Assembly: GCA_902625885.1 (NCBI GenBank)
Contig: CACODE010000007.1
Coordinates: 1-64,000, forward strand
DNA: 64,000 nt
Direction: 5' to 3'
From: an uncultured Candidatus Poseidoniales archaeon
Lineage (GTDB): Archaea > Thermoplasmatota > Poseidoniia > Poseidoniales > Poseidoniaceae
Part shown: in pieces, positions 1 to 64,000 of the stretch
Layout: each line of letters opens with the position of its first letter
Position numbering within the stretch: position 1 is the first letter of the stretch
Translations under genes and position numbers: made by a program
The notes under the pieces: model-generated
Told to the model about the DNA's origin: nothing
Databases searched by the model: none
Seen by the model: the letters and a program-made list of their open reading frames with translations, nothing else

Positions 1-860
1 ACCGCAATTTGGCCGTGCACGAGCGGGCAGAGGACATTCAAATCGCCATGGAACCGGTCAAGGTTTCTGACCGCCACACGCTGCTCCACATCCAAGTGGA
101 AGGTGTCATTGACGATTTGCTGTTTCAGGAAGAACACACCATGCGTGCACGAATGGCCAACGGCGTGTGCCTCACGTGCACTCGGCGAGCAGGCAACTAC
201 TTCGAAGCCACCGTTCAATTGCGCTCCAGTGCGAGACGACTGAGCGAGGAGGAATTCACGCGACTTCGCAAAACGCTGGACGATGTGTTGGACAAACTTT
301 CCGACGATCCGATGTTTTTCATCACCAATGAAGGCCCCGTCACCGGTGGTTACGATGTGGTTCTGGGCAGCAAAGGGTTGGCCAGAGCGTGGGGCAGGCA
401 CTTGACCAGCGAATACGGCGGCATGGTGGTGGAAACCAATTCGACCGTCGGCAGAAAAGACGGCGTGGACGTCACTCGCCTCACGCTGCTGTACCGGAAA
501 CCTGGCTACGAGGTTGGGGACGTGGTGCAGTGGAGGCATCAACTGTGGCGACCTGCGGCCTGGACCAAGGACGGTGCCATCATGGAACTCGTCGAGCGCA
601 GGCAGCGGACCGGAGCGAGTTGGAGAGATTTGGAACAGGCCAAGGTTGTGGCGCAGCGGCACGAACTGTTGGAGGTTGAGTTCATCACCGAAGACACTTC
701 TGTCGGTGAATTTTTGGACCCCACATCGTGGTCCGTCGAACAAGTACGCTTGCCATACGACCACACGACGGGAAGAAAAGGCCTTCTCATGCGCCACGAC
801 GATGCGTGGATTGGGCTGCCCTTCATGGCGGTTGACCAGCCAGAACACAAAGAGGAATGA
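1..860 (+). CDS. Nmd3-family ribosome export/assembly protein, 5' truncated by window edge
   Basis: Frame is open to the window start. CLTC...NYFEATVQLR and the following region resemble archaeal Nmd3. Confidence 0.7.
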   Translation, partial: RNLAVHERAEDIQIAMEPVKVSDRHTLLHIQVEGVIDDLLFQEEHTMRARMANGVCLTCTRRAGNYFEATVQLRSSARRLSEEEFTRLRKTLDDVLDKLSDDPMFFITNEGPVTGGYDVVLGSKGLARAWGRHLTSEYGGMVVETNSTVGRKDGVDVTRLTLLYRKPGYEVGDVVQWRHQLWRPAAWTKDGAIMELVERRQRTGASWRDLEQAKVVAQRHELLEVEFITEDTSVGEFLDPTSWSVEQVRLPYDHTTGRKGLLMRHDDAWIGLPFMAVDQPEHKEE

Positions 861-1969
861 AGATGGAACAAGCAGAACAGAATGTCCCCGAACCGACCCT
901 TTTGGATTTGGCCGCAACGCTGGACAAGGAAGGCATGATCGGTTTCACACGGCGGTTTCACCAAGACATACAGAACGGGTTTGATGCCGTGAACACCGAC
1001 CTTTTTCCGTGGCTGAACGACCTCAAAAAAGCCCCGTGGACGGGCATCCTTTGCCTCGGCATGGGCGGGAGCGCAGCGGGAGGCGACTTTTTGGCCGCTC
1101 TGGCTGCTCAGCAAGGCGGTTGCCCCGTGGTTGTGCATCGAGACTACGGCCTACCGGCTTGGTTTGACGCCACGTGGTTGGTCTTGGCCACAAGCCACAG
1201 CGGCAACACGGAAGAGACCGTTGCCGCTGCCGAAGCAGCGCTGAAACGGGACGCCACCGTCATCGTCATCGCCACCGGAGGTATGTTGGCGGGTTTGGCA
1301 GAACTCTCACCCCGTTGTTATCTCATTCCTACCGTTGGTGGACAGCCTCCTCGGACGGCTTTTGGGCACATCTTCAGCCGTCAACTCGCCGCCGTAGAGC
1401 ACCTCGGTCTGCTGCCCCGCCAGGAACAGGAAGAAAGGCACGCCATGCTGGAGAGGCTGGCCGCCAACAACCAACACTTTGACGTCCTCTCCCAGCCCGA
1501 AGGAGACATCGCCTTGCTCGCTGCGGGCTTGTTGGAACAGCCCATGTGCGTTGTCGGTCCCACCGAACTTTCTCCGGCCCTCAATCGCTTCAAAAATCAA
1601 ATGAACGAAAACGCGGCGAGGTTTGTTCGAATCGGCGTGCTTCCGGAGATGAATCACAACGAAAGCGTGGCCTGGGGGGGCGTCGGACCGGACAGCGACG
1701 CAAGCGCGTCTTCCCAAGCGCTCCTCTTGCTGACATGGCCGGGCATGCACCCGCGTGTTCAGCAACGGTTGGATTGGATGGTGGCGCACGCTTCAACCGA
1801 AACGGCTTGGAACCTCGTGGCCGAGGGGCATTCGCTGTTGGAATGCCTGCTGTACCTTTGCATGGTGATGGATTGGCTGTCCATAACGCTGGCCTTCCTC
1901 CACGGCAAGGACCCTTCAGCCATCGCACCCATCAACGCCCTGAAAGCGCATCTTGACGCCGTTCAGTAG
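857..1969 (+). CDS. Bifunctional phosphoglucose/phosphomannose isomerase-like SIS-domain protein
   Basis: SIS-domain motif LCLGMGGSAAGGDF and LVLATSHSGNTEETV; start overlaps the upstream stop. Confidence 0.8.
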   Translation: MKMEQAEQNVPEPTLLDLAATLDKEGMIGFTRRFHQDIQNGFDAVNTDLFPWLNDLKKAPWTGILCLGMGGSAAGGDFLAALAAQQGGCPVVVHRDYGLPAWFDATWLVLATSHSGNTEETVAAAEAALKRDATVIVIATGGMLAGLAELSPRCYLIPTVGGQPPRTAFGHIFSRQLAAVEHLGLLPRQEQEERHAMLERLAANNQHFDVLSQPEGDIALLAAGLLEQPMCVVGPTELSPALNRFKNQMNENAARFVRIGVLPEMNHNESVAWGGVGPDSDASASSQALLLLTWPGMHPRVQQRLDWMVAHASTETAWNLVAEGHSLLECLLYLCMVMDWLSITLAFLHGKDPSAIAPINALKAHLDAVQ

Positions 1970-2604
1970 AGCGGCCCGCAAATCAAGCGAGGGTCTGGAT
2001 AGAGCTCAAGCGCTCGCTTCCTGTCCTCGGGTCGCACCACGCCGGGCAGGTCGCCGTTCGTCGGGGCTTCGACGGAGAGTTGAACGTGAACATGCGGCGG
2101 CCAACCACCGTTTTCGTCCTCATCGCCGAGTCGCGCCAAAAGGTCGCCTCTACCGAACGTGTCGCCTTTCTTCCAACCCGAAATGCTGTCCCAACTGAGG
2201 TGGCCGTAGAGCACCCAAAACGTGCTGGTTTCTTTGGCGAGCGGGCCGCCGACTTTCGCTGGCAAGCACACCGTATGCTCGGTGATGAGCGTGGGACCGT
2301 AAGAACCGTCCTCGTCGTTGATGGCGATGTCGTGGATACGGCCTTCGGCAAAGGCGTAGACCGGTGCATCAACGGGCGCCCCCAAATCAAGACCGACATG
2401 ATGAAGGCGCTTGCCACCAAACAATTCGGTGGTGTACATGCCGGGTCGGCGTTCATCGTATCGACCGACCGAAAACGGGTAGGGCGAGGACCAGCCATCA
2501 GGGCTGGGCTGGGTGAAATCGTGCACCCAATAAGGCCCATCAAAAACGACCGTGGGGTGGAAAAAGAACCCCTCGGCTGATGGCATGACGCTCCCTACGG
2601 TCAA
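1963..2604 (-). CDS. M23-family (LytM-like) metallopeptidase
   Basis: HHVGLDLGAPVDAPVYAFAEGRI ... LYGHLS ... GGWPPHVHVQL: H-x(3)-D and HxH motifs of M23 peptidases. Confidence 0.8.
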   Translation of the reverse strand: MTVGSVMPSAEGFFFHPTVVFDGPYWVHDFTQPSPDGWSSPYPFSVGRYDERRPGMYTTELFGGKRLHHVGLDLGAPVDAPVYAFAEGRIHDIAINDEDGSYGPTLITEHTVCLPAKVGGPLAKETSTFWVLYGHLSWDSISGWKKGDTFGRGDLLARLGDEDENGGWPPHVHVQLSVEAPTNGDLPGVVRPEDRKRALELYPDPRLICGPLY

Positions 2605-2610
2605 TTCTAC

Positions 2611-4956
2611 TTGAGGTTTCGGCGAATCATCAAGTCATGCCTTGCCCCTGGACGGAACATGCTCGGAAGTTCGGTCGCTGTGCTGGCGCCGAGTCTTCTT
2701 CCCGGATGGGCCCTGTGCTCTGTGTTGGACGGCAGCAGCGATCGTTGGCGAAAAGCGCTGCTGGCACCGGCGTTGGGTCTCCTTCTGATGTACGGGGTAT
2801 CGGGGACCCTCGTGCTGGCCGATGTTTGGTCACCTCTTTCTCTCGGTTTGTTTCTCCTCTTTTTCAACGTCGTCGCTTACCGTGTCGTTCATCAACGGCA
2901 CGAAGTGTTGACGAAACGAACGCGATGGCAGTTGCTCGAGGCCGCTATGCACGGCGAGCTTTCAGAAGAAACCGATTCAACCTCGCTCAGCAAAGAGGCG
3001 GAAATTCAACTCGGGTTTCAGCGTCATCGGTCCATTCCGCTGTTCGCCGTGAGCGTTGCAGTGGCGGCGACGGCACTGCTCACGCCGCTTCTCCAGAACC
3101 TCCCGTTTGGTGTCGACTGGATCGGCTTCGCCATGCTGACCCAACAACTGGTTTTGGAGGGGAACCTCCACCTCTCCGGAACCAACGAAGGGTTCTGGAC
3201 GTACCCGCCTGCGTTCCCATCAACAGCGGCCTGGGTGGCCTCCATCACCAGCGTGGATGCCGGCGTCGCCGTGTTCCATCTCGGCCACTACACGCTGTTT
3301 GTGCTGTTGCTCGGCCTGATGGGTGCTATGGATCGGCACGGTGCCGGAGCCCACACCATGTTCGCTATGGGGCTGGGTTTTGGCCTCTTCGCCAAAACAT
3401 TTGACTCGGGCTTTCCGAGTGTTGCAAGCCAGCTCGGCCTCGTGGTTGGGGTGTTGGTCTTGTTCAGGCCCGCAGAGCAACGCCAGCGGCACCACACGCT
3501 CGGGCTTTGCATCGGTTTGTACTCCGTGGCGCTGATTCACCCTACCGGTGCGATGTACCTGGCCCTGCTTATGTTGAGTCACATCATCCACGGCTCAGCC
3601 ATCGAGAGCGAGGAGCACCGAGAGTTGTTGAAGAAAATCGGTTACATCGCCTCGGCGTTCATCACGATCGGTTTCGGGGTTGCGTTGCTTGTCATGGCCC
3701 CCCGCCTGTTTGACGAAGCCGTCTTTTCAGAGTACGGTTGGCAGGGGGGACGGCCGATGCTCGTTTACAACGGCATGCTCCTCTTCGTGGCTATCTTTGC
3801 CGCATTCAGGCTGAGAAAAACGCTTGAAGGGCGCATCGCCGTGTCGTGGTTCGCTCTTTTGTGGGTCATGACGCTGGTTCATCTGGTGGAGGGGCTTCGT
3901 GATATCCCCGTTCTTTCGTTGTTGTCCTACACGCTGTACTCCATGGCCCTTCACGCATTCCATATCCCGCTGGCGGTGCTGGTGGCTCTGTGGTGGTCCC
4001 CACAGACGTCCCTGACGATGATCGAGGCCAACGAAGCACCGTTAGCCATGCCACAGCCGTTGTCTGCCACTTTGGTGGCCTTCGTTCTTCTTGGCACCGT
4101 CATGGCTCAAACCGTCGCCTTCACGCTTTCCGACCACGATGAACTGTTGGCGGTTTCTCCCGGCGACCTTGAGATACGGCGAGTCTTGGACGGCATTGAT
4201 GGTGCCGTATACACCGAAAACATGCATTGGGGGTACATTTGGAACGCGCCTCAGAGCGTGAAAACCACGTCCATTCCCACCCTCGGCCTTGTCCACATTG
4301 ACAGCAGTTTGCAGGCCTCGGCCACAGCGGCCATGTTTTCGGACAACGTGTCTTTTTTCCTGGAAAACAACATGGAACACGCCCTCACTTCGCCCCTCGG
4401 TTCCATGCAGTGGACGCTGGCCAGTTCGCCGTATTGGGAAGCGGAGTTGAAGGTTGACGGTGCCGTGCTCTGGCGGCTTCATCCCGAGGGAGATGCTGAA
4501 CCTCGCCACCTTTCCGGCATTGATGAGGAGGACTGTTCAGCATGCACGGTTCGCGTCGACCCTTGGCGCAACCACAAATTCCGCGATCCGATGATGTTGG
4601 GCGAGGACCGCCCGTTTTTGGCGGAAGGGAAGCCGGGTGCCCTCATCGTCCAGCCTCCCGCGTTGGCAAAAGAAATGTGCCTTACCTACGAAATCATCGG
4701 GTCAAACCGAGGTCTATTCTTGCAATCAACGACAGGTCTGGAGCGCTCCTACCACGCCCTTCAAATCGACCCGGGTTATCATGAAAATTGCTTCGCAATA
4801 GAGAACACCAGCGAACTAACAGAGGTCGCCTTTGAATGGGGCCAAGACGCTTCAAAGCGGTGGCTGAACCCGCTGGGACTCAGCGGTAGGGACACGGTGC
4901 TTATCGACCAAACCGGTGTTAAATTTCAATGGTTAACGTGGTCGATGGCCTCCTGA
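2611..4956 (+). CDS. Large multi-pass membrane protein of unknown function
   Basis: Many hydrophobic segments in the N-terminal two thirds, soluble C-terminal domain. Confidence 0.7.
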   Translation: MRFRRIIKSCLAPGRNMLGSSVAVLAPSLLPGWALCSVLDGSSDRWRKALLAPALGLLLMYGVSGTLVLADVWSPLSLGLFLLFFNVVAYRVVHQRHEVLTKRTRWQLLEAAMHGELSEETDSTSLSKEAEIQLGFQRHRSIPLFAVSVAVAATALLTPLLQNLPFGVDWIGFAMLTQQLVLEGNLHLSGTNEGFWTYPPAFPSTAAWVASITSVDAGVAVFHLGHYTLFVLLLGLMGAMDRHGAGAHTMFAMGLGFGLFAKTFDSGFPSVASQLGLVVGVLVLFRPAEQRQRHHTLGLCIGLYSVALIHPTGAMYLALLMLSHIIHGSAIESEEHRELLKKIGYIASAFITIGFGVALLVMAPRLFDEAVFSEYGWQGGRPMLVYNGMLLFVAIFAAFRLRKTLEGRIAVSWFALLWVMTLVHLVEGLRDIPVLSLLSYTLYSMALHAFHIPLAVLVALWWSPQTSLTMIEANEAPLAMPQPLSATLVAFVLLGTVMAQTVAFTLSDHDELLAVSPGDLEIRRVLDGIDGAVYTENMHWGYIWNAPQSVKTTSIPTLGLVHIDSSLQASATAAMFSDNVSFFLENNMEHALTSPLGSMQWTLASSPYWEAELKVDGAVLWRLHPEGDAEPRHLSGIDEEDCSACTVRVDPWRNHKFRDPMMLGEDRPFLAEGKPGALIVQPPALAKEMCLTYEIIGSNRGLFLQSTTGLERSYHALQIDPGYHENCFAIENTSELTEVAFEWGQDASKRWLNPLGLSGRDTVLIDQTGVKFQWLTWSMAS

Positions 4957-4995
4957 ACGGCAAAACCCATGTGCAATTGTCGCTAGGGTCGTGAC

Positions 4996-5697
4996 ATGGA
5001 GCACCTCGTGGTCATGCTTCCGGTGCTCAACGAGGCCCTGGGCTTGGCCTGGGTGCTGGAACGTATTCCCTACGCCAAGCTGGAAGCGATGGGCTACCGA
5101 ACAACGGTTCTCGTGATGGACGGGCACAGCACGGACGCAACGCCTGAGGTTGCCCAGGCGCATGGCGTCCTGTTCATCGACCAGCACGACTCGGGCAAAG
5201 GCAGCGCCATTCGCCACGGCTTTCGCGAAGCCCTCGATCTTGATGCCGATGCCGTGGTGATGTTGGATGCGGACGGCACGTACGCTCCCGATGAGATGAC
5301 GCAACTCTTGATGCGCCTTGGCAACCACGATGTCGTGATCGGTGATCGGCTCAACGGAACCATTGCCCACAACGCCATGACCAGAATGAATTTTCTTGGA
5401 AATCATTTGCTGACCTGGTTCGCCACAGCCCTGTTTGGCGCTGTGACCTCAGATGTTTGCTCCGGCTACTGGGCCTTCAACAGGGAAGCCATGCACGTCC
5501 TGCAACTGAACAGTCAATCCTTTGAAATCGAGGCTGAAATGTTTGCTAGCATGGTTCACAGGCAAGTGTCCTTCGGTTTCCACCCGATCAGTTATGGTAC
5601 CCGCATCGGCGAGCCAAAACTCGGCTCTACCGCCGATGGATGGCGAATACTGAGGAAACTCATCACTCGGCGAATCTTTCCCGAACCGTTGTTGTAA
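4996..5697 (+). CDS. GT2-family glycosyltransferase (dolichol-phosphate mannosyltransferase-like)
   Basis: VVMLPVLNEALGLAWVLERIP, VLVMDGHSTDATPEVA, VVMLDADGTYAPDEM. Confidence 0.85.
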   Translation: MEHLVVMLPVLNEALGLAWVLERIPYAKLEAMGYRTTVLVMDGHSTDATPEVAQAHGVLFIDQHDSGKGSAIRHGFREALDLDADAVVMLDADGTYAPDEMTQLLMRLGNHDVVIGDRLNGTIAHNAMTRMNFLGNHLLTWFATALFGAVTSDVCSGYWAFNREAMHVLQLNSQSFEIEAEMFASMVHRQVSFGFHPISYGTRIGEPKLGSTADGWRILRKLITRRIFPEPLL

Positions 5698-5739
5698 GGC
5701 GGTCCAAGAACTCAAAACCGGTCGTGCCTTGGCAGGTCC

Positions 5740-6804
5740 ATGCAGCGGCTGAAGGTTGCTGTCCTCGGTGCGGGAGGGCTGGTTGCACAACGTCTCCAGC
5801 AAAGGCTGTCCAGTCACCCGTGGTTTTCGCTTGAAGCCGTGGCCGGTTCACCTCGTTTTGAGGGCATGGCCTTTGCCGACGTCCCGTGGACGCTGGATGA
5901 AGACAGACCGGCGTTCCCCTCCATGCAGGTTCTTGATGTGCTCTCCCATGAAACCCCCAAAAGATTGCGTTCAAGCGGTGTGCGTGTTGCCTTTTCAGCG
6001 CTGCCCAGTGAACAGGCCATCGACATTGAACCCCGGTGGGCGGAGGCCGGCATCGTCGTGTTTTCCAACGCCAGTGCCTACCGAGGGGCAACGGGCATCC
6101 CGCTTGTCGTTCCTGAAATCAACGGAAAGGAACTCGCCAACACCGGTGGAGGACCGCTTCTGCACGCCTGCGCCACCAATTGCACCCTTCTGCCCTTGGC
6201 CCTTCCTCTGGCGGCCCTCAACGAAGCCTTCGGCCTAATCGCCTTCACCATGCGCAGCGAGCAAGGGCTATCTGGAGGCGGTCACGCCTACATGCAAAAA
6301 GCGATTGCCGATGGTCGTGTTGACCCCGATATTCCAGGTGAGGCAGAAAAAATCGGACAAGAATTTGACATGGTGCTTGACTGGACCGGCAGCAGAGTCA
6401 TCGATTGCGCACGAGTCATGAGAAAAGACGGGCATCAAGTCTTCGTAACGGCCACCTTTGAACGTCCTTTTGACCCCGAAGAGGCCCGTCATGCGTTGCA
6501 ACGATGGTCCGACAACAACCGCTTCAACAACCTTCCAAGCAGCCCGCATCAACCGCTGATGCTGGTGGACTGTGTTGATGCAGGGGTGCATCTGTTCGCC
6601 GATGGTAAAGGGTATCCCGGGAACCCAAATCCGGCTGTTGACCTTGATGCAGGCATGGCGATCGTGGTCGGGAATCTTGAATCTCCAGAGCCGATGGTTT
6701 TGCAGTTTCAAGCCTTGAGCCACAACACCATACGCGGGGCTGCTGGCGGTTTGATTTTTCTTGCCGAATTGGCCCTGCACATGGACCTCATTGAACCCAA
6801 TTGA
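5740..6804 (+). CDS. asd: Aspartate-semialdehyde dehydrogenase
   Basis: VAVLGAGGLVAQRLQQRL N-terminus, SNASAYR, PLLHACATNCT active-site Cys region. Confidence 0.85.
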   Translation: MQRLKVAVLGAGGLVAQRLQQRLSSHPWFSLEAVAGSPRFEGMAFADVPWTLDEDRPAFPSMQVLDVLSHETPKRLRSSGVRVAFSALPSEQAIDIEPRWAEAGIVVFSNASAYRGATGIPLVVPEINGKELANTGGGPLLHACATNCTLLPLALPLAALNEAFGLIAFTMRSEQGLSGGGHAYMQKAIADGRVDPDIPGEAEKIGQEFDMVLDWTGSRVIDCARVMRKDGHQVFVTATFERPFDPEEARHALQRWSDNNRFNNLPSSPHQPLMLVDCVDAGVHLFADGKGYPGNPNPAVDLDAGMAIVVGNLESPEPMVLQFQALSHNTIRGAAGGLIFLAELALHMDLIEPN

Positions 6805-6856
6805 TTCCAACCGCAGGGTAAAAGGTCGGAACCACATCCAACAACCCGGTGGCGGC

Positions 6857-7915
6857 ATGGGCATAACTGCGTTGATTCCAGACATGACCATCGGCCAACT
6901 TCTCAATGAGGCTGCCGCTCGGTGGGGCGAAATATGGGACCCAAAGGCCACCAGAACCACACTTCTTCTGCTCTGCCCGCGAAAGGAGCGCAAACTGATG
7001 GAACTGCACGGCGATATGGTGGACCACGGACAGCCCGTTGTTTCTGTCTTTCACCGCCCTCGCGCTGAAGCGCATTTGTTGGAAGAACAAGGGCTTGACC
7101 CGAGGATGGCGTCGTTTCAATTTGTCAACATCGCCACGGCCGATATGGGTCCGTGGATGCAACAGCTCGTAAACAACGAAGGCTGGTTGCGAAGCACCGT
7201 GGCACTCTCTCCGACACCGTTCTCTGTTGGTCTGCCTTCCCAGAGAGCGTTTGAAAGCGTGCAGACCATCTGCTTTCGGCATCCATCACTCCCGAGCATC
7301 GAGCGTTATTTCCTGCCCTACCCGGTCGATTCCATGCCCGGCAAATGTTTCGTGAGCCTTCCGAGAAAAGCGGCCGCCGAAATGGCGAGGCAGCAGGCCG
7401 AAGTCTTGGGCGTTGGACGGTTGGAGAAACCGGCAACATCAGGGCCAAAAACCAGCGAGCAAAAAACGGACGAAAAGCCCGCAGAACCAACGGCTGACGA
7501 GCCAGCGGAGCCAGAATCAATGGCAGAAGCACCTGTTGAAGCCGTCTCGCCAAAGACCAAGGAAAAACCGCCGGCTGACGTACCGTTGCCGCCTATTGAA
7601 AAGCAGCCGGAATCGGCGAAAATGGAAGAGGAAACGGTGCCGCTACCATCGATTGAAGCCGGCGATGTTGCGGCCGTTGAAGACAAGGTCCCCGAAGAAA
7701 GCAAAGAGGTCGAACTGCCCGAAGTTGTCGAGGAAACGGTTGAAATTTCCGAGATGGAGACGGAACTGCGAGCCTTCTTCCAAGAACTCATTGATGCGGG
7801 TGTTGAGCCGGCGGCCTTCATGGACGACCCTCGCTGGGAGGACATCAGCGAGCGAGCCATCGCCGAAGGGCTGGAAACATGGCCCATTCTTCTGCAAATG
7901 ACGGCGATGGCATAA
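6857..7915 (+). CDS. Hypothetical protein with a P/E/K-rich linker
   Basis: Long ORF; probable start MGITALIPDM at 6857; central low-complexity acidic/proline segment. Confidence 0.6.
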   Translation: MGITALIPDMTIGQLLNEAAARWGEIWDPKATRTTLLLLCPRKERKLMELHGDMVDHGQPVVSVFHRPRAEAHLLEEQGLDPRMASFQFVNIATADMGPWMQQLVNNEGWLRSTVALSPTPFSVGLPSQRAFESVQTICFRHPSLPSIERYFLPYPVDSMPGKCFVSLPRKAAAEMARQQAEVLGVGRLEKPATSGPKTSEQKTDEKPAEPTADEPAEPESMAEAPVEAVSPKTKEKPPADVPLPPIEKQPESAKMEEETVPLPSIEAGDVAAVEDKVPEESKEVELPEVVEETVEISEMETELRAFFQELIDAGVEPAAFMDDPRWEDISERAIAEGLETWPILLQMTAMA

Positions 7916-7961
7916 GAAGGTCTAAATTGACGCGTGCACAACAAAACTCAGAGGGACGAAC

Positions 7962-8153
7962 ATGGTATTCTGCATCAACTGCGGCCAACAGCATCCGGAC
8001 GGCACGCGCTTCTGCAGGTTCTGCGGCAATCAGCAACCCGGTGAACAGCTCTTGCAGCGGCTCCGAATCGAAGCGCAGCAAATCCAGAGCATACGCCTGC
8101 AAATGCAAGCCCAGCAGAACCAAAACAACCCCTACCAACAACGCCGTTGGTGA
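7962..8153 (+). CDS. Small zinc-ribbon protein
   Basis: CINCGQQHPDGTRFCRFCG double CxxC motif, Q-rich tail. Confidence 0.6.
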   Translation: MVFCINCGQQHPDGTRFCRFCGNQQPGEQLLQRLRIEAQQIQSIRLQMQAQQNQNNPYQQRRW

Positions 8154-8158
8154 GGTGC

Positions 8159-8812
8159 ATGCGCCCAAAACATCTGGCGATGAAACTGTCACGGTTGTCC
8201 CCCCATCCTTGTCGGGAGGTGACGATGGAGCAATACGCAACGGAAGGCGATCTTGCCGCTTATTGGCTGTTGGCCATCGACCAACTTGACGGGATAGAAG
8301 GCAAAGTTGTGGCGGATCTTGGCGCCGGCAACGGCATTCTGGGCATCGGTGCGCTTCTTTTGGGCGCCAAGCACGTGCTGTTTGTTGAAGCGGACGAGGA
8401 CGCAATAGCCGTTCTCGAAAATAACGTGGCGTCCCTTGACGAGAAGTACAGCAGCCGCGCAGAACTTCAAAACGCCAGCATCGGTCGTGATGAGATACCG
8501 TTGAATGGAACAGATTTGGTCGTCATGAATCCGCCATGGGGCGTTCAAAAAGCACGGGCAGACCGACCGTTTCTGGAAACGGCCTTTGCCTCGCCAGCCG
8601 ATGCCGTTCATCTCCTTCACAGCGACGGCGCAAGGCACCTTGAAGCGCTGGCCAACGATCGCGGCTGGTCCGGTGAAGCGGTGCTTCGAACAGAATTTCG
8701 CTTGCCGCCAACCTACGCCCATCACGCTCAGCGAAAAGGTACCACGGACGTGAAATGTTGGCGTTTTTTCCGAGGCGACGACCGACGTTTGCAGACCGAG
8801 GACCCTCAATGA
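8159..8812 (+). CDS. METTL5-like N6-adenine RNA methyltransferase
   Basis: KLSRLSPHP..EVTMEQYATEGDLAAYWL, DLGAGNGILGIGA, NPPWGVQ. Confidence 0.75.
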   Translation: MRPKHLAMKLSRLSPHPCREVTMEQYATEGDLAAYWLLAIDQLDGIEGKVVADLGAGNGILGIGALLLGAKHVLFVEADEDAIAVLENNVASLDEKYSSRAELQNASIGRDEIPLNGTDLVVMNPPWGVQKARADRPFLETAFASPADAVHLLHSDGARHLEALANDRGWSGEAVLRTEFRLPPTYAHHAQRKGTTDVKCWRFFRGDDRRLQTEDPQ

Positions 8813-8908
8813 TGGATAAGGGGGGTTGAAAAGGAGGGAACCCTCGCATCAATTCATCCAACGGTGTGCGACCCATCTCGGGCCACGCTTGGAAAAGGAA
8901 TGAGAAAC

Positions 8909-10330
8909 ATGACGGCGAGCCTCGTCACACCAGGAAGCATCATCGCCAAAGAGGGCGACCATGAACAAGGAGAAGGCACGGTGGCCGCCGGTGGAAACAT
9001 CGTTTCGACCGTTGTTGGCTACGTCCACATTTCAGAAGGAACCATCAGCGTAACGGCATCCAAACCCATCGTCGTACCGGCCGTGGGCGACACCGTGCTT
9101 TGCGAAGTGGTCAAGCTCAACGAAAAAAATGGAGAAGCCATGATCCTTTGTGTTGAAGGCAAGCCGGGTTCGCTCCAACCGCAACACCTCTACGGGCAAT
9201 TCTTTGTCACCGGACTGGTTGACCGTTTCATGCACCAGACCTCCGACGCCATGCGTCGCCGAGACGTTTGCCGTGCGCTCGTCAAGGAAGTGGACCCTGT
9301 CGTTCGTCTTGATTTCCGAGAACGCGACGATTGCGGTGTGCTTCATGCCATTTGCCCGTCTTGCGGAGACGGTTTGGAAGCCGAGCAAGACGGTGATTGG
9401 AACGTCACCTGCAACACGTGCGAATACCGTTCCTATCGAGCGCTGGCCGACAACTTTGGTGCCGGATGGGCTGAACTCGATCAGGGCGCCGGCGCGCTGA
9501 ACAATTCAGGCAAGCGCTGGGGCGCAGCCGCCGAAGCCCGATTTGCAAAGGGGCCTGCCGGACGAGCGACGTTCATCAGCATGGACGTTCGTGAGGACGG
9601 TCGAGAACGCACCTACTTCCGGTTTGAGGGCCAAGGCGGTGGCGGCGGTCGAGGGCGCAAGCAACGGGCCGCACCGGGCACTCGACTCTTCGTTGGTGGT
9701 TTACCGAGGGAGATCGGTACCAAGGAACTCGAGGACTTGTTCAAAGGCCACGGAGACATGACCGACTGCGTGGTCTTGACCGACGACGCCGGTGTGAATC
9801 GCGGCTTTGGGTTTGTCACCTACGCAGAGAAATCCATGGCCGACGCCGCCATCAAAGCGCTTGACGGGCACCGCATCAACGGTCGTCGCATCGGTGTTCG
9901 TGATGCTGACGATGACAAAAAGAAAGGGCGAAAAGAGCGCAAAGAACCCGAGGGACTCAAACTCTACATCGGCAACCTGCCGTTCACCGCAACTCAAGAA
10001 CAACTCAACGCGCTTGTTGCGAGCCATGCTACCGTCAACGAAGTGATCCTCGCAACGGGACCCGGAGGCAAACCCAAAGGATTTGGTTTTGTTTTCATCG
10101 CAGAGAAGGACAAAGGCGAGGCCGTGGTCGCTGCCCTCAACAACAGCGATTTCGAGGGACGCAACATCAAGGTCGACATCGCCAAAGCCAAAGGCGGCAA
10201 AGGCGGCGGTCGGGGTGGCAACGCAGGCGGCAACAACAGCGGGAAGTCCGCACGAGAACTTCAGGCACTCCGCGAAGAAGGCGAGGGTGGCAAGAAGCGC
10301 AAGCGTCGCCAGCGTCAAAAGAAGGATTGA
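8909..10330 (+). CDS. Exosome Csl4-like protein fused to two RRM domains
   Basis: N-term PGSIIAKEGDHEQGEGT...YVHISEG, zinc ribbon CPSCGDG...CNTCEY, then RRM motifs RLFVGGLP...GFGFVTY and KLYIGNLP...GFGFVFI, G/K-rich tail. Confidence 0.8.
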   Translation: MTASLVTPGSIIAKEGDHEQGEGTVAAGGNIVSTVVGYVHISEGTISVTASKPIVVPAVGDTVLCEVVKLNEKNGEAMILCVEGKPGSLQPQHLYGQFFVTGLVDRFMHQTSDAMRRRDVCRALVKEVDPVVRLDFRERDDCGVLHAICPSCGDGLEAEQDGDWNVTCNTCEYRSYRALADNFGAGWAELDQGAGALNNSGKRWGAAAEARFAKGPAGRATFISMDVREDGRERTYFRFEGQGGGGGRGRKQRAAPGTRLFVGGLPREIGTKELEDLFKGHGDMTDCVVLTDDAGVNRGFGFVTYAEKSMADAAIKALDGHRINGRRIGVRDADDDKKKGRKERKEPEGLKLYIGNLPFTATQEQLNALVASHATVNEVILATGPGGKPKGFGFVFIAEKDKGEAVVAALNNSDFEGRNIKVDIAKAKGGKGGGRGGNAGGNNSGKSARELQALREEGEGGKKRKRRQRQKKD

Positions 10331-10355
10331 AGGCCAATACCGATTTCCTGGCATC

Positions 10356-12146
10356 ATGGTTGAATCCTCCGAGCCACGCTGGTTGGTGCTGGACGGATAC
10401 GAAGACGAACCCGCAGCGTTCGGCGTGCCGCCTTACGTCGGGTTCCACATACGCTACGTCTGCGGCGTGCTCGAAGCGGCCTCCATGCCCTACGACTACA
10501 TGACGGCAGACCAGTACAGATTGAAGCTAAGGGAAGATGAAGCGTCGCTGCAGCACTACCTCTCAACCCGCCTTGGTATCGTTTGTGTTGCCGGTGCCGT
10601 CGTGCCGGGGAAGTACCTCCGAGGCACGCCCATATCGCTGAAGGAAACCCAAGCCCTGATTCGCAACCTTCCCACCGAAACACCCGCTGTTTTCGGAGGG
10701 TGGGCCATTCGAGGTTGGAAGAAGCAAGGATGGTCGCCGTTACGACCAAACCTCTTCCTCGCCATACAGGACACGGACGCCACCCTGCACCATTTTTTTG
10801 AAAAAGGCGAATGGCGCAACAGACGGAGAACCGCCGAGCAGTGGACGGCTTGGGCGCAGGCAGGTGCCAGCAGCAAGGCCGTGACAAACCACCCCGATCT
10901 CGGCACCGTGGAACGACCGGGCCCGCTGACCTACGAAGTCGAGGTGTACCAAGGCTGCGTCCGGTACAAACGTGGTTGCAAGTTTTGCATTGAACCAAAG
11001 AAGGGCGTCCCGATTTGGCGAGAACCTGAGGACATCATCAAGGAGGTTCGCATCGCTCACGATGCCGGCGTTCGACACGTGCGGCTGGGCGGCATGACCG
11101 ACACCTACACCTACATGGCTGAAGGCGTTCAAGAGCTGGAGTACCCGGTACCAAACCCAGAACCCATCGCCAGGTTGCTCCACGGCCTCAGGGAGGACGA
11201 GCGCTTGGGCATACTTCACACAGACAACGGCAACCCTTCCATCATCGCTGAACACCTGGAGCCCTCGGAAGCCATCACAAAAACGCTGGTTGACACGTTG
11301 TCTGACGGCGCTGTGCTTTCGTTCGGCCTCGAATCGGCAGACCCAACCGTCCACGAGGCGAACTGGCTCAATTGCGACGCTGAGCAGCTCAAAACCGCGA
11401 TCCGACTCATCAACAAACACGGTCGCAAACGCGGCGAGAGAGGTCTGCCCATGCTCCTGCCGGGGTTGAATTTCATCGCCGGCCTGAGAGGGGAGACGGA
11501 GGCCAGTTACGACCTGAACATGGACCTGCTCCGAGACATCAGGTCCGAAGGACTGCTCCTGCGACGCATCAACATCCGACAGGTGGAGGGCGAGGGTTTT
11601 CAGGACGTGCCCGAGAAAGCCTTCTCGGCGTTCAAAGCCACCTGTCGGGAAGAAATTGACAGGCCGCTGTTGGAGGACCTGTTTCCGCTTGGAGAAATCC
11701 TTCGTGATGTCCACTGGGAATCGCATGACGGCCGAACACGCCTGCCGGTCCATCTCGAGCCCACGCACACCTCACCGACCGTTCACGGCAAACCCGGCAT
11801 CACTTTCGGTAGACAAATTGGCGCCTACCCCATCTTGGTCGGTGTGGAATACAAAATCCCGCTGGAGACCCAGTCGGACATCATCATTACCGGCCACGGC
11901 GCAAGATCCATCACCGGCGTGGAACTGAACATGGACCCCCTCAAAGCAACAGAAAAGCAACTTTCTGCCATTCCGGGCATCGGAGCGAAATCGGCATGGA
12001 ACCTCGTCAGCTCCCGTGCGCGCGCCCTGAGGAAGGCAAAGGGAAGGTCCCCCTTTGGTTCCGTTGACGAATGGTTTGGCGCCGCAGGCGTCCATTTTGA
12101 TGTCTCGCAACATCGGTTCTTCGATGGTTTTATTCATAGCGATTGA
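10356..12146 (+). CDS. Radical SAM protein with C-terminal helix-hairpin-helix
   Basis: Cys cluster YQGCVRYKRGCKFCIEP, LRLGGMTD; C-terminal LSAIPGIGAKSAWNLVSSRAR HhH motif. Confidence 0.75.
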   Translation: MVESSEPRWLVLDGYEDEPAAFGVPPYVGFHIRYVCGVLEAASMPYDYMTADQYRLKLREDEASLQHYLSTRLGIVCVAGAVVPGKYLRGTPISLKETQALIRNLPTETPAVFGGWAIRGWKKQGWSPLRPNLFLAIQDTDATLHHFFEKGEWRNRRRTAEQWTAWAQAGASSKAVTNHPDLGTVERPGPLTYEVEVYQGCVRYKRGCKFCIEPKKGVPIWREPEDIIKEVRIAHDAGVRHVRLGGMTDTYTYMAEGVQELEYPVPNPEPIARLLHGLREDERLGILHTDNGNPSIIAEHLEPSEAITKTLVDTLSDGAVLSFGLESADPTVHEANWLNCDAEQLKTAIRLINKHGRKRGERGLPMLLPGLNFIAGLRGETEASYDLNMDLLRDIRSEGLLLRRINIRQVEGEGFQDVPEKAFSAFKATCREEIDRPLLEDLFPLGEILRDVHWESHDGRTRLPVHLEPTHTSPTVHGKPGITFGRQIGAYPILVGVEYKIPLETQSDIIITGHGARSITGVELNMDPLKATEKQLSAIPGIGAKSAWNLVSSRARALRKAKGRSPFGSVDEWFGAAGVHFDVSQHRFFDGFIHSD

Positions 12147-12225
12147 TTATTTATGCAATTCGGATAATTGCACATTTCCCGAATTCTACCGTGAAGGCCA
12201 TAGGGTCTGGCGACAGCCGGCAACC

Positions 12226-12993
12226 ATGACGGCCGTTGAGTCGCTGAAATTGGCTGCAAAGCGCCTTTCGTTGCACTGCGACGAAGCCATTGCGACGCTC
12301 GAGGCGGCCGGACATGTAGCTCATGCCACCAATCCACTGAACTATGCGTGGGACCACCACGTGCAGTTCATCGAGCAGTGGGGGGGACTGGGGGCGACCA
12401 CCTTGCTTCTCGGCATGAACCCTGGGCCTTGGGGGATGGCCCAAACGGGGGTGCCTTTCGGCGCTACCCAAGTGGCGAAGGATTTTCTGAGAATCAAAGC
12501 AAGGCCACTTGAAACCCCTCCCAACGCTCACCCAAAACGCCCGATTGTGGGGCTTGACTTGGAGCGGCAGGAAGTTTCGGGCACGCGCCTGTGGAACCTC
12601 ATGGAGGAGATTTACGACACGCCGGAGATCGCCTTTGCCAACCTCTTCGTGGTCAACCACTGCCCGCTGCTGCTTCTCGGAGAGCGTGGACAGAACATTA
12701 CCCCTGACAACTTACCGAAGGGCCTCATTGAGCCGGTGTTGGCGGCCTGCGACCAGCACCTTCGGGAAGTGGTGGACATCATGGGCATCACGCGGATTGT
12801 TGGCGTGGGGAAGTACGCCGAGCGGCGCGCCCGATTGGCGCTCAACGCAGGAAAAAGTGGTTCAGGCACGGCAAGCGACGGCCGAGAGGTCGAAATCACC
12901 ACGTGCTGGCACCCCAGCCCAGCCAGTCCCTTAGCGAACCGAAACGACGGCGCCGATTGGCGCGAAAACGTCCGAAACGTGCTCATTGGCTAA
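12226..12993 (+). CDS. SMUG1-like uracil-DNA glycosylase
   Basis: NPLNYAWDHHVQFIEQWGG, LLLGMNPGPWGMAQTGVPFG, and C-terminal HPSPAS motif. Confidence 0.8.
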   Translation: MTAVESLKLAAKRLSLHCDEAIATLEAAGHVAHATNPLNYAWDHHVQFIEQWGGLGATTLLLGMNPGPWGMAQTGVPFGATQVAKDFLRIKARPLETPPNAHPKRPIVGLDLERQEVSGTRLWNLMEEIYDTPEIAFANLFVVNHCPLLLLGERGQNITPDNLPKGLIEPVLAACDQHLREVVDIMGITRIVGVGKYAERRARLALNAGKSGSGTASDGREVEITTCWHPSPASPLANRNDGADWRENVRNVLIG

Positions 12994-13033
12994 CGGGGTG
13001 ATGTTCAAATGCTCACCGCCACACTCGCGTAGC

Positions 13034-14941
13034 ATGGAACCCTTTGAACTTGCATGGGAACGCCAGCCCGACGACCGACAGTGGGAGAAGCCCGAAGGCG
13101 ACGACCCCCGAACTTTGTACCAGATGCTGATGACCAGCGTGGACCGCTTTGGCGACCTGCCCTGCTTTGGCTACATCCCCGCACCGGGTGTGGCACGAAC
13201 CCACCTTTCCTACAACGAATTTGGCGACCTCGCCACCGCTGTAGGCAAGCAACTCGCTGCTGTTGGCGTGAAGGCCGGCGACCGGGTCGCCATGATCCTC
13301 AACAACTCGGTTGAGTGGGCCGCCATTTCCTACGGAACCAACGGTATTGGGGCCGCTTACACCGCCATGTACACCCACCAGCACGGGACGGAATGGGCCT
13401 ACATCCTCAACGACTCCACCCCCGCCCTGCTCGCCGTGGCCGATACGGGTGTGCTGGACAAACTCGTCGCCAACCTGCCCAACGACGCTGCGGCATGGCC
13501 TCGCTGCGGTGTCCTGTTGCTGGGGGACGAACCCGCTAACGAACTGCCTCCCGAAGGCGTCGCCGTTCACGCGTGGGCCGATTTCGTCGGTGCCGGGCGA
13601 AGCGCTGACATGTTTGAAATCGCCGACGACCCGTTTGCGCTCAACACGCTGATTTACACCTCAGGTACGACGGGCAACCCCAAGGGTGTCATGCTCTCGA
13701 ACTGGAACACGCTCTCGAACATCCTGTGCGTGCAGTCCGCCTTCACCATCTACGTGGGCGACAAGAACGCTGCGTTCTTGCCCTGGGCGCACTCCTTCGG
13801 GTCCACCTTCGACCTGCACTGGATGATTCGCTGCGGCGTGCACATCAACCTGATTTCGGACCTGACCAAGATCGCTGACGAGTGCATCGAGATCAAGCCC
13901 GCCGTGTTGTTGGCCGTGCCCCGTGTCTGGAACAAATTCTACGACCGTGTGAACGCTCAGTTCGAGTCCGCCACCGGCCTGAAGAAGGTCTTCATCAAGA
14001 ACGCTCAGAAGTCCGCCGCCAAGCGCATCGCCAAGGCCGGTGTGGAATGCGACGCCGTGCCTCCCAGCGGCTTTTTCGACAAGTTGTGGGACAAGCTCGT
14101 CTGGTCCAAAGTACGCGCCCGATTCGGTGGCAACATCCGCTTCTGCATGTCCGGTGCCGCCGCCCTCTCTCCAGACGTGGCCGCCTTCATCCAAATGGTC
14201 GGCTTCAACTGCTACGAAGGCTACGGCCTGACGGAAACTTCGCCGCTGGTGTCCGCCAACGGCTGGTCCGGCCCCGGCACAAGCAAACTGAACACGGTTG
14301 GTCTGGTGGCCAACGGCGTCAAAGTCACCATTGACACGGACGCCTGGGACGACCCAGAGCGCCCTGATGAAGGCGAAATTGTGGTCACCGGGCCCAACGT
14401 CATGATGGGCTACTGGAACAACGAAGAGGCCACCAAGGAAGTCATCATTGAACCCGGAACCTTCCGCACCGGCGACCTCGGTAAGCTGACCAACGGCTAC
14501 CTCTCCATCACCGGTCGGGTGAAGTCGCAGTTCAAGTTGGAGAACGGCAAGTACGTCGCTCCCTCCGGCCTCGAGGAAACCATCACCCTCAATCCGCTCA
14601 TTGAGCAGTGCGTGCTGGACGGTCGAAACATGCTTCACACCTTCCTCATCGCCCACCCGAACATGGAAGCGCTTCGTGCGGCTCTGAAAGGGGCTGGCAT
14701 CAACGCCGCTGGCGACGATGCTGCCCTATGCGCCAACGCTGAAGTACGCGCTTTCGTGCTTGAGAACCTCAAGAAGAACAACATGGTCGCCCCCGATTGG
14801 AAGGGCTATGAAGTGGCTCGCACACTCATCCTTGACCCCGAGGAGTGGACCACCGACAACGAGATGCTCACGCCCTCGTTCAAGGTCAAGTTGCGCAACC
14901 TGCTCAAGAAGCACGACGACGAGATCAAGGCCATCGCTTGA
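13034..14941 (+). CDS. AMP-dependent synthetase / long-chain fatty acid-CoA ligase
   Basis: YTSGTTGNPKGVMLSN, YGLTETSP, FRTGDLG. Confidence 0.9.
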   Translation: MEPFELAWERQPDDRQWEKPEGDDPRTLYQMLMTSVDRFGDLPCFGYIPAPGVARTHLSYNEFGDLATAVGKQLAAVGVKAGDRVAMILNNSVEWAAISYGTNGIGAAYTAMYTHQHGTEWAYILNDSTPALLAVADTGVLDKLVANLPNDAAAWPRCGVLLLGDEPANELPPEGVAVHAWADFVGAGRSADMFEIADDPFALNTLIYTSGTTGNPKGVMLSNWNTLSNILCVQSAFTIYVGDKNAAFLPWAHSFGSTFDLHWMIRCGVHINLISDLTKIADECIEIKPAVLLAVPRVWNKFYDRVNAQFESATGLKKVFIKNAQKSAAKRIAKAGVECDAVPPSGFFDKLWDKLVWSKVRARFGGNIRFCMSGAAALSPDVAAFIQMVGFNCYEGYGLTETSPLVSANGWSGPGTSKLNTVGLVANGVKVTIDTDAWDDPERPDEGEIVVTGPNVMMGYWNNEEATKEVIIEPGTFRTGDLGKLTNGYLSITGRVKSQFKLENGKYVAPSGLEETITLNPLIEQCVLDGRNMLHTFLIAHPNMEALRAALKGAGINAAGDDAALCANAEVRAFVLENLKKNNMVAPDWKGYEVARTLILDPEEWTTDNEMLTPSFKVKLRNLLKKHDDEIKAIA

Positions 14942-14981
14942 GGGCCGTCTCCGTGAAAACCTCAACAAGGTGGTCCCGAGT

Positions 14982-15584
14982 ATGCGACTGACGAAATGGT
15001 TAGCCACCCTGATGGTCGTCATGTTTTCGCTCCCAGGATGCCTTGATACCGAATGCATGGATGCCCCATTGGCCAAAGGCGAGCGCCAATTCAAGTTATT
15101 CTACCATATTGGGAGCGCACAATCCGGTTCCATCGATGCGTCCTATGATACCGTTGATGACACCCAAACATGGAATTGTTGTGCAGTCTCAGGACCCGTT
15201 GATGACGGACGAGGCCCAGTGGACGGAGCTTCAACGATTGTTGGATATTATTTTGCAGTTGAGGCCCCCAGCGAACCTCCGCACTATTTCAATAATGCAT
15301 CAGCGGCTGAAGAGGGGCTCAATGTGACCCTCCATGGCACCAACTATTCCAGTAAGGACCACTCGCGTCCGCCAGTGCCTGAAGTTACAGGGCCTTGCTA
15401 TGACACAACGTACGTGAAGACACACTCCGATTGGTACGAGGTGGATGGCACCGAATATTGGGGCTTGTTCATCCAAGAAACGGTGATTGATTTCGATGAC
15501 GGTGGCGATCCCGCCGTGATGTACGAGGCAAACAAGACGGTCGACGTGTTCGTGGTCATGCTGACGACACACTACAACCCGTAG
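14982..15584 (+). CDS. Predicted secreted lipoprotein
   Basis: MRLTKWLATLMVVMFSLPGCLDTEC signal peptide with lipobox. Confidence 0.65.
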   Translation: MRLTKWLATLMVVMFSLPGCLDTECMDAPLAKGERQFKLFYHIGSAQSGSIDASYDTVDDTQTWNCCAVSGPVDDGRGPVDGASTIVGYYFAVEAPSEPPHYFNNASAAEEGLNVTLHGTNYSSKDHSRPPVPEVTGPCYDTTYVKTHSDWYEVDGTEYWGLFIQETVIDFDDGGDPAVMYEANKTVDVFVVMLTTHYNP

Positions 15585-15595
15585 GGAGGAATGAG

Positions 15596-15685
15596 ATGAG
15601 AGGAAATACTGTGATGTGCCTCATGATTGCCTTGTCCTTCCTGCTGCCAGGATGCTTGGGAAACGATGACCATTGCGCTGCGTGA
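15596..15685 (+). pseudogene. Lipoprotein signal-peptide stub (29 codons)
   Basis: My translation: MRGNTVMCLMIALSFLLPGCLGNDDHCAA*, a lipobox leader followed at once by a stop. Confidence 0.4.
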
Positions 15686-15774
15686 ACTGGGTGGTATTGA
15701 TTCCGTAGCAGGACAGGTCAATGCTTGGCCGGAAAAGAAAGAGGTTATAATTCGCCTTGTGAGTCAAACCAGCA

Positions 15775-16002
15775 ATGAAGATGACCGGCATATGCCCGAA
15801 GTGCAGCAGTAAAAACGTGAAAGAGAACCAACTCGGCGGCATGAACGCCATGTGGGCCGGCCGTATTTACCGCTGCGAAGAGTGCGGCTTTTCTGAAATT
15901 TGGTCCACAAAACAACATCGCAAGCAATTAAATGTTCTCTTGGGCTTAATCATCATGTTGCCCGTTATCATGATCGGCTTCATGATGTGGATGAGGGGTT
16001 GA
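15775..16002 (+). CDS. Small zinc-ribbon/transmembrane protein, copy 1
   Basis: CPKCSSKNVKEN...CEECGFSEIW plus C-terminal TM; near-identical to 17086..17307. Confidence 0.7.
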   Translation: MKMTGICPKCSSKNVKENQLGGMNAMWAGRIYRCEECGFSEIWSTKQHRKQLNVLLGLIIMLPVIMIGFMMWMRG

Positions 16003-16481
16003 TGGCCGTGCGTCTCAACATCCTCGTGGTTTTGTTGGCCTTGCTCGTGCCGCTTTCGGGCTGCCTCCAGTCGACACTTGGTTGCGGCGAAGGCTACAGT
16101 GAAATGCATAACGGAGACTACGTTGAATCCTTGACATCAGTTGATGCGAACGGAAAACTGACGGCTGAATTTGAATCGGGCGACAGCCCTGGATTTCTTG
16201 AGGAATCAGAGACATACCAAACCAGCGCAGAAATCTATGTGACACTGTACGTCATGTTTGATGACGGCTCGGAAAGTCAGATCGCCTTCAGGCAAGACGG
16301 GTGGGACAACAACGGCGATGGAGCGGGCGGATCATCATGGAATGCCTTATTGACGTTCAACAGCCCTGACGGTTTTTGCGATGATGGATGCAAGCGCGTT
16401 AGGCTTGGCACAAGCACGGAATACGGACTCCTGTATTACGACGGCACATGCGATGCTTCGCCATGGATTGACATCGATTGA
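16002..16481 (+). CDS. Predicted secreted lipoprotein
   Basis: MAVRLNILVVLLALLVPLSGCLQSTLGCG lipobox. Confidence 0.65.
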   Translation: MAVRLNILVVLLALLVPLSGCLQSTLGCGEGYSEMHNGDYVESLTSVDANGKLTAEFESGDSPGFLEESETYQTSAEIYVTLYVMFDDGSESQIAFRQDGWDNNGDGAGGSSWNALLTFNSPDGFCDDGCKRVRLGTSTEYGLLYYDGTCDASPWIDID

Positions 16482-16485
16482 CGTT

Positions 16486-16767
16486 TCAGCGGTTGTTGAG
16501 GTAGTCCTCACCGTACGTGGCCCACTGTTCCATGGTCCAGCCCGGGGGCAGGCCCTCAGCGGGCAAGGGCGGACCGGCTTCGAATCCGCTGTGGGCCGAC
16601 CGACGAACATCGCTGCTGAACGGCGAGTTGCTCTCGTCGGTTGAACGACGCACTACTCTCATCGCGAGGAACAGGACGACCAGCAACACCGGTACGCCCA
16701 CAGCGGATTCTGCTAACGAGCAATGAGTGTTAAGCCCGATTGAGGGTCGACGCTCTGCTCCATTCAT
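16486..16767 (-). pseudogene. Duplicated C-terminal fragment of the TSP3 surface protein at 17323..20043
   Basis: [19 protein letters not shown]...[44 protein letters not shown] closely matches the C-terminus of the 906-aa ORF. Confidence 0.65.
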
Positions 16768-16789
16768 CTGGCACTGGAAAGTGATTCCA

Positions 16790-16990
16790 TCAATAGATGG
16801 TGAGTATAACGCTCAGAACAGAGAGCAAAGCGAGGCCGAGCACGAGCACGATAACAGAGGTGCTGCTGGTCAAGCCAGAGTAGATGTCGGTGAACCCACA
16901 ATTCTTGCACACCTCTCGGCGGGCTCCGATGGTTTTCATCACGGCAATATTTTTCCCCATGCAGCGAGGGCAATGGCCGATTTCTTTCAT
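16790..16990 (-). CDS. Small zinc-ribbon/transmembrane protein, diverged paralogue
   Basis: CPRCMGKNIAV...CKNCGFTDIYSG then a hydrophobic tail. Confidence 0.6.
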   Translation of the reverse strand: MKEIGHCPRCMGKNIAVMKTIGARREVCKNCGFTDIYSGLTSSTSVIVLVLGLALLSVLSVILTIY

Positions 16991-17085
16991 GGGCCAAACC
17001 CTACCATCTCGAGGATAAACGTTTTGCTAATCAAGTTACTTAAGAGGAATTATAGGATTGGATTTACCATTTAATCACAATTAAG

Positions 17086-17307
17086 GTGACCGGCATATGC
17101 CCAAAGTGCAGCAGTAAAGACGTGAAAGAAAACCAACTCGGCGGCATGAACGCCATGTGGGCCGGCCGTATTTACCGGTGCGAAGATTGTGGCTTTTCGG
17201 AAATTTGGTCCACAAAACAACATCTCAGGCAACTACACGTTCTCTTGGGCTTAATCATCGTGTTACCCATGATCGTGATCGGCTTCATGATGTGGATGAC
17301 GGGTTGA
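17086..17307 (+). CDS. Small zinc-ribbon/transmembrane protein, copy 2
   Basis: MTGICPKCSSKDVKENQLGGMNAMWAGRIYRCEDCGFSEIWSTKQH; paralogue of 15775..16002. Confidence 0.7.
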   Translation: MTGICPKCSSKDVKENQLGGMNAMWAGRIYRCEDCGFSEIWSTKQHLRQLHVLLGLIIVLPMIVIGFMMWMTG

Positions 17308-17322
17308 CATTGATTGACGTCT

Positions 17323-20043
17323 TCAACGGTTGTTGAGGTAGTCCTCACCGTATGTAACCCACTGTTCCATGGTCCAGCCTGGGGGCAGGCCCCCAGCGGG
17401 CAAGGGCGGACCGGCTTCGAATCCGCTGTGGGCTGACCGACCAACCTCGCTGCTGAACGGTGAGTTGTTCTCGCCGGTTGAACGGCGCACCACTCTCATC
17501 ACGAGGAACAGGACGACCAGCAACACCGGTACCCCAGCGTAAAGCAACGGTTTGTCGGCCAGCAGCGCCAAAACATCGTCGTCCTGCGCACTGTTGGAAG
17601 CCGGTTCCGTGGTATCGGGAACGCCGTCGCCGTCAACGTCAGGACAACCGAGCATGCCAACAGTGGACGTCCCGTAGTCGTCTGGACAATCGTCGGAAAG
17701 CTCTGTACCGGGTTGGTCGGCGTAGCCGTCGCCGTCCGTGTCCGTCCAAAGGCGAGCGTCATCATCGTAGGCATCTGCTATGTCGGACCATCCGTCAGCG
17801 TCGGCGTCAAGGCAACCGTTGCGGTCCTGTGTTGACATGCCGAAAACCTCTGGACAAGCGTCCGGTTGGTTGCCTTCCAGACGGTCACCAAAACCGTCGC
17901 CGTCGCTGTCCATCCACTGCGATGCCTCAGCCGGGAAAACATCGTTGCCGTCCGACCAGCCATCACCGTCGCCGTCCTCGCACCCAAACCGGTCCTGTGT
18001 TGAAGTACCGGCCTGAAGCGGGCAGGCATCGGGTTGGTACCCGAGGCTTGAGTCGCCATAGCCGTCCCCGTCGGTATCGAGGTACTGCGAGCTGATGGCT
18101 GGGAAGGCATCGTTGTCGTCCGACCAGCCATCACCGTCGGTGTCAAGGCAGCCGAAACGATCCTTGGTCGATTGACCCGGTGTGCTCGTGCAGGCATCGG
18201 CACGTTCTCCATCTGGATTGTCCCCATAGCCGTCAGCGTCAGCGTCCGACCACTGCGTTGAATCTGTGGGGAAGGCATCGGTGGCGTCGCCATAACCGTC
18301 CCCGTCCCCATCGGGGCAACCAACCGACGCCCCGAGATTGCTCGTCCCGGGCGTTAACGGGCAGGCATCGTTGTCGTCGGAAAAGCCGTCGTTGTCGTCG
18401 TCGTCGTCTTCCGTGGCGTCCTCACAGCCGTCCCTGTCCACGTCGTTTTCCAAGGTCGAGGTGAACGTCAAGGAACCGGTTGGGCAAAGGTCCACCTGGA
18501 CCGACGAGATGTTGCAAGCCCAGCGGAAATCTTGTTGGGTAGCGTCGCACACCCCATCGTTGTCGTCATCAACGTCCTCAGTTGCGTCTTGGCAACCGTC
18601 ACCGTCGTGATCTGTACCCGTTTCCGAAAGCCAGTCCAGTGTACCGATGGGGCAGGTGTCGGCGGTGTCGTCCACGCCGTCGTTGTCGTCGTCGGCATCT
18701 TCGGTGGTGTCGCGACAACCGTCGCTATCGTGGTCCGAAAACGGGCTTGAAAGCCAATTGACAGCGCCTTGCGCACAAGCATCGTCCGTGTCTTCAACGC
18801 CGTCGTTGTCGTCGTCGCCATCGCAGGCGTCGCCAAGACCGTCGCTGTCGTGGTCGAGTTGCAGGGCGTTGGGCACAGTGGGGCAGTTGTCGGCGTCGTC
18901 CATGATGCCGTCGTTGTCCGTATCGGTTTGCGGGTCGATGCGAACCACTTCGTTCTGGCCGTTATCGACGTAGTAGAGATGGCCGTCAGGGCCAATCTCT
19001 AGCCCCATGATGTCGGTGGCTGAGGTCTGGATTTCGTCAAGGTACGTGCCACCTTTACCGTTCGTGGTCAGTTCGTAGGCCACGATGGCGCCGCTGGCGT
19101 ACTCCGAGACGAACAGTTGACCGTCATCGAGAGCGATGCCCGACGGGCGGTCGAGGCCAGAGGCCAGCACGCCCCACTCAACATCACCAATGCGAGCGTA
19201 CTCGGCGAGGGCTTCCATTCTGGATTCATCGTCCATGATATCGGTACTGGTGGTGCTGCTGTCGTCGGTGTTGACCCAAAGCACGCGGTTGTCCGCAGGG
19301 TCGGCAATGTAGAGGATGCCCGTTTCGTTGTCAAGCACCATGTGGCCGGGCACGCCCATCATGTGGCCGATTTCAACTTCGGAGTAGCGATGAACGATGG
19401 CGTCGGAGTGGTCGTCGTACCCGGTGTCGTGGTCTTCTTGGAAGTCGTAGCGAACCAACTCGCCATAATAGCCGTCGTTGTACCAGTAAACGTTGTCGTA
19501 GTCGTGGGCGATACCGACGCCAAACGGTGATTCGTGGTTCATATCGATGTGGCTGCCGAGCAGGTTGTTGTTTTGGTTCTCCACAGCGTAGTGATTCAGC
19601 GAGGAAGGCCAGAGGGTGGGTCCCATGAAGTTGTTCGGTGAAGATTGGCCACAGTAGGTGTTGGCCGTTTCTTGAGCGGACCCCCACTGCCAGTCAAATT
19701 CGGGGTGATATGCACCAAATGCGATGGCGCTGACCTCTTCGAGGAAGTGGTAACTGTAGGCGTCCTCTCTGTTTTCCGAGGTTTGGTTGTCGAGACCCGT
19801 GTTGTGAACAATGGTGATGCTGTCCGTGGCTTGATTGGCTATCCAGAGTTCGTTTGTTCGGCCTGGATGAAATTCCAAGTCCGTGGGCTCGTCGAGATCG
19901 TCCGAGGCGTCGGCGATGACGGTTTCCTGAAAGGAGTTGCCAAACTTTTCAACGGGGTCGTTGGCACCGCTTCCCGAAGCGTAAGACGGGACCGAGAAAA
20001 GAAGCATGCATGTGAGCAAAAGTGCGATTCTTTGCTTCAACAT
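17323..20043 (-). CDS. Secreted thrombospondin type-3 repeat surface protein with C-terminal TM and cytoplasmic tail
   Basis: Signal peptide; NHL-like segment; many DxDxDGxxD repeats; TM ([17 protein letters not shown]); tail [19 protein letters not shown]. Confidence 0.8.
17620..18920 (-). repeat. TSP3 Asp-rich coding repeats
   Basis: Recurring DxDGDGxxD coding units; boundaries approximate. Confidence 0.7.
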
Positions 20044-20123
20044 GCGTCACCAACCCATCTCTTTGCATTTCATACCTTGCTTTTCCGGTTGGCGTTTGTT
20101 CTCGGAAAAACGCTCTTTCGGAC

Positions 20124-20369
20124 CTAACGAGAACCGTTGACAAAGACCAGATTCACCATGAACTGAAACGCGAGAAACCAAACCAAACCCACCACGCAAA
20201 TCCAGACCGCAGAAGGGTCTTCTCCGCCCGAAGCGAAGGTGTAGGTCATGATGGCGGCCGCCAATCCAGCAACAAAGAAAATTCTGTACATGATGCTGGC
20301 CAAGATGTTGCCGCGGGTTGACATTTCCTTCCAGCCATTAAAACCGAACCACCGTTGGACGAAACCCAT
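20124..20369 (-). CDS. Small membrane protein
   Basis: Two hydrophobic segments in 81 aa. Confidence 0.5.
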   Translation of the reverse strand: MGFVQRWFGFNGWKEMSTRGNILASIMYRIFFVAGLAAAIMTYTFASGGEDPSAVWICVVGLVWFLAFQFMVNLVFVNGSR

Positions 20370-20433
20370 GGCCAGAGGTCCTCTCTCGGGTACTTCATGG
20401 CATCGCCAACCGACGACCTACAGTCGTGTGTTT

Positions 20434-22110
20434 TCACACCTCGGAGACTTCACCGTCGGCCAGCGGAGGCAGGCCCTTCTTGGCACGAACGTAATCGGTG
20501 TAGTTACCGTAATACACGGTGACCACGCCGTCTTGAAGTTCCCAAATGCGGTTCACGACTTGGTCGAGGAACCAACGGTCGTGGGAAACGGTGATGAGCG
20601 ACCCGGTGTAGTTGACGAGCGCCTCCTCAAGGGTCGCTTTGGACTCCATGTCAAGGTGGTTGGTCGGCTCATCCATCAGCAGCAGGTTGTTTTCCTCGAG
20701 CAGCAGCTTGAGCAGGGCCACACGGGCGCGCTCGCCGCCTGAAAGTTGAGACAACTTGGTCGCCACTTGCTCATTGGAGAACTGGAACCGCCCCAGAGCC
20801 GCTCGAATGTCGCCGTATTGGAAATCGGGGCGCAACTTTTGGATTTGCTCAACCGGATTGAGGTTGAAGTCGAGGGTCGCGTGGTCCTGGTGGAAGTACC
20901 CGATCTCGCATCCCGGTGCCAAGTCCATCTTGCCACTGGTGAGTTTCTCGTCACCGTTGATGAGTTTCAACAGCGTGGTTTTGCCCTGACCGTTCCCACC
21001 AACGATGCCGATACGGTCTCCTTTTCGAACCTCCAGCGACTGGTTGTCGAGTATCTTTCTGTCAAGCCCGTCAAACGCTTTGGTACCGCCTTCCACGGCC
21101 AGCACATCCATGCTACCTTTATCGGTCGCTTCCAAGGAAAGGATGAGGGGTTTGCGCTTCTTGGGCACGCGAGCCTTGAGGGCCTTCAGTTCCTGCTGCA
21201 TGCGCTCGATCATCTTGTGTTTGGCCGAGATGGATTTGTCGTATTTGTTGGCCCGCTTCATTTGCGCCATGGCGCCCATCGTCGACTGGATTTTCTTCTC
21301 GATGTTGGCGATGGCGTCGCCAAGCGCCGCTTCGCTCGCTGTCTTTTGGACGAGGAACTGGGAGTAGTTTCCCTTCCACGGCCACGCCCGAAGGTTGTCA
21401 ATCTCAACGATACGGTTGCACACTTGGTCGAGGAAGTAGCGGTCGTGAGAGACGATGAGTTGGGCCCCTTTGAATTCGGTCAGGAAGGTCTCGAGCCACT
21501 CCGTGGTGTGAATGTCAAGGTGGTTTGTGGGTTCGTCAAGGAAAATGACGTCGATGCCGTTGAGGCCGACGAGTTGCCTCGCAAGCGCCAGTTTTGCCTG
21601 CTCGCCGCCCGAGAGGTTGTTGACGGCCATGTCCATCGGGTGTTTGTCAAGCCCGAGCCGCTCAAGGATGCCCTTGGCGATGCCGGCGACGTTGCCCCCA
21701 CCGCTTGAGGCGAGGGTCTGCTGGAGTTCCGTGTAGCGCTCCATGACGGGTTCCCAGTCGCCTTCGTAAAACGAGGGGTCGACCATTTGTGCTTCTATGG
21801 CCGCAATTTCGTCTTCCAATTCTTGGAACTGACGGCCCTTCCGACCGAGTTCCTCTTCGATGGTGGAGGCCGATTCCAAGTCCCGAATTTGCGTGAGGTA
21901 GGCTAGGCGAATGCCGGGAGCGAACTCGATGTCCCCTGTGTCCTGCTTTTGCTCGCTGATGGTGTTCAGGAGCGTGGTTTTTCCCGCTCCGTTGTGGCCG
22001 ACGATGCCGATGCGGTCGCCGTCGTTGACCTTGATGTTGATGTCCTTCAGCACGTCCACGGCACCAAAGGAGCGGTCCACCGCTTCTACGTTGATGAGTT
22101 CACGTGCCAT
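20434..22110 (-). CDS. ABC-F family ATPase
   Basis: Two Walker A motifs (GHNGAGKTTL, GGNGQGKTTL), two LSGGE signatures, LDEPTNHLD / MDEPTNHLD. Start MARELINVE at 22110. Confidence 0.9.
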   Translation of the reverse strand: MARELINVEAVDRSFGAVDVLKDINIKVNDGDRIGIVGHNGAGKTTLLNTISEQKQDTGDIEFAPGIRLAYLTQIRDLESASTIEEELGRKGRQFQELEDEIAAIEAQMVDPSFYEGDWEPVMERYTELQQTLASSGGGNVAGIAKGILERLGLDKHPMDMAVNNLSGGEQAKLALARQLVGLNGIDVIFLDEPTNHLDIHTTEWLETFLTEFKGAQLIVSHDRYFLDQVCNRIVEIDNLRAWPWKGNYSQFLVQKTASEAALGDAIANIEKKIQSTMGAMAQMKRANKYDKSISAKHKMIERMQQELKALKARVPKKRKPLILSLEATDKGSMDVLAVEGGTKAFDGLDRKILDNQSLEVRKGDRIGIVGGNGQGKTTLLKLINGDEKLTSGKMDLAPGCEIGYFHQDHATLDFNLNPVEQIQKLRPDFQYGDIRAALGRFQFSNEQVATKLSQLSGGERARVALLKLLLEENNLLLMDEPTNHLDMESKATLEEALVNYTGSLITVSHDRWFLDQVVNRIWELQDGVVTVYYGNYTDYVRAKKGLPPLADGEVSEV

Positions 22111-22249
22111 GGGCTCCCTCAATTGGAGGGCCACCGTTGACCGTAGATAAATCACGCTCACTTCGCCGGCGTGAACGGGCGGGTCCAACGAGGCCTTCGT
22201 TCCTGCCGGCAGGGGACGGTTTTTTGAGGTAAGAAGCGCTAACGATGCC

Positions 22250-25200
22250 ATGGACGGAAAATCTGCCACCGCATGGTTGTTCGTGACCATGATGCTCCTG
22301 ATGGTCGCCCCCGCACCGGACGCTACGGCGCTAAAGGATGAACGCGTGGTTCACCATGTGGCATCGCCGTCCGACATGGTGGTCAATTTCTCACTGACCG
22401 TATCCGGAGGTGCCGAGGTGGTCGACTTGGCTCATGCCAACGACCACTACTACGTCGCCCTCGCTCATGACAGCTCCGGTTCCATCGGAAATTACACGTG
22501 GTTGGGAACGTCACCCGGAGGCTTGTTGCTCAAAATCGCTCACAACGGCACGGTCATGGGGAGTGCGTATGCGCCCTATCGGCCACTAAAGTTGGCGGTC
22601 TCCGACGATTTTGCCGTGATGATCGGAGAACACCCTTCAACCGGGCTGTTTCTTGAGGCCTTCAAGCCCGACATGACGCTGCAGGCTCAGCAGCATCTGA
22701 CTTCCGTTGACACCAACGGCGCCAACAACGACCTGTTGTTTTACGACCTCTCCATCGACGGCACGGACGCTTACGTTATGGTGGGTTGCCCTGCACCCCT
22801 CGTGGAGTTGACGTTCTTCCAAGATACGTGTTCCACGGAAAACGGTCGCACGGGCTACGCCATGGCCAATTGGGACTTGGCCAGCAACACCGTCGCCATC
22901 GTCAGCAGGGCCAAATATTTCGACATTGATCAAACCTCAATGGCTTACTATGCCTCAGAAAGCGGTGGTGGTTCAGCCACGATTGGGCCCAATCCAGACT
23001 GCCCTCAGAGCATTTATGCCCACAACGGCACCGTGGAGAGCATCGCTAATGCACACTGTGGCGGTCGAAAACTGGCTGGAGCGAATCATGCGGCCTCGTT
23101 GTTCGGCAGCACCTCCACATGGTCGGTGAACCCTAACGATTTTGAGATCTCAATGGGGTTGGCCTTTTCGAAGCTAAATGTCGCACAGTCGAACGAATTT
23201 TTTGACGGCGAGATCATTGGATTTGAAGCGTGCAATTCCGGCATCGACATTGAGGTGGACATGCTCCACCATGGCGGGCATTCGGCCCTGATGATTTACG
23301 GTTGGAGCGGCGGCGACAACAACGCCTGTTCGCTCATTGAACACGAAGCCGCAGATGCGGGCGATACCACCGGTGTTCTCACCACCTTCCAGGGGCGAGA
23401 TGCGAACATGGGTCTGCTGGGGACCAACGATTTTTCGAACGCCATTCCGATCAAGTCCACGAGGGACATCCTCAGCATGGTCGCCACCTCAGGCGAGGAT
23501 AGCGGTTGGGCGGGTGTGTGCCACACAGGGAGTTTGGCCGACGACAGTTTCGCCATCGTTATTGGTGGTCAAATCGAGCAAATCAGCCTCATTTCGTGGC
23601 AGAGCAACATCATCGTCAACGTCACCTCCCACAACGTCAACGCCGGTTGCCCAGAAGACCTCGCCGCCGGAAACGGTGAGGTGCTGATGCTGCAGAACGA
23701 CGGTATCATGCAAACGCTCACCTTCTTTGGTCAGGACGCCGATGGCGACAGTTATGGCCTATCAACCGACGCTTTTCCCGACGATGCAAACCAGTGGAGC
23801 GACAACGACGGCGACGGTTTTGGTGATAACTTAGGCTTCTCGAACAGCGATGATTGCCCTTACGCTGCCGGTAACTCCACCATCGGGCGAAAGGGATGCG
23901 CTGACAGTGACGGCGACGGGCACTCGGACTTTACCGATATGTTTCCCCAAGACAACAGCCAATGGAGCGATGAAGATGGCGACGGCTACGGCGACAACCA
24001 AACGGGAAATTCAGCCGACGAATGCCCATCCACCCCCGGTGCCTCCAACCGCGACCGACGGGGTTGTCCTGATGCCGACGGCGACGGGTTCAGCGACGAA
24101 AACGACGCCTATCCAGGCGACGCCACGCAGTGGGCCGACTCCGACGAAGACGGCTACGGCGACAACACGCTGGGCATGGATGGGGACGCCTGCCCGATGA
24201 CGTATGGGAACAGCACGCTCGGCCTGCTAGGCTGCCCGGACCAAGACGGCGATGGCTACAGCGACATTGACGACGACCTCCCCATGGACCCCACCCAGTG
24301 GGACGACTTGGACGGTGACGGCTACGGCGACAACGTGCAAGGCATGAACTACGACGAATTCCGATTTGACCCGACCCAACAAACCGACCGAGACGGCGAT
24401 GGCTACGGCGACAACTTGGGTGGAACAAGGGGTGATGCTTGCCCCGATACGCCCGGTGACTCAAGCGCTGACCGTTTCGGTTGCCTTGACACCGACGGTG
24501 ATGGCTGGTCGGACGATGGAGATGGATTCCCGGAGGACGAGACCCGGTGGAGTGACACCGACGGAGACGGCTACGAGGACAGCGACGACGCCTTTCCGTT
24601 CGACCCCACCCAGTGGAACGACACCGACGAGGACGGTTTTGGGGACAACCGCTTCGGTTCAAACGCCGACAAGTTCCCGCTCGACCCCACGCAGTGGTAC
24701 GACATCGACGGCGACGGTTATGGCGACAACCCGGACGGGGAGAACTACGACGCATTCTTGGCAGAACCCAGTCAGTGGTCCGATGTCGATGGGGACGGAT
24801 GCGGCGACAACCCCGGAGGACGAAACCCCGACCTCTTCATGCACGATCCCACGCAGTGCGAAGACAACGACGGCGACGGTTGGGGTGACAACCTCTCGGG
24901 CAACAACCCCGACCCTTACCTGTTTGACTTTGACAACGACGGCTACAACGACAGCATCGACGTCTTGCCCAAACTCTTCTCCCCGGGCGACCTTGACAAC
25001 GACGGCACCCCCGACGGCGAGGACGCCTTCCCAAGCAACCCGCTTGAGACATCGGATTTTGACGACGATCTGATCGGCGACAACCAGGACCCTGACGACG
25101 ATAACGACGGTGTGCTCGACGATGCTGAGATTAACGCAGGGACGGACCCGTTTGATGCCAAATCAAAGCCCGTGGATAGCTTTGAAATCATCTTGCCGGG

Positions 25201-25645
25201 GACCTCTATCGGTCTTGGGGCATGGGACCTCATCGGTGTCTTTGTTGGTATTCCGTTTACGGTGTGGATCTTGGTGGGGATTGCAACACGAGGCAACCGC
25301 CAGCGCCGCTTCGAGGAGATGCTGCGAGGGGCTGAGCGGCGAGAAGATCTCGAAGACATCGCCTCAGCCTACGAGCGAGCCGTGATGATGCGCATGCTCG
25401 GGCCGCACCAAGCGATTCGACTCGAACGCTTACGGACGGAACTGGACGACGAACTCGAGCAGGCCATGCACGCTGCCTACAGCGGCCAGAACAGCCAAGC
25501 GAGCAAGGAGGCTTGGGACGAATACGAGCGGCGAAAAGCCGCCTATGAAGCGGCCCAATCCGTGGCTACGGAACGAGCAGAGAACGCTTCATCGTACCAG
25601 AAAGACATCCCGGACATGCCCGAGCAGCAGAACGGTTCACCGTGA
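22250..25645 (+). CDS. Secreted thrombospondin type-3 repeat surface protein with C-terminal TM
   Basis: Signal peptide, many DxDGDGxGD repeats, TM LIGVFVGIPFTVWILVGIA, charged cytoplasmic tail. Confidence 0.8.
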   Translation: MDGKSATAWLFVTMMLLMVAPAPDATALKDERVVHHVASPSDMVVNFSLTVSGGAEVVDLAHANDHYYVALAHDSSGSIGNYTWLGTSPGGLLLKIAHNGTVMGSAYAPYRPLKLAVSDDFAVMIGEHPSTGLFLEAFKPDMTLQAQQHLTSVDTNGANNDLLFYDLSIDGTDAYVMVGCPAPLVELTFFQDTCSTENGRTGYAMANWDLASNTVAIVSRAKYFDIDQTSMAYYASESGGGSATIGPNPDCPQSIYAHNGTVESIANAHCGGRKLAGANHAASLFGSTSTWSVNPNDFEISMGLAFSKLNVAQSNEFFDGEIIGFEACNSGIDIEVDMLHHGGHSALMIYGWSGGDNNACSLIEHEAADAGDTTGVLTTFQGRDANMGLLGTNDFSNAIPIKSTRDILSMVATSGEDSGWAGVCHTGSLADDSFAIVIGGQIEQISLISWQSNIIVNVTSHNVNAGCPEDLAAGNGEVLMLQNDGIMQTLTFFGQDADGDSYGLSTDAFPDDANQWSDNDGDGFGDNLGFSNSDDCPYAAGNSTIGRKGCADSDGDGHSDFTDMFPQDNSQWSDEDGDGYGDNQTGNSADECPSTPGASNRDRRGCPDADGDGFSDENDAYPGDATQWADSDEDGYGDNTLGMDGDACPMTYGNSTLGLLGCPDQDGDGYSDIDDDLPMDPTQWDDLDGDGYGDNVQGMNYDEFRFDPTQQTDRDGDGYGDNLGGTRGDACPDTPGDSSADRFGCLDTDGDGWSDDGDGFPEDETRWSDTDGDGYEDSDDAFPFDPTQWNDTDEDGFGDNRFGSNADKFPLDPTQWYDIDGDGYGDNPDGENYDAFLAEPSQWSDVDGDGCGDNPGGRNPDLFMHDPTQCEDNDGDGWGDNLSGNNPDPYLFDFDNDGYNDSIDVLPKLFSPGDLDNDGTPDGEDAFPSNPLETSDFDDDLIGDNQDPDDDNDGVLDDAEINAGTDPFDAKSKPVDSFEIILPGTSIGLGAWDLIGVFVGIPFTVWILVGIATRGNRQRRFEEMLRGAERREDLEDIASAYERAVMMRMLGPHQAIRLERLRTELDDELEQAMHAAYSGQNSQASKEAWDEYERRKAAYEAAQSVATERAENASSYQKDIPDMPEQQNGSP
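23735..25110 (+). repeat. TSP3 Asp-rich coding repeats
   Basis: Recurring QWxDxDGDGYGDN units; boundaries approximate. Confidence 0.7.
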
Positions 25646-25702
25646 ACAACAGGGGTGCGCCGCCACCCTTGAGTTGATGAACCAAAGGGTGCTGGAGGAA
25701 CC

Positions 25703-28700
25703 ATGGCCGAGGGTGAGGAAGAGGTCGTCTTCACAACATCAACCGGCCCGGTGCGCGTCATCACGGCGGCGTCGCTGTTTGACGGCCACGACGCCGCCAT
25801 CAACGTGATGCGTCGACTCATTCAATCCTCGGGGGCTGAAGTCATCCACCTCGGCCACGACCAGTCTGCCAAGGCGGTTGTTGACTGTGCCGTTCAGGAA
25901 GACGCTCACGCCGTGGCCCTGACGTCGTACCAGGGCGGCCACGTGGAGTACTTCACCTACATTCGCCAACTGCTCGACGAGGCCGGTTGCGAGCACGTTC
26001 GCATCTTTGGCGGCGGTGGTGGGACCATCACGCCGCCAGAAATCCGTACCCTTCACCAGTCGGGCATCTCCAAAATCTACTCGCCCGACGACGGGCGCGC
26101 AATGGGGCTGATGGGCATGATTCACCACCTCATGGGGCTGGCGAGCGAAGTCGATCTGGTCGGCAAAGAACGCATGGCGAGCCTCGACGGTCCGGTGACG
26201 CCCGAGGACATGGCCAAGGTGGGCCTCTTGCTCACGCTCTCGGAATCTGCCGATGAAAAAGCCTTCAAAGCGGCGGTGGAAGCCTGCCGCTCTTCGGACA
26301 AAGACGTCCCCGTCATCGGGTTCACCGGGACGGGAGGTGCCGGAAAATCCAGCCTGCTCGACGAGTTGATGCTCCGCATCCAGCGAGACAACCCCGGCAA
26401 GAAGGTCTGCTTGTTGTGCGTGGACCCGACCCGAAAGCGAACCGGTGGTGCGCTTCTTGGCGACCGCATCCGCATGAATTCGCTTTCCAACAACGACCTC
26501 TACATGCGCAGCCTTGCCAGCCGGGGCAGTGGCTCGGAGATCAGCGCCAACCTTGACCGGGCCATCGAGGTCGCCAAAGCGGTCGGCTTCGATCTCATCT
26601 TTTGCGAAACAAGCGGCATCGGCCAGGGCAGCGACGCTATCACGACGGTGGCCGACCATTCCCTGTACGTGATGACCGCTGAGTTCGGCGCCCACACCCA
26701 ACTTGAGAAAATTGAAATGCTCGACGTCGCCGATGTTGTCATCCTTAATAAATACGAAAAGCGGGGGAGTGAGGACGCCCTTCGAGCCATACGGAAGCAA
26801 GTCCGTCGCAACCGCAACATGTTCGACGTCGCCGACGAAGAACTCCCCGTGGTCGCCACCATCGCCAGCCAGTTCGCTGACGGTGGCGTGGACCGCCTGT
26901 GGCAGAAAGTCGCCGCCATGGTCGGCTTTGAGGCGAGCAAACCGGTTGACGCCATGGGCGAGCGCAAGGGCGTGATTCCGCCCGAGCGCATCCACTACCT
27001 TTCCGAAATCGCTGCCAACGTGCGGGACTACCACGCTGCCAACGCCGAAGTGGCCGAGAAATTGCGCCTTTGCCAGCACCTTGAGACGGCGGCGACCAAC
27101 GCTGAGGAGCGGAGCGTCAAGGCCACAGCGAAGGATTTGCGAGCCCAAATCGGCGAGATCATGGAGGGCATGGAAGAGGCCAAAGAGGCGCTATTGAGCT
27201 TCCGCCAACTCGCCGAAGAATACGCCTCGGGTGAGTACACCTACCACGTGCGAGGCAAGCCGTTCAAGGTGCAGACCACCACCGAATCGCTGGCGCACTC
27301 CAACATTCCTCGCGTCGCCCTGCCCAAGACCAAGGACGATGGCGAACTTTACGAGTTCATCACCAAAGAGAACGCTCCTGGTCATTTCCCCTACACGGCC
27401 GGTGTTTTCCCGTTCAAGCGCACCGACGAGTTGTCCGCCCGCATGTTTGCCGGTGAAGGCGAGCCCGAGCGCACCAACCGTCGCTTCCACTACCTCAGCC
27501 AGGGCCAAGACTACGTCCGCCTCTCTACCGCTTTTGATTCGGTCACCCTCTACGGACGGGACCCCGCTCGCCGCCCCGATATTTGGGGCAAGGTGGGCAA
27601 CTCGGGGGTCTCCATCGCCACGACCGACGACGCCAAGCGCCTTTACTCCGGCTTCGACCTGTGCAACGCCAACACCTCGGTCTCGATGACCATCAACGGG
27701 CCGGCGCCCATCATTCTGGCCTTCTTCCTCAACGCCGCCATTGACCAGCAGGTGGAAGCCCACCTCGCCGAGCAAGGCAAGCCCGCCAAGCTGTTGGACA
27801 CGGCCTACCGAGGCGAACTCCCGGAAGGGCACAACGGGTTTGGTTTGGCCACCGTGGGACGGCGGGGCGACGAAATGGTGGACGCTGACACCTACGGTGA
27901 AATCAAGGCACGGACCCTCCAGACGGTGCGTGGAACGGTTCAGGCTGACATTCTGAAGGAAGACCAAGCGCAGAACACGTGCATCTTCTCCACCCCCTTT
28001 GCGCTCAAACTCATGGGCGACGTGCAGCAGTACTACATCGACCACGGCGTTCGCAACCACTACTCCGTGTCCATCTCGGGCTACCACATCGCCGAGGCGG
28101 GTGCCAACCCCATCACGCAACTCGCCCTGACGCTCGCCAACGGCTTCACCTACGTGGAATACTACCGCAGCCGAGGCATGGACATCAACAAGTTCGCACC
28201 GAACCTGTCGTTTTTCTTCTCCAACGGGCTCGATCCCGAATACACGGTCATCGGCCGGGTGGCACGGCGCATTTGGGCGGTCACGATGCGCGACATGTAC
28301 GGGGCCGACGAGCGCAGTCAGAAACTCAAGTACCACATTCAGACGAGCGGACGCAGCCTTCACGCCCAGGAGATCGACTTCAACGACATCCGCACGACCC
28401 TGCAGGCCCTGCTGGCGATTCAAGACAACGCCAACTCCCTCCACACCAACGCCTACGACGAAGCCATCACCACCCCCACCGAAGAATCGGTGCGCCGCGC
28501 CCTGGCGATTCAGCTCATCGTCAACAAGGAAAGCGGCTGGACCAAGACGGAAAACCCGATGCAGGGCGCCTACATCGTGGACGAACTGACCGACCTCGTC
28601 GAGGAAGCCGTGCTACAGGAATTCGAGGCGATTTCACGTCGTGGCGGTGTGCTCGGCGCCATGGAGACCATGTACCAGCGAGGCAAGATTCAGGACGAAT

Positions 28701-29047
28701 CGATGTACTACGAGCATCTCAAGCACGACGGTACGCTGCCGATCATCGGCGTGAATACCTTCCAGAACCCCAACGCCGCCGCCTTCGACGAGTCGGCGGC
28801 GGACGACTTCGAGATGGAACTCGCTCGGGCGACGCCCGAGGAGAAGGAAGCCTGTTTAGAGCGGGTGATGCACCGCCAAACGGTGGAAGGCGAGGCCACG
28901 CAGGCGGCGCTTGCTCAACTGCAAGAGGTCGCACGACAGGGCGGGAACGTGTTCGAGGAACTGATGGAGACGGTGAAGGTCGCAAGCCTCGGTCAAATCA
29001 CGGATGCGCTGTTCAACGTTGGTGGGCAGTATCGGCGCAACATGTGA
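25703..29047 (+). CDS. Fused acyl-CoA mutase (IcmF-like: B12-binding + MeaB-type GTPase + mutase)
   Basis: B12-binding DGHDAAINVM, GTPase GFTGTGGAGKSSLLDEL, mutase substrate/B12 region SISGYHIAEAGANPITQLALTLANGFTYVEYY. Confidence 0.85.
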   Translation: MAEGEEEVVFTTSTGPVRVITAASLFDGHDAAINVMRRLIQSSGAEVIHLGHDQSAKAVVDCAVQEDAHAVALTSYQGGHVEYFTYIRQLLDEAGCEHVRIFGGGGGTITPPEIRTLHQSGISKIYSPDDGRAMGLMGMIHHLMGLASEVDLVGKERMASLDGPVTPEDMAKVGLLLTLSESADEKAFKAAVEACRSSDKDVPVIGFTGTGGAGKSSLLDELMLRIQRDNPGKKVCLLCVDPTRKRTGGALLGDRIRMNSLSNNDLYMRSLASRGSGSEISANLDRAIEVAKAVGFDLIFCETSGIGQGSDAITTVADHSLYVMTAEFGAHTQLEKIEMLDVADVVILNKYEKRGSEDALRAIRKQVRRNRNMFDVADEELPVVATIASQFADGGVDRLWQKVAAMVGFEASKPVDAMGERKGVIPPERIHYLSEIAANVRDYHAANAEVAEKLRLCQHLETAATNAEERSVKATAKDLRAQIGEIMEGMEEAKEALLSFRQLAEEYASGEYTYHVRGKPFKVQTTTESLAHSNIPRVALPKTKDDGELYEFITKENAPGHFPYTAGVFPFKRTDELSARMFAGEGEPERTNRRFHYLSQGQDYVRLSTAFDSVTLYGRDPARRPDIWGKVGNSGVSIATTDDAKRLYSGFDLCNANTSVSMTINGPAPIILAFFLNAAIDQQVEAHLAEQGKPAKLLDTAYRGELPEGHNGFGLATVGRRGDEMVDADTYGEIKARTLQTVRGTVQADILKEDQAQNTCIFSTPFALKLMGDVQQYYIDHGVRNHYSVSISGYHIAEAGANPITQLALTLANGFTYVEYYRSRGMDINKFAPNLSFFFSNGLDPEYTVIGRVARRIWAVTMRDMYGADERSQKLKYHIQTSGRSLHAQEIDFNDIRTTLQALLAIQDNANSLHTNAYDEAITTPTEESVRRALAIQLIVNKESGWTKTENPMQGAYIVDELTDLVEEAVLQEFEAISRRGGVLGAMETMYQRGKIQDESMYYEHLKHDGTLPIIGVNTFQNPNAAAFDESAADDFEMELARATPEEKEACLERVMHRQTVEGEATQAALAQLQEVARQGGNVFEELMETVKVASLGQITDALFNVGGQYRRNM
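28999..29047 (+). repeat. Direct repeat copy 1 (3' end of IcmF gene)
   Basis: cacggatgcgctgttcaacgttggtgggcagtatcggcgcaacatgtga; 4 mismatches in 49 to the copy at 30355..30403. Confidence 0.9.
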
Positions 29048-29094
29048 TGACAGGGGTTGCTGTTGCCGGCTAATTCTTTATTCGTCGTCCGCCG

Positions 29095-30345
29095 ATGGTC
29101 GTCATCATGAAGCGGGATAAGCCCTCAGAAGACGCCGTGCCGCAAGCCGTGATCGTCGGGCATTTTCAATCACCATCCGCTGCGTCCGCTCCGCTTGCGA
29201 AAAATCCCGTCCAGTCAGCAGAAGCGACCGACAGCAGCCACGGTAGACACGAACCCTGGGGAATCATGGGAATGCCGAACCCGCTCATTCTGGTTGAAAA
29301 TCGCTTGAAGATAGCGAGTTTTGTCTTTACAGCCTCGATGTTCTTTGGTTGGAGATTGGACTATTGGGGCGACGGCTATTACGGTTTTGACGATGGTAGC
29401 CGTCAGTTCAGGTTTGGTTTGTTTGAGCTGTTCGATTTCATTACGTACACCGTGGTAAGCTCGCCGTGGTTTGAGAGTCAAGCCGAGCTTGCCGAATTCA
29501 TAGGTTGGCTGCCCGCCATGTTCTTCGCATTGCGGGATTTGATGTTCATCGTCCTGACGGTCGCCTTCGTGTACTGCTGGGTAAGAAAGCAACACCTGCC
29601 GAGATTTTCTGAAAAACTGGGTGTTTTTCTCACGGGATACTTTTGCTTCGTGACCGTTGGCCTGCTCGTCTCCACATTGATGATGCAAGGAGAAGAGCGC
29701 GCATTCTATGCCTACATTACCGAGACTCGCGGCTCCGTCTTTGCGTCCATTGGATTTTGGTTGGCAGGGTTTTCCGGCATCTTGATTCATCCAAAATGGA
29801 TTCCCGTGTCGGATAACCTAATGTCGGGAAAAAAGACGACTCTCGATGATGATCGCCTTCCGCTGAGCGGCGCTGCTGTGGCGGCCTCAGGCACCAAAAC
29901 CGATGATGGCCTCAATCCCACTGTGCTGTTTCTGTATCATGTTCCCTTGGTGTACCTGTTCATGGTCATTCTTTCGGTGAGTGACGGTGGTGATGACAAT
30001 GCCTTGTTTATGGGCATCACGGCGCCCATCGTTGGTTTTGTGGTCGGTCTTGTCCAACTCCGATGGGAATTTTTGAAGGGGTTTTTGCTGCAACTTGGCG
30101 TGTGTTTCCCCCTCGCTGGTGTACTCTTCATTTTGTCGGGAGGCGTTGGAGCATTTGGTGACGTTGGCGGTCTCGATGAGATTTTCTTCATCGCCCTCCT
30201 TCCAACCCTCTTCCTCCCCTTCAGGTATTACATGAACGGTATGAAGTATCGTGCGCTCGGCGCTACGTTCGCTGCCCCCCTTGGGTTTTTCATTCTGGTC
30301 ATCGGCATCATGTTTGGCGTGATCATGCGGTACGGGCTCTTCTGA
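29095..30345 (+). CDS. Multi-pass membrane protein of unknown function
   Basis: Several predicted TM segments; lies between the two copies of the 49-bp repeat. Confidence 0.65.
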   Translation: MVVIMKRDKPSEDAVPQAVIVGHFQSPSAASAPLAKNPVQSAEATDSSHGRHEPWGIMGMPNPLILVENRLKIASFVFTASMFFGWRLDYWGDGYYGFDDGSRQFRFGLFELFDFITYTVVSSPWFESQAELAEFIGWLPAMFFALRDLMFIVLTVAFVYCWVRKQHLPRFSEKLGVFLTGYFCFVTVGLLVSTLMMQGEERAFYAYITETRGSVFASIGFWLAGFSGILIHPKWIPVSDNLMSGKKTTLDDDRLPLSGAAVAASGTKTDDGLNPTVLFLYHVPLVYLFMVILSVSDGGDDNALFMGITAPIVGFVVGLVQLRWEFLKGFLLQLGVCFPLAGVLFILSGGVGAFGDVGGLDEIFFIALLPTLFLPFRYYMNGMKYRALGATFAAPLGFFILVIGIMFGVIMRYGLF

Positions 30346-30354
30346 GCGCCGAAG

Positions 30355-30403
30355 CACGGGTGCGCTGTTCAACGTCGGTGGGCAGTATCGGCGCAATACG
30401 TGA
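30355..30403 (+). repeat. Direct repeat copy 2 (duplicated IcmF 3' end)
   Basis: cacgggtgcgctgttcaacgtcggtgggcagtatcggcgcaatacgtga. Confidence 0.9.
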
Positions 30404-30450
30404 TTGAAACTGAACGCAAAGTGTAAGATCGGTGAGGCCGTGCAAGCACC

Positions 30451-30936
30451 ATGAGCGGTGTGGCTGATTTCATTCGCAAGGAAGAAAATCACGAACGGCA
30501 ACTGGCTGAATTCATGCAATGGGAGTACGTCCTAAAGCAAGAAAAAGGCTCAGCTTACGACTTTGTGGCCAAGGACACCTCCAAGATTGAGGCCAAGTTC
30601 GACTGGGACTCCATCAAAACCGGCAATCACTACCTAGAATTCGCCCAAACCAGCGACAACAAAGCGACCTGGGTGCCATCAAGCTTCGCCCTCTCGGCAG
30701 ACGAAGCAGATTACTGGGTGGTGATCAACGAAGACTGGCTGCGCATGTACCGAATGGACCACCTGCAGGCCTTCATCAAAGAGAGCCGTTCTGGATTCAA
30801 GGTCAAAGAGACCCGCTCGGGCGTCAATCATAACCGAGAGGGCCAATATTCGAAGGCTTACCTCATTCCGTTCATCTATTTGGACGAGGTGTGTTTCATG
30901 AAAATTCCAAGCCCCGTCGCCAGAAATCCCTCATGA
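30451..30936 (+). CDS. Putative PD-(D/E)XK-like protein
   Basis: YDFVAKDTSKIEAKFDWDSIKTGNHYLEF ... SADEADYWVVI resembles phage-type PD-(D/E)XK nucleases. Confidence 0.5.
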   Translation: MSGVADFIRKEENHERQLAEFMQWEYVLKQEKGSAYDFVAKDTSKIEAKFDWDSIKTGNHYLEFAQTSDNKATWVPSSFALSADEADYWVVINEDWLRMYRMDHLQAFIKESRSGFKVKETRSGVNHNREGQYSKAYLIPFIYLDEVCFMKIPSPVARNPS

Positions 30937-30982
30937 TCCAGTTTATAGACCCTTGACGTTGAATAGAAGATGAGGGCCAACC

Positions 30983-32086
30983 ATGTCCAAATCCAAGGTC
31001 AAGAAACTCCCCAAAAAGGGGCCTCTTGCCTTTGATACCGTCTACCACGGCGATTCCCTTACAGGGATGCGCTTGGTCGAATCGGAAAGCATTGACCTGG
31101 TCATCACGTCGCCACCTTACGCCGACATGAAGGTCTACGAAGGAGGATTCGGTGGATTCCATCCCGACGAGTATGTGAAGTGGTTTCTTCCCTACGTCGC
31201 TGAAATCGGACGCATCCTCAAACCTACAGGGTCGTTTATCCTGAATATTAATGACAAATCCATCGATGGCTTCCGCCATCCGTTTATTTTTGAACTCATT
31301 TTTGCAATCCACAACGCCAAAGACTACTGTAAGCTCAAGGGCTTGGAAGAACTTGACATGCACGGTCTTCGGATGTTTGAGCGGCTCTTCTGGAACAAAG
31401 GCAAATTCCTCGCTCATCCAAGCCGGTTCGGCGACAAAGTGGAGTACTTGTTCTGGTTTTCCAAGACAAAAGAACGCAAATTCAACATTGACCCTATGCG
31501 CCTCAAGTACGACGAAAAGAGCGTTAAGCGCATGCAACGTCCGCTGCTCAAGCGATTTGTTCGGGAGAGCGGGGAAGAAGTCACCGAATACAAGCAAGGC
31601 GGCGAAGGCTCTTGGGCACCGAACGAATTGGGTGCGCTGCCATCGGTCCTCGTTGAGGAGGGAGCGATGCTCCATGTCAAACCTGTGGCTGAAAACCTTC
31701 CTGAGGGAACGGTGCTCATCGGAGAACGTATTGAGGACGCCATTGAAGTGGTGCATCCTCAAGTCGGCGACACGCCACATCCGAGTACCATCGTGACCAT
31801 TGGTTCAGAAACTCGGCGGATTGCGGGTAACCACGTCGCTGTCTATCCTGAACGTCTGGTGAACTATTTCATTCAAGGTGCAACCGATGAAGGCGATGTC
31901 GTGCTCGATCCGTTCATGGGTACAGGAACCACGGCGGTTGTGGCTCATGCGCTCGGCCGACGATATGTTGGTTTCGACATCAGTGCGGACTATGTCAAGA
32001 CGGCCAATCTTCGGATCGAAGCCGGCCCGTATCTTGATGAACTTAAGCAACGAAAAGATCGCCCTATCACTCTTTCAGATTTTTAA
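30983..32086 (+). CDS. Beta-class DNA methyltransferase (N4-cytosine or N6-adenine)
   Basis: Motif IV TSPPYADMK precedes motif I DPFMGTGTTAV. Confidence 0.85.
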   Translation: MSKSKVKKLPKKGPLAFDTVYHGDSLTGMRLVESESIDLVITSPPYADMKVYEGGFGGFHPDEYVKWFLPYVAEIGRILKPTGSFILNINDKSIDGFRHPFIFELIFAIHNAKDYCKLKGLEELDMHGLRMFERLFWNKGKFLAHPSRFGDKVEYLFWFSKTKERKFNIDPMRLKYDEKSVKRMQRPLLKRFVRESGEEVTEYKQGGEGSWAPNELGALPSVLVEEGAMLHVKPVAENLPEGTVLIGERIEDAIEVVHPQVGDTPHPSTIVTIGSETRRIAGNHVAVYPERLVNYFIQGATDEGDVVLDPFMGTGTTAVVAHALGRRYVGFDISADYVKTANLRIEAGPYLDELKQRKDRPITLSDF

Positions 32087-32126
32087 GACCAGGAAGGTTA
32101 TAGCCCCTGGACAGTAAACGTGCGAC

Positions 32127-32570
32127 ATGAAGTTGGAAATGTGGAGCAAACAGCGTTGCATCGATATGGTTCAGGACGTCTACGAATCGCCTGTCATCCG
32201 CACGAAAGGGAAAAACAGATTTTACATTCAAAGAGACGGGTTCATCGAACTTGTCTATGTCAGCCAAACCAAACCAAGCAAGTATGGGAGGGGAAAATGG
32301 AACTACGAATTTTTCCATACCTTCAATGTTGACGTTGTAGAGGAAATCGTTGCAAGGGGATGTAATTTTATTCTCTTGGATTACGTGGAAGAAAGGAAGA
32401 TTAACGTCCAAATTAAGGATTTATTTTGGCTCTTCCAACACAATTCAAGAATTAAAGGGAAGCGAAAGAAGTGGAGTCTTGACATTGTTGTAAAGTGTAT
32501 TGATGGCGAGTTTTATTTTACAAGCTACGAACAGACCAACAATGCAAAAAGATTGACTCAACTGATGTAG
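32127..32570 (+). CDS. Hypothetical protein between two DNA methyltransferases
   Basis: 147-aa ORF, no motif recognised. Confidence 0.5.
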   Translation: MKLEMWSKQRCIDMVQDVYESPVIRTKGKNRFYIQRDGFIELVYVSQTKPSKYGRGKWNYEFFHTFNVDVVEEIVARGCNFILLDYVEERKINVQIKDLFWLFQHNSRIKGKRKKWSLDIVVKCIDGEFYFTSYEQTNNAKRLTQLM

Positions 32571-32612
32571 ACTCGTCCCAGGTTCAAAATACTGAACCGG
32601 TACTCGTCAGCC

Positions 32613-33755
32613 ATGGCTCCGACCCTGATTGACCTGTTCTCGGGTTGTGGAGGGCTCGGGCTTGGCTTCCACCAAGCCGGATTTTCCACAACATATGCCA
32701 ATGAGATTCACATTGACCCTGCAACAACCTACGTCAGAAACCTGCTTGATGATGAGAGCCACAGGATGCTGTTAGGGCCGATCGAACAGCAACTCTCAAA
32801 CAAAGCTATTGACATGAGAAGAAGCGAACTCAGGGACATCGACTGTATCAGTGGCGGCCCCCCTTGTCAGGGACTCTCGCTCGCAGGTGCAGGTAATCCT
32901 GACGATCCCAGAAACATGCTGTTCCGTGAATACCTACGTGTGGTCAAAAAAATCAAACCTCGTTCCATCGTTTTTGAAAATGTCCCAGGCTTTGTAAACC
33001 GATACGGACTTGGATTGAAATCAAGGCTTGAGGAAAAATTAGAAGATTATGGCTATCTCTTTGATTCTCATGTCATAAAAGCAGCCGATTACGGCGTGCC
33101 ACAAAACAGAGAACGATTCATCTTGATTGGCGTTCATGAAGACTGCGTGACGGATGAGGTCAAACTCCCAAAGCCGACCTGGACCCCATCAATAAGAAAC
33201 AAACATCTGAGAATATCTGACATCATTGACGATCTCAATTCCTACGAAACATGGGGAGGGTACGGGACGGGTGAGATTTGGGGTGAATCGACCTATACAA
33301 AGCCTGCTCGAAGTGATTTTGCAAAAACGATGAGAAGCGAAAGCAACAAGACCAACTCGACGTGGAACACAAAGATCCCGAAACACACCTCACGTGTCGC
33401 CGAACGGATGGGCCGTATTCTGGACGGAGAAGGACCGGAGGATTGGATTGGAACTCCACTTGAGACAAAAAAACACACTCAACGAGGGCTGGCAAAAGAC
33501 AAGTTTGAGAACATCACCATGGTTTCAACCCCAGATGATTTTGTCCACTACGATCGGAGTCTTCCTCGAACCCTTTCTGTTAGAGAATGCGCAAGGTTCC
33601 AAACATTTCCTGACCATTTCCATTTTCATGGAAGCAGAACAACAGGGGGGGAACGAAGGAAAACTGAGGTCCCACAGTACACACAAGTGGCCAACGCCAT
33701 TCCCCCACGCCTCGCTGAGGCACTGGCGCACCAAGTCCTTGGCCTTATTCAATGA
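32613..33755 (+). CDS. DNA (cytosine-5) methyltransferase
   Basis: DLFSGCGGLGLGF, GGPPCQGLS, FENVPGF, PQNRERFILIG. Confidence 0.9.
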   Translation: MAPTLIDLFSGCGGLGLGFHQAGFSTTYANEIHIDPATTYVRNLLDDESHRMLLGPIEQQLSNKAIDMRRSELRDIDCISGGPPCQGLSLAGAGNPDDPRNMLFREYLRVVKKIKPRSIVFENVPGFVNRYGLGLKSRLEEKLEDYGYLFDSHVIKAADYGVPQNRERFILIGVHEDCVTDEVKLPKPTWTPSIRNKHLRISDIIDDLNSYETWGGYGTGEIWGESTYTKPARSDFAKTMRSESNKTNSTWNTKIPKHTSRVAERMGRILDGEGPEDWIGTPLETKKHTQRGLAKDKFENITMVSTPDDFVHYDRSLPRTLSVRECARFQTFPDHFHFHGSRTTGGERRKTEVPQYTQVANAIPPRLAEALAHQVLGLIQ

Positions 33756-35682
33756 GGTTGACTCTGCAGTTCCTGGGAAACCGTCGTTCAATTGCGGTCA
33801 GCAACTGAGCGTTGCGTGCAGTGATTTGGAGCTGGGACCAATCAGCGACATCCAAATAGGGCGTGCCTGTGTTTACCATGCCTGCGCTGTTTTGAAGGAA
33901 TTGTTGTATCCGCTCCTGCTTTTCTGTGGTACTCATCTGCTTGATTTGAGTTCCATTCAGACTGAGGAGAAATAGATTCCCAATTTGCTGTGAAGCAATT
34001 GAATCCCCTCGTCGTTCAACTCCATAATCCCAAACTTGAGCTGCATTGACATCTCTATGGTTGTACACTGGAAGTAACGCACCTATTTTTCTTGAAGCGT
34101 TTGAGCCCTCACCACTGCCAATCGGGCCGTCAACAATGTTCTCAAGTGCGTAAAACATTGACACCATCTTTTTTGGATTCACATCGTTTGGATTCTTCAC
34201 CCTCTCAAAAATACCCACATTCTCCAGTGATTCGGGATTTTCGTCCAAAGTAGCGTATTCGTTCAACAATTCCTCACATAAATCATTCGTAAGACCTCTT
34301 TCCTTGACAAGATTTGCCTGGCGCGGAATTAAGGAATAGCATTTCTTGGTGAATTCTGGAAACTGAATAAAACTAGCGATTGTTCGAAAACACAAGCACT
34401 CAAAGCCCCTCAGGATAGCAAGTAGGTGTTCCTCTGTTTCGGTAGAATAGTCTGATTGCCCATGAGATACAAGCATAGAACAATACAGCATCCGATGTTG
34501 TGAAAATCCCATGTATCGTAATCGGAGGTTTTCCTCCAGTCCGAGCGATTCACAATAAGCCCAATTTCTCCGTTGGATACTCATGCTGGACCTGATATAC
34601 CGTTTGAAGTAATCAACAAACCCATAAATTTCTTCACCAGAGGATAGATTCTCGATGTGGTTTCTGATGTAAAACATTATCTCTGATTTTGAAACTCGTC
34701 GCCCCACAAAAACAGACATGATTTCTTGCATGATTTCGTTGATTAATTTGTTATTGTCTTCACTGCCAACTTTGACTTCATCAATATAGCGATCGAGCCA
34801 AGTCTCACAATTTTCAATTCTAGCCTGAAGATTTGTACCCAAATTTAGATTGAGGGTCATGTCGCGTGATATCAAAAAACCACGCATGACATCAAAACTG
34901 TTCAGCGGTGTGCCTCTGGTGTTTGCTGTGATGAACATTTCGTGTGCAACAACTGCTGAGGGAGCCAGAGTTAAGTTCACGACGACATTATCTCTGATTC
35001 CTTCATAAAACTCCACCAAACTACCTCTTGGAGACAAAGGCCCCTCAATTTGAAATTCTTGTTTAAGGGTGTGAACATAATGCATGGCTACACATTGCAA
35101 TTTACTGCCTCTGTATCTGATATCATCCATTCTAAATACCTCATATTGGACGTTTTCAGATTGAAAATTAAATTCAGAATCAAGTTGAATGTGGCCTGAA
35201 AAATTGGTTAGTAGATTCAGTATTTCGTTATCGGCACTTCTGGAGCTTTGTAGCCGATTTTGATTGTCGGTAGTCTTCAGGAACCTAGTCGCAATATCGG
35301 ACTTGATTTCATCCCAATTTGAACCATCATTCCCGTTGTCGAGAAGGTGGAAAATAGCTCCCATTAGCGCCGTATAGCTCGTCCAGCGTTGTTGGCCATC
35401 CATGAGTTGGAATGTATCCTCGTAGCCATGTTGATCTACATACACAATGATTGTGCCGCAGTAATACGGCATCTCCTCCCGAGAGGGAGATCGGTGATAG
35501 TTCAATAGATCTTTTAGCAGGATGTAGGCGGACCGATCTACTTCTGGTTTACTTTGGACACCAACACCCCACTGGTACCCTCTTTGGATTGGGGGTATGC
35601 TGAATTTCGCTAATTCTGGTGATTCGCCAAAAACGCTTGACGAAAACAGATCCCCAATAGATACAACTTCAGTACTAATCAT
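33745..35682 (-). CDS. DUF262 (GmrS-N/ParB-like) protein with DUF1524-like C-terminal region
   Basis: IPPIQRGYQW, QLMDGQQRWTSYTALMGAI, MRGFLISRD; C-terminal QIGNLFLLSLNGTQ. Start 35682 overlaps the helicase stop. Confidence 0.7.
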   Translation of the reverse strand: MISTEVVSIGDLFSSSVFGESPELAKFSIPPIQRGYQWGVGVQSKPEVDRSAYILLKDLLNYHRSPSREEMPYYCGTIIVYVDQHGYEDTFQLMDGQQRWTSYTALMGAIFHLLDNGNDGSNWDEIKSDIATRFLKTTDNQNRLQSSRSADNEILNLLTNFSGHIQLDSEFNFQSENVQYEVFRMDDIRYRGSKLQCVAMHYVHTLKQEFQIEGPLSPRGSLVEFYEGIRDNVVVNLTLAPSAVVAHEMFITANTRGTPLNSFDVMRGFLISRDMTLNLNLGTNLQARIENCETWLDRYIDEVKVGSEDNNKLINEIMQEIMSVFVGRRVSKSEIMFYIRNHIENLSSGEEIYGFVDYFKRYIRSSMSIQRRNWAYCESLGLEENLRLRYMGFSQHRMLYCSMLVSHGQSDYSTETEEHLLAILRGFECLCFRTIASFIQFPEFTKKCYSLIPRQANLVKERGLTNDLCEELLNEYATLDENPESLENVGIFERVKNPNDVNPKKMVSMFYALENIVDGPIGSGEGSNASRKIGALLPVYNHRDVNAAQVWDYGVERRGDSIASQQIGNLFLLSLNGTQIKQMSTTEKQERIQQFLQNSAGMVNTGTPYLDVADWSQLQITARNAQLLTAIERRFPRNCRVNLIE

Positions 35683-38536
35683 TGTTATTCCTCCAAAGCA
35701 CGATTGCATTTTCACGCCCAAATATGACCACGCGGGTACAAGCGAAACTATGTGCCTCTCCTTGATAGTTTAATTGTTCCCCGAGACTTATTGTTCCTAT
35801 CGTTTGACTACGCTCATCAGGTCCGTAGATGAGAACATCAAAACAACCTCTGTAACTTGTAGGATTGTCTAAACCATTGATATCTGACAAATCCATCAAT
35901 TCATAGGTGAATTCATCACGGTTCAGTTGCGTAGCAATGTGATCTGGCCTGATGTATTCCTCCCTTCCTGCTAACATGATTTTATGGACCTCAGTTCTGG
36001 TCATTTGTCGAAGCGGCAAATCTGTATGGTCCTCCCAACCTTGAGATCGGTTGAATTCTGTACTTGTCCACAAAAACCCTTCACCACCGTCCGTCCTGCA
36101 ATTTATGCACGGCATGACTCTCGTGTTGTCCTGTGCTAAATATTCACAAGAGGATTCCTCTATGAGGGCACCGATTGAATGAGCAAAGAGGGTTCTGATG
36201 CAATCTCCATTACGAACCCCTTCAATGAACTCGCCCAACTCATCTGCACCCCGTCGATACCTTGCGTGCAGTTCACGATGACCTGACTGCATGCAATCAA
36301 CCAAATCCTGCCAAGAATTGAGGCGATTATTGAAGCCTAACACGGCGTATTTCTGGGACGTGGTGTTCAATCGATAGTTTGTCGGCAGGTCGGAGAGAAT
36401 ACGCTTGACCTCATCATATCCCCCTTGACTGAGTGCATCAGTAAGGAAAAGGGGATCTTGTCCATTGATGGCCGTGGCAATTTCCCTCCGATGGATACCA
36501 AAAAAATGTGCATCGCCCGAACGCATGAGGCATGACAACACCCACATTCTGTTTTTGTACAGTTGCTGATATCGCTTCATATCGGCAAAGCGTTGAGTAA
36601 AATCTTCTCCAAAACCAGACTGAGCATCCCGCCAACTGGTGTAATCATCACTTGTGTCATCAACCTCGTCCAGTTCAACATTATCAACTCCCAAAAGCTC
36701 ATTTGGCCTCCAGGCTTTGGATTCTATGTTCCTCGTGATAGGGAGAAGGACGTATCCGTTTTCCAAAATTATAGTATCAGGGGAGAGGAAGAGATCGAAC
36801 AATCGCTCAAGTGATTTCCGCTCTCCGAGTTGTCGTCGGAAGTTTCGTGGCCTGGAATCATGAAGGAGACCAAAACAGGCACCGCTTCTGATGGCGCTCG
36901 CTTCGCCGTCCCAATGGCTCTTTCTCGCTGCCCTACCAAATCCCTGATACAATCCTTTCACGGTAAACGGCATGCCGAGGTAGCTGGTGATCCAGACATC
37001 GGGTTTGTCGATGCCCATTCCGAAGGCACTCGTGGCAACCATGCACGAAAATCGATTTTGAAGAAAGGATTCACGAACACGCTCGCGCTGACCTGGACTT
37101 GTGTCCCCTGTGTATGTCTTTACGTTTGTTTGACCAAACGATTCCTGAGCCAATTGTCTCATCTGGCCGTTGGCGATTGATTTGAGCGGCGTATACACGA
37201 TGACGGGGGGAAGAGAAAGCGCCGCTCCAAGTGTATTGAAATAATGGGTTGGTATGTTGTTCCACTCATTGTAAATGGTTTCCATCCCGTCATGATAATC
37301 ATAGACGTTCTGTTCATTCCGCTGCAAAAGTTCCACGTGAAAATAGAGGTCCGGTCGGGTTTTTGTTTCCTCAACGGGCAATGTTTGGTGCATTCCTTCT
37401 CCAAACAACAGCGTGAGCTCCTGTCGCTCATCTTGGGAAAGCGTGGCAGACATTAGAAGAATGCGGAGATCTGGGTTGGCACTCAGAAGGCGATGTTTGA
37501 CCCATTTCAGAAATTGAAAATCAGGTCGTATGGACGCCCCCCAATCGCCGACAACGTGGGCTTCATCCACCACGAGAAAGGATACTTTGTTGGCGATGGA
37601 ACATAAGTGATCTACCCACATGGTTCGGTTTGAGGGGCTTGCCATCAGCGTTTCTGGCGAGCAACACAGCATGTCAAGACGGTTGGTTTGTAGGTCAGTC
37701 ATGAGGTCCAATGGGTGGGTTTCTTCAACCGATGTAAGGAAGGCAGACCGCAAACCGATTGATTCGTGCAACCCAAGGTCGTTGGCCTCAAGGTCTTCGG
37801 AAAATTTCCTCCATTGATCGCGCTGATCGTCCATGAGGGAAATCAGGGGTGAAACCATCAAGGCCGGACCTTTTCCGCTTTTTCGAAGCGCCCAGGTAAT
37901 GGCTTGGGCGATGCGTGTTTTGCCAAATCCAGTTGGTAAGGCGGCGATTGTAAGAGATCCCGAAGTGGTCAATACTCTCAAAATGGCGTCTAGTTGTTGT
38001 TCTCTGAACCCTTCAGAGTTAGGAACGTTGCGTACATTGATATCTCGAGTCTGGAGGGCGCTTCTGAGTTCATCTAAGTGAGCTTGAAGTTGGTTCATAT
38101 CAAGGTCCTGGGCGTTTTGAGAAGCCACCGGCAATTGAGCGACCACGTTCGGAGTTTCAAAAGGGAAAGGGTCGCCAACAATCGGTGCGAGGACGAGAGG
38201 CTCATCGCTCTCAATGTCCCCCTCAGGGTGCAACCGGTACCAACGAAGACCAAATTCTGCTGCTCGTTGGTTCGCTGTGCGTAAACGATCGATGAGACGA
38301 TGAACCCCTATGTTCCAATCCTCAACAAGCAAATTCAGACGAGTTCGTTTTCGATCACGCAATTCCTGCAATAGTGCCCATTCGTCGTTCGCCTCCTCGA
38401 CACCGGTTGGAGTTAAACGCGGCCAGGGGTAAATTTGCCCGTCACCCGGCGTCCACCCGCTGTATCTGCAGTGCCGGCAAGAAATTCGGGTTTGAAGTTG
38501 GGTATTCTCCGTCATACATCCGTCATCGCAACGCAT
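35675..38536 (-). CDS. RecQ-like superfamily 2 helicase with N-terminal zinc finger (DpdF-like)
   Basis: CRHCRYSGW; LPTGFGKTRIAQAI, VDEAHVVGDWGASIRPDFQFL, SATLS, ATSAFGMGIDKPDVW, YQGFGRAARK. Confidence 0.75.
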   Translation of the reverse strand: MRCDDGCMTENTQLQTRISCRHCRYSGWTPGDGQIYPWPRLTPTGVEEANDEWALLQELRDRKRTRLNLLVEDWNIGVHRLIDRLRTANQRAAEFGLRWYRLHPEGDIESDEPLVLAPIVGDPFPFETPNVVAQLPVASQNAQDLDMNQLQAHLDELRSALQTRDINVRNVPNSEGFREQQLDAILRVLTTSGSLTIAALPTGFGKTRIAQAITWALRKSGKGPALMVSPLISLMDDQRDQWRKFSEDLEANDLGLHESIGLRSAFLTSVEETHPLDLMTDLQTNRLDMLCCSPETLMASPSNRTMWVDHLCSIANKVSFLVVDEAHVVGDWGASIRPDFQFLKWVKHRLLSANPDLRILLMSATLSQDERQELTLLFGEGMHQTLPVEETKTRPDLYFHVELLQRNEQNVYDYHDGMETIYNEWNNIPTHYFNTLGAALSLPPVIVYTPLKSIANGQMRQLAQESFGQTNVKTYTGDTSPGQRERVRESFLQNRFSCMVATSAFGMGIDKPDVWITSYLGMPFTVKGLYQGFGRAARKSHWDGEASAIRSGACFGLLHDSRPRNFRRQLGERKSLERLFDLFLSPDTIILENGYVLLPITRNIESKAWRPNELLGVDNVELDEVDDTSDDYTSWRDAQSGFGEDFTQRFADMKRYQQLYKNRMWVLSCLMRSGDAHFFGIHRREIATAINGQDPLFLTDALSQGGYDEVKRILSDLPTNYRLNTTSQKYAVLGFNNRLNSWQDLVDCMQSGHRELHARYRRGADELGEFIEGVRNGDCIRTLFAHSIGALIEESSCEYLAQDNTRVMPCINCRTDGGEGFLWTSTEFNRSQGWEDHTDLPLRQMTRTEVHKIMLAGREEYIRPDHIATQLNRDEFTYELMDLSDINGLDNPTSYRGCFDVLIYGPDERSQTIGTISLGEQLNYQGEAHSFACTRVVIFGRENAIVLWRNNND

Positions 38537-38538
38537 CT

Positions 38539-39033
38539 CTATACCTCACTCAACTTCCGATTTGAAATCAAATAGGTGGTATAGCGATTCAATTCTAGGC
38601 ACAAATCTGGACTGGTGGTCACCACGCCCCATTCCGCACTGTGAGCAATACCGTTTTTTGATAGATTGGCAGAACCGATATAGAGTTTCACATCGTCAAT
38701 CATGATGCCTTTGATGTGAAATAAATCTCCGTCATCTTCGTTCCAGTGCCATCCCGCAATATCAAATCGGTCCCGATACCGAGAGACCAATCGAGCAACG
38801 TTGGAATACTGATGAGAGTAGACTTTTACACTCACGCCCCGAGCGAGCGCTTGGTCAAGAGCGCCAGCAAGAAACCAATCCCTCGACCACGTGGGCAGCG
38901 AATAACTGAGTAGCGTAATGGAGGATTTAGCCGAGACAACCAAAGCGACGAGTGCTTCTTCAAGTCGGTACGAAGTGTGCTCGAAGGAACCCAAAGGATC
39001 CGTAAAGTGAACTGTCGTTCGTTCCAACTTCAT
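38539..39033 (-). CDS. PLD-superfamily protein (DrmC/DpdK-like)
   Basis: HIKGIMIDDVKLYIGSANLSKNGI single HxK motif; start MKLERTTVHF at 39033. Confidence 0.75.
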   Translation of the reverse strand: MKLERTTVHFTDPLGSFEHTSYRLEEALVALVVSAKSSITLLSYSLPTWSRDWFLAGALDQALARGVSVKVYSHQYSNVARLVSRYRDRFDIAGWHWNEDDGDLFHIKGIMIDDVKLYIGSANLSKNGIAHSAEWGVVTTSPDLCLELNRYTTYLISNRKLSEV

Positions 39034-39034
39034 A

Positions 39035-42000
39035 TCACCAGCTCCTATCAAGGAAGAGATTTCCGAGTTCGCAGGCTGTTTCAGGCAAATACAAACAGGC
39101 GTGGCATGCCGCACCGTTGCGTTCTGTTGGCGAAGGAGTGTGGTCTGCACAGACTGGGTCGTTTGAGCAATCGTCAAGACCGGCTAAAGCGCGCATACAA
39201 ATCACCTCGAGTTGTTCTGGCGTTGCCTGCCTCACGAGGCCTCCGAGGGTGCCATCCGAGCTTGGGCCAGACGTGTAAAGCAAGATGCCAGCGTATTCGA
39301 TGCTGCCGTCCTCTGTGTGGTTCAGATACAAACGTTCAGAGATCGACCCTGCTGAATAGCCAGAAACCAAACAAACTTCACGAATCAACAGGTGTGAGAG
39401 GCTATGCAAAACCGTGAGGGGGTTTCCTCCCTGATGGTTTGGAGATTCAACCGAGGGGAGTTGTTGAGAAACATTGTGCCGTAATCGTTCCATGCTCGGA
39501 ATCATACCTGCATGTTCTGGATTCAGCCTCTCCGCCCTTTGATTGGTGATCGCCGATAACCACATTGACTTGACTTCAAAGTAGATCCCCTCCCCGTGAT
39601 GGAGACGGGCAATACCGAACTTGTCGCCTTCGCGTAGGTCAATGGGTTGTTCCAACCCTTCCGAGGGGTCCAGACGTGTGATTCCCGAGATGTATCGCAG
39701 CTCAGTTAACCGGTCAACTCGAATAACTTGAGAAACTGGAGAGGCCACTGAGGCCCAATATGGAGATTCGTCCGCCAGTGACACAACACCACGAGCGGAA
39801 AATTCTGTCGGATCATATGTGGAAGCTCGGTCCGGGTTGAGAAGACCAATACGTTCCCTGCGGCGAAGATTTGCTAGGGTCAATACTTGGTCGGCGGGTT
39901 GGCCTGAGTGATGTGAAAGGTACTGTGTGCAGGCGTCATGGAGAAGATCGTTGTTGATTTCCCCATTTTCGACAAACTCGGTCTCGTTTAACAAGGAAAC
40001 CAATTCGTCATGTCGTGTTCCGACGACTCGATCAAACACTTCTCGATCCAGACCAGCTTCTAAGAGTCCGAGAATGCCCCAATCTCGCAACTTTTTGGCG
40101 TATCTCCACGATACGTGAAGCGGTATCAACAAAACAGATCCCCCGTTGTTGAACGTAACATTGGTTGAGCCGACTTGCCGGTGCATCAATCCGAGGTTGC
40201 ACTCTTCTCGATGTTGCGGATCAACCGTCAGCCAAGGTCGGAAACCACCGCAGCTGGGTCCGTTTTCAGCCGTGATTGTCGGGGCGAGTTCCATGCTTCT
40301 ACGCGCCCCGCACCCTCTGCAAACCACGGTCCAATCCCTCAAGGTATGTGCCGCATCAGCGCCCATCTCAAGGTCAATATCTGCTGATTCTTGACAAGAT
40401 TCCCAACGACCGTCTGGTTGATGCACCCATTTCCAGTAGTCAAACGGGTGGAGATGACCATTGGAGCAAATACTGACGAATCCAGTTGGGTGAGCCAAAG
40501 CATCACAGCCCGCTCTTTGGCATTGTATCTGGCCACCGGGGCCTGGTCTGATCCAACTTGAGAGATGGCCGTTTGAACAACGGTATCCGTATTTCCCCGG
40601 GTATCGATCGATGGTCACGGCCCCGTGACGCTGATCGGTCGGCAGGAATCGTAGAATCGTGTTTGGTGGCAAGATATCCTGAAGGGTTTCACGTTCAATT
40701 CTCAATCCGCCTTCGCCTGTGGGACGATACGCAAGATTCCCCTGCCCGTTGGTCCAGTTGTTCACGCCCAAGGTCAGATAGCTCAATCCATCTTTTTCCC
40801 AAATGTTTCCTGGTGCTGCCTGCGCCATGACATGGTTGGTTGGCATGGTCATCACCCTCTCTTCATTCTGGACGTTCCACTTTTCCACCACACGAACTTC
40901 TGGAGCAACATCCCTAAAGGATTGGAGCGGTACATCGGCATTTGTAAATTCACCTATCTCGCTACGGAGCCATCCTCTTTGTTGCTGGTTTGCTTCGTTT
41001 CTTCTGGAGACCCAAATGGCCCGAAGATTATCACGCTGACAATCTTCAACAAAGCGGCTCAGATTTGAGAACTTACGACTGATGGTTTCCAGAGCTTGAA
41101 TAACCGTGTCCGGAGGTGATCGAACGTGGATGTGTTCCTCTCTCCCTTCAACCGTTGATTTGAATGCTTCAACCAACCTTATGGCGTTGGCCCTCAAGTC
41201 AGCAGATTGACCAAGATTTCTGAGGTCGTATGTCTGAGCGAGACTATCAAACCGCATTCGAAGCATGATGGCCAGCGCCGTCCCCATCCCTCTGTCAAGC
41301 GCACGTTGGGAAAAGGGCGTGGTGGAGGTTAAATCTACGTGGCTGTAGACCTCCTGATGGAAAGCTCTGAAATTTTCATAATGAGATTGATCCCGAGGAA
41401 ATGTAGACCTCAAGAGCGACACAACCAATCCAGGAAATCTTCGTCCGACTCTTCCGCTGGATTGAATGTATTCTGAGTTACTCTTTGGTTGTCCGACAAT
41501 CGCCATGAGGCCAAGTCGACCGATATCAATCCCAACTTGGAACATGTTGGTTGTCACTACTACATCAACAACTTCTTCTGGTAGACTTCGTTCAAGGGAA
41601 TCCTTGACGGCCTTCAGTTCAGATGAGGTTTTTCGGCTTGTTAGTTCTTTAATGGTGTGAAGTTGCCTCGGGTTCTCGAGGCCACCTTGCTGAGCATATT
41701 GAGGCATGAATTGACGTGCCACTCGGTCAGGAAGTGCTGTTTGCGCACCGCCAAGTTCTCGCAGGCTGTTGAAATATCCAACCATCGTGAAGTAAGGATC
41801 GAAAATTACGTCCGGTTCCTCAGGATTCCCGTCCCTCAATTGTTGAGCACGTTGCAACAACGATGCCGTGGGTTGAGCAAAGGTCGTACGATTCTTGCCG
41901 GGAGGGCCTAAAATTCCGATGTGTTTTCTACCAGCATCGTCATCTCCACTAAGTTGAGCGAAGAAATTATCTTCCGCTGTTGCTACGGGCGGAGGGAAGA

Positions 42001-44146
42001 TGTTCATGTCTCTTCCATACATGAGCATTGCATCACGCTGCGCTCCTCTAATGGTCGCCGTAGCAGCAATGTACTTCGGTCGGTGGCCGAGATCCTCCCA
42101 TGCCGTCTCCAAAGCAGTTTCTACCAATCCAGCGATGGTTCCGAGGGGACCCGTTAACAAGTGCAATTCGTCTTGAATGATGAGGTCTGGAGGACGCACC
42201 GCATCGCGGCCAAAGCCCAGCATTCTTCGGGCGTTAAATTGCTGAGCTGCGTCGGAATCTGCTGCTGCACCGCCAGGCAAGCTTTTCGCCCAAGGATTCC
42301 TTGCGAGCTGTGCAAATTTATCCGCAGTCGCCAAAAGAACCGAGGGCGGATTGATGTAGATATCGTCATCAACGCAAGTAAACGGAACACCATCATGAAA
42401 CAGACATGCTTCGTCCTGACATCTCCCTATCAATGCTGGTTGATTGTTTAAATCTCCGATTTCCCAAGAACTTGCTTCTCCAAGGGATTGACTCCCACAC
42501 CACGGGCATCGTTCAAACTGAATCACCGTTCCTTTTTCTTCTGCTTGATTTGTTTGAAGTAAGGCGAGGTTTTGTTCAGCAGTTGGAGTCGAATATGTGG
42601 TATCATAGCGCAATAACCGGTTGGGGCTGGCATCTTCACCGACCCACATGCCGACTCTGAAATCAGTGAAGTTATGGTCGGGTTCTTCCCCTCTTGCGAT
42701 GTGATTCATAGCACCAACAAGACGCACCAGCCGACCTGCCTGATCGGAAGTCAAGAGACGCAGGGTATAGCGCATGATGGAATGGACCGCAGGGAGGCGG
42801 CTTTCATCCTCAGGAAAGCGGAGTCGGCGATAAAATCCGACTGTTGCAATCATCCCGAGATATGCTTCAGTTTTGCCCCCGCCCGTTGGAAACCATGCAA
42901 GGTCGATGATGCTTCGCTCATGGAATCCAACGTCGGATTCATCAAATGCACACAAACTCCGGATGTTGATGAGTTGGAACGCTAGTTGGAACGGTCGCCA
43001 TTGAAAGTCGGTCCTGTCACTTACATCCGGATGTGTGGCTTCGTTTTGTGAGAATTGGATGGAACGATTGGCGAGTAAAAAGGCATGCCTTGCCATATCA
43101 TCGGAGAGGAGAAACCGAATTCCTTCTTGCATTCGAACACTGTTTAATCTCGCAGCGTCAACCATTTCTCTGACTGTCGCCGACAAAGTTTCAGGAAGCA
43201 AACCTTGGTCAAATCTAGTATTGAGAAGATGCTCCTGCTGGCTTAACCACTCATCATATGCCCCAACAAACTCATGTAGAGATTCCAGCGAAGCTGAGAT
43301 TGTGTCCGAATCACACAGTCCGTTCATGTCCGGCAAAAGGGTTTGTAGCGACTCATTTTCCTCCATCTTGTTCATGGTGTATTCCGGAAGGTAATCGGTC
43401 CAAATGTTGCCATCATCGTCCCAATTCACACCAACATTGTGCCCGAGTGCGAAAACATCAGAATCGGCATAGAGAACCATCATGGTCTGGTCTTGTCGAA
43501 CCGGATCAACAGCATTTCGAACATCTTGCCAAACAGGACCCATAGAGAACCGCATTTCCGGTTGGAAAATGATGTATGTTGACTTGCTCTGTGCCTTGGG
43601 AACCATCATGATGTTCTGCATCCGAATGGAAAGCGTTGGGTGGTCCTCAGAACCCTTTCGTAGGTGTAAAAGAATTTGCCCATCGATGTTGATGGGGTCC
43701 GCATAAGCGTCGAACATCATTGTGCCGTAATCTATGATAAGTTCGTGGTGGTGTGGAATTCGCAACCATCCGTCTTCGGTTTTTTGGTACCTTGCCCATT
43801 TCAATTGAAGAGATAGTTCCTCTATCCCGCTGGATGGACAGACGGTGAAGCCCATTGAAGACGGGAGCATGAATTTCTCCTCATCAGATGACACCGGTCG
43901 GTCCTCGGATTCGTCAAACGAGGTTGTGATGTCTGCGTCATGGTCCGATGGAAGTATCGGTGATGATGAAACACCTTGCTCGTCTGAATTAGGGTTGAGT
44001 TTACCAATCAGGTAGACACCATCTGGTGAACCCTCAACCTGAAGACATTCGTTTGTTTGGGGCTGCCCTTCCTCGTCAATCTGTGGACCCAGAACATCCG
44101 CACGCAGGAATCGGATCAGAGCGTCGCGAACATCGTTGTGCTGCAT
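39035..44146 (-). CDS. DrmA-DrmB fusion: SF2 helicase + DUF1998-type C-terminal region
   Basis: N-half: LAWFPTGGGKTEAYLG, LIIQDELHLLTGPLGTIAGLVE, ATATIRGAQRD, SSGRVGR. C-half: CSNGHLSSW, SICSNGHLHPFDYWKW, AGILLYTSGPSSDGTLGGLV, CSNDPVCADH, GAACHACLYLPETACELGN. Confidence 0.8.
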   Translation of the reverse strand: MQHNDVRDALIRFLRADVLGPQIDEEGQPQTNECLQVEGSPDGVYLIGKLNPNSDEQGVSSSPILPSDHDADITTSFDESEDRPVSSDEEKFMLPSSMGFTVCPSSGIEELSLQLKWARYQKTEDGWLRIPHHHELIIDYGTMMFDAYADPINIDGQILLHLRKGSEDHPTLSIRMQNIMMVPKAQSKSTYIIFQPEMRFSMGPVWQDVRNAVDPVRQDQTMMVLYADSDVFALGHNVGVNWDDDGNIWTDYLPEYTMNKMEENESLQTLLPDMNGLCDSDTISASLESLHEFVGAYDEWLSQQEHLLNTRFDQGLLPETLSATVREMVDAARLNSVRMQEGIRFLLSDDMARHAFLLANRSIQFSQNEATHPDVSDRTDFQWRPFQLAFQLINIRSLCAFDESDVGFHERSIIDLAWFPTGGGKTEAYLGMIATVGFYRRLRFPEDESRLPAVHSIMRYTLRLLTSDQAGRLVRLVGAMNHIARGEEPDHNFTDFRVGMWVGEDASPNRLLRYDTTYSTPTAEQNLALLQTNQAEEKGTVIQFERCPWCGSQSLGEASSWEIGDLNNQPALIGRCQDEACLFHDGVPFTCVDDDIYINPPSVLLATADKFAQLARNPWAKSLPGGAAADSDAAQQFNARRMLGFGRDAVRPPDLIIQDELHLLTGPLGTIAGLVETALETAWEDLGHRPKYIAATATIRGAQRDAMLMYGRDMNIFPPPVATAEDNFFAQLSGDDDAGRKHIGILGPPGKNRTTFAQPTASLLQRAQQLRDGNPEEPDVIFDPYFTMVGYFNSLRELGGAQTALPDRVARQFMPQYAQQGGLENPRQLHTIKELTSRKTSSELKAVKDSLERSLPEEVVDVVVTTNMFQVGIDIGRLGLMAIVGQPKSNSEYIQSSGRVGRRFPGLVVSLLRSTFPRDQSHYENFRAFHQEVYSHVDLTSTTPFSQRALDRGMGTALAIMLRMRFDSLAQTYDLRNLGQSADLRANAIRLVEAFKSTVEGREEHIHVRSPPDTVIQALETISRKFSNLSRFVEDCQRDNLRAIWVSRRNEANQQQRGWLRSEIGEFTNADVPLQSFRDVAPEVRVVEKWNVQNEERVMTMPTNHVMAQAAPGNIWEKDGLSYLTLGVNNWTNGQGNLAYRPTGEGGLRIERETLQDILPPNTILRFLPTDQRHGAVTIDRYPGKYGYRCSNGHLSSWIRPGPGGQIQCQRAGCDALAHPTGFVSICSNGHLHPFDYWKWVHQPDGRWESCQESADIDLEMGADAAHTLRDWTVVCRGCGARRSMELAPTITAENGPSCGGFRPWLTVDPQHREECNLGLMHRQVGSTNVTFNNGGSVLLIPLHVSWRYAKKLRDWGILGLLEAGLDREVFDRVVGTRHDELVSLLNETEFVENGEINNDLLHDACTQYLSHHSGQPADQVLTLANLRRRERIGLLNPDRASTYDPTEFSARGVVSLADESPYWASVASPVSQVIRVDRLTELRYISGITRLDPSEGLEQPIDLREGDKFGIARLHHGEGIYFEVKSMWLSAITNQRAERLNPEHAGMIPSMERLRHNVSQQLPSVESPNHQGGNPLTVLHSLSHLLIREVCLVSGYSAGSISERLYLNHTEDGSIEYAGILLYTSGPSSDGTLGGLVRQATPEQLEVICMRALAGLDDCSNDPVCADHTPSPTERNGAACHACLYLPETACELGNLFLDRSW

Positions 44147-44168
44147 GGTTACTGTTTCACACCAGAGG

Positions 44169-44180
44169 TTATAATTATAT
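44169..44180. promoter_or_regulatory. Candidate shared TATA-like element between divergent genes
   Basis: ttataattatat, about 23-30 nt from both start codons (44146 minus, 44203 plus). Confidence 0.45.
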
Positions 44181-44202
44181 CAAATCCGAATTATCCTGTC
44201 AC

Positions 44203-44706
44203 ATGGGAATACAAGGTACTGTTCACGTAATTACCGGTGAGTCAAACAATTACGCCACTGATTTTTTGAGGTGGTGTTCAAAAATTAAAGAAGTCAACGA
44301 CAAATCCCTCAGGGACGTGTTCAAGAAAGATCCGACGTTTGAAGCGACTCCCCGAATTTCCAAACATCTTCCAGGACCATGTGCCGTACATTGCGATGAT
44401 GATGTTGCCTACTTTTTGGTACTGGGGACTACAGATCAAATCTTCAAACGATTGGTATCTGCGTACCACCACGCCTCCGAGCACATTATTTTCATTATTC
44501 AGTCGGATGCTGAAGCATGGTGGAGAGAAAACCGAAACAAATCACAATGGAAGAATTCAGACGGCAATCGCGTAAGCCTCTCGAAACTTCTTGATGTTAT
44601 GAGAACCATCAACAAGTGGGATGGATGGCCTCCAAACATCAGTATTCTTGAGCTGTCAACTCTAGAGGCAATGAAAGCATGGAGCTCGCACGCTGGAGTG
44701 GGCTAA
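44203..44706 (+). CDS. Orphan 167-aa protein in defence island
   Basis: ORF with start MGIQGTVHVITGE; no motif recognised. Confidence 0.55.
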   Translation: MGIQGTVHVITGESNNYATDFLRWCSKIKEVNDKSLRDVFKKDPTFEATPRISKHLPGPCAVHCDDDVAYFLVLGTTDQIFKRLVSAYHHASEHIIFIIQSDAEAWWRENRNKSQWKNSDGNRVSLSKLLDVMRTINKWDGWPPNISILELSTLEAMKAWSSHAGVG

Positions 44707-44762
44707 ATCTCCCAAGCATCACAGAAAGAATTCTTTTGAACAAAACCGGTTTAGGTTGATTC

Positions 44763-46361
44763 ATGTCTGTCCAGATTACCTGTCTTAGGTCAACCATCAA
44801 AAAAAACGGAAAGACATTCCCTGTTCTTATTGGGATGGCATCAGGTCGGCAAATTCATTCCTTCTCATTTGTTCCAAACTTTAGCCCAAGCGATTCAAAT
44901 CTGGTCATCGCTCAACGCCTTTTGGAGCCTCTTGAGGACAAGTGGCAACGACCAGCAGACCAGAAAAGAATTTCCAACATCGGAGAATTGTACACGCAAA
45001 ATTCTTCTCTTCAGGTCATGGTCAATCCTGTCTTGTTAGGGGCAATTCCCGGACTGGAATCAAACATCACCATACTCAATTCCACAACGGCAACTGGATC
45101 TGGGAATCAGCCAGAAATTGTTCAGATTGAGATTAAATCTGGGAGTTCCGTTTGGGTCATTGATGGTCAACACCGCATCAACGGAATGCGGGGATCTAGT
45201 CAACCCATGCCGTTCGTTCTCCTCTACGACGAGACACCGAAATCAAACTACACGGGAGCCTACCTTGCAGAATTGTTTTCCATCGTCACAACAGAAGCGA
45301 AGCCTATGAAAACCATCCACAAAGAATGGATGATGTACGCGTTCAATTTGGCACATTACAAAAAAGAATACAAACGGGAACTCATGAAAATAGCACTCCA
45401 ACTTGCTACATCACCTGTATTCAATTCTTCAAATTCAGACCAAAATTTGTTTTACGGAGAGATTCAATTCAACGACGGTCTTGAGGTGAATGGAAACAAA
45501 GTAGGCGCGTTCAGTTTCACCGCCCAAACGCTCCTGAAATCTCTTGATATTCATCCAACCAAAACGCTTCTTCAACAATATACAACCGAGCAGATTGCGG
45601 CTGCGATCTCAGATTTCCTCTCGGGTATGAAGGAATTGCATGGCCCTCCAAAAACAACAAGTCTGTTGTTTGGAAAGCATGGAAAAGCACGCTACACATG
45701 TATTGGAGCAGGATTGGTTGAAGCGTGGTTGTGGTATCTCTCGACGTGTGGCTCACTACCAGATTTTTCTGAAACAATGGATTTGCTCCGAACGATCGGA
45801 GTTGGAAACACGAATTGGGAACTGCTGACATGGCCGTCTGGCCCAGGTACGGTTGAAAAGAACGCCATGAGACAAACCATTCGAACGGTATTTTACCAAC
45901 TCATGACCAAAAAAATTCCTGTCCCTGACGACCTTGGTGGATTTTTGCTGGGTAAGGAAAATACCGTTTTCCGACTTGAATTTGGCGTTCAGAAAAACGG
46001 CAAATTCGTTGAACAATCGGCTAAATCGGTTGAAATTAATCCATTCAAACAGCAAGAATTGCAATTCGTGGTGCCTAAATACAACGGGCAACCCAGAAAC
46101 GCCGTCCGCCACTACTATTTACGATCAAAAAATCCCAACGACTTATCCGGGCACTCACCAAATTGTCGAATGAAGACCTGTGTACTATCCAACCGACTTG
46201 GACAGCCGTTGATGCCACCTGACGAATGTCGTAATGCCTTCAGGAGGATGAACATGGGCTTGGACTTCGGTGTGGGAAGATTCGCTTACCTCAGATTAGA
46301 GGTTGTTTCACTTAACGAGAAAAAACCACATGACCTCACCATCGCATTGAGTCATGAGTAA
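44763..46361 (+). CDS. DGQHR-domain protein (DndB/DpdB-like)
   Basis: SVWVIDGQHRINGMRG, FVLLYDE. Confidence 0.75.
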   Translation: MSVQITCLRSTIKKNGKTFPVLIGMASGRQIHSFSFVPNFSPSDSNLVIAQRLLEPLEDKWQRPADQKRISNIGELYTQNSSLQVMVNPVLLGAIPGLESNITILNSTTATGSGNQPEIVQIEIKSGSSVWVIDGQHRINGMRGSSQPMPFVLLYDETPKSNYTGAYLAELFSIVTTEAKPMKTIHKEWMMYAFNLAHYKKEYKRELMKIALQLATSPVFNSSNSDQNLFYGEIQFNDGLEVNGNKVGAFSFTAQTLLKSLDIHPTKTLLQQYTTEQIAAAISDFLSGMKELHGPPKTTSLLFGKHGKARYTCIGAGLVEAWLWYLSTCGSLPDFSETMDLLRTIGVGNTNWELLTWPSGPGTVEKNAMRQTIRTVFYQLMTKKIPVPDDLGGFLLGKENTVFRLEFGVQKNGKFVEQSAKSVEINPFKQQELQFVVPKYNGQPRNAVRHYYLRSKNPNDLSGHSPNCRMKTCVLSNRLGQPLMPPDECRNAFRRMNMGLDFGVGRFAYLRLEVVSLNEKKPHDLTIALSHE

Positions 46362-46381
46362 ACATTTTCTCGCTACGACGT

Positions 46382-47683
46382 TCACTCACGAGCGAGGTTG
46401 CCTTCTTGAGCGATGTTGAACAGCTTTGAAAGGACATGTCGGGCCATGAGTGGCGGAACTGCATTACCTATGAGTGTGTGCAAATCGGTTCTTTTCTTTA
46501 TCATCCTCATGTTAAAGAAATCAGGAAATGTTTGGACGCGTGCTGCCTCGTGGGGTGAAAGCACTCTTGCTTCCAAAGGATGAGTAAATCGGCCTCGACC
46601 ATTACAACCAAAACCCGTGGTGAGGGTTGGTGCGGGTTCTTCCCATCGCATTCGGCCATATACCGCAGGGTAGGTGTGATCTCCTTGCTGACATTTTGGT
46701 CGGAGATGGTTTGGTAAATCGTAGCGCTCGCCCTCAAAGCCATCTTCAAAGAACCAATCCATCCTATCTTGGTTCACCTTCGTTGCGCGGGGTGTTTTGT
46801 AGAATATCGAGTCTGATGTCATGGCCTTATGTTGTAAGTCTTCAATCACCCATCCCACGGACCTTGGTTCGGAAACAGTGGGTGCTGAGATGGCCTTGAA
46901 ATCAATATGAACATCATCACTTTTAACGGCTACAGTGAAGTGGCGAGCTCGTGTTTGAGGAATGCCGACATGCTGTCCTTTCACTACGCCATGGTCAACA
47001 ACATAACCCCAATCTTTGAGGATGGCATTGGCTCTCGGCACCACTTTTTGTTTCGCATTTACAACGCCTCGAACATTTTCAATTAACACATACTTCGGCT
47101 TAAAAATTTCAACAAATCTAATCATCCTCATGTAGAGTTCGTTTCTGGGGTCTGTTCCCCTGGTATGATTGTTGAGATTGGAATTGCCTTGGCAAGGGGG
47201 GCCCCCAACAACAATGTCAACCTCACCAAGCATGGACTTGAGGTCCTCCTCCTCTATGGTCAATTTATGTCCAATCTCTCCGTTAACGCTGTCCTCAATA
47301 GGTTGGTCAAGAAAGTAGGTTGGTGCGAAATTTGCAACATAGGATTCCTTTGCGGCTGGAAATAAATCACAGGCCATGACCATTTCAAGGTTGATGCCAA
47401 TGTTCCGACATGCTTCCCAAAGACCGGCTGAAATTCCACCGCACCCCGAAAACAAATCCACACCCTTCATGGTGGCATCGGGTTGTTCCAGACTCGGCCA
47501 TTCCTCTTGCTGCAACCATTCCAAGTCTGCCCGTCTCGTTAGTGATTCATAGAGCTCTTTGTGTGAGTCAACGGTTATGTTGATATTTTTCCCATTCTTG
47601 AGAGTGAGCGTACTCCCATCTGGCCCATGATAGACCATTTCCTCAACCTCATCTATGGTAATTTTACTCGTCAATCCACTCAC
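46382..47683 (-). CDS. DNA (cytosine-5) methyltransferase
   Basis: VDLFSGCGGISAGL, GGPPCQGNSNLN, IENVRGV, PQTRARHFTVAV. Confidence 0.9.
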   Translation of the reverse strand: MSGLTSKITIDEVEEMVYHGPDGSTLTLKNGKNINITVDSHKELYESLTRRADLEWLQQEEWPSLEQPDATMKGVDLFSGCGGISAGLWEACRNIGINLEMVMACDLFPAAKESYVANFAPTYFLDQPIEDSVNGEIGHKLTIEEEDLKSMLGEVDIVVGGPPCQGNSNLNNHTRGTDPRNELYMRMIRFVEIFKPKYVLIENVRGVVNAKQKVVPRANAILKDWGYVVDHGVVKGQHVGIPQTRARHFTVAVKSDDVHIDFKAISAPTVSEPRSVGWVIEDLQHKAMTSDSIFYKTPRATKVNQDRMDWFFEDGFEGERYDLPNHLRPKCQQGDHTYPAVYGRMRWEEPAPTLTTGFGCNGRGRFTHPLEARVLSPHEAARVQTFPDFFNMRMIKKRTDLHTLIGNAVPPLMARHVLSKLFNIAQEGNLARE

Positions 47684-47785
47684 CCGCCGTGTATCTATGC
47701 TTTAGCAAGGCTGATTGGGAGTCGACCGTTCATAATCTATGTGTTTGCTGAAGCAAGAAAACTTGACCGACGATTTATTGTAGAC

Positions 47786-49327
47786 ATGCAACCAGGGGAC
47801 AGTATGCAGAGTACGCTTGATGTCCCATCAGCAGCCGTGACACCAAATATGGCTGACCAAGTCAACAGCATATTTGAGTCATGGATGGAGCATACGGGTG
47901 GGAGATTTACAAACTCTCAGTGGGAAGATGAGAAAAGAGATTTTGAGGCGTATTTCTGTATCACGTGTAAATGTACAGCAAACCGATCACTTCAACCAAA
48001 CCAAGGATCTCTAACCGGTCGCGATTTGCACAACACAGTCGTATTCAAGACTCCTCTTAGCCAAGACAACCCTGGACGAAACTACATGGGGAACATATAT
48101 GACCATGTTAGTTTGATGAGGTATTGGCAATCGCCACTCATCATTTTTATCGCGCGAGAATCAGACGGGACACGAGGAGAAGTTGCTGGTATAATCGTTG
48201 ATGAAAATCATCCATCGTACAATGACTGGATGAGGCCTGAACGCCTTCGTCAGTTATTCCCCAGTGATTATGAAGAGCATAGGATTTTTAGAAATCCAGT
48301 CGCTGTTGGCTCCCCTTCTTGGCTCCTAAAGAATTTCAAGAATCTGATTTTAGAAGGCGTCCCTGGGACCGGTAAAACTCATGCCTTTCAAGAAATCGTT
48401 GATGGCTGGAGAAGCGCAACAGCAGGTCAACCTCCCAAGCAGCACCAAATGACATTTCATCCGACAACAGCTTATGAGGAATTCATGATTGGAATACGTC
48501 CTGTTCAGCCAGACGGAAACGGACCTCCTTTTGACGTCGTTGATGGTTTCTTCAAAAAAATAGTAGATGAAGCAAAGGCGGACCATACCGTTGACCATAT
48601 TGTGCTCCTGGATGAGTTCAACAGAGCGAACATACCCAAAGTCATGGGGGATTTACTCACCCTGCTTGAACCGAGCAAGCGGGCACGATATGAAGGAGGA
48701 AATTGGAGCGGATTTGAAGTGACCCTTCCTTATCAGCGATCAGATGCAACAGAGGAAAACAAATTCGTTATCCCAGAAAACATCTACATCGTTGCGACAT
48801 TGAACACCACCGATCGTTCTGTTGCTCCGATGGACAGTGCATTGCGAAGGCGATTTGTATTCTCCAGAATTGAACCAATGACGGCCGATGCGTTAACGAA
48901 TTCACTCCAACAACAACGCTCGGAATCTACTGAAACAACACTTCCCGAAGTGCTAACACAGAGTATACAACTGTGGAGTAACCTCAATGTTTGGTTCCAA
49001 AGGAACATCGGCCCGGATGGAATGTTAGGACACAGTTATTTGTTTGAATTATCAAAAATTTGTTCGCCTTCCGAAGGAAACACAGGTGTCATCATTGAAT
49101 GCTGGAACGCCCTGATTTTGCCGCAAATAAATGACATTTTGATCAACAACGATATGATTCACCACCTCAGTTCATTCAACGAAGCCATCAAACAACACAC
49201 TGTTTCGGGGATGAAACTGGTTGCTCAAGCCATTGGTAGCGGCATAAATAGAATGCCCTTCCTAAAGTTTGAAACTGTCCCAGAGGAAAACCTAGCAGAA
49301 ACGATTGATGATTCAGAGTCTGAATGA
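47786..49327 (+). CDS. McrB-like AAA+ GTPase
   Basis: Walker A LEGVPGTGKTHAF, LLDEFNRANIPKVMGD, ATLNTTDRSVAPMDSALRRRF. Start uncertain; ORF open from 47627. Confidence 0.8.
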   Translation: MQPGDSMQSTLDVPSAAVTPNMADQVNSIFESWMEHTGGRFTNSQWEDEKRDFEAYFCITCKCTANRSLQPNQGSLTGRDLHNTVVFKTPLSQDNPGRNYMGNIYDHVSLMRYWQSPLIIFIARESDGTRGEVAGIIVDENHPSYNDWMRPERLRQLFPSDYEEHRIFRNPVAVGSPSWLLKNFKNLILEGVPGTGKTHAFQEIVDGWRSATAGQPPKQHQMTFHPTTAYEEFMIGIRPVQPDGNGPPFDVVDGFFKKIVDEAKADHTVDHIVLLDEFNRANIPKVMGDLLTLLEPSKRARYEGGNWSGFEVTLPYQRSDATEENKFVIPENIYIVATLNTTDRSVAPMDSALRRRFVFSRIEPMTADALTNSLQQQRSESTETTLPEVLTQSIQLWSNLNVWFQRNIGPDGMLGHSYLFELSKICSPSEGNTGVIIECWNALILPQINDILINNDMIHHLSSFNEAIKQHTVSGMKLVAQAIGSGINRMPFLKFETVPEENLAETIDDSESE

Positions 49328-49337
49328 GGTCTTTCCC

Positions 49338-50858
49338 ATGAACGACCGGTTCAGATTTCATATCTCGAGTAAAGGGAAGTTGTGTGGAGTCATTTCGCAT
49401 GGTTTGAATCAATACCGAATTACAGTTATTGTTCAACCAAAGGTGTGGAACACATCCTCAACTTTGGACATGGAGATTATCTGGAACGCCGATCAGGAGC
49501 ACATCGTTATTGACACCTTTGAGAACACAATACTGCAGATTTTGGCAACAACCACTCAACAACGTGACGTGCTGGATACCCTCACGGACAGAGGTAGGTT
49601 GAATCCAGATGGAACGAGAGATGTTTTGATTGAAAGAACCAACCCGAGACGGACACCAATGAATCAGACCTCGCCTAAGCCTCCGAAGAGTTACGACCCG
49701 TTGATGGCCTTGTGTCTGCTCTATCACAAATCAAGAAATTTGCAAGAAGAACTCATCTTTGAACGCACCTTTCACAATCCTATTCTTGAGGCTTTTATAA
49801 AAAAACGATTTGTTGATGAAACAATTAGTTTGATGAAGTACCTCAAATCAAATTACATCAAGGCAACCGAGCGAACACAATCCCTGAGAGGTTCAATCAC
49901 GAGCTTAGGCATGCTCCAGTTCGCAGCCAGAAAAAGCGTCAATCTTGAATGTGAATTTGAGGAATTTACCACCAATGTTCCACTTTACCGAGTTATCATT
50001 TCTGCTCTCCATCTTGTCAAAAACACACCTCAATCTAAACTTACTCAAACATGGAATCTGCAAAGAGACGCTCACTCCATTTTGTCCCACTTGGCTCACA
50101 TCCCCCCACTTCATCCAAAAATCGCATTGAATACAGCACGCACAATCCGACTCAATCGACTTGAACGCAAACGTTGGAATGGACCATTGAAGTTAGCCGT
50201 GGCAGTTTTGGAACAGAAAAGCGTGGTTCTTGGCGAGAACCCACAAGAGAAAGGGTATGCATGGCACATCAACACCGCAACCGACATCTGGGAGCATCTC
50301 TTGTACGATTCAGCAAAAAGCGTCCTAGCCAGACACAATGTTGATGCTTTTTGCCTGACACCGAAGCAGCAACGTTTACATCCCTACGTGAACATCTCCA
50401 ATCCATGGCGTGGCGTTGAATCCAATCGGGACACTTCCAGAACATCACCTGATCTTCTCATGTTTGATGGGCGAACATTAATTTGCTGGGATGCGAAATA
50501 TAAACAAACAGACTCACCATCAAGAGCCGATCAATATCAGATTTTCTCTTATTCACATTTAGTGAGTCTGAACATAATTAGGCAGAAAATACCTATCAAA
50601 CAGGTTGCATTGGTTTATCCTGACATCGAATTTTCAACATCAGTTGATTATTTACGGGGCCCGAACCAATCAAGAAGTTCCGAACCCTCAATGGCCAGTT
50701 GGAATGGAAATGATCATACCGTACGATTGAATATACTCAAAATGCCATTCCCAATGCCAAATAATCTTGAAAGCGATGACAAATGGAACATCTATTTGAA
50801 CGACCTCAAGCGACAAATCTCTTCTGCATTACTCGCAGATGGTAATCCCACAATCTAA
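49338..50858 (+). CDS. McrC-like PD-(D/E)XK nuclease subunit
   Basis: TSPDLLMFDGRTLICWDAKYK; follows the McrB-like gene directly. Confidence 0.75.
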   Translation: MNDRFRFHISSKGKLCGVISHGLNQYRITVIVQPKVWNTSSTLDMEIIWNADQEHIVIDTFENTILQILATTTQQRDVLDTLTDRGRLNPDGTRDVLIERTNPRRTPMNQTSPKPPKSYDPLMALCLLYHKSRNLQEELIFERTFHNPILEAFIKKRFVDETISLMKYLKSNYIKATERTQSLRGSITSLGMLQFAARKSVNLECEFEEFTTNVPLYRVIISALHLVKNTPQSKLTQTWNLQRDAHSILSHLAHIPPLHPKIALNTARTIRLNRLERKRWNGPLKLAVAVLEQKSVVLGENPQEKGYAWHINTATDIWEHLLYDSAKSVLARHNVDAFCLTPKQQRLHPYVNISNPWRGVESNRDTSRTSPDLLMFDGRTLICWDAKYKQTDSPSRADQYQIFSYSHLVSLNIIRQKIPIKQVALVYPDIEFSTSVDYLRGPNQSRSSEPSMASWNGNDHTVRLNILKMPFPMPNNLESDDKWNIYLNDLKRQISSALLADGNPTI

Positions 50859-50939
50859 AATTTACAAAGGGACGATTCCACAACTTCATACGCAAATTTT
50901 GAAACGTTCCGAGGGGCATAAATAGGCCAGATAATTTGC

Positions 50940-52010
50940 GTGTTTATGGGCCTCAATCTCCCGAAGACCACCCCCGGCTGGATCTACTGTATCCGTGAAC
51001 AAGACTACCTCGACCAAACGTGGGGCCGCTACGTGAAATTGGGCCTGACCGCCCGCACCGTCGAACAGCGAATCCGTGAGCATCAGACCGGCAACCCGCG
51101 CCGTGAAACCTCCGAGTACAACATCAAACTCGAGTTGATGCATTACGGGGAGAAGTACCTCCATCACTACTTTGCTACCGATCGAATCGCTGGCGAATGG
51201 TTCGACCTCGACAACCAGCGGGTGATGGCCGATGTGGCCCCTATCCTGCAAACCCTTCAGGCAGAGATGACCGCCAGGGCTGCAGATTTCCGGACATGGG
51301 AAGGCATCAAAAATGTCGTGAGCAGTGGCATCGAACGTCCTCCCACCCCCGCTGAAACCGCCCTTCACGAGCAGTACGTCGCAGCAGAAGCTGAGTTCAA
51401 AGTCGCCGAAGCTCTGCACAAAGTCCACGACCACAACCTCCGAGCGATGATCGGTCCGCACGACGGTCTGGAAGGTGCGCTCAGACTCATCGAGGTGTCT
51501 GGTTCAGAATCGCTCGATCAAACAGCCTTCATGGCCATGCTCACCCCAGCACAAATCGCCCTTTGTGACGAAACAAAAACCGCCATCAAAGGCACACTCA
51601 ACCTCAAAGGTGCAGGCCCACTGAAATCGCTCAATCAGGCGGTTGATACGGCGCTCAAGGCGGCCAAGGCAAGCGTGACGTCCAAACCGGGTCTAAGCAA
51701 CTTAACCGCACAGCCACAAGGCTTGACCCAAGCTATCAAGGACGAACACATGCTGTTCTTGAGCAGCAAGCGCGCCCTGAAAGTCGCCGAATGGGTGTGC
51801 CTCCAGCTCAAAGCACAACTCGTTGCAGCGCTTGGCGTTGACGACGCCATCACCGATGTTATCACGTGGAAGCGTACGGAAGAAACGGCCACGGCGTTTA
51901 GTTCGAAATTGGCCAAGAAGCACTTCCCCGACGAGTACCTTGCCTGCATGACAAAGGGATCGAACTCGGTCCGAGTCGACATGCACGAAGGGAGAACCTA
52001 CGTTCCCTGA
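50940..52010 (+). CDS. T5orf172 / GIY-YIG-like domain protein
   Basis: GWIYCIREQ..YVKLGLTARTVEQRIREHQTGNP...EKYLHHYFATDRIAGEWFDL. Confidence 0.65.
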   Translation: MFMGLNLPKTTPGWIYCIREQDYLDQTWGRYVKLGLTARTVEQRIREHQTGNPRRETSEYNIKLELMHYGEKYLHHYFATDRIAGEWFDLDNQRVMADVAPILQTLQAEMTARAADFRTWEGIKNVVSSGIERPPTPAETALHEQYVAAEAEFKVAEALHKVHDHNLRAMIGPHDGLEGALRLIEVSGSESLDQTAFMAMLTPAQIALCDETKTAIKGTLNLKGAGPLKSLNQAVDTALKAAKASVTSKPGLSNLTAQPQGLTQAIKDEHMLFLSSKRALKVAEWVCLQLKAQLVAALGVDDAITDVITWKRTEETATAFSSKLAKKHFPDEYLACMTKGSNSVRVDMHEGRTYVP

Positions 52011-52072
52011 ATCTAAGGCAAGACTGCGGAATTGGTTTCCTCCAATCAAGCGCTTATGTAGGGTGGAGCGCG

Positions 52073-52588
52073 TTGTTCCGCATGCCAATTTTACAAGGAT
52101 ATTGCCAAGAAATAGGACACGTTGAAACCCTCGAAATATCGGTCGCCGAACCGGACGGCCCCGCCGATACCTGCCCGCTTTGCGGTCAGCACCAAATCTG
52201 CGACGTTCGGTGGCGAGAAGACGAATTCACGGCCTACGACATGGACCGCATTCTGAGTGACGAGGACACACCCTACAACCACAACGTCTACCCCGGCGGC
52301 GTTCCGGGTCGTTTTCAGCCTCACCTCGTCGTGTTTGTGGACCACCCTGCGTTTGACATTGAGCAGCTCGAAGACACCCTCCGGAGGCGGGTCCGTCGCC
52401 ACGCTTCTCCCGAAACCAGGACCCTGTCCATCCGTTTCGTGTCGCTGACAAAGCGGTCCATGTTTGCGAAGATGGGGACCAAGCAGTTCCGACCGATGGT
52501 CGACCGGTGGCGATGGTTGGATGCGACCTTCGCCCCTATCATCACCTTCCGAACGATGAACCGTTCCTGGCAAAGCCGAAATTTCTGA
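52073..52588 (+). CDS. Hypothetical protein with one CPLCG motif
   Basis: ORF with DTCPLCGQHQICD. Confidence 0.45.
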   Translation: MFRMPILQGYCQEIGHVETLEISVAEPDGPADTCPLCGQHQICDVRWREDEFTAYDMDRILSDEDTPYNHNVYPGGVPGRFQPHLVVFVDHPAFDIEQLEDTLRRRVRRHASPETRTLSIRFVSLTKRSMFAKMGTKQFRPMVDRWRWLDATFAPIITFRTMNRSWQSRNF

Positions 52589-52596
52589 AGCGGCCT

Positions 52597-52920
52597 TCAC
52601 TTTGAGGCGTAAGCTTCGTTCATACGGCACCGGTCGCAAACAAAGGTGGATTTGTCCCCCTCAAGTTTGGTCTTGTCGTTGGACAAAAAGACGGTGTCGC
52701 AGCGTTTGCAGTACAGAGAAATGGCTTCGGCCTGTTCGGGCGTGAGCACGTAGGGGGTGTGAATGACATCTGGGTGAATGCAGGTTGAGCAGAACCACCG
52801 TTTCGAGGCTCTGTCGAGCGACATGGCGGAGGGGGGCTGATTGACGTGGCAGCGGAAACACTGCCAATCCCGCTCGAGGCCCCTCATGCTTTGCATCACG
52901 CTACGGAGGTATTTGAGCAC
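52597..52920 (-). CDS. Small multi-zinc-ribbon protein
   Basis: CFRCH...CSTC, CKRC...CDRC pairs. Confidence 0.6.
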   Translation of the reverse strand: MLKYLRSVMQSMRGLERDWQCFRCHVNQPPSAMSLDRASKRWFCSTCIHPDVIHTPYVLTPEQAEAISLYCKRCDTVFLSNDKTKLEGDKSTFVCDRCRMNEAYASK

Positions 52921-53014
52921 TGAGTTGTGTATGTTTTCGTAATGCCTAAATTTTTAAATCCAGCACGAGGCAAATCAACTGCCCTGAGGGGCAAAACACA
53001 CAGGAGGTCATGAT

Positions 53015-53263
53015 TTGCATACCAAGACGGTCCTCCTCGCCTTGATGGTGACCCTCGTGTGCGTTTCGGGAACGGCGATGGCGGCCGACGACCAGGCGGT
53101 CGTTGACGACAGCCAGAACTTCAACCTCATGGGCTACATCATTCTCGGCTTCGCGTTGATCGGTTGGGCCTTCTTCCTCTGCCTGCTCGGTGGAGCCATC
53201 ATGCTCATCGTCAAAAAAGCACGAAAGCCTTACGTGCCGAAAAACCCGGTCAAATGCAAATGA
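53015..53263 (+). CDS. Small secreted/membrane protein, TTG start
   Basis: Signal peptide and one TM; aggaggt upstream of TTG. Confidence 0.55.
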   Translation: MHTKTVLLALMVTLVCVSGTAMAADDQAVVDDSQNFNLMGYIILGFALIGWAFFLCLLGGAIMLIVKKARKPYVPKNPVKCK

Positions 53264-53331
53264 TGACCCTTGCCGGAATCGAACCGGCTCCTCTGCTTTC
53301 GCAGCGTGCGCCTTACACCAAGGGCGGGCCG
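53264..53331 (-). tRNA. tRNA-like remnant (D-arm and T-arm present, no canonical anticodon arm)
   Basis: Reverse complement has gccggttcgattccggc (perfect T-arm) and cgcccttggtgtaaggcg (D-arm-like); the D-to-T distance is too short. Confidence 0.3.
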
Positions 53332-53397
53332 TAGCTCCTCCACCATTCCTCAACCCGAGACGCCTGCCGTTGGCGCGCCCGTGTGCGAACACCGACC

Positions 53398-54942
53398 TCA
53401 GTCGGCGCACGAGCCGTCGTCAGGGAGGAATTGGAATTGAGGCGGCATGGATTGGACGTCCGTGTAGTCGTCTTCATCCAAGCACACGACGGTCATCTCC
53501 ATGGGCGCCCTCGCCATCATCGGCGGGAGGCTTTCAAAATGCGCCATCACGGCCCTCATGACTTCACCCAGCGAGGCCGTGCCGTGGGAAACGGTCACGA
53601 CGTGGTTCGCCTGCATCGTTTTGATGCTCGTATGAAGCAGGTTGTGGGGTTGCGATTTCGCCAACTCAAGCATGGTCTTTGCCAGCATCGGCGTGGCGTT
53701 GGCTCCTGACCATTGCAGACCTCTAACGGGGTTGCTCATCCACGGTTCAGGCGACTGCAACTCGAGCACCTGGCCAAGCCATCTCGGGCATCTGGACACG
53801 ACCTTCTGAGCCAGCGGCGCCCTGACCGCCAGCACCGTGTTGGGGCCGTGCAGAGCAGGTGCCAGTCTGACCAGATCGCCGTGGACGATGTGCAATTTGA
53901 ACATCTCACCAAGCAACGTGTAGCTTCTCCTTGGAAAACCGCCCAGCAAAAGCGTGGGATGGTCGAGCAGCCACCTGAGGTAGTCGGCATAAGCGCCCGG
54001 AGGCCAAGCGTGCAACGGGGGCGTGGGGCCAAGGAAGGCTGGCCCGCTCTCGTGCTCTTCTTGCTGCCTCAACCAGTCGTTCATCCACTGGTCTTGGGTT
54101 GGCGCATGGGGGTGAACGGGTGGCGTGGGTTGATTCTCCAGCAAGGCCTCCAGGGCGGTCGGCGACATGGACACCTCGGGCATCACCATCCACGTCCAAG
54201 CGTGCATGGCCTCTGCCCAGTCCTTCTCGGCAAGAGGTCCTTCTATGCCGTGATGCACCTCGTAAACCGTGGCCATGTGGGTGTGATAATCGCCGTAGAG
54301 GTCAGGAGACATCCACTCCACCACGCCTTTGTTGGCCAGCAAGGAGCCGTTTGGCAGATGGACAAAGGGTGCCGACACGTGACTGTACCAACCGAGCTGG
54401 CCCTCGTTCAGGTCAATGTGCTTGTGGTCAAGCACCACCAACCCCCCTTCCCTGACCTTGTGAACAAAGGCTGAAACGGCGTTGTCAAACCTTCTGCAAG
54501 GCGAAGGCGCGTGAGGCTCCAACCACGCCAACCAGTCAACGTAAAGAATGTCAAGCGGCGGCAGGCTCGTCAACGTGGCGTAGGCTTCACCCGAAACATG
54601 CACCTGCCAGTGCGGTACCTTCCTGCCTGCCATCCTGTAAACGGGATAGCCCTGGGTGGTGTCGGTTATCCTTTGCCAAGTGGCCATGCCCGCCACGTTG
54701 GCGTTGATGCCCCAAGCGTCGGGTGCATAACCGCCCCTGTCCACCATCACGTGGATGAACGGCTTGCCCGCATCGGCTACCAAACCAAAACTGGCGTGGT
54801 GATGCATGGCGGCGGCGGGATGAGCGATGACCATCGGCCTGTCCTCGGGCACATCAATGGGCAATCCGAACTCGATAGGCGGACCGTAAGCGATGCACCC
54901 GCCCCACCTCTGGGGGTTGCTTCTGCAAGCAGCCATGCTCAT
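53398..54942 (-). CDS. Hypothetical protein
   Basis: ORF; probable start MSMAACRSN at 54942, overlapping the upstream stop. Confidence 0.6.
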   Translation of the reverse strand: MSMAACRSNPQRWGGCIAYGPPIEFGLPIDVPEDRPMVIAHPAAAMHHHASFGLVADAGKPFIHVMVDRGGYAPDAWGINANVAGMATWQRITDTTQGYPVYRMAGRKVPHWQVHVSGEAYATLTSLPPLDILYVDWLAWLEPHAPSPCRRFDNAVSAFVHKVREGGLVVLDHKHIDLNEGQLGWYSHVSAPFVHLPNGSLLANKGVVEWMSPDLYGDYHTHMATVYEVHHGIEGPLAEKDWAEAMHAWTWMVMPEVSMSPTALEALLENQPTPPVHPHAPTQDQWMNDWLRQQEEHESGPAFLGPTPPLHAWPPGAYADYLRWLLDHPTLLLGGFPRRSYTLLGEMFKLHIVHGDLVRLAPALHGPNTVLAVRAPLAQKVVSRCPRWLGQVLELQSPEPWMSNPVRGLQWSGANATPMLAKTMLELAKSQPHNLLHTSIKTMQANHVVTVSHGTASLGEVMRAVMAHFESLPPMMARAPMEMTVVCLDEDDYTDVQSMPPQFQFLPDDGSCAD

Positions 54943-55496
54943 CAGATGCACCTCGGGTGATAGAGCGGGACGACCCTGAAGATTCTCTTGGTTTGCCTCT
55001 CCAGCCTGCTGTAATCTTGGGCCTTGCAAACGCCTCCACTCGACGGCGATTTGGCCGTGTCGTAGATGGTGTCTTTGTGAAGCGTGACGATGTGAGCGGT
55101 GCACAATTTTCCTGAGGCCATCGGGTCAGAAGGCGGGTCTTCAGAGTAAAAGCACACAAAGAACAGGTCGTCGTACGCCACCAATTCTTCAACGAAATAA
55201 GCCAGTCTCCTCACGTCGTTGTTGCAATACGCTAGCTGCAAACCGTACGGTCTGAGCGCCTGCGACCACGTGTGCGGGGCCTGGGAATTCGTCACCGCTT
55301 TGAAATCCGCTGGTGTGGTGTTGGCACCCGTGGCGTTGGCGACCATCGACAACGTCGTAGCGACGCAGGAAGGACCCACCTGCCTGACGTGGTTCAAGAC
55401 CAATCCCTCAAAGAAAGGACCAACGGGTTCGCCGCCGTTTTCCTCGTACCACAACGGTGCGGTTGGGTTGGGTTTCCACATGGCGGTCATTCCCAT
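54942..55496 (-). CDS. Putative papain-like/C39-like cysteine peptidase
   Basis: QVGPSCVATTLSMVANATG ... TAHIVTLHKDTIYDTAKSP: Cys and His-Asp arrangement. Confidence 0.5.
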   Translation of the reverse strand: MGMTAMWKPNPTAPLWYEENGGEPVGPFFEGLVLNHVRQVGPSCVATTLSMVANATGANTTPADFKAVTNSQAPHTWSQALRPYGLQLAYCNNDVRRLAYFVEELVAYDDLFFVCFYSEDPPSDPMASGKLCTAHIVTLHKDTIYDTAKSPSSGGVCKAQDYSRLERQTKRIFRVVPLYHPRCI

Positions 55497-55714
55497 TCCT
55501 CCCTGAATGCGTCGTCAAATTCCTGCCACTCCTTTTCGTCATCCGCCAGCGGCTGTTCCGTTAGCGCTTTCATGATGCAATCAGGGCAGGAGCAGGGCCT
55601 CTCGATGTATTCGCTCAAGTCCTGCACCTTCAGTTTCGTCAGTTCGTTCTGAAGTTGAAAGAACTCCATCACCATCGTCATCAATTTTTTCCATTCTGTT
55701 TTGTTCATGTTCAT
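55487..55714 (-). CDS. Small hypothetical protein
   Basis: ORF with aaggag upstream of MNMNKTEWKK; overlaps the next gene. Confidence 0.5.
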   Translation of the reverse strand: MNMNKTEWKKLMTMVMEFFQLQNELTKLKVQDLSEYIERPCSCPDCIMKALTEQPLADDEKEWQEFDDAFREEWE

Positions 55715-55724
55715 TTCTCCTTTT

Positions 55725-56540
55725 TCATTGGTATTCGTAATCTTCAGGTCTTCCACCCGGCCATTCCCTCTCCATTTTCGCTACGTAGACCGCTGTCGCC
55801 AGCGCATCCTTGTACTGCATCACCCAGATGTGATGATCCTCAAGACAGAGGTGAATCAACGAGAGCAAGTTGGATGGAAAGGTCTCGTTGACACCGTCGA
55901 TGCAGAAATAGCTGTCTGGTGTGTAAATCGTGGACTCGCCGCCGTACTCGGGAATGTAGTCGGGGCATGTCCAGTAGGGGCCCAGCGAATGACCCACGTT
56001 GTCAGCAAAGGACCAGAGCGGCACCGCCCACATCCACGCTTTGGGTTTTTTCGCGAAAGCCTCCATGTGGGCTTTGTGCTCGGCGTAGGTTCCTGGTGCA
56101 CCCCAAGCCTCGAGTTCAACACTGAAGTCAAACGAAAAGGTGTGGCCGTGTTGACCTTGCACCGTAATGGTGTAGCCTTCCATCGCTATGGCTGGGTGCT
56201 GGTGGAGGGTTTGCGCCAAAGCCAACCAGTGCTCCCTTTCCACCCAATCCTCGTGGGTGTCAAGCTCGGGCAGCAGAAAGTGAAGCCCCTGCTTCATGGA
56301 CGTGAGGCACAGCTCCCAACTTGGCCATGTGTCCCATCTGGTGCCGCTGGCGATGTTGTGCTGATTGTAGGCAGCGAACAGGCCAAAGAAAGCCTGCGGC
56401 TGGTCAAGGTTGGCATCGTGGTCAATCAGTTCATCCGGATGGATGAAGCCGTTGGCCACGAACCACTCGCCGTCTTTCTCAACAACGAAGGTGTTGGGTT
56501 TGCCGTGTTGGTTGGTTCTTCTGTTTGGGGTTTTCTTCAT
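55725..56540 (-). CDS. Hypothetical protein
   Basis: ORF; probable start MKKTPNRRTNQHGK preceded by aggag. Confidence 0.55.
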   Translation of the reverse strand: MKKTPNRRTNQHGKPNTFVVEKDGEWFVANGFIHPDELIDHDANLDQPQAFFGLFAAYNQHNIASGTRWDTWPSWELCLTSMKQGLHFLLPELDTHEDWVEREHWLALAQTLHQHPAIAMEGYTITVQGQHGHTFSFDFSVELEAWGAPGTYAEHKAHMEAFAKKPKAWMWAVPLWSFADNVGHSLGPYWTCPDYIPEYGGESTIYTPDSYFCIDGVNETFPSNLLSLIHLCLEDHHIWVMQYKDALATAVYVAKMEREWPGGRPEDYEYQ

Positions 56541-56588
56541 GTTTTCATCTCCTGTGTTGCGTTTTTGCACCGCCGTGCGTCGAATTGG

Positions 56589-56660
56589 TTGGGGCACTGG
56601 GATTCGAACCCAGATCGAGGGTACCGCACACCCACATGCTGTCCATTACACCATGCCCCA
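56589..56660 (-). tRNA. tRNA-Arg (anticodon GCG)
   Basis: 7-bp acceptor TGGGGCA/TGCCCCA, T-arm CTGGGTTCGAATCCCAG, positions 34-36 GCG followed by G37; 27-43 mismatch. Confidence 0.7.
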
Positions 56661-56675
56661 TTGGGAAGGAACTGG

Positions 56676-56747
56676 CAGAGGCACCCGGATTCGAACCGGG
56701 GTCCAGGGATCCGAAGCCCCTGATGCTATCCGCTACACCATGCCTCC
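56676..56747 (-). tRNA. tRNA-Arg (anticodon TCG); CCA encoded at 56673..56675
   Basis: Acceptor GGAGGCA/TGCCTCT, T-arm CCCGGTTCGAATCCGGG, loop CTTCGGA. Confidence 0.8.
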
Positions 56748-57052
56748 TTGCAGTTCCTGGCGGACCAGCGGTGGCACTCAGGGTGTCAAACGCAGGTTCG
56801 CTCGGACCGTCGATCGGTGAATCAACGGCGTTTACGGTAGGGTCGTTTTGCAACATTTCGCCACTTGACGGCTGCGTTCCTCATGTTTGGCCCTCCTCGC
56901 ATTGGTGTAGTAAACACATCACCTATATAATAATATCCTATTATTGTTATACTAGAAAATTTTCAAGAATACATCTTGTTTAGAGGCCAGACCTACGAAA
57001 AAGCCCTCAGAACCACAAAAAACGCCTGTTTGAGGAAATGCAGGGTCTACCA

Positions 57053-57058
57053 TTATAA
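57053..57058 (+). promoter_or_regulatory. Candidate TATA box for the downstream CD36-like gene
   Basis: ttataa about 25-30 nt upstream of ATG at 57083, consistent with a leaderless start. Confidence 0.4.
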
Positions 57059-57082
57059 CCTCAACGGCCAGAGGTTCATGGC

Positions 57083-59737
57083 ATGACAACCGCTATGTCA
57101 CCCCGAAACATGTTGATTGCCGGAATCGTGTTGATTCTGCTGAACGTTGCTGCCTTGGCCCCTATGGCCACAAACGCCGTACCCGATGTGGTCGAAGAAA
57201 CCTTTGAGAGTTATTCGAAAGACGCCGTTTGCGCTAACGATGCCTGTACCGAAGCCGAAGAGGATTGGGCCTCATCAACTTCCCAGCGCGATTTCTACGG
57301 CTACTCCATCACCAACGTGGCCGATGTGATGGCTACAGGCGCAACCCCGGTCTACGAAAAAATCGGGCCTGTGACCTACGACATCACCACCACTCGAACC
57401 ATCCTCGACTACGATGCTACGGCTGGTGAATTGACGTACAACGCCGTCAAATCCTTCGAGTGCGCTGAAGACACGGCCGTGGCCTGCGACACCGAGGTGA
57501 GCCAACTCAACATTGCGTTCCAGACACAGGTCATCGGTGCCACCGGAATGGCAATTGGCGGCATTATGGACGCCACCAAAGCAGCCTTCACCGGAGGAAT
57601 GCTTGCCAAGGATCTCGAAGCACTTGGGCCCGGTCTCGCAGCCTCTCAAGCCATGTCCGCTAATTACGCCGGTGCTGTTGCAAGCGCAGTCGAAGCAGGT
57701 GGAACCGAAACCATGGGTGCAAACGGAGTGGGTGCAAACTTCTACGCAGGATGGGACCAATTCTTTGCTGCCAACAACATGAGTGGCGCCGGAGAAACGG
57801 TCACATATTCCATGGCCACGGGAAGTTCTGCAAGCTTTGGCAACCTTACCTATGCCTTCAACAGCGCTGTCTTCCCAGGATCTGGAGAAGACGTTTCGCT
57901 GTTGGGCGATGTGGGTACAATGGTCTTTGCTGGCCATTGCAATGCCTTCCCAACCGACTTGGCAAACGCCACAACCCGGGCAAAGATATGGGGCTATGAA
58001 GTGGAGGACAACGCTACCACCATTGCGAACGACTACGCCATGTGCTACGGCATTGGTGGCAATTTTGCTAACAACTTCGGTGGTGGCGATGACACGTGGA
58101 TGCTTGACACCACAGGTGCCTCCATTAATGCCTCCACGCGCCTGAGCTACCTCGGCATTACGATGGACAACACGGCCGCCATGGCCATGCTCTTTGGCAT
58201 CCCCGGAGACGACGCCATCACCGGTCTGCTTGAAGTGAGCGATTCAGGAACAGAGTTCGGTGTTGCCAACTTCCTCGGCATGGATGCAGCCGCTGCCATG
58301 TCCGCCTACGGCATGGACGCAGCAACCTATCAAGCCGTTGCTGGATGGGCTGGCGCATGGATTACTGATGCTTCATCCCTACCAATGATTCTGCTCGGTG
58401 GAAGTGGCGACATGACCGCTTCGTTGTTTGTCAACACCACCTTCGGTGCTGAAGACCCACTCAACGGTGGCTACCTCAACAACAGCCTCAACCTCGGAGG
58501 ATTCTGGGGTCTTTCTGAGAGTCGCGACAACATCGACCTCGACCCCGCACAGTCCGGAAACGTCCTCTACGGCCCACTGGGCATAACCACCTCCAACGGT
58601 GCAGCGATTTTCCTGTACGGCGAACTCTCCGGCATGACGCCACCGCTTGACTTCACAACCAACCCACCATCACCCGCCCCACCATTGGTTTGGGACGCCA
58701 CGACGATCGGTGCCTTGTACGGCATTGATACAAACGCCGCTTCTGCCATGCGCGCCCTCATGATGGGCGAGATCTATGGCACCACGGCAGACGCTTTCGT
58801 TCCAGGCTATCTTATGTCTTCTTTCGGAACCACGCCTTACCTTACCCAGTCGATCAACAACTGGCTCCTCGGCTGGCATGACCCGGTAAGCGCCTACTTG
58901 GCGACCGGCAACCCCATGGACATGACCGTTGGTTGGACATCCCTTGAGACCAATGCCACCTACTACAGCTCGCCAAACATCGCCAACGGCGATGGCACCA
59001 ACTACACGATATGCACGGGCGAAGTCAGCACCTGCGACAAAGGTGAAACCCTCGCAGAGGACGGATCAACCCAACTCTCCTGGCGCAACGACGCCATGTT
59101 CGCAGCAACTTATGGCCTCATTACGCAAGAATCTCTCGTCGGTACCACCGGTGGTTTCCTCACCGGAACGGACGACAAAGTGGACGTGAGCGGCTACGCA
59201 GTGGCGGACGTCACCTGCGATGGAACAAGCACCCTCAAAGGCATTCCAGTGAACGACTGTTCAGCGACCGTCGTGGCCACTGAACGGAACATCCAAGCCA
59301 ACCTGCTGAAAACCTACAGCCTGCTTGATGCCACACCCGGTGCCCTCCCGGTCTACTTTGGAAGCGAGATTACCATGCAAGCAGAACAACTCTCTGGCCT
59401 CATCATTGCTGGTGAGTCCGCATCAACGTTCTACCTCGACACCCGTGCCCACACGAACCAGGCGAGCACCCCGAGCATGTCCGATTTGGTTCCAGTCTTT
59501 GAGATCAAATCGTCCTCGATGATCGCTGACGATGACGCTGAAACCATGGAGAGCTCCATCGTTCAGAACCAGGACAGGATGACCTACTGGACCAACTTTG
59601 ACTCCTGGGTCGACTACGTGACCCTGCTGTTCTGGGTTGGCGGTATTGCAATGGTCGCTATGGGGACCATCGGTGCGGCAAACACCTCTACTGAAGAGGA
59701 AGAAAAGTCGAACGAAGAAGCGGCCGATACCGAGTGA
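57083..59737 (+). CDS. CD36/LIMP-2-like (SR-B family) membrane ectodomain protein
   Basis: N-terminal TM, DFYGYSITNVADVMATGATPVYEKIGPVTYDI...GELTYNAVKSFEC, large ectodomain with Cys, C-terminal TM. Confidence 0.6.
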   Translation: MTTAMSPRNMLIAGIVLILLNVAALAPMATNAVPDVVEETFESYSKDAVCANDACTEAEEDWASSTSQRDFYGYSITNVADVMATGATPVYEKIGPVTYDITTTRTILDYDATAGELTYNAVKSFECAEDTAVACDTEVSQLNIAFQTQVIGATGMAIGGIMDATKAAFTGGMLAKDLEALGPGLAASQAMSANYAGAVASAVEAGGTETMGANGVGANFYAGWDQFFAANNMSGAGETVTYSMATGSSASFGNLTYAFNSAVFPGSGEDVSLLGDVGTMVFAGHCNAFPTDLANATTRAKIWGYEVEDNATTIANDYAMCYGIGGNFANNFGGGDDTWMLDTTGASINASTRLSYLGITMDNTAAMAMLFGIPGDDAITGLLEVSDSGTEFGVANFLGMDAAAAMSAYGMDAATYQAVAGWAGAWITDASSLPMILLGGSGDMTASLFVNTTFGAEDPLNGGYLNNSLNLGGFWGLSESRDNIDLDPAQSGNVLYGPLGITTSNGAAIFLYGELSGMTPPLDFTTNPPSPAPPLVWDATTIGALYGIDTNAASAMRALMMGEIYGTTADAFVPGYLMSSFGTTPYLTQSINNWLLGWHDPVSAYLATGNPMDMTVGWTSLETNATYYSSPNIANGDGTNYTICTGEVSTCDKGETLAEDGSTQLSWRNDAMFAATYGLITQESLVGTTGGFLTGTDDKVDVSGYAVADVTCDGTSTLKGIPVNDCSATVVATERNIQANLLKTYSLLDATPGALPVYFGSEITMQAEQLSGLIIAGESASTFYLDTRAHTNQASTPSMSDLVPVFEIKSSSMIADDDAETMESSIVQNQDRMTYWTNFDSWVDYVTLLFWVGGIAMVAMGTIGAANTSTEEEEKSNEEAADTE

Positions 59738-59848
59738 TTTGGTTCACGGTATGTGGAAAGGTCGGAAAACCGGCTTTTCCCCCCTTCCTTGAGGGGGAAG
59801 AACATATAGTGATTCAAACAACGGTAGCACGAAGAGAACCCCTCTTCG

Positions 59849-61039
59849 GTGAACAACCTGAGTTGCAAGTTGAACATCCCGCTTGGGCCGTCGTTGCGTG
59901 ACCCGTCTCTGGAGGCGGACCTGCAGGCACGTCTTGATGAGGGACACCGGGTCTTTGCGGTCGGCGACATCCACGGCCATCTGGCTACGTTTCGTGCCTT
60001 GCTGCACCGACTGGACTTGAAACCAGAGGACAGGGTGGTCTGCTTGGGCGACATGATCGACAGGGGCCCGCAATCCGCTGGCGTCGTCGACCTTGTCCGT
60101 ACCCACCCGCAAATCGTCTGCTTGAAAGGCAACCACGAGCACATGGCGGTTCAATCGGTGCAGAAGAACGGGACGTTTGAGGCGTGGCAACCGTGGATGC
60201 AGAGGGGTGGAAAGTCAACCTACGGTTCGTACATCGTTCAAGCAGAAGGCGATTTGTACGATGCCAAACAAACGATGCTGGACGATTTCATGTGGCTTGA
60301 CAACCTCCCGACACAAATCGTTCTTGACCGTTTGCGCTTGGTGCACGCCGGTTACGACCCAAGGATGCCGCTTGACATGCAGGGAGAAAAAGAGCTGCTT
60401 TGGATTCGCAAAGAATGGCATCAGCACGAGGGCCCGGTTGACCCCGCGCGCACGGTGTTGTTCGGCCACACCACGACCACAAAACTGGGCGATGCCGGTG
60501 AAGTGGCTCGATCGGCGCAGCGCCTTCCCGACGGTCGCCCGGCATGGATTGGGCTTGATGTTGGGGCTTACAACCATGTCTCGCCGGGCATCGCAGCCGT
60601 GAACCTCACCACCCTCAACACGATCAAGCAACCCACGCTTCGATGCGACCGTTGGTTCGAGCGAATAAACACCCGGCCACAACGGAAATCCAACAAAAAG
60701 AAGGCGTGGAAAGGGCCTGACAGTTTGAAGGAAGCCGAAGTGAGCCAAAGCTTCGGCCTGAAGGCTCTGGCCTTGCGGGCGAGGCGGGCCAGCCTGTTGA
60801 CCTTGCGTGCCCAACGCGAGCTTGAGCGGGTGGGCGTCGTGTTCCCTCCATCAGCACGATGCATCGTTGACGCGTCAGCGGGCTACCGTATATTCCGCCA
60901 AGACACGAGGTCGGTGTTGAACGAGACGAGTTCACTCGGACCGACATCGTTTCGCGTGTACCGAAAAACCGCTCCGGCGACGAGACAAACGCCACGTGTT
61001 ACGAGCTCTGCAAATGGTGCAATTTCCACACTGAATTGA
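59849..61039 (+). CDS. PPP-family serine/threonine phosphatase-like metallophosphoesterase
   Basis: VGDIHGH, LGDMIDRG, GNHEH; GTG start. Confidence 0.85.
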   Translation: MNNLSCKLNIPLGPSLRDPSLEADLQARLDEGHRVFAVGDIHGHLATFRALLHRLDLKPEDRVVCLGDMIDRGPQSAGVVDLVRTHPQIVCLKGNHEHMAVQSVQKNGTFEAWQPWMQRGGKSTYGSYIVQAEGDLYDAKQTMLDDFMWLDNLPTQIVLDRLRLVHAGYDPRMPLDMQGEKELLWIRKEWHQHEGPVDPARTVLFGHTTTTKLGDAGEVARSAQRLPDGRPAWIGLDVGAYNHVSPGIAAVNLTTLNTIKQPTLRCDRWFERINTRPQRKSNKKKAWKGPDSLKEAEVSQSFGLKALALRARRASLLTLRAQRELERVGVVFPPSARCIVDASAGYRIFRQDTRSVLNETSSLGPTSFRVYRKTAPATRQTPRVTSSANGAISTLN

Positions 61040-61358
61040 TGTTTTACGGAATAAAAACAGCAGAAAACGTAAGAAAAATCCTTTGATGCACCTGTGATGC
61101 ACGAAAAACAACATTAAAGAGGGTGTACGGTATTCCTTCAACACATGGAGAAACAGCACGACACAACCTCCGCCGTTGAAGCCTTGCAATCGGCCTACCT
61201 TCGGGTGATATCGCAACGCAAAGCGAACGCATGCATGTTGCGGTGGAGTCTCGACTTCGCTGCTGCGGAGAAGGAACGAAGATCTGGAACCGGCGTGACC
61301 CTCTACCTCCTTTGAACAACACGGCCAAGATTGAATGGCTCCATCCCGTGCGTGAGGC

Positions 61359-61973
61359 ATGGCCGCCGTGGCTTGGGATGTCTTGCTGGCCGCTGGCACG
61401 GTCTTTTCGCTCGGCGCCATTTCGCCCGGTCCAAGTTTGATGGTCGTCCTTCGCAACACCATGATCGGTGGACGTAAGCAGGGCGTGATGTGCGCCATCG
61501 GGCACGGCCTGGGTTTCGGCATCTATGCAGGCATGGCGGTGTTTGGCCTCATCGTTCTGCTGGAGGAAGCCCCCAACGTGTTCACGGCGCTGCAACTCGT
61601 CGGTTGTGCGCTGCTGGGTTGGTACGGCTGGTCGATGTGGCATGCGAAACACGATGCGTTGTTCAACGAAGATTTTGGTTCAAGCGCTCAAGGGTTCGTG
61701 GAAGGCTTTGCAATCGCCTTTTTCAACCCTAAAATCGCCTTGTTTCTGGTAGCGGCCCTGGCCCAAGTGCTTGAACCCGGCATGAACACCGTCTCGAAGG
61801 CGGCGGTGGGCATGTTGGGCATGACCATCGACATGGTCTGGTATTTGTTGGTGGCGCTGGTCCTCACGGGCACCTCCTGGTTGGACCGACTCAAGCACCG
61901 TGCTACACTCATTCACAGGCTCACCGCCGTGGTGTTGTGGGGGTTCGCCCTCAGCGTGTTGCTGACGCTTTGA
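61359..61973 (+). CDS. LysE/RhtB-family exporter
   Basis: GAISPGPSLMVVLRNTMIGGRKQGV plus multiple TM segments. Confidence 0.8.
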   Translation: MAAVAWDVLLAAGTVFSLGAISPGPSLMVVLRNTMIGGRKQGVMCAIGHGLGFGIYAGMAVFGLIVLLEEAPNVFTALQLVGCALLGWYGWSMWHAKHDALFNEDFGSSAQGFVEGFAIAFFNPKIALFLVAALAQVLEPGMNTVSKAAVGMLGMTIDMVWYLLVALVLTGTSWLDRLKHRATLIHRLTAVVLWGFALSVLLTL

Positions 61974-62888
61974 CTAACGCTGGCATGACGAACAGAAAAA
62001 GGTCGAGCGGTTGCTCTGAACGATGCGCCGAACCACGCCACCGCAACCCGCTTTTTCGCAAGGAAGACCCTCTCGGCCGTAAACGGCAAACTGGTGAGCG
62101 AAATACCCCAAGGTCCCGTCCACGTTGGCAAAGTCGTTCAGGGTCGAACCACCGGCGCGTATGGCCTCGTTAATCACGTCCTTGATGTGGTCCACAAGGT
62201 CGTTCAAACGCTTCGTTGGCCGGCCGTTTTTTCGAACCAGACGACCCGCTTCGGTTCGTGGAGAGATGCCCGCTCTGTGCAACGATTCGCAAACGTAGAT
62301 GTTGCCCACACCAACCACGATTTTTTGATCGAGCAAAGCCAATTTTATGGAGGTCTTTCGCCCTTGAAGACGGATCGCAAGCGCCTCGGCGTCCCAAGGG
62401 TCAAACGGTTCCGGGCCGAGCGAGGCGAGCAATTTGTGAGACGCTTCCGCTTCGGAAGGAAACAGATCGATGATGCCAAAACGGCGAGGGTCAGTGTACA
62501 CAGCTCTTGAGCCGTCGGTGAACACGAATTCCAAATGGTCGTGCTTGCCTCCGTAGCCCGTTTGGTCGCCAAACGACGAAACGGGCACGCCTCCGTTGAC
62601 CGTTCTCAAGAGGGGCTTGGCGGCCGCCGATTCGGCACGGTCAAAAATGGTGTACCGACCGCTCATGCCGAGATGCGAAAGCAAGACGCGCCCGTCGCTC
62701 AAATCGATAAGCAAGTACTTTGCGCGGCGACGAATGCCAACAACGCTGGTGCCCGTGATGGAAACAAGGTCTTCTGGGAACGGGTACCGCAGGCCTTCCC
62801 GTCGAATCAAAACATCAGCGAAGGTTTTGTTCAGCGTCCCTTGAAGAAGGCCCTGACGAACCGTTTCAACCTCGGGGAGCTCGGGCAT
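61974..62888 (-). CDS. mutM: Formamidopyrimidine-DNA glycosylase
   Basis: MPELPEVETVRQGL N-terminus, GVGNIYVCESL, C-terminal zinc finger CEKAGC...FFCSSCQR. Confidence 0.9.
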   Translation of the reverse strand: MPELPEVETVRQGLLQGTLNKTFADVLIRREGLRYPFPEDLVSITGTSVVGIRRRAKYLLIDLSDGRVLLSHLGMSGRYTIFDRAESAAAKPLLRTVNGGVPVSSFGDQTGYGGKHDHLEFVFTDGSRAVYTDPRRFGIIDLFPSEAEASHKLLASLGPEPFDPWDAEALAIRLQGRKTSIKLALLDQKIVVGVGNIYVCESLHRAGISPRTEAGRLVRKNGRPTKRLNDLVDHIKDVINEAIRAGGSTLNDFANVDGTLGYFAHQFAVYGREGLPCEKAGCGGVVRRIVQSNRSTFFCSSCQR

Positions 62889-62890
62889 GT

Positions 62891-63619
62891 CTACGCCTCC
62901 ATTTTTTCGACAACAAACAACCGGTGGTTGTCCTCATAGCCCGTCAATTCAATCACTTCAGGCACCGCATAACCCGCTTGCAAAAGGCGTTGCTCAACGC
63001 TGGAGAAGAGCGCCGCTTCGCCTTCACCGGTCCATCGCTCGCTGGCCGCCTTGAGCGAAAGCAGCCCCAAACCGCCGGGTTGAAGGAATCGCTGACACGC
63101 CGAGAGAAAGATCTCCACTTGGCCCGCTTGGGCCACGTCTTGAAACAACCAGGGCACCTTGGTGGGCAGAAGCACCCCCCATGCACCGTGTTGGCGTGCA
63201 TCGCCGAGCACCGGTACCAAGCCCGGTCGCTGCTTCGCCATGAAGGTCAGGTCGCGGAGGCAGCGAGGGGCAATGTCTACGCAGACAAGTCGTCCGCCAA
63301 ACCGATTGTTGTTGCCGCAGAGATGGTCGTAGAGGTGGCTGACCGACGTCCCATGGCCTGCACCCAAGTAGAGCACGGTGGTACCTTGCTCGGGAAGCAA
63401 CAAACCGGGGTCGTGCTTGCTACGCAACATGCCCGCAGCGAGTTTTGAGCGCGTTGGGTCCCAACGTCGGTGTTCCTTGCCTGAAAACTTGCGCAGCGAT
63501 TCACCGTACACGGCTTTGCCGGTCACCGCGTTTTGCGTCCACAATGTTCGACGCTCTAGCCGAACGGCCGGCGATAGGTGCCTGGGCCCGCGCTGACGAC
63601 GCTGTTTGCCCCCACCCAT
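62891..63619 (-). CDS. flpA: Fibrillarin-like rRNA 2'-O-methyltransferase
   Basis: RSKLAAGML, VLYLGAGHGTSVSHL; adjacent to Nop5/56. Confidence 0.85.
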   Translation of the reverse strand: MGGGKQRRQRGPRHLSPAVRLERRTLWTQNAVTGKAVYGESLRKFSGKEHRRWDPTRSKLAAGMLRSKHDPGLLLPEQGTTVLYLGAGHGTSVSHLYDHLCGNNNRFGGRLVCVDIAPRCLRDLTFMAKQRPGLVPVLGDARQHGAWGVLLPTKVPWLFQDVAQAGQVEIFLSACQRFLQPGGLGLLSLKAASERWTGEGEAALFSSVEQRLLQAGYAVPEVIELTGYEDNHRLFVVEKMEA

Positions 63620-63631
63620 GCCATCATCTCC

Positions 63632-64000
63632 TCAACGGCGCGAGGGAGGTTGCTTGTTGGCCTCGCGCAAGGCTTCCACGCGCTGTTCGACCTTTGCCAC
63701 ATCGTCTTCGCCCCACGCTTCGCCTTCAAAAGCGTCTATTTTGGCAGCGATGCTGATCTTCCCCGCAAGCATTCTCGCAATTTTTCCGCGTACCCATCGC
63801 GGCGAACGGCTGATCCACGGGTGCATGAAGATATGACCGTGCTTGGGTGAAGGTGCACCGGTCTTGAGGTGGTGGAAAAAGGCCTTCTCCGCACCGAGGA
63901 TTTGCACGGTACCCGAAGGCAAGCGGGCCAATCGGGCTCGCCCGTGAGCCTCCACGCACAAACGGGCTGCTAGCAGCGGACCGACGAGGGCTGATACGGA
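63632..64000 (-). CDS. Nop5/Nop56 C-terminal part, 5' truncated by window edge
   Basis: GTVQILGAEKAFFHHLKTGAPSPKHGHIFMHPWI...RGKIARMLAGKISIAAKID; frame stays open to 64000. Confidence 0.8.
   Translation of the reverse strand, partial: SVSALVGPLLAARLCVEAHGRARLARLPSGTVQILGAEKAFFHHLKTGAPSPKHGHIFMHPWISRSPRWVRGKIARMLAGKISIAAKIDAFEGEAWGEDDVAKVEQRVEALREANKQPPSRR

What the first reader, a model, noticed from the sequence alone, without database searches (positions are those of the whole stretch)
33745..44146. DISARM/Dpd-like four-gene operon built around a single-chain DrmA-DrmB fusion
The sequence shows four minus-strand genes that abut or overlap: 39035..44146, 38539..39033, 35675..38536, 33745..35682. 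The 1703-aa first protein has DrmA-type helicase motifs (WFPTGGGKTEAYLG, QDELHLLTGPLG, SSGRVGR) in its first two thirds and DrmB/DUF1998-type motifs (CSNGHL, YTSGPSSDGTLGGLV, CSNDPVCADH, GAACHACLYLPETACELGN) at the C-terminus. From established knowledge, DISARM uses separate DrmA, DrmB and a PLD protein DrmC, with methyltransferases and either DrmD or DrmE. Here A and B are fused, DrmC follows, no DrmD/DrmE was recognised, and a RecQ-like helicase and a DUF262 protein follow instead. That this is one functional anti-phage system is inference.
Basis: partly seen in the sequence, partly recalled or inferred. Interest (0 to 1): 0.85.

Follow-up and report, generated by a model that had tools for sequence, protein, structure and literature searches.

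The report
DISARM-like archaeal operon with single-chain DrmAB
A low-GC defence island in an archaeon carries a four-gene relative of the DISARM antiviral system in which the two core proteins are fused into one chain and sit with an unusual helicase and NTPase; the same four genes recur in a second genus, so this looks like a real, previously undescribed DISARM subtype.

Summary
Window 39035..44146(-) is one 1703-aa chain: DrmA (aa 6-1086) joined to DrmB (aa 1208-1702 by profile, start near aa 1105). A 164-aa PLD nuclease, a RecQ/DpdF-like helicase and a DUF262 (GmrS-type) protein follow, spaced -8 to +2 nt. DrmD, DrmE and an in-operon methyltransferase are absent.

The strongest new evidence: a second genome, G475 (same family, another genus), has the same four genes in the same order at 45, 27, 35 and 26% identity, so neither fusion nor operon is an assembly artefact.

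Of 107 DrmA+DrmB loci surveyed (window included), 104 are split; only the window and G288 are truly fused. By phylogeny the helicase is DISARM's DrmA (100/100), not Dpd's DpdJ.

The fusion joins DrmA's pivot arm directly to DrmB's N-terminus, parts that already interlock in the Serratia structure. The base-sensing Val (V1080), helicase motifs, Zn cysteines and PLD HKD are kept. The DUF262 protein lacks the HNH catalytic (E/D)H in both genomes. No C5 methyltransferase was found in G475 (63% complete).

Verdict: a new DISARM subtype. Antiviral function and mechanism are inferred, untested.

The parts
39035..44146 (-). Single-chain DrmA-DrmB (1703 aa): SF2/YprA-type helicase with acidic trigger-loop region (about aa 53-93), pivot arm (about aa 1080-1103, base-sensor V1080) and DrmB OB/CON/DUF1998 module (about aa 1105-1703)
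   Evidence: NF038325, NF038324, PADLOC DrmA/DrmB, PDB 7s9v; junction alignments; AlphaFold of aa 1001-1703 matches 7s9v_B E=1e-25; full-length homologue in G475
38539..39033 (-). Short PLD-family nuclease (164 aa), DrmC-like core without the N-terminal ~90 aa (4-helix-bundle region)
   Evidence: PF13091 5.1e-13; NF038319 matched only at profile 93-232/236; HKD motif intact; G475 counterpart of 166 aa
35675..38536 (-). RecQ/DpdF-like SF2 helicase (953 aa) with N-terminal CxxC (aa 20) and C-terminal CxxC (aa 810)
   Evidence: PF00270/PF00271; NF041063 DpdF 171 bits, core only; 34.5% identity over 912 aligned residues to the G475 gene, both CxxC pairs kept
33745..35682 (-). DUF262/GmrS-type protein (645 aa): DGQQR NTP-binding motif intact, HNH (E/D)H of GmrD absent
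   Evidence: PF03235 9.2e-20; weak GmrSD_C E=0.055; motif scan of window and G475 proteins; motifs defined in PMC4619093
32613..33755 (+). C5-cytosine methyltransferase, convergent with the operon (11-bp overlap); possible but unproven protective methylase
   Evidence: PF00145 9.7e-64; closest in the collected loci is the C5 MTase just upstream of DrmA in Nitrosarchaeum L094, 36% identity; no C5 MTase found in G475 or G073
44763..46361 (+). DGQHR/DndB-like protein, divergent from the operon; neighbour, membership not shown
   Evidence: TIGR03187 9.6e-8, under its cut-off; no counterpart seen beside the G475 operon

Best explanation
This is an anti-virus operon of the DISARM family and a new subtype of it: single-chain DrmAB, short DrmC-like PLD nuclease, RecQ/DpdF-like helicase, DUF262 NTPase. 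Proposed mechanism: (1) DrmAB rests autoinhibited, with an acidic trigger loop over the DNA path; (2) 5'-ssDNA ends of incoming or replicating viral DNA displace the loop, and V1080 touches a base; (3) the pivot arm, here covalently continuous with the DrmB OB fold, closes the DrmB clamp and starts ATP-driven translocation; (4) the RecQ-like helicase opens more ssDNA and the PLD nuclease cuts; (5) the DUF262 protein, keeping its NTP-binding motif but lacking the HNH catalytic residues, gates or senses rather than cuts. Shown: gene content, fusion, conservation in two genera, conserved motifs, DISARM phylogeny. Inferred by homology: steps 1-3. Inferred only: steps 4-5 and antiviral function itself. 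Identity as a DISARM-family operon is about 0.85 likely; the detailed mechanism about 0.45.
For: DrmA and DrmB profiles and PDB matches on one chain. DISARM clade support 100/100 against DpdJ and YprA. Same four genes, order and strand in G475 at 26-45% identity. Motifs GGGKTEA, QDELH, ATATI, SSGRVGR, SFRDV, CSNDPVC..ACHxC present in both fused proteins. V1080 aligns with L067 V1303, the equivalent of Serratia V1296; V1296 and the pivot arm are functionally essential in PMC9142583. Predicted fold of aa 1001-1703 is DrmB (E=1e-25, TM 0.71 normalised by 7s9v_B). PLD HKD intact; HNH absent in both DUF262 proteins. Defence-island setting: 30.4-50.9 kb has GC 0.40-0.52 by gene against mostly 0.55-0.61 around, with methyltransferases and McrBC beside it.
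Against: No DrmD or DrmE and no methyltransferase inside the operon. No C5 MTase detected in G475 at all, whereas DISARM is defined with one. The RecQ-like and DUF262 proteins were not found in other sampled genomes of the phylum and their roles rest on domain names. The trigger loop is judged by position and charge only. No experiment exists.
Confidence: 0.6

Rival explanations
1. It is ordinary DISARM: the adjacent convergent C5 methyltransferase (32613..33755) is its DrmMII, the fusion is incidental, and RecQ and DUF262 are unrelated island genes that happen to sit downstream.
For: C5 MTase lies directly beside the operon and is most like a DrmA-adjacent C5 MTase in Nitrosarchaeum. G288 has a fusion with other neighbours, and G073 has DrmA/B with no RecQ-like gene detected.
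Against: RecQ-like and DUF262 genes follow in the same order at 8-10 nt spacing in G475, at only 26-35% identity, which implies long joint retention. No C5 MTase was found in G475 or G073.
Confidence: 0.2
2. It is a Dpd-type system: single-chain helicase-DUF1998 (DpdJ), short PLD (DpdK), RecQ-like DpdF and a DGQHR protein, guarding a 7-deazaguanine-modified genome.
For: DpdF profile matches the helicase (171 bits); the PLD matches DpdK (blastp 4e-6); DpdJ is single-chain and DpdK lacks the 4HB (PMC12458937); a DGQHR/DndB-like gene is divergent upstream.
Against: The tree puts the helicase in DISARM, outside DpdJ, at 100/100; direct match to DpdJ is only about 34 bits. No other Dpd protein was identified in the scanned island genes. 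DpdF similarity is confined to the helicase core.
Confidence: 0.06
3. It is a housekeeping DNA-repair helicase cluster (MrfA/YprA type), not a defence system.
For: DrmA/B belong to the wider YprA superfamily that includes MrfA (PMC12458937; 6znp hit).
Against: Phylogeny places it in the DISARM clade. Patchy presence: 4 of 174 genomes of the family have any DrmA/B match. It sits in a low-GC island with restriction genes.
Confidence: 0.05

Closest known systems
DISARM (Class 1 and Class 2)
   Same: Homologous DrmA, DrmB and DrmC-like PLD in the same gene order; trigger-loop position, pivot-arm Val and DUF1998 cysteines conserved
   Different: DrmA and DrmB fused; PLD lacks the N-terminal 4-helix-bundle region; no DrmD, DrmE or in-operon methyltransferase; RecQ/DpdF-like helicase and DUF262 protein instead
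Dpd
   Same: Single-chain helicase-DUF1998 protein, short PLD, RecQ-like helicase core related to DpdF
   Different: Helicase is phylogenetically DISARM, not DpdJ; DUF1998 cysteines retained; no 7-deazaguanine modification genes or other Dpd proteins seen
GmrSD / SspE / HEC-06 DUF262 proteins
   Same: N-terminal DUF262 with QRxYxW and DGQQR motifs; full-length weak match to PADLOC HEC-06
   Different: HNH (E/D)H catalytic pair missing in both window and G475 proteins; encoded inside a DISARM-like operon
Thermoplasmatota-level DISARM-like loci found here (L157, L158, L159, L160)
   Same: DrmA/B, short PLD (156-164 aa in L157 and L158); L159 also fused (1666 aa)
   Different: Third protein of L157, L159 and L160 is an unrelated 805-1008 aa protein with no family match; no RecQ-like or DUF262 gene

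Membership tests
DISARM | DrmA-type helicase of the DISARM clade | tested here: met
   NF038325 734 bits (under the 950 equivalog cut-off); tree clade 100/100
DISARM | DrmB (OB-CON-DUF1998) protein | tested here: met
   NF038324 282 bits over cut-off 240; fold match to 7s9v_B; present as a fused domain
DISARM | DrmA and DrmB on separate genes | tested here: not met
   One 1703-aa ORF; 104 of 107 loci are split; G475 also fused
DISARM | DrmC PLD nuclease | tested here: met
   PF13091, PADLOC DrmC 46 bits, HKD intact; under the NF038319 cut-off and lacking the N-terminal ~90 aa
DISARM | Methyltransferase (DrmMI/DrmMII) in the system | tested here: inconclusive
   None in the operon; convergent C5 MTase adjacent; no C5 MTase found in G475, assembly 63% complete
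DISARM | DrmD (Class 1) or DrmE (Class 2) | tested here: not met
   No match in the operon or flanking genes scanned
DISARM | Protection against phage | not testable with these tools
   Needs an experiment
Dpd | DpdJ-clade helicase | tested here: not met
   Tree; NF041067 DpdJ 16 bits
Dpd | DpdF helicase | tested here: inconclusive
   DpdF 171 bits against cut-off 550, helicase core only
Dpd | DpdA transglycosylase and 7-deazaguanine genes in the locus | tested here: not met
   None among the island genes scanned; the rest of the genome was not searched for them
GmrSD | DUF262 with DGQQR | tested here: met
   PF03235; motif at aa 95
GmrSD | HNH (E/D)H nuclease site in GmrD | tested here: not met
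   No [ILV][ED]H[ILV]xP in window or G475 protein; only a weak GmrSD_C tail match

The most novel reading that the evidence does not exclude
The window/G475/G073 lineage is the earliest-branching DISARM and keeps the ancestral single-chain YprA architecture from before DrmA and DrmB separated. It defends without a dedicated methyltransferase, telling self from non-self by DNA ends alone. The data do not reject all other DISARM as one clade with this lineage outside (AU p = 0.84), and no C5 MTase was found in G475.
Probability: 0.2. Interest if true: 0.8.

Novelty: new variant of a known kind. Interest (0 to 1): 0.6.

Why it matters
DISARM's need for methylation, and the role of the DrmA-DrmB interface, are open mechanistic questions. 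A natural single-chain DrmAB is a ready-made construct for testing whether the pivot arm and OB fold must be separable. An operon that apparently keeps no methyltransferase would test whether methylation is needed for self-recognition. It also links DISARM to a RecQ/DpdF-type helicase and an apparently nuclease-dead DUF262 NTPase. The short PLDs in split loci L157 and L158 qualify the proposal (PMC12458937) that the DrmC 4-helix bundle is tied to the A/B split.

Tried and rejected
L096 (Sphaerospermopsis) looked like a third fusion but is a run of masked N between DrmA and DrmB: rejected. AlphaFold of the DUF262 protein with two rows failed (pLDDT 32) and is not used. Adding DrmA C-terminal fragments to the DrmB alignment misaligned them, so they were dropped. 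Scans of viral contigs with DrmAB found only non-fused DISARM-type loci (judged) or nothing; with the helicase only RecQ-core matches or nothing. No DrmAB relative among phage records. In the plasmid rows listed, A and B were annotated as separate genes where annotated. A mixture-model tree did not finish; the simpler LG+G4 model was used. Whether the fusion is ancestral or secondary in the window's lineage is unresolved: a FastTree run nested it among split loci, but the AU test does not reject a basal place. A shared single origin with G288's fusion has 0% of bootstrap trees but is not formally rejected (AU p = 0.117).
Full report
WHAT IS THERE. The four minus-strand genes are at the coordinates given. 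The first is a single 1703-aa frame. Its first part is DrmA: NCBIfam NF038325 covers aa 6-1086 (734 bits, 2.9e-220). Its last part is DrmB: NF038324 covers aa 1208-1702 (282 bits, over the curated cut-off of 240). PADLOC agrees, and the solved Serratia DrmAB structure 7s9v is the best PDB match for both halves. The second gene is a 164-aa PLD-family protein with an intact HKD motif. The third is an SF2 helicase with a RecQ/DpdF-type core (DpdF 171 bits, RecQ 119 bits). The fourth is a DUF262 protein. Gaps are +1, +2 and -8 nt, so co-transcription is likely (inference).

IS THE FUSION REAL? Yes. In G475, a genome of the same family but another genus, a 1793-aa protein aligns from aa 4 to 1703, 44.9% identical over 1670 residues and across the junction. 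At 45% identity a shared assembly error is not plausible.

IS THE OPERON CONSERVED? In G475 (locus L184) the fused DrmAB (12845-18226), PLD (166 aa), helicase (1015 aa) and DUF262 protein (638 aa) follow in the same order and strand, 1, 10 and 8 nt apart. Identities over aligned residues are 27.2% (PLD), 34.5% (helicase, over 912 residues, far beyond the helicase core) and 25.9% (DUF262). Two further genes (564 aa; 2057 aa with AAA domains) follow in G475. In the 194 relatives and in 394 genomes drawn from the phylum no other match to the helicase (E<=1e-20 and E<=1e-15) or to the DUF262 protein (E<=1e-5) appeared; G475 was not listed among those samples' matches and came in only with the family-wide search. 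The system is therefore rare in what is held.

HOW UNUSUAL IS THE FUSION? I collected DrmA+DrmB loci from plasmids, species genomes, viral contigs and the archaeal phylum. Of 107 assessable loci, window included, 104 encode A and B separately, all adjacent on one strand with a median overlap of a few bases. Three scored as fused: the window, G288 (L159, 1666 aa) and L096, but L096 is a masked-N artefact. G475 adds one more. In the IQ-TREE phylogeny (43 rows, 993 columns) window, G475 and G073 form a 100/100 clade inside a 100/100 DISARM clade that excludes DpdJ and YprA; G288's fusion lies with split loci of the same archaeal phylum, and 0% of bootstrap trees give a single origin of fusion. 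The branching order at the base of DISARM is unresolved: the window lineage as sister to all other DISARM is not rejected (AU p = 0.84), and a common origin of the fusions is not formally rejected either (p = 0.117).

HOW IT MOST LIKELY WORKS. [quoted passage not shown] V1296 touches a base, and the C-terminal pivot arm of DrmA wraps the DrmB N-terminus and supplies a strand to its OB fold in trans. Using L067 (Citrobacter), which aligns end to end with the Serratia protein, V1296 corresponds to L067 V1303 and to window V1080 in SFRDV; G475 has the same SFRDV. The trigger-loop position is occupied in the window by about aa 53-93; the 44-residue stretch examined holds 12 acidic and 2 basic residues. 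The DrmB N-terminal motif follows V1080 after about 25-30 residues, so the pivot arm runs straight into DrmB: the trans strand exchange would become a cis one (inference). AlphaFold of aa 1001-1703 predicts a strand at about aa 1083-1088 and a DrmB fold (mean pLDDT 74.5; 7s9v_B E=1e-25, TM 0.71). Strand pairing itself was not examined. DISARM-type activation is thus supported by homology. The helicase (motifs intact, CxxC pairs near both ends in both genomes) probably opens more ssDNA, and the PLD cuts. The DUF262 protein keeps QRxYxW and DGQQR, but lacks the (E/D)H of the GmrD nuclease motif defined in PMC4619093 in both genomes, so I propose a gating or sensing NTPase. These last roles are inference.

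METHYLATION. A C5 methyltransferase is convergent with the operon (32613..33755) and its nearest relative in the collected loci sits just upstream of DrmA in Nitrosarchaeum. But no C5 MTase was found anywhere in G475 or G073 (G475 is 63% complete) and none among the G475 neighbours scanned. A methyltransferase is therefore not shown to be part of the conserved unit; other methylase families were not searched genome-wide.

SETTING. The island from about 30.4 to 50.9 kb has GC 0.40-0.52 by gene against 0.55-0.61 in most surrounding genes. It also holds an N6/N4 MTase with a possible partner nuclease, a DGQHR/DndB-like gene, and a second C5 MTase with McrB and McrC. The host is archaeal (fibrillarin gene); a Poseidoniales-like (marine group II) identity is a guess from genome size and kin structure.

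COMPARISON. DISARM features met: DrmA, DrmB, DrmC-like PLD. Not met: separate A and B genes, DrmD/DrmE. Inconclusive: methyltransferase. Dpd is rejected on phylogeny. Bell et al. [quoted passage not shown] that paper's main text does not mention RecQ, DUF262 or GmrSD, and searches of the held library found no description of this gene set. Bell et al. may contain such loci in supplementary tables that I could not read.

VERDICT. A new variant of a known kind: a DISARM subtype with single-chain DrmAB, conserved in at least two genera of one archaeal family, probably antiviral, mechanism as DISARM with unproven helper roles.

Noticed in passing
L159:6753-11753 (G288): A second, apparently independent DrmA-DrmB fusion (1666 aa) in another genome of the same archaeal phylum, followed by an 805-aa protein with no family match and a C5 methyltransferase-like gene.
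   Followed up: partly
L157:12659-15625, L160:5081-8107, L159:11759-14176: A family of 805-1008 aa proteins with an N-terminal CPxC-type motif directly downstream of DrmB or short DrmC in archaeal DISARM-like loci; no match in NCBIfam or PADLOC and, for L157 and L159, none above cut-off in Pfam.
   Followed up: partly
L157:12192-12662 and L158:12232-12726: Short PLD proteins (156 and 164 aa, no 4-helix-bundle region) occur with split DrmA/DrmB, so short DrmC is not confined to fused systems.
   Followed up: yes
window 30451-30936 and 30983-32086 (+): A 161-aa protein with a PD-(D/E)xK-looking stretch (matches PHROG 13596 of unknown function) next to an N6/N4 DNA methyltransferase: probable type II restriction-modification pair.
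   Followed up: partly
window 46382-50858: C5 methyltransferase divergent from McrB (AAA_5) and McrC genes: McrBC/LlaJI-like restriction module.
   Followed up: no
window 25703-29047 (+): B12-binding, MeaB GTPase and methylmalonyl-CoA mutase domains in one 1114-aa chain (IcmF-like fusion).
   Followed up: no
L184:18301-19899 and L185:1-822 (G475): The gene directly upstream of the G475 DrmAB has a weak Cas10/Cmr2 palm match (E=0.0075, under cut-off).
   Followed up: no
L186 (G506:C7): DrmB end at a contig edge, 162-aa PLD, 1013-aa SNF2-type (DrmD/DpdE-like) helicase, 391-aa and 1302-aa proteins, and a C5 MTase a few kb further on: another DISARM-like variant in the same archaeal family.
   Followed up: partly
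L094:8811-20303 (Nitrosarchaeum): C5 MTase, DrmA, DrmB, 250-aa DrmC and a 1406-aa helicase: archaeal DISARM-like locus; a similar arrangement with a 1304-aa last gene occurs in Chloroflexota L105.
   Followed up: no
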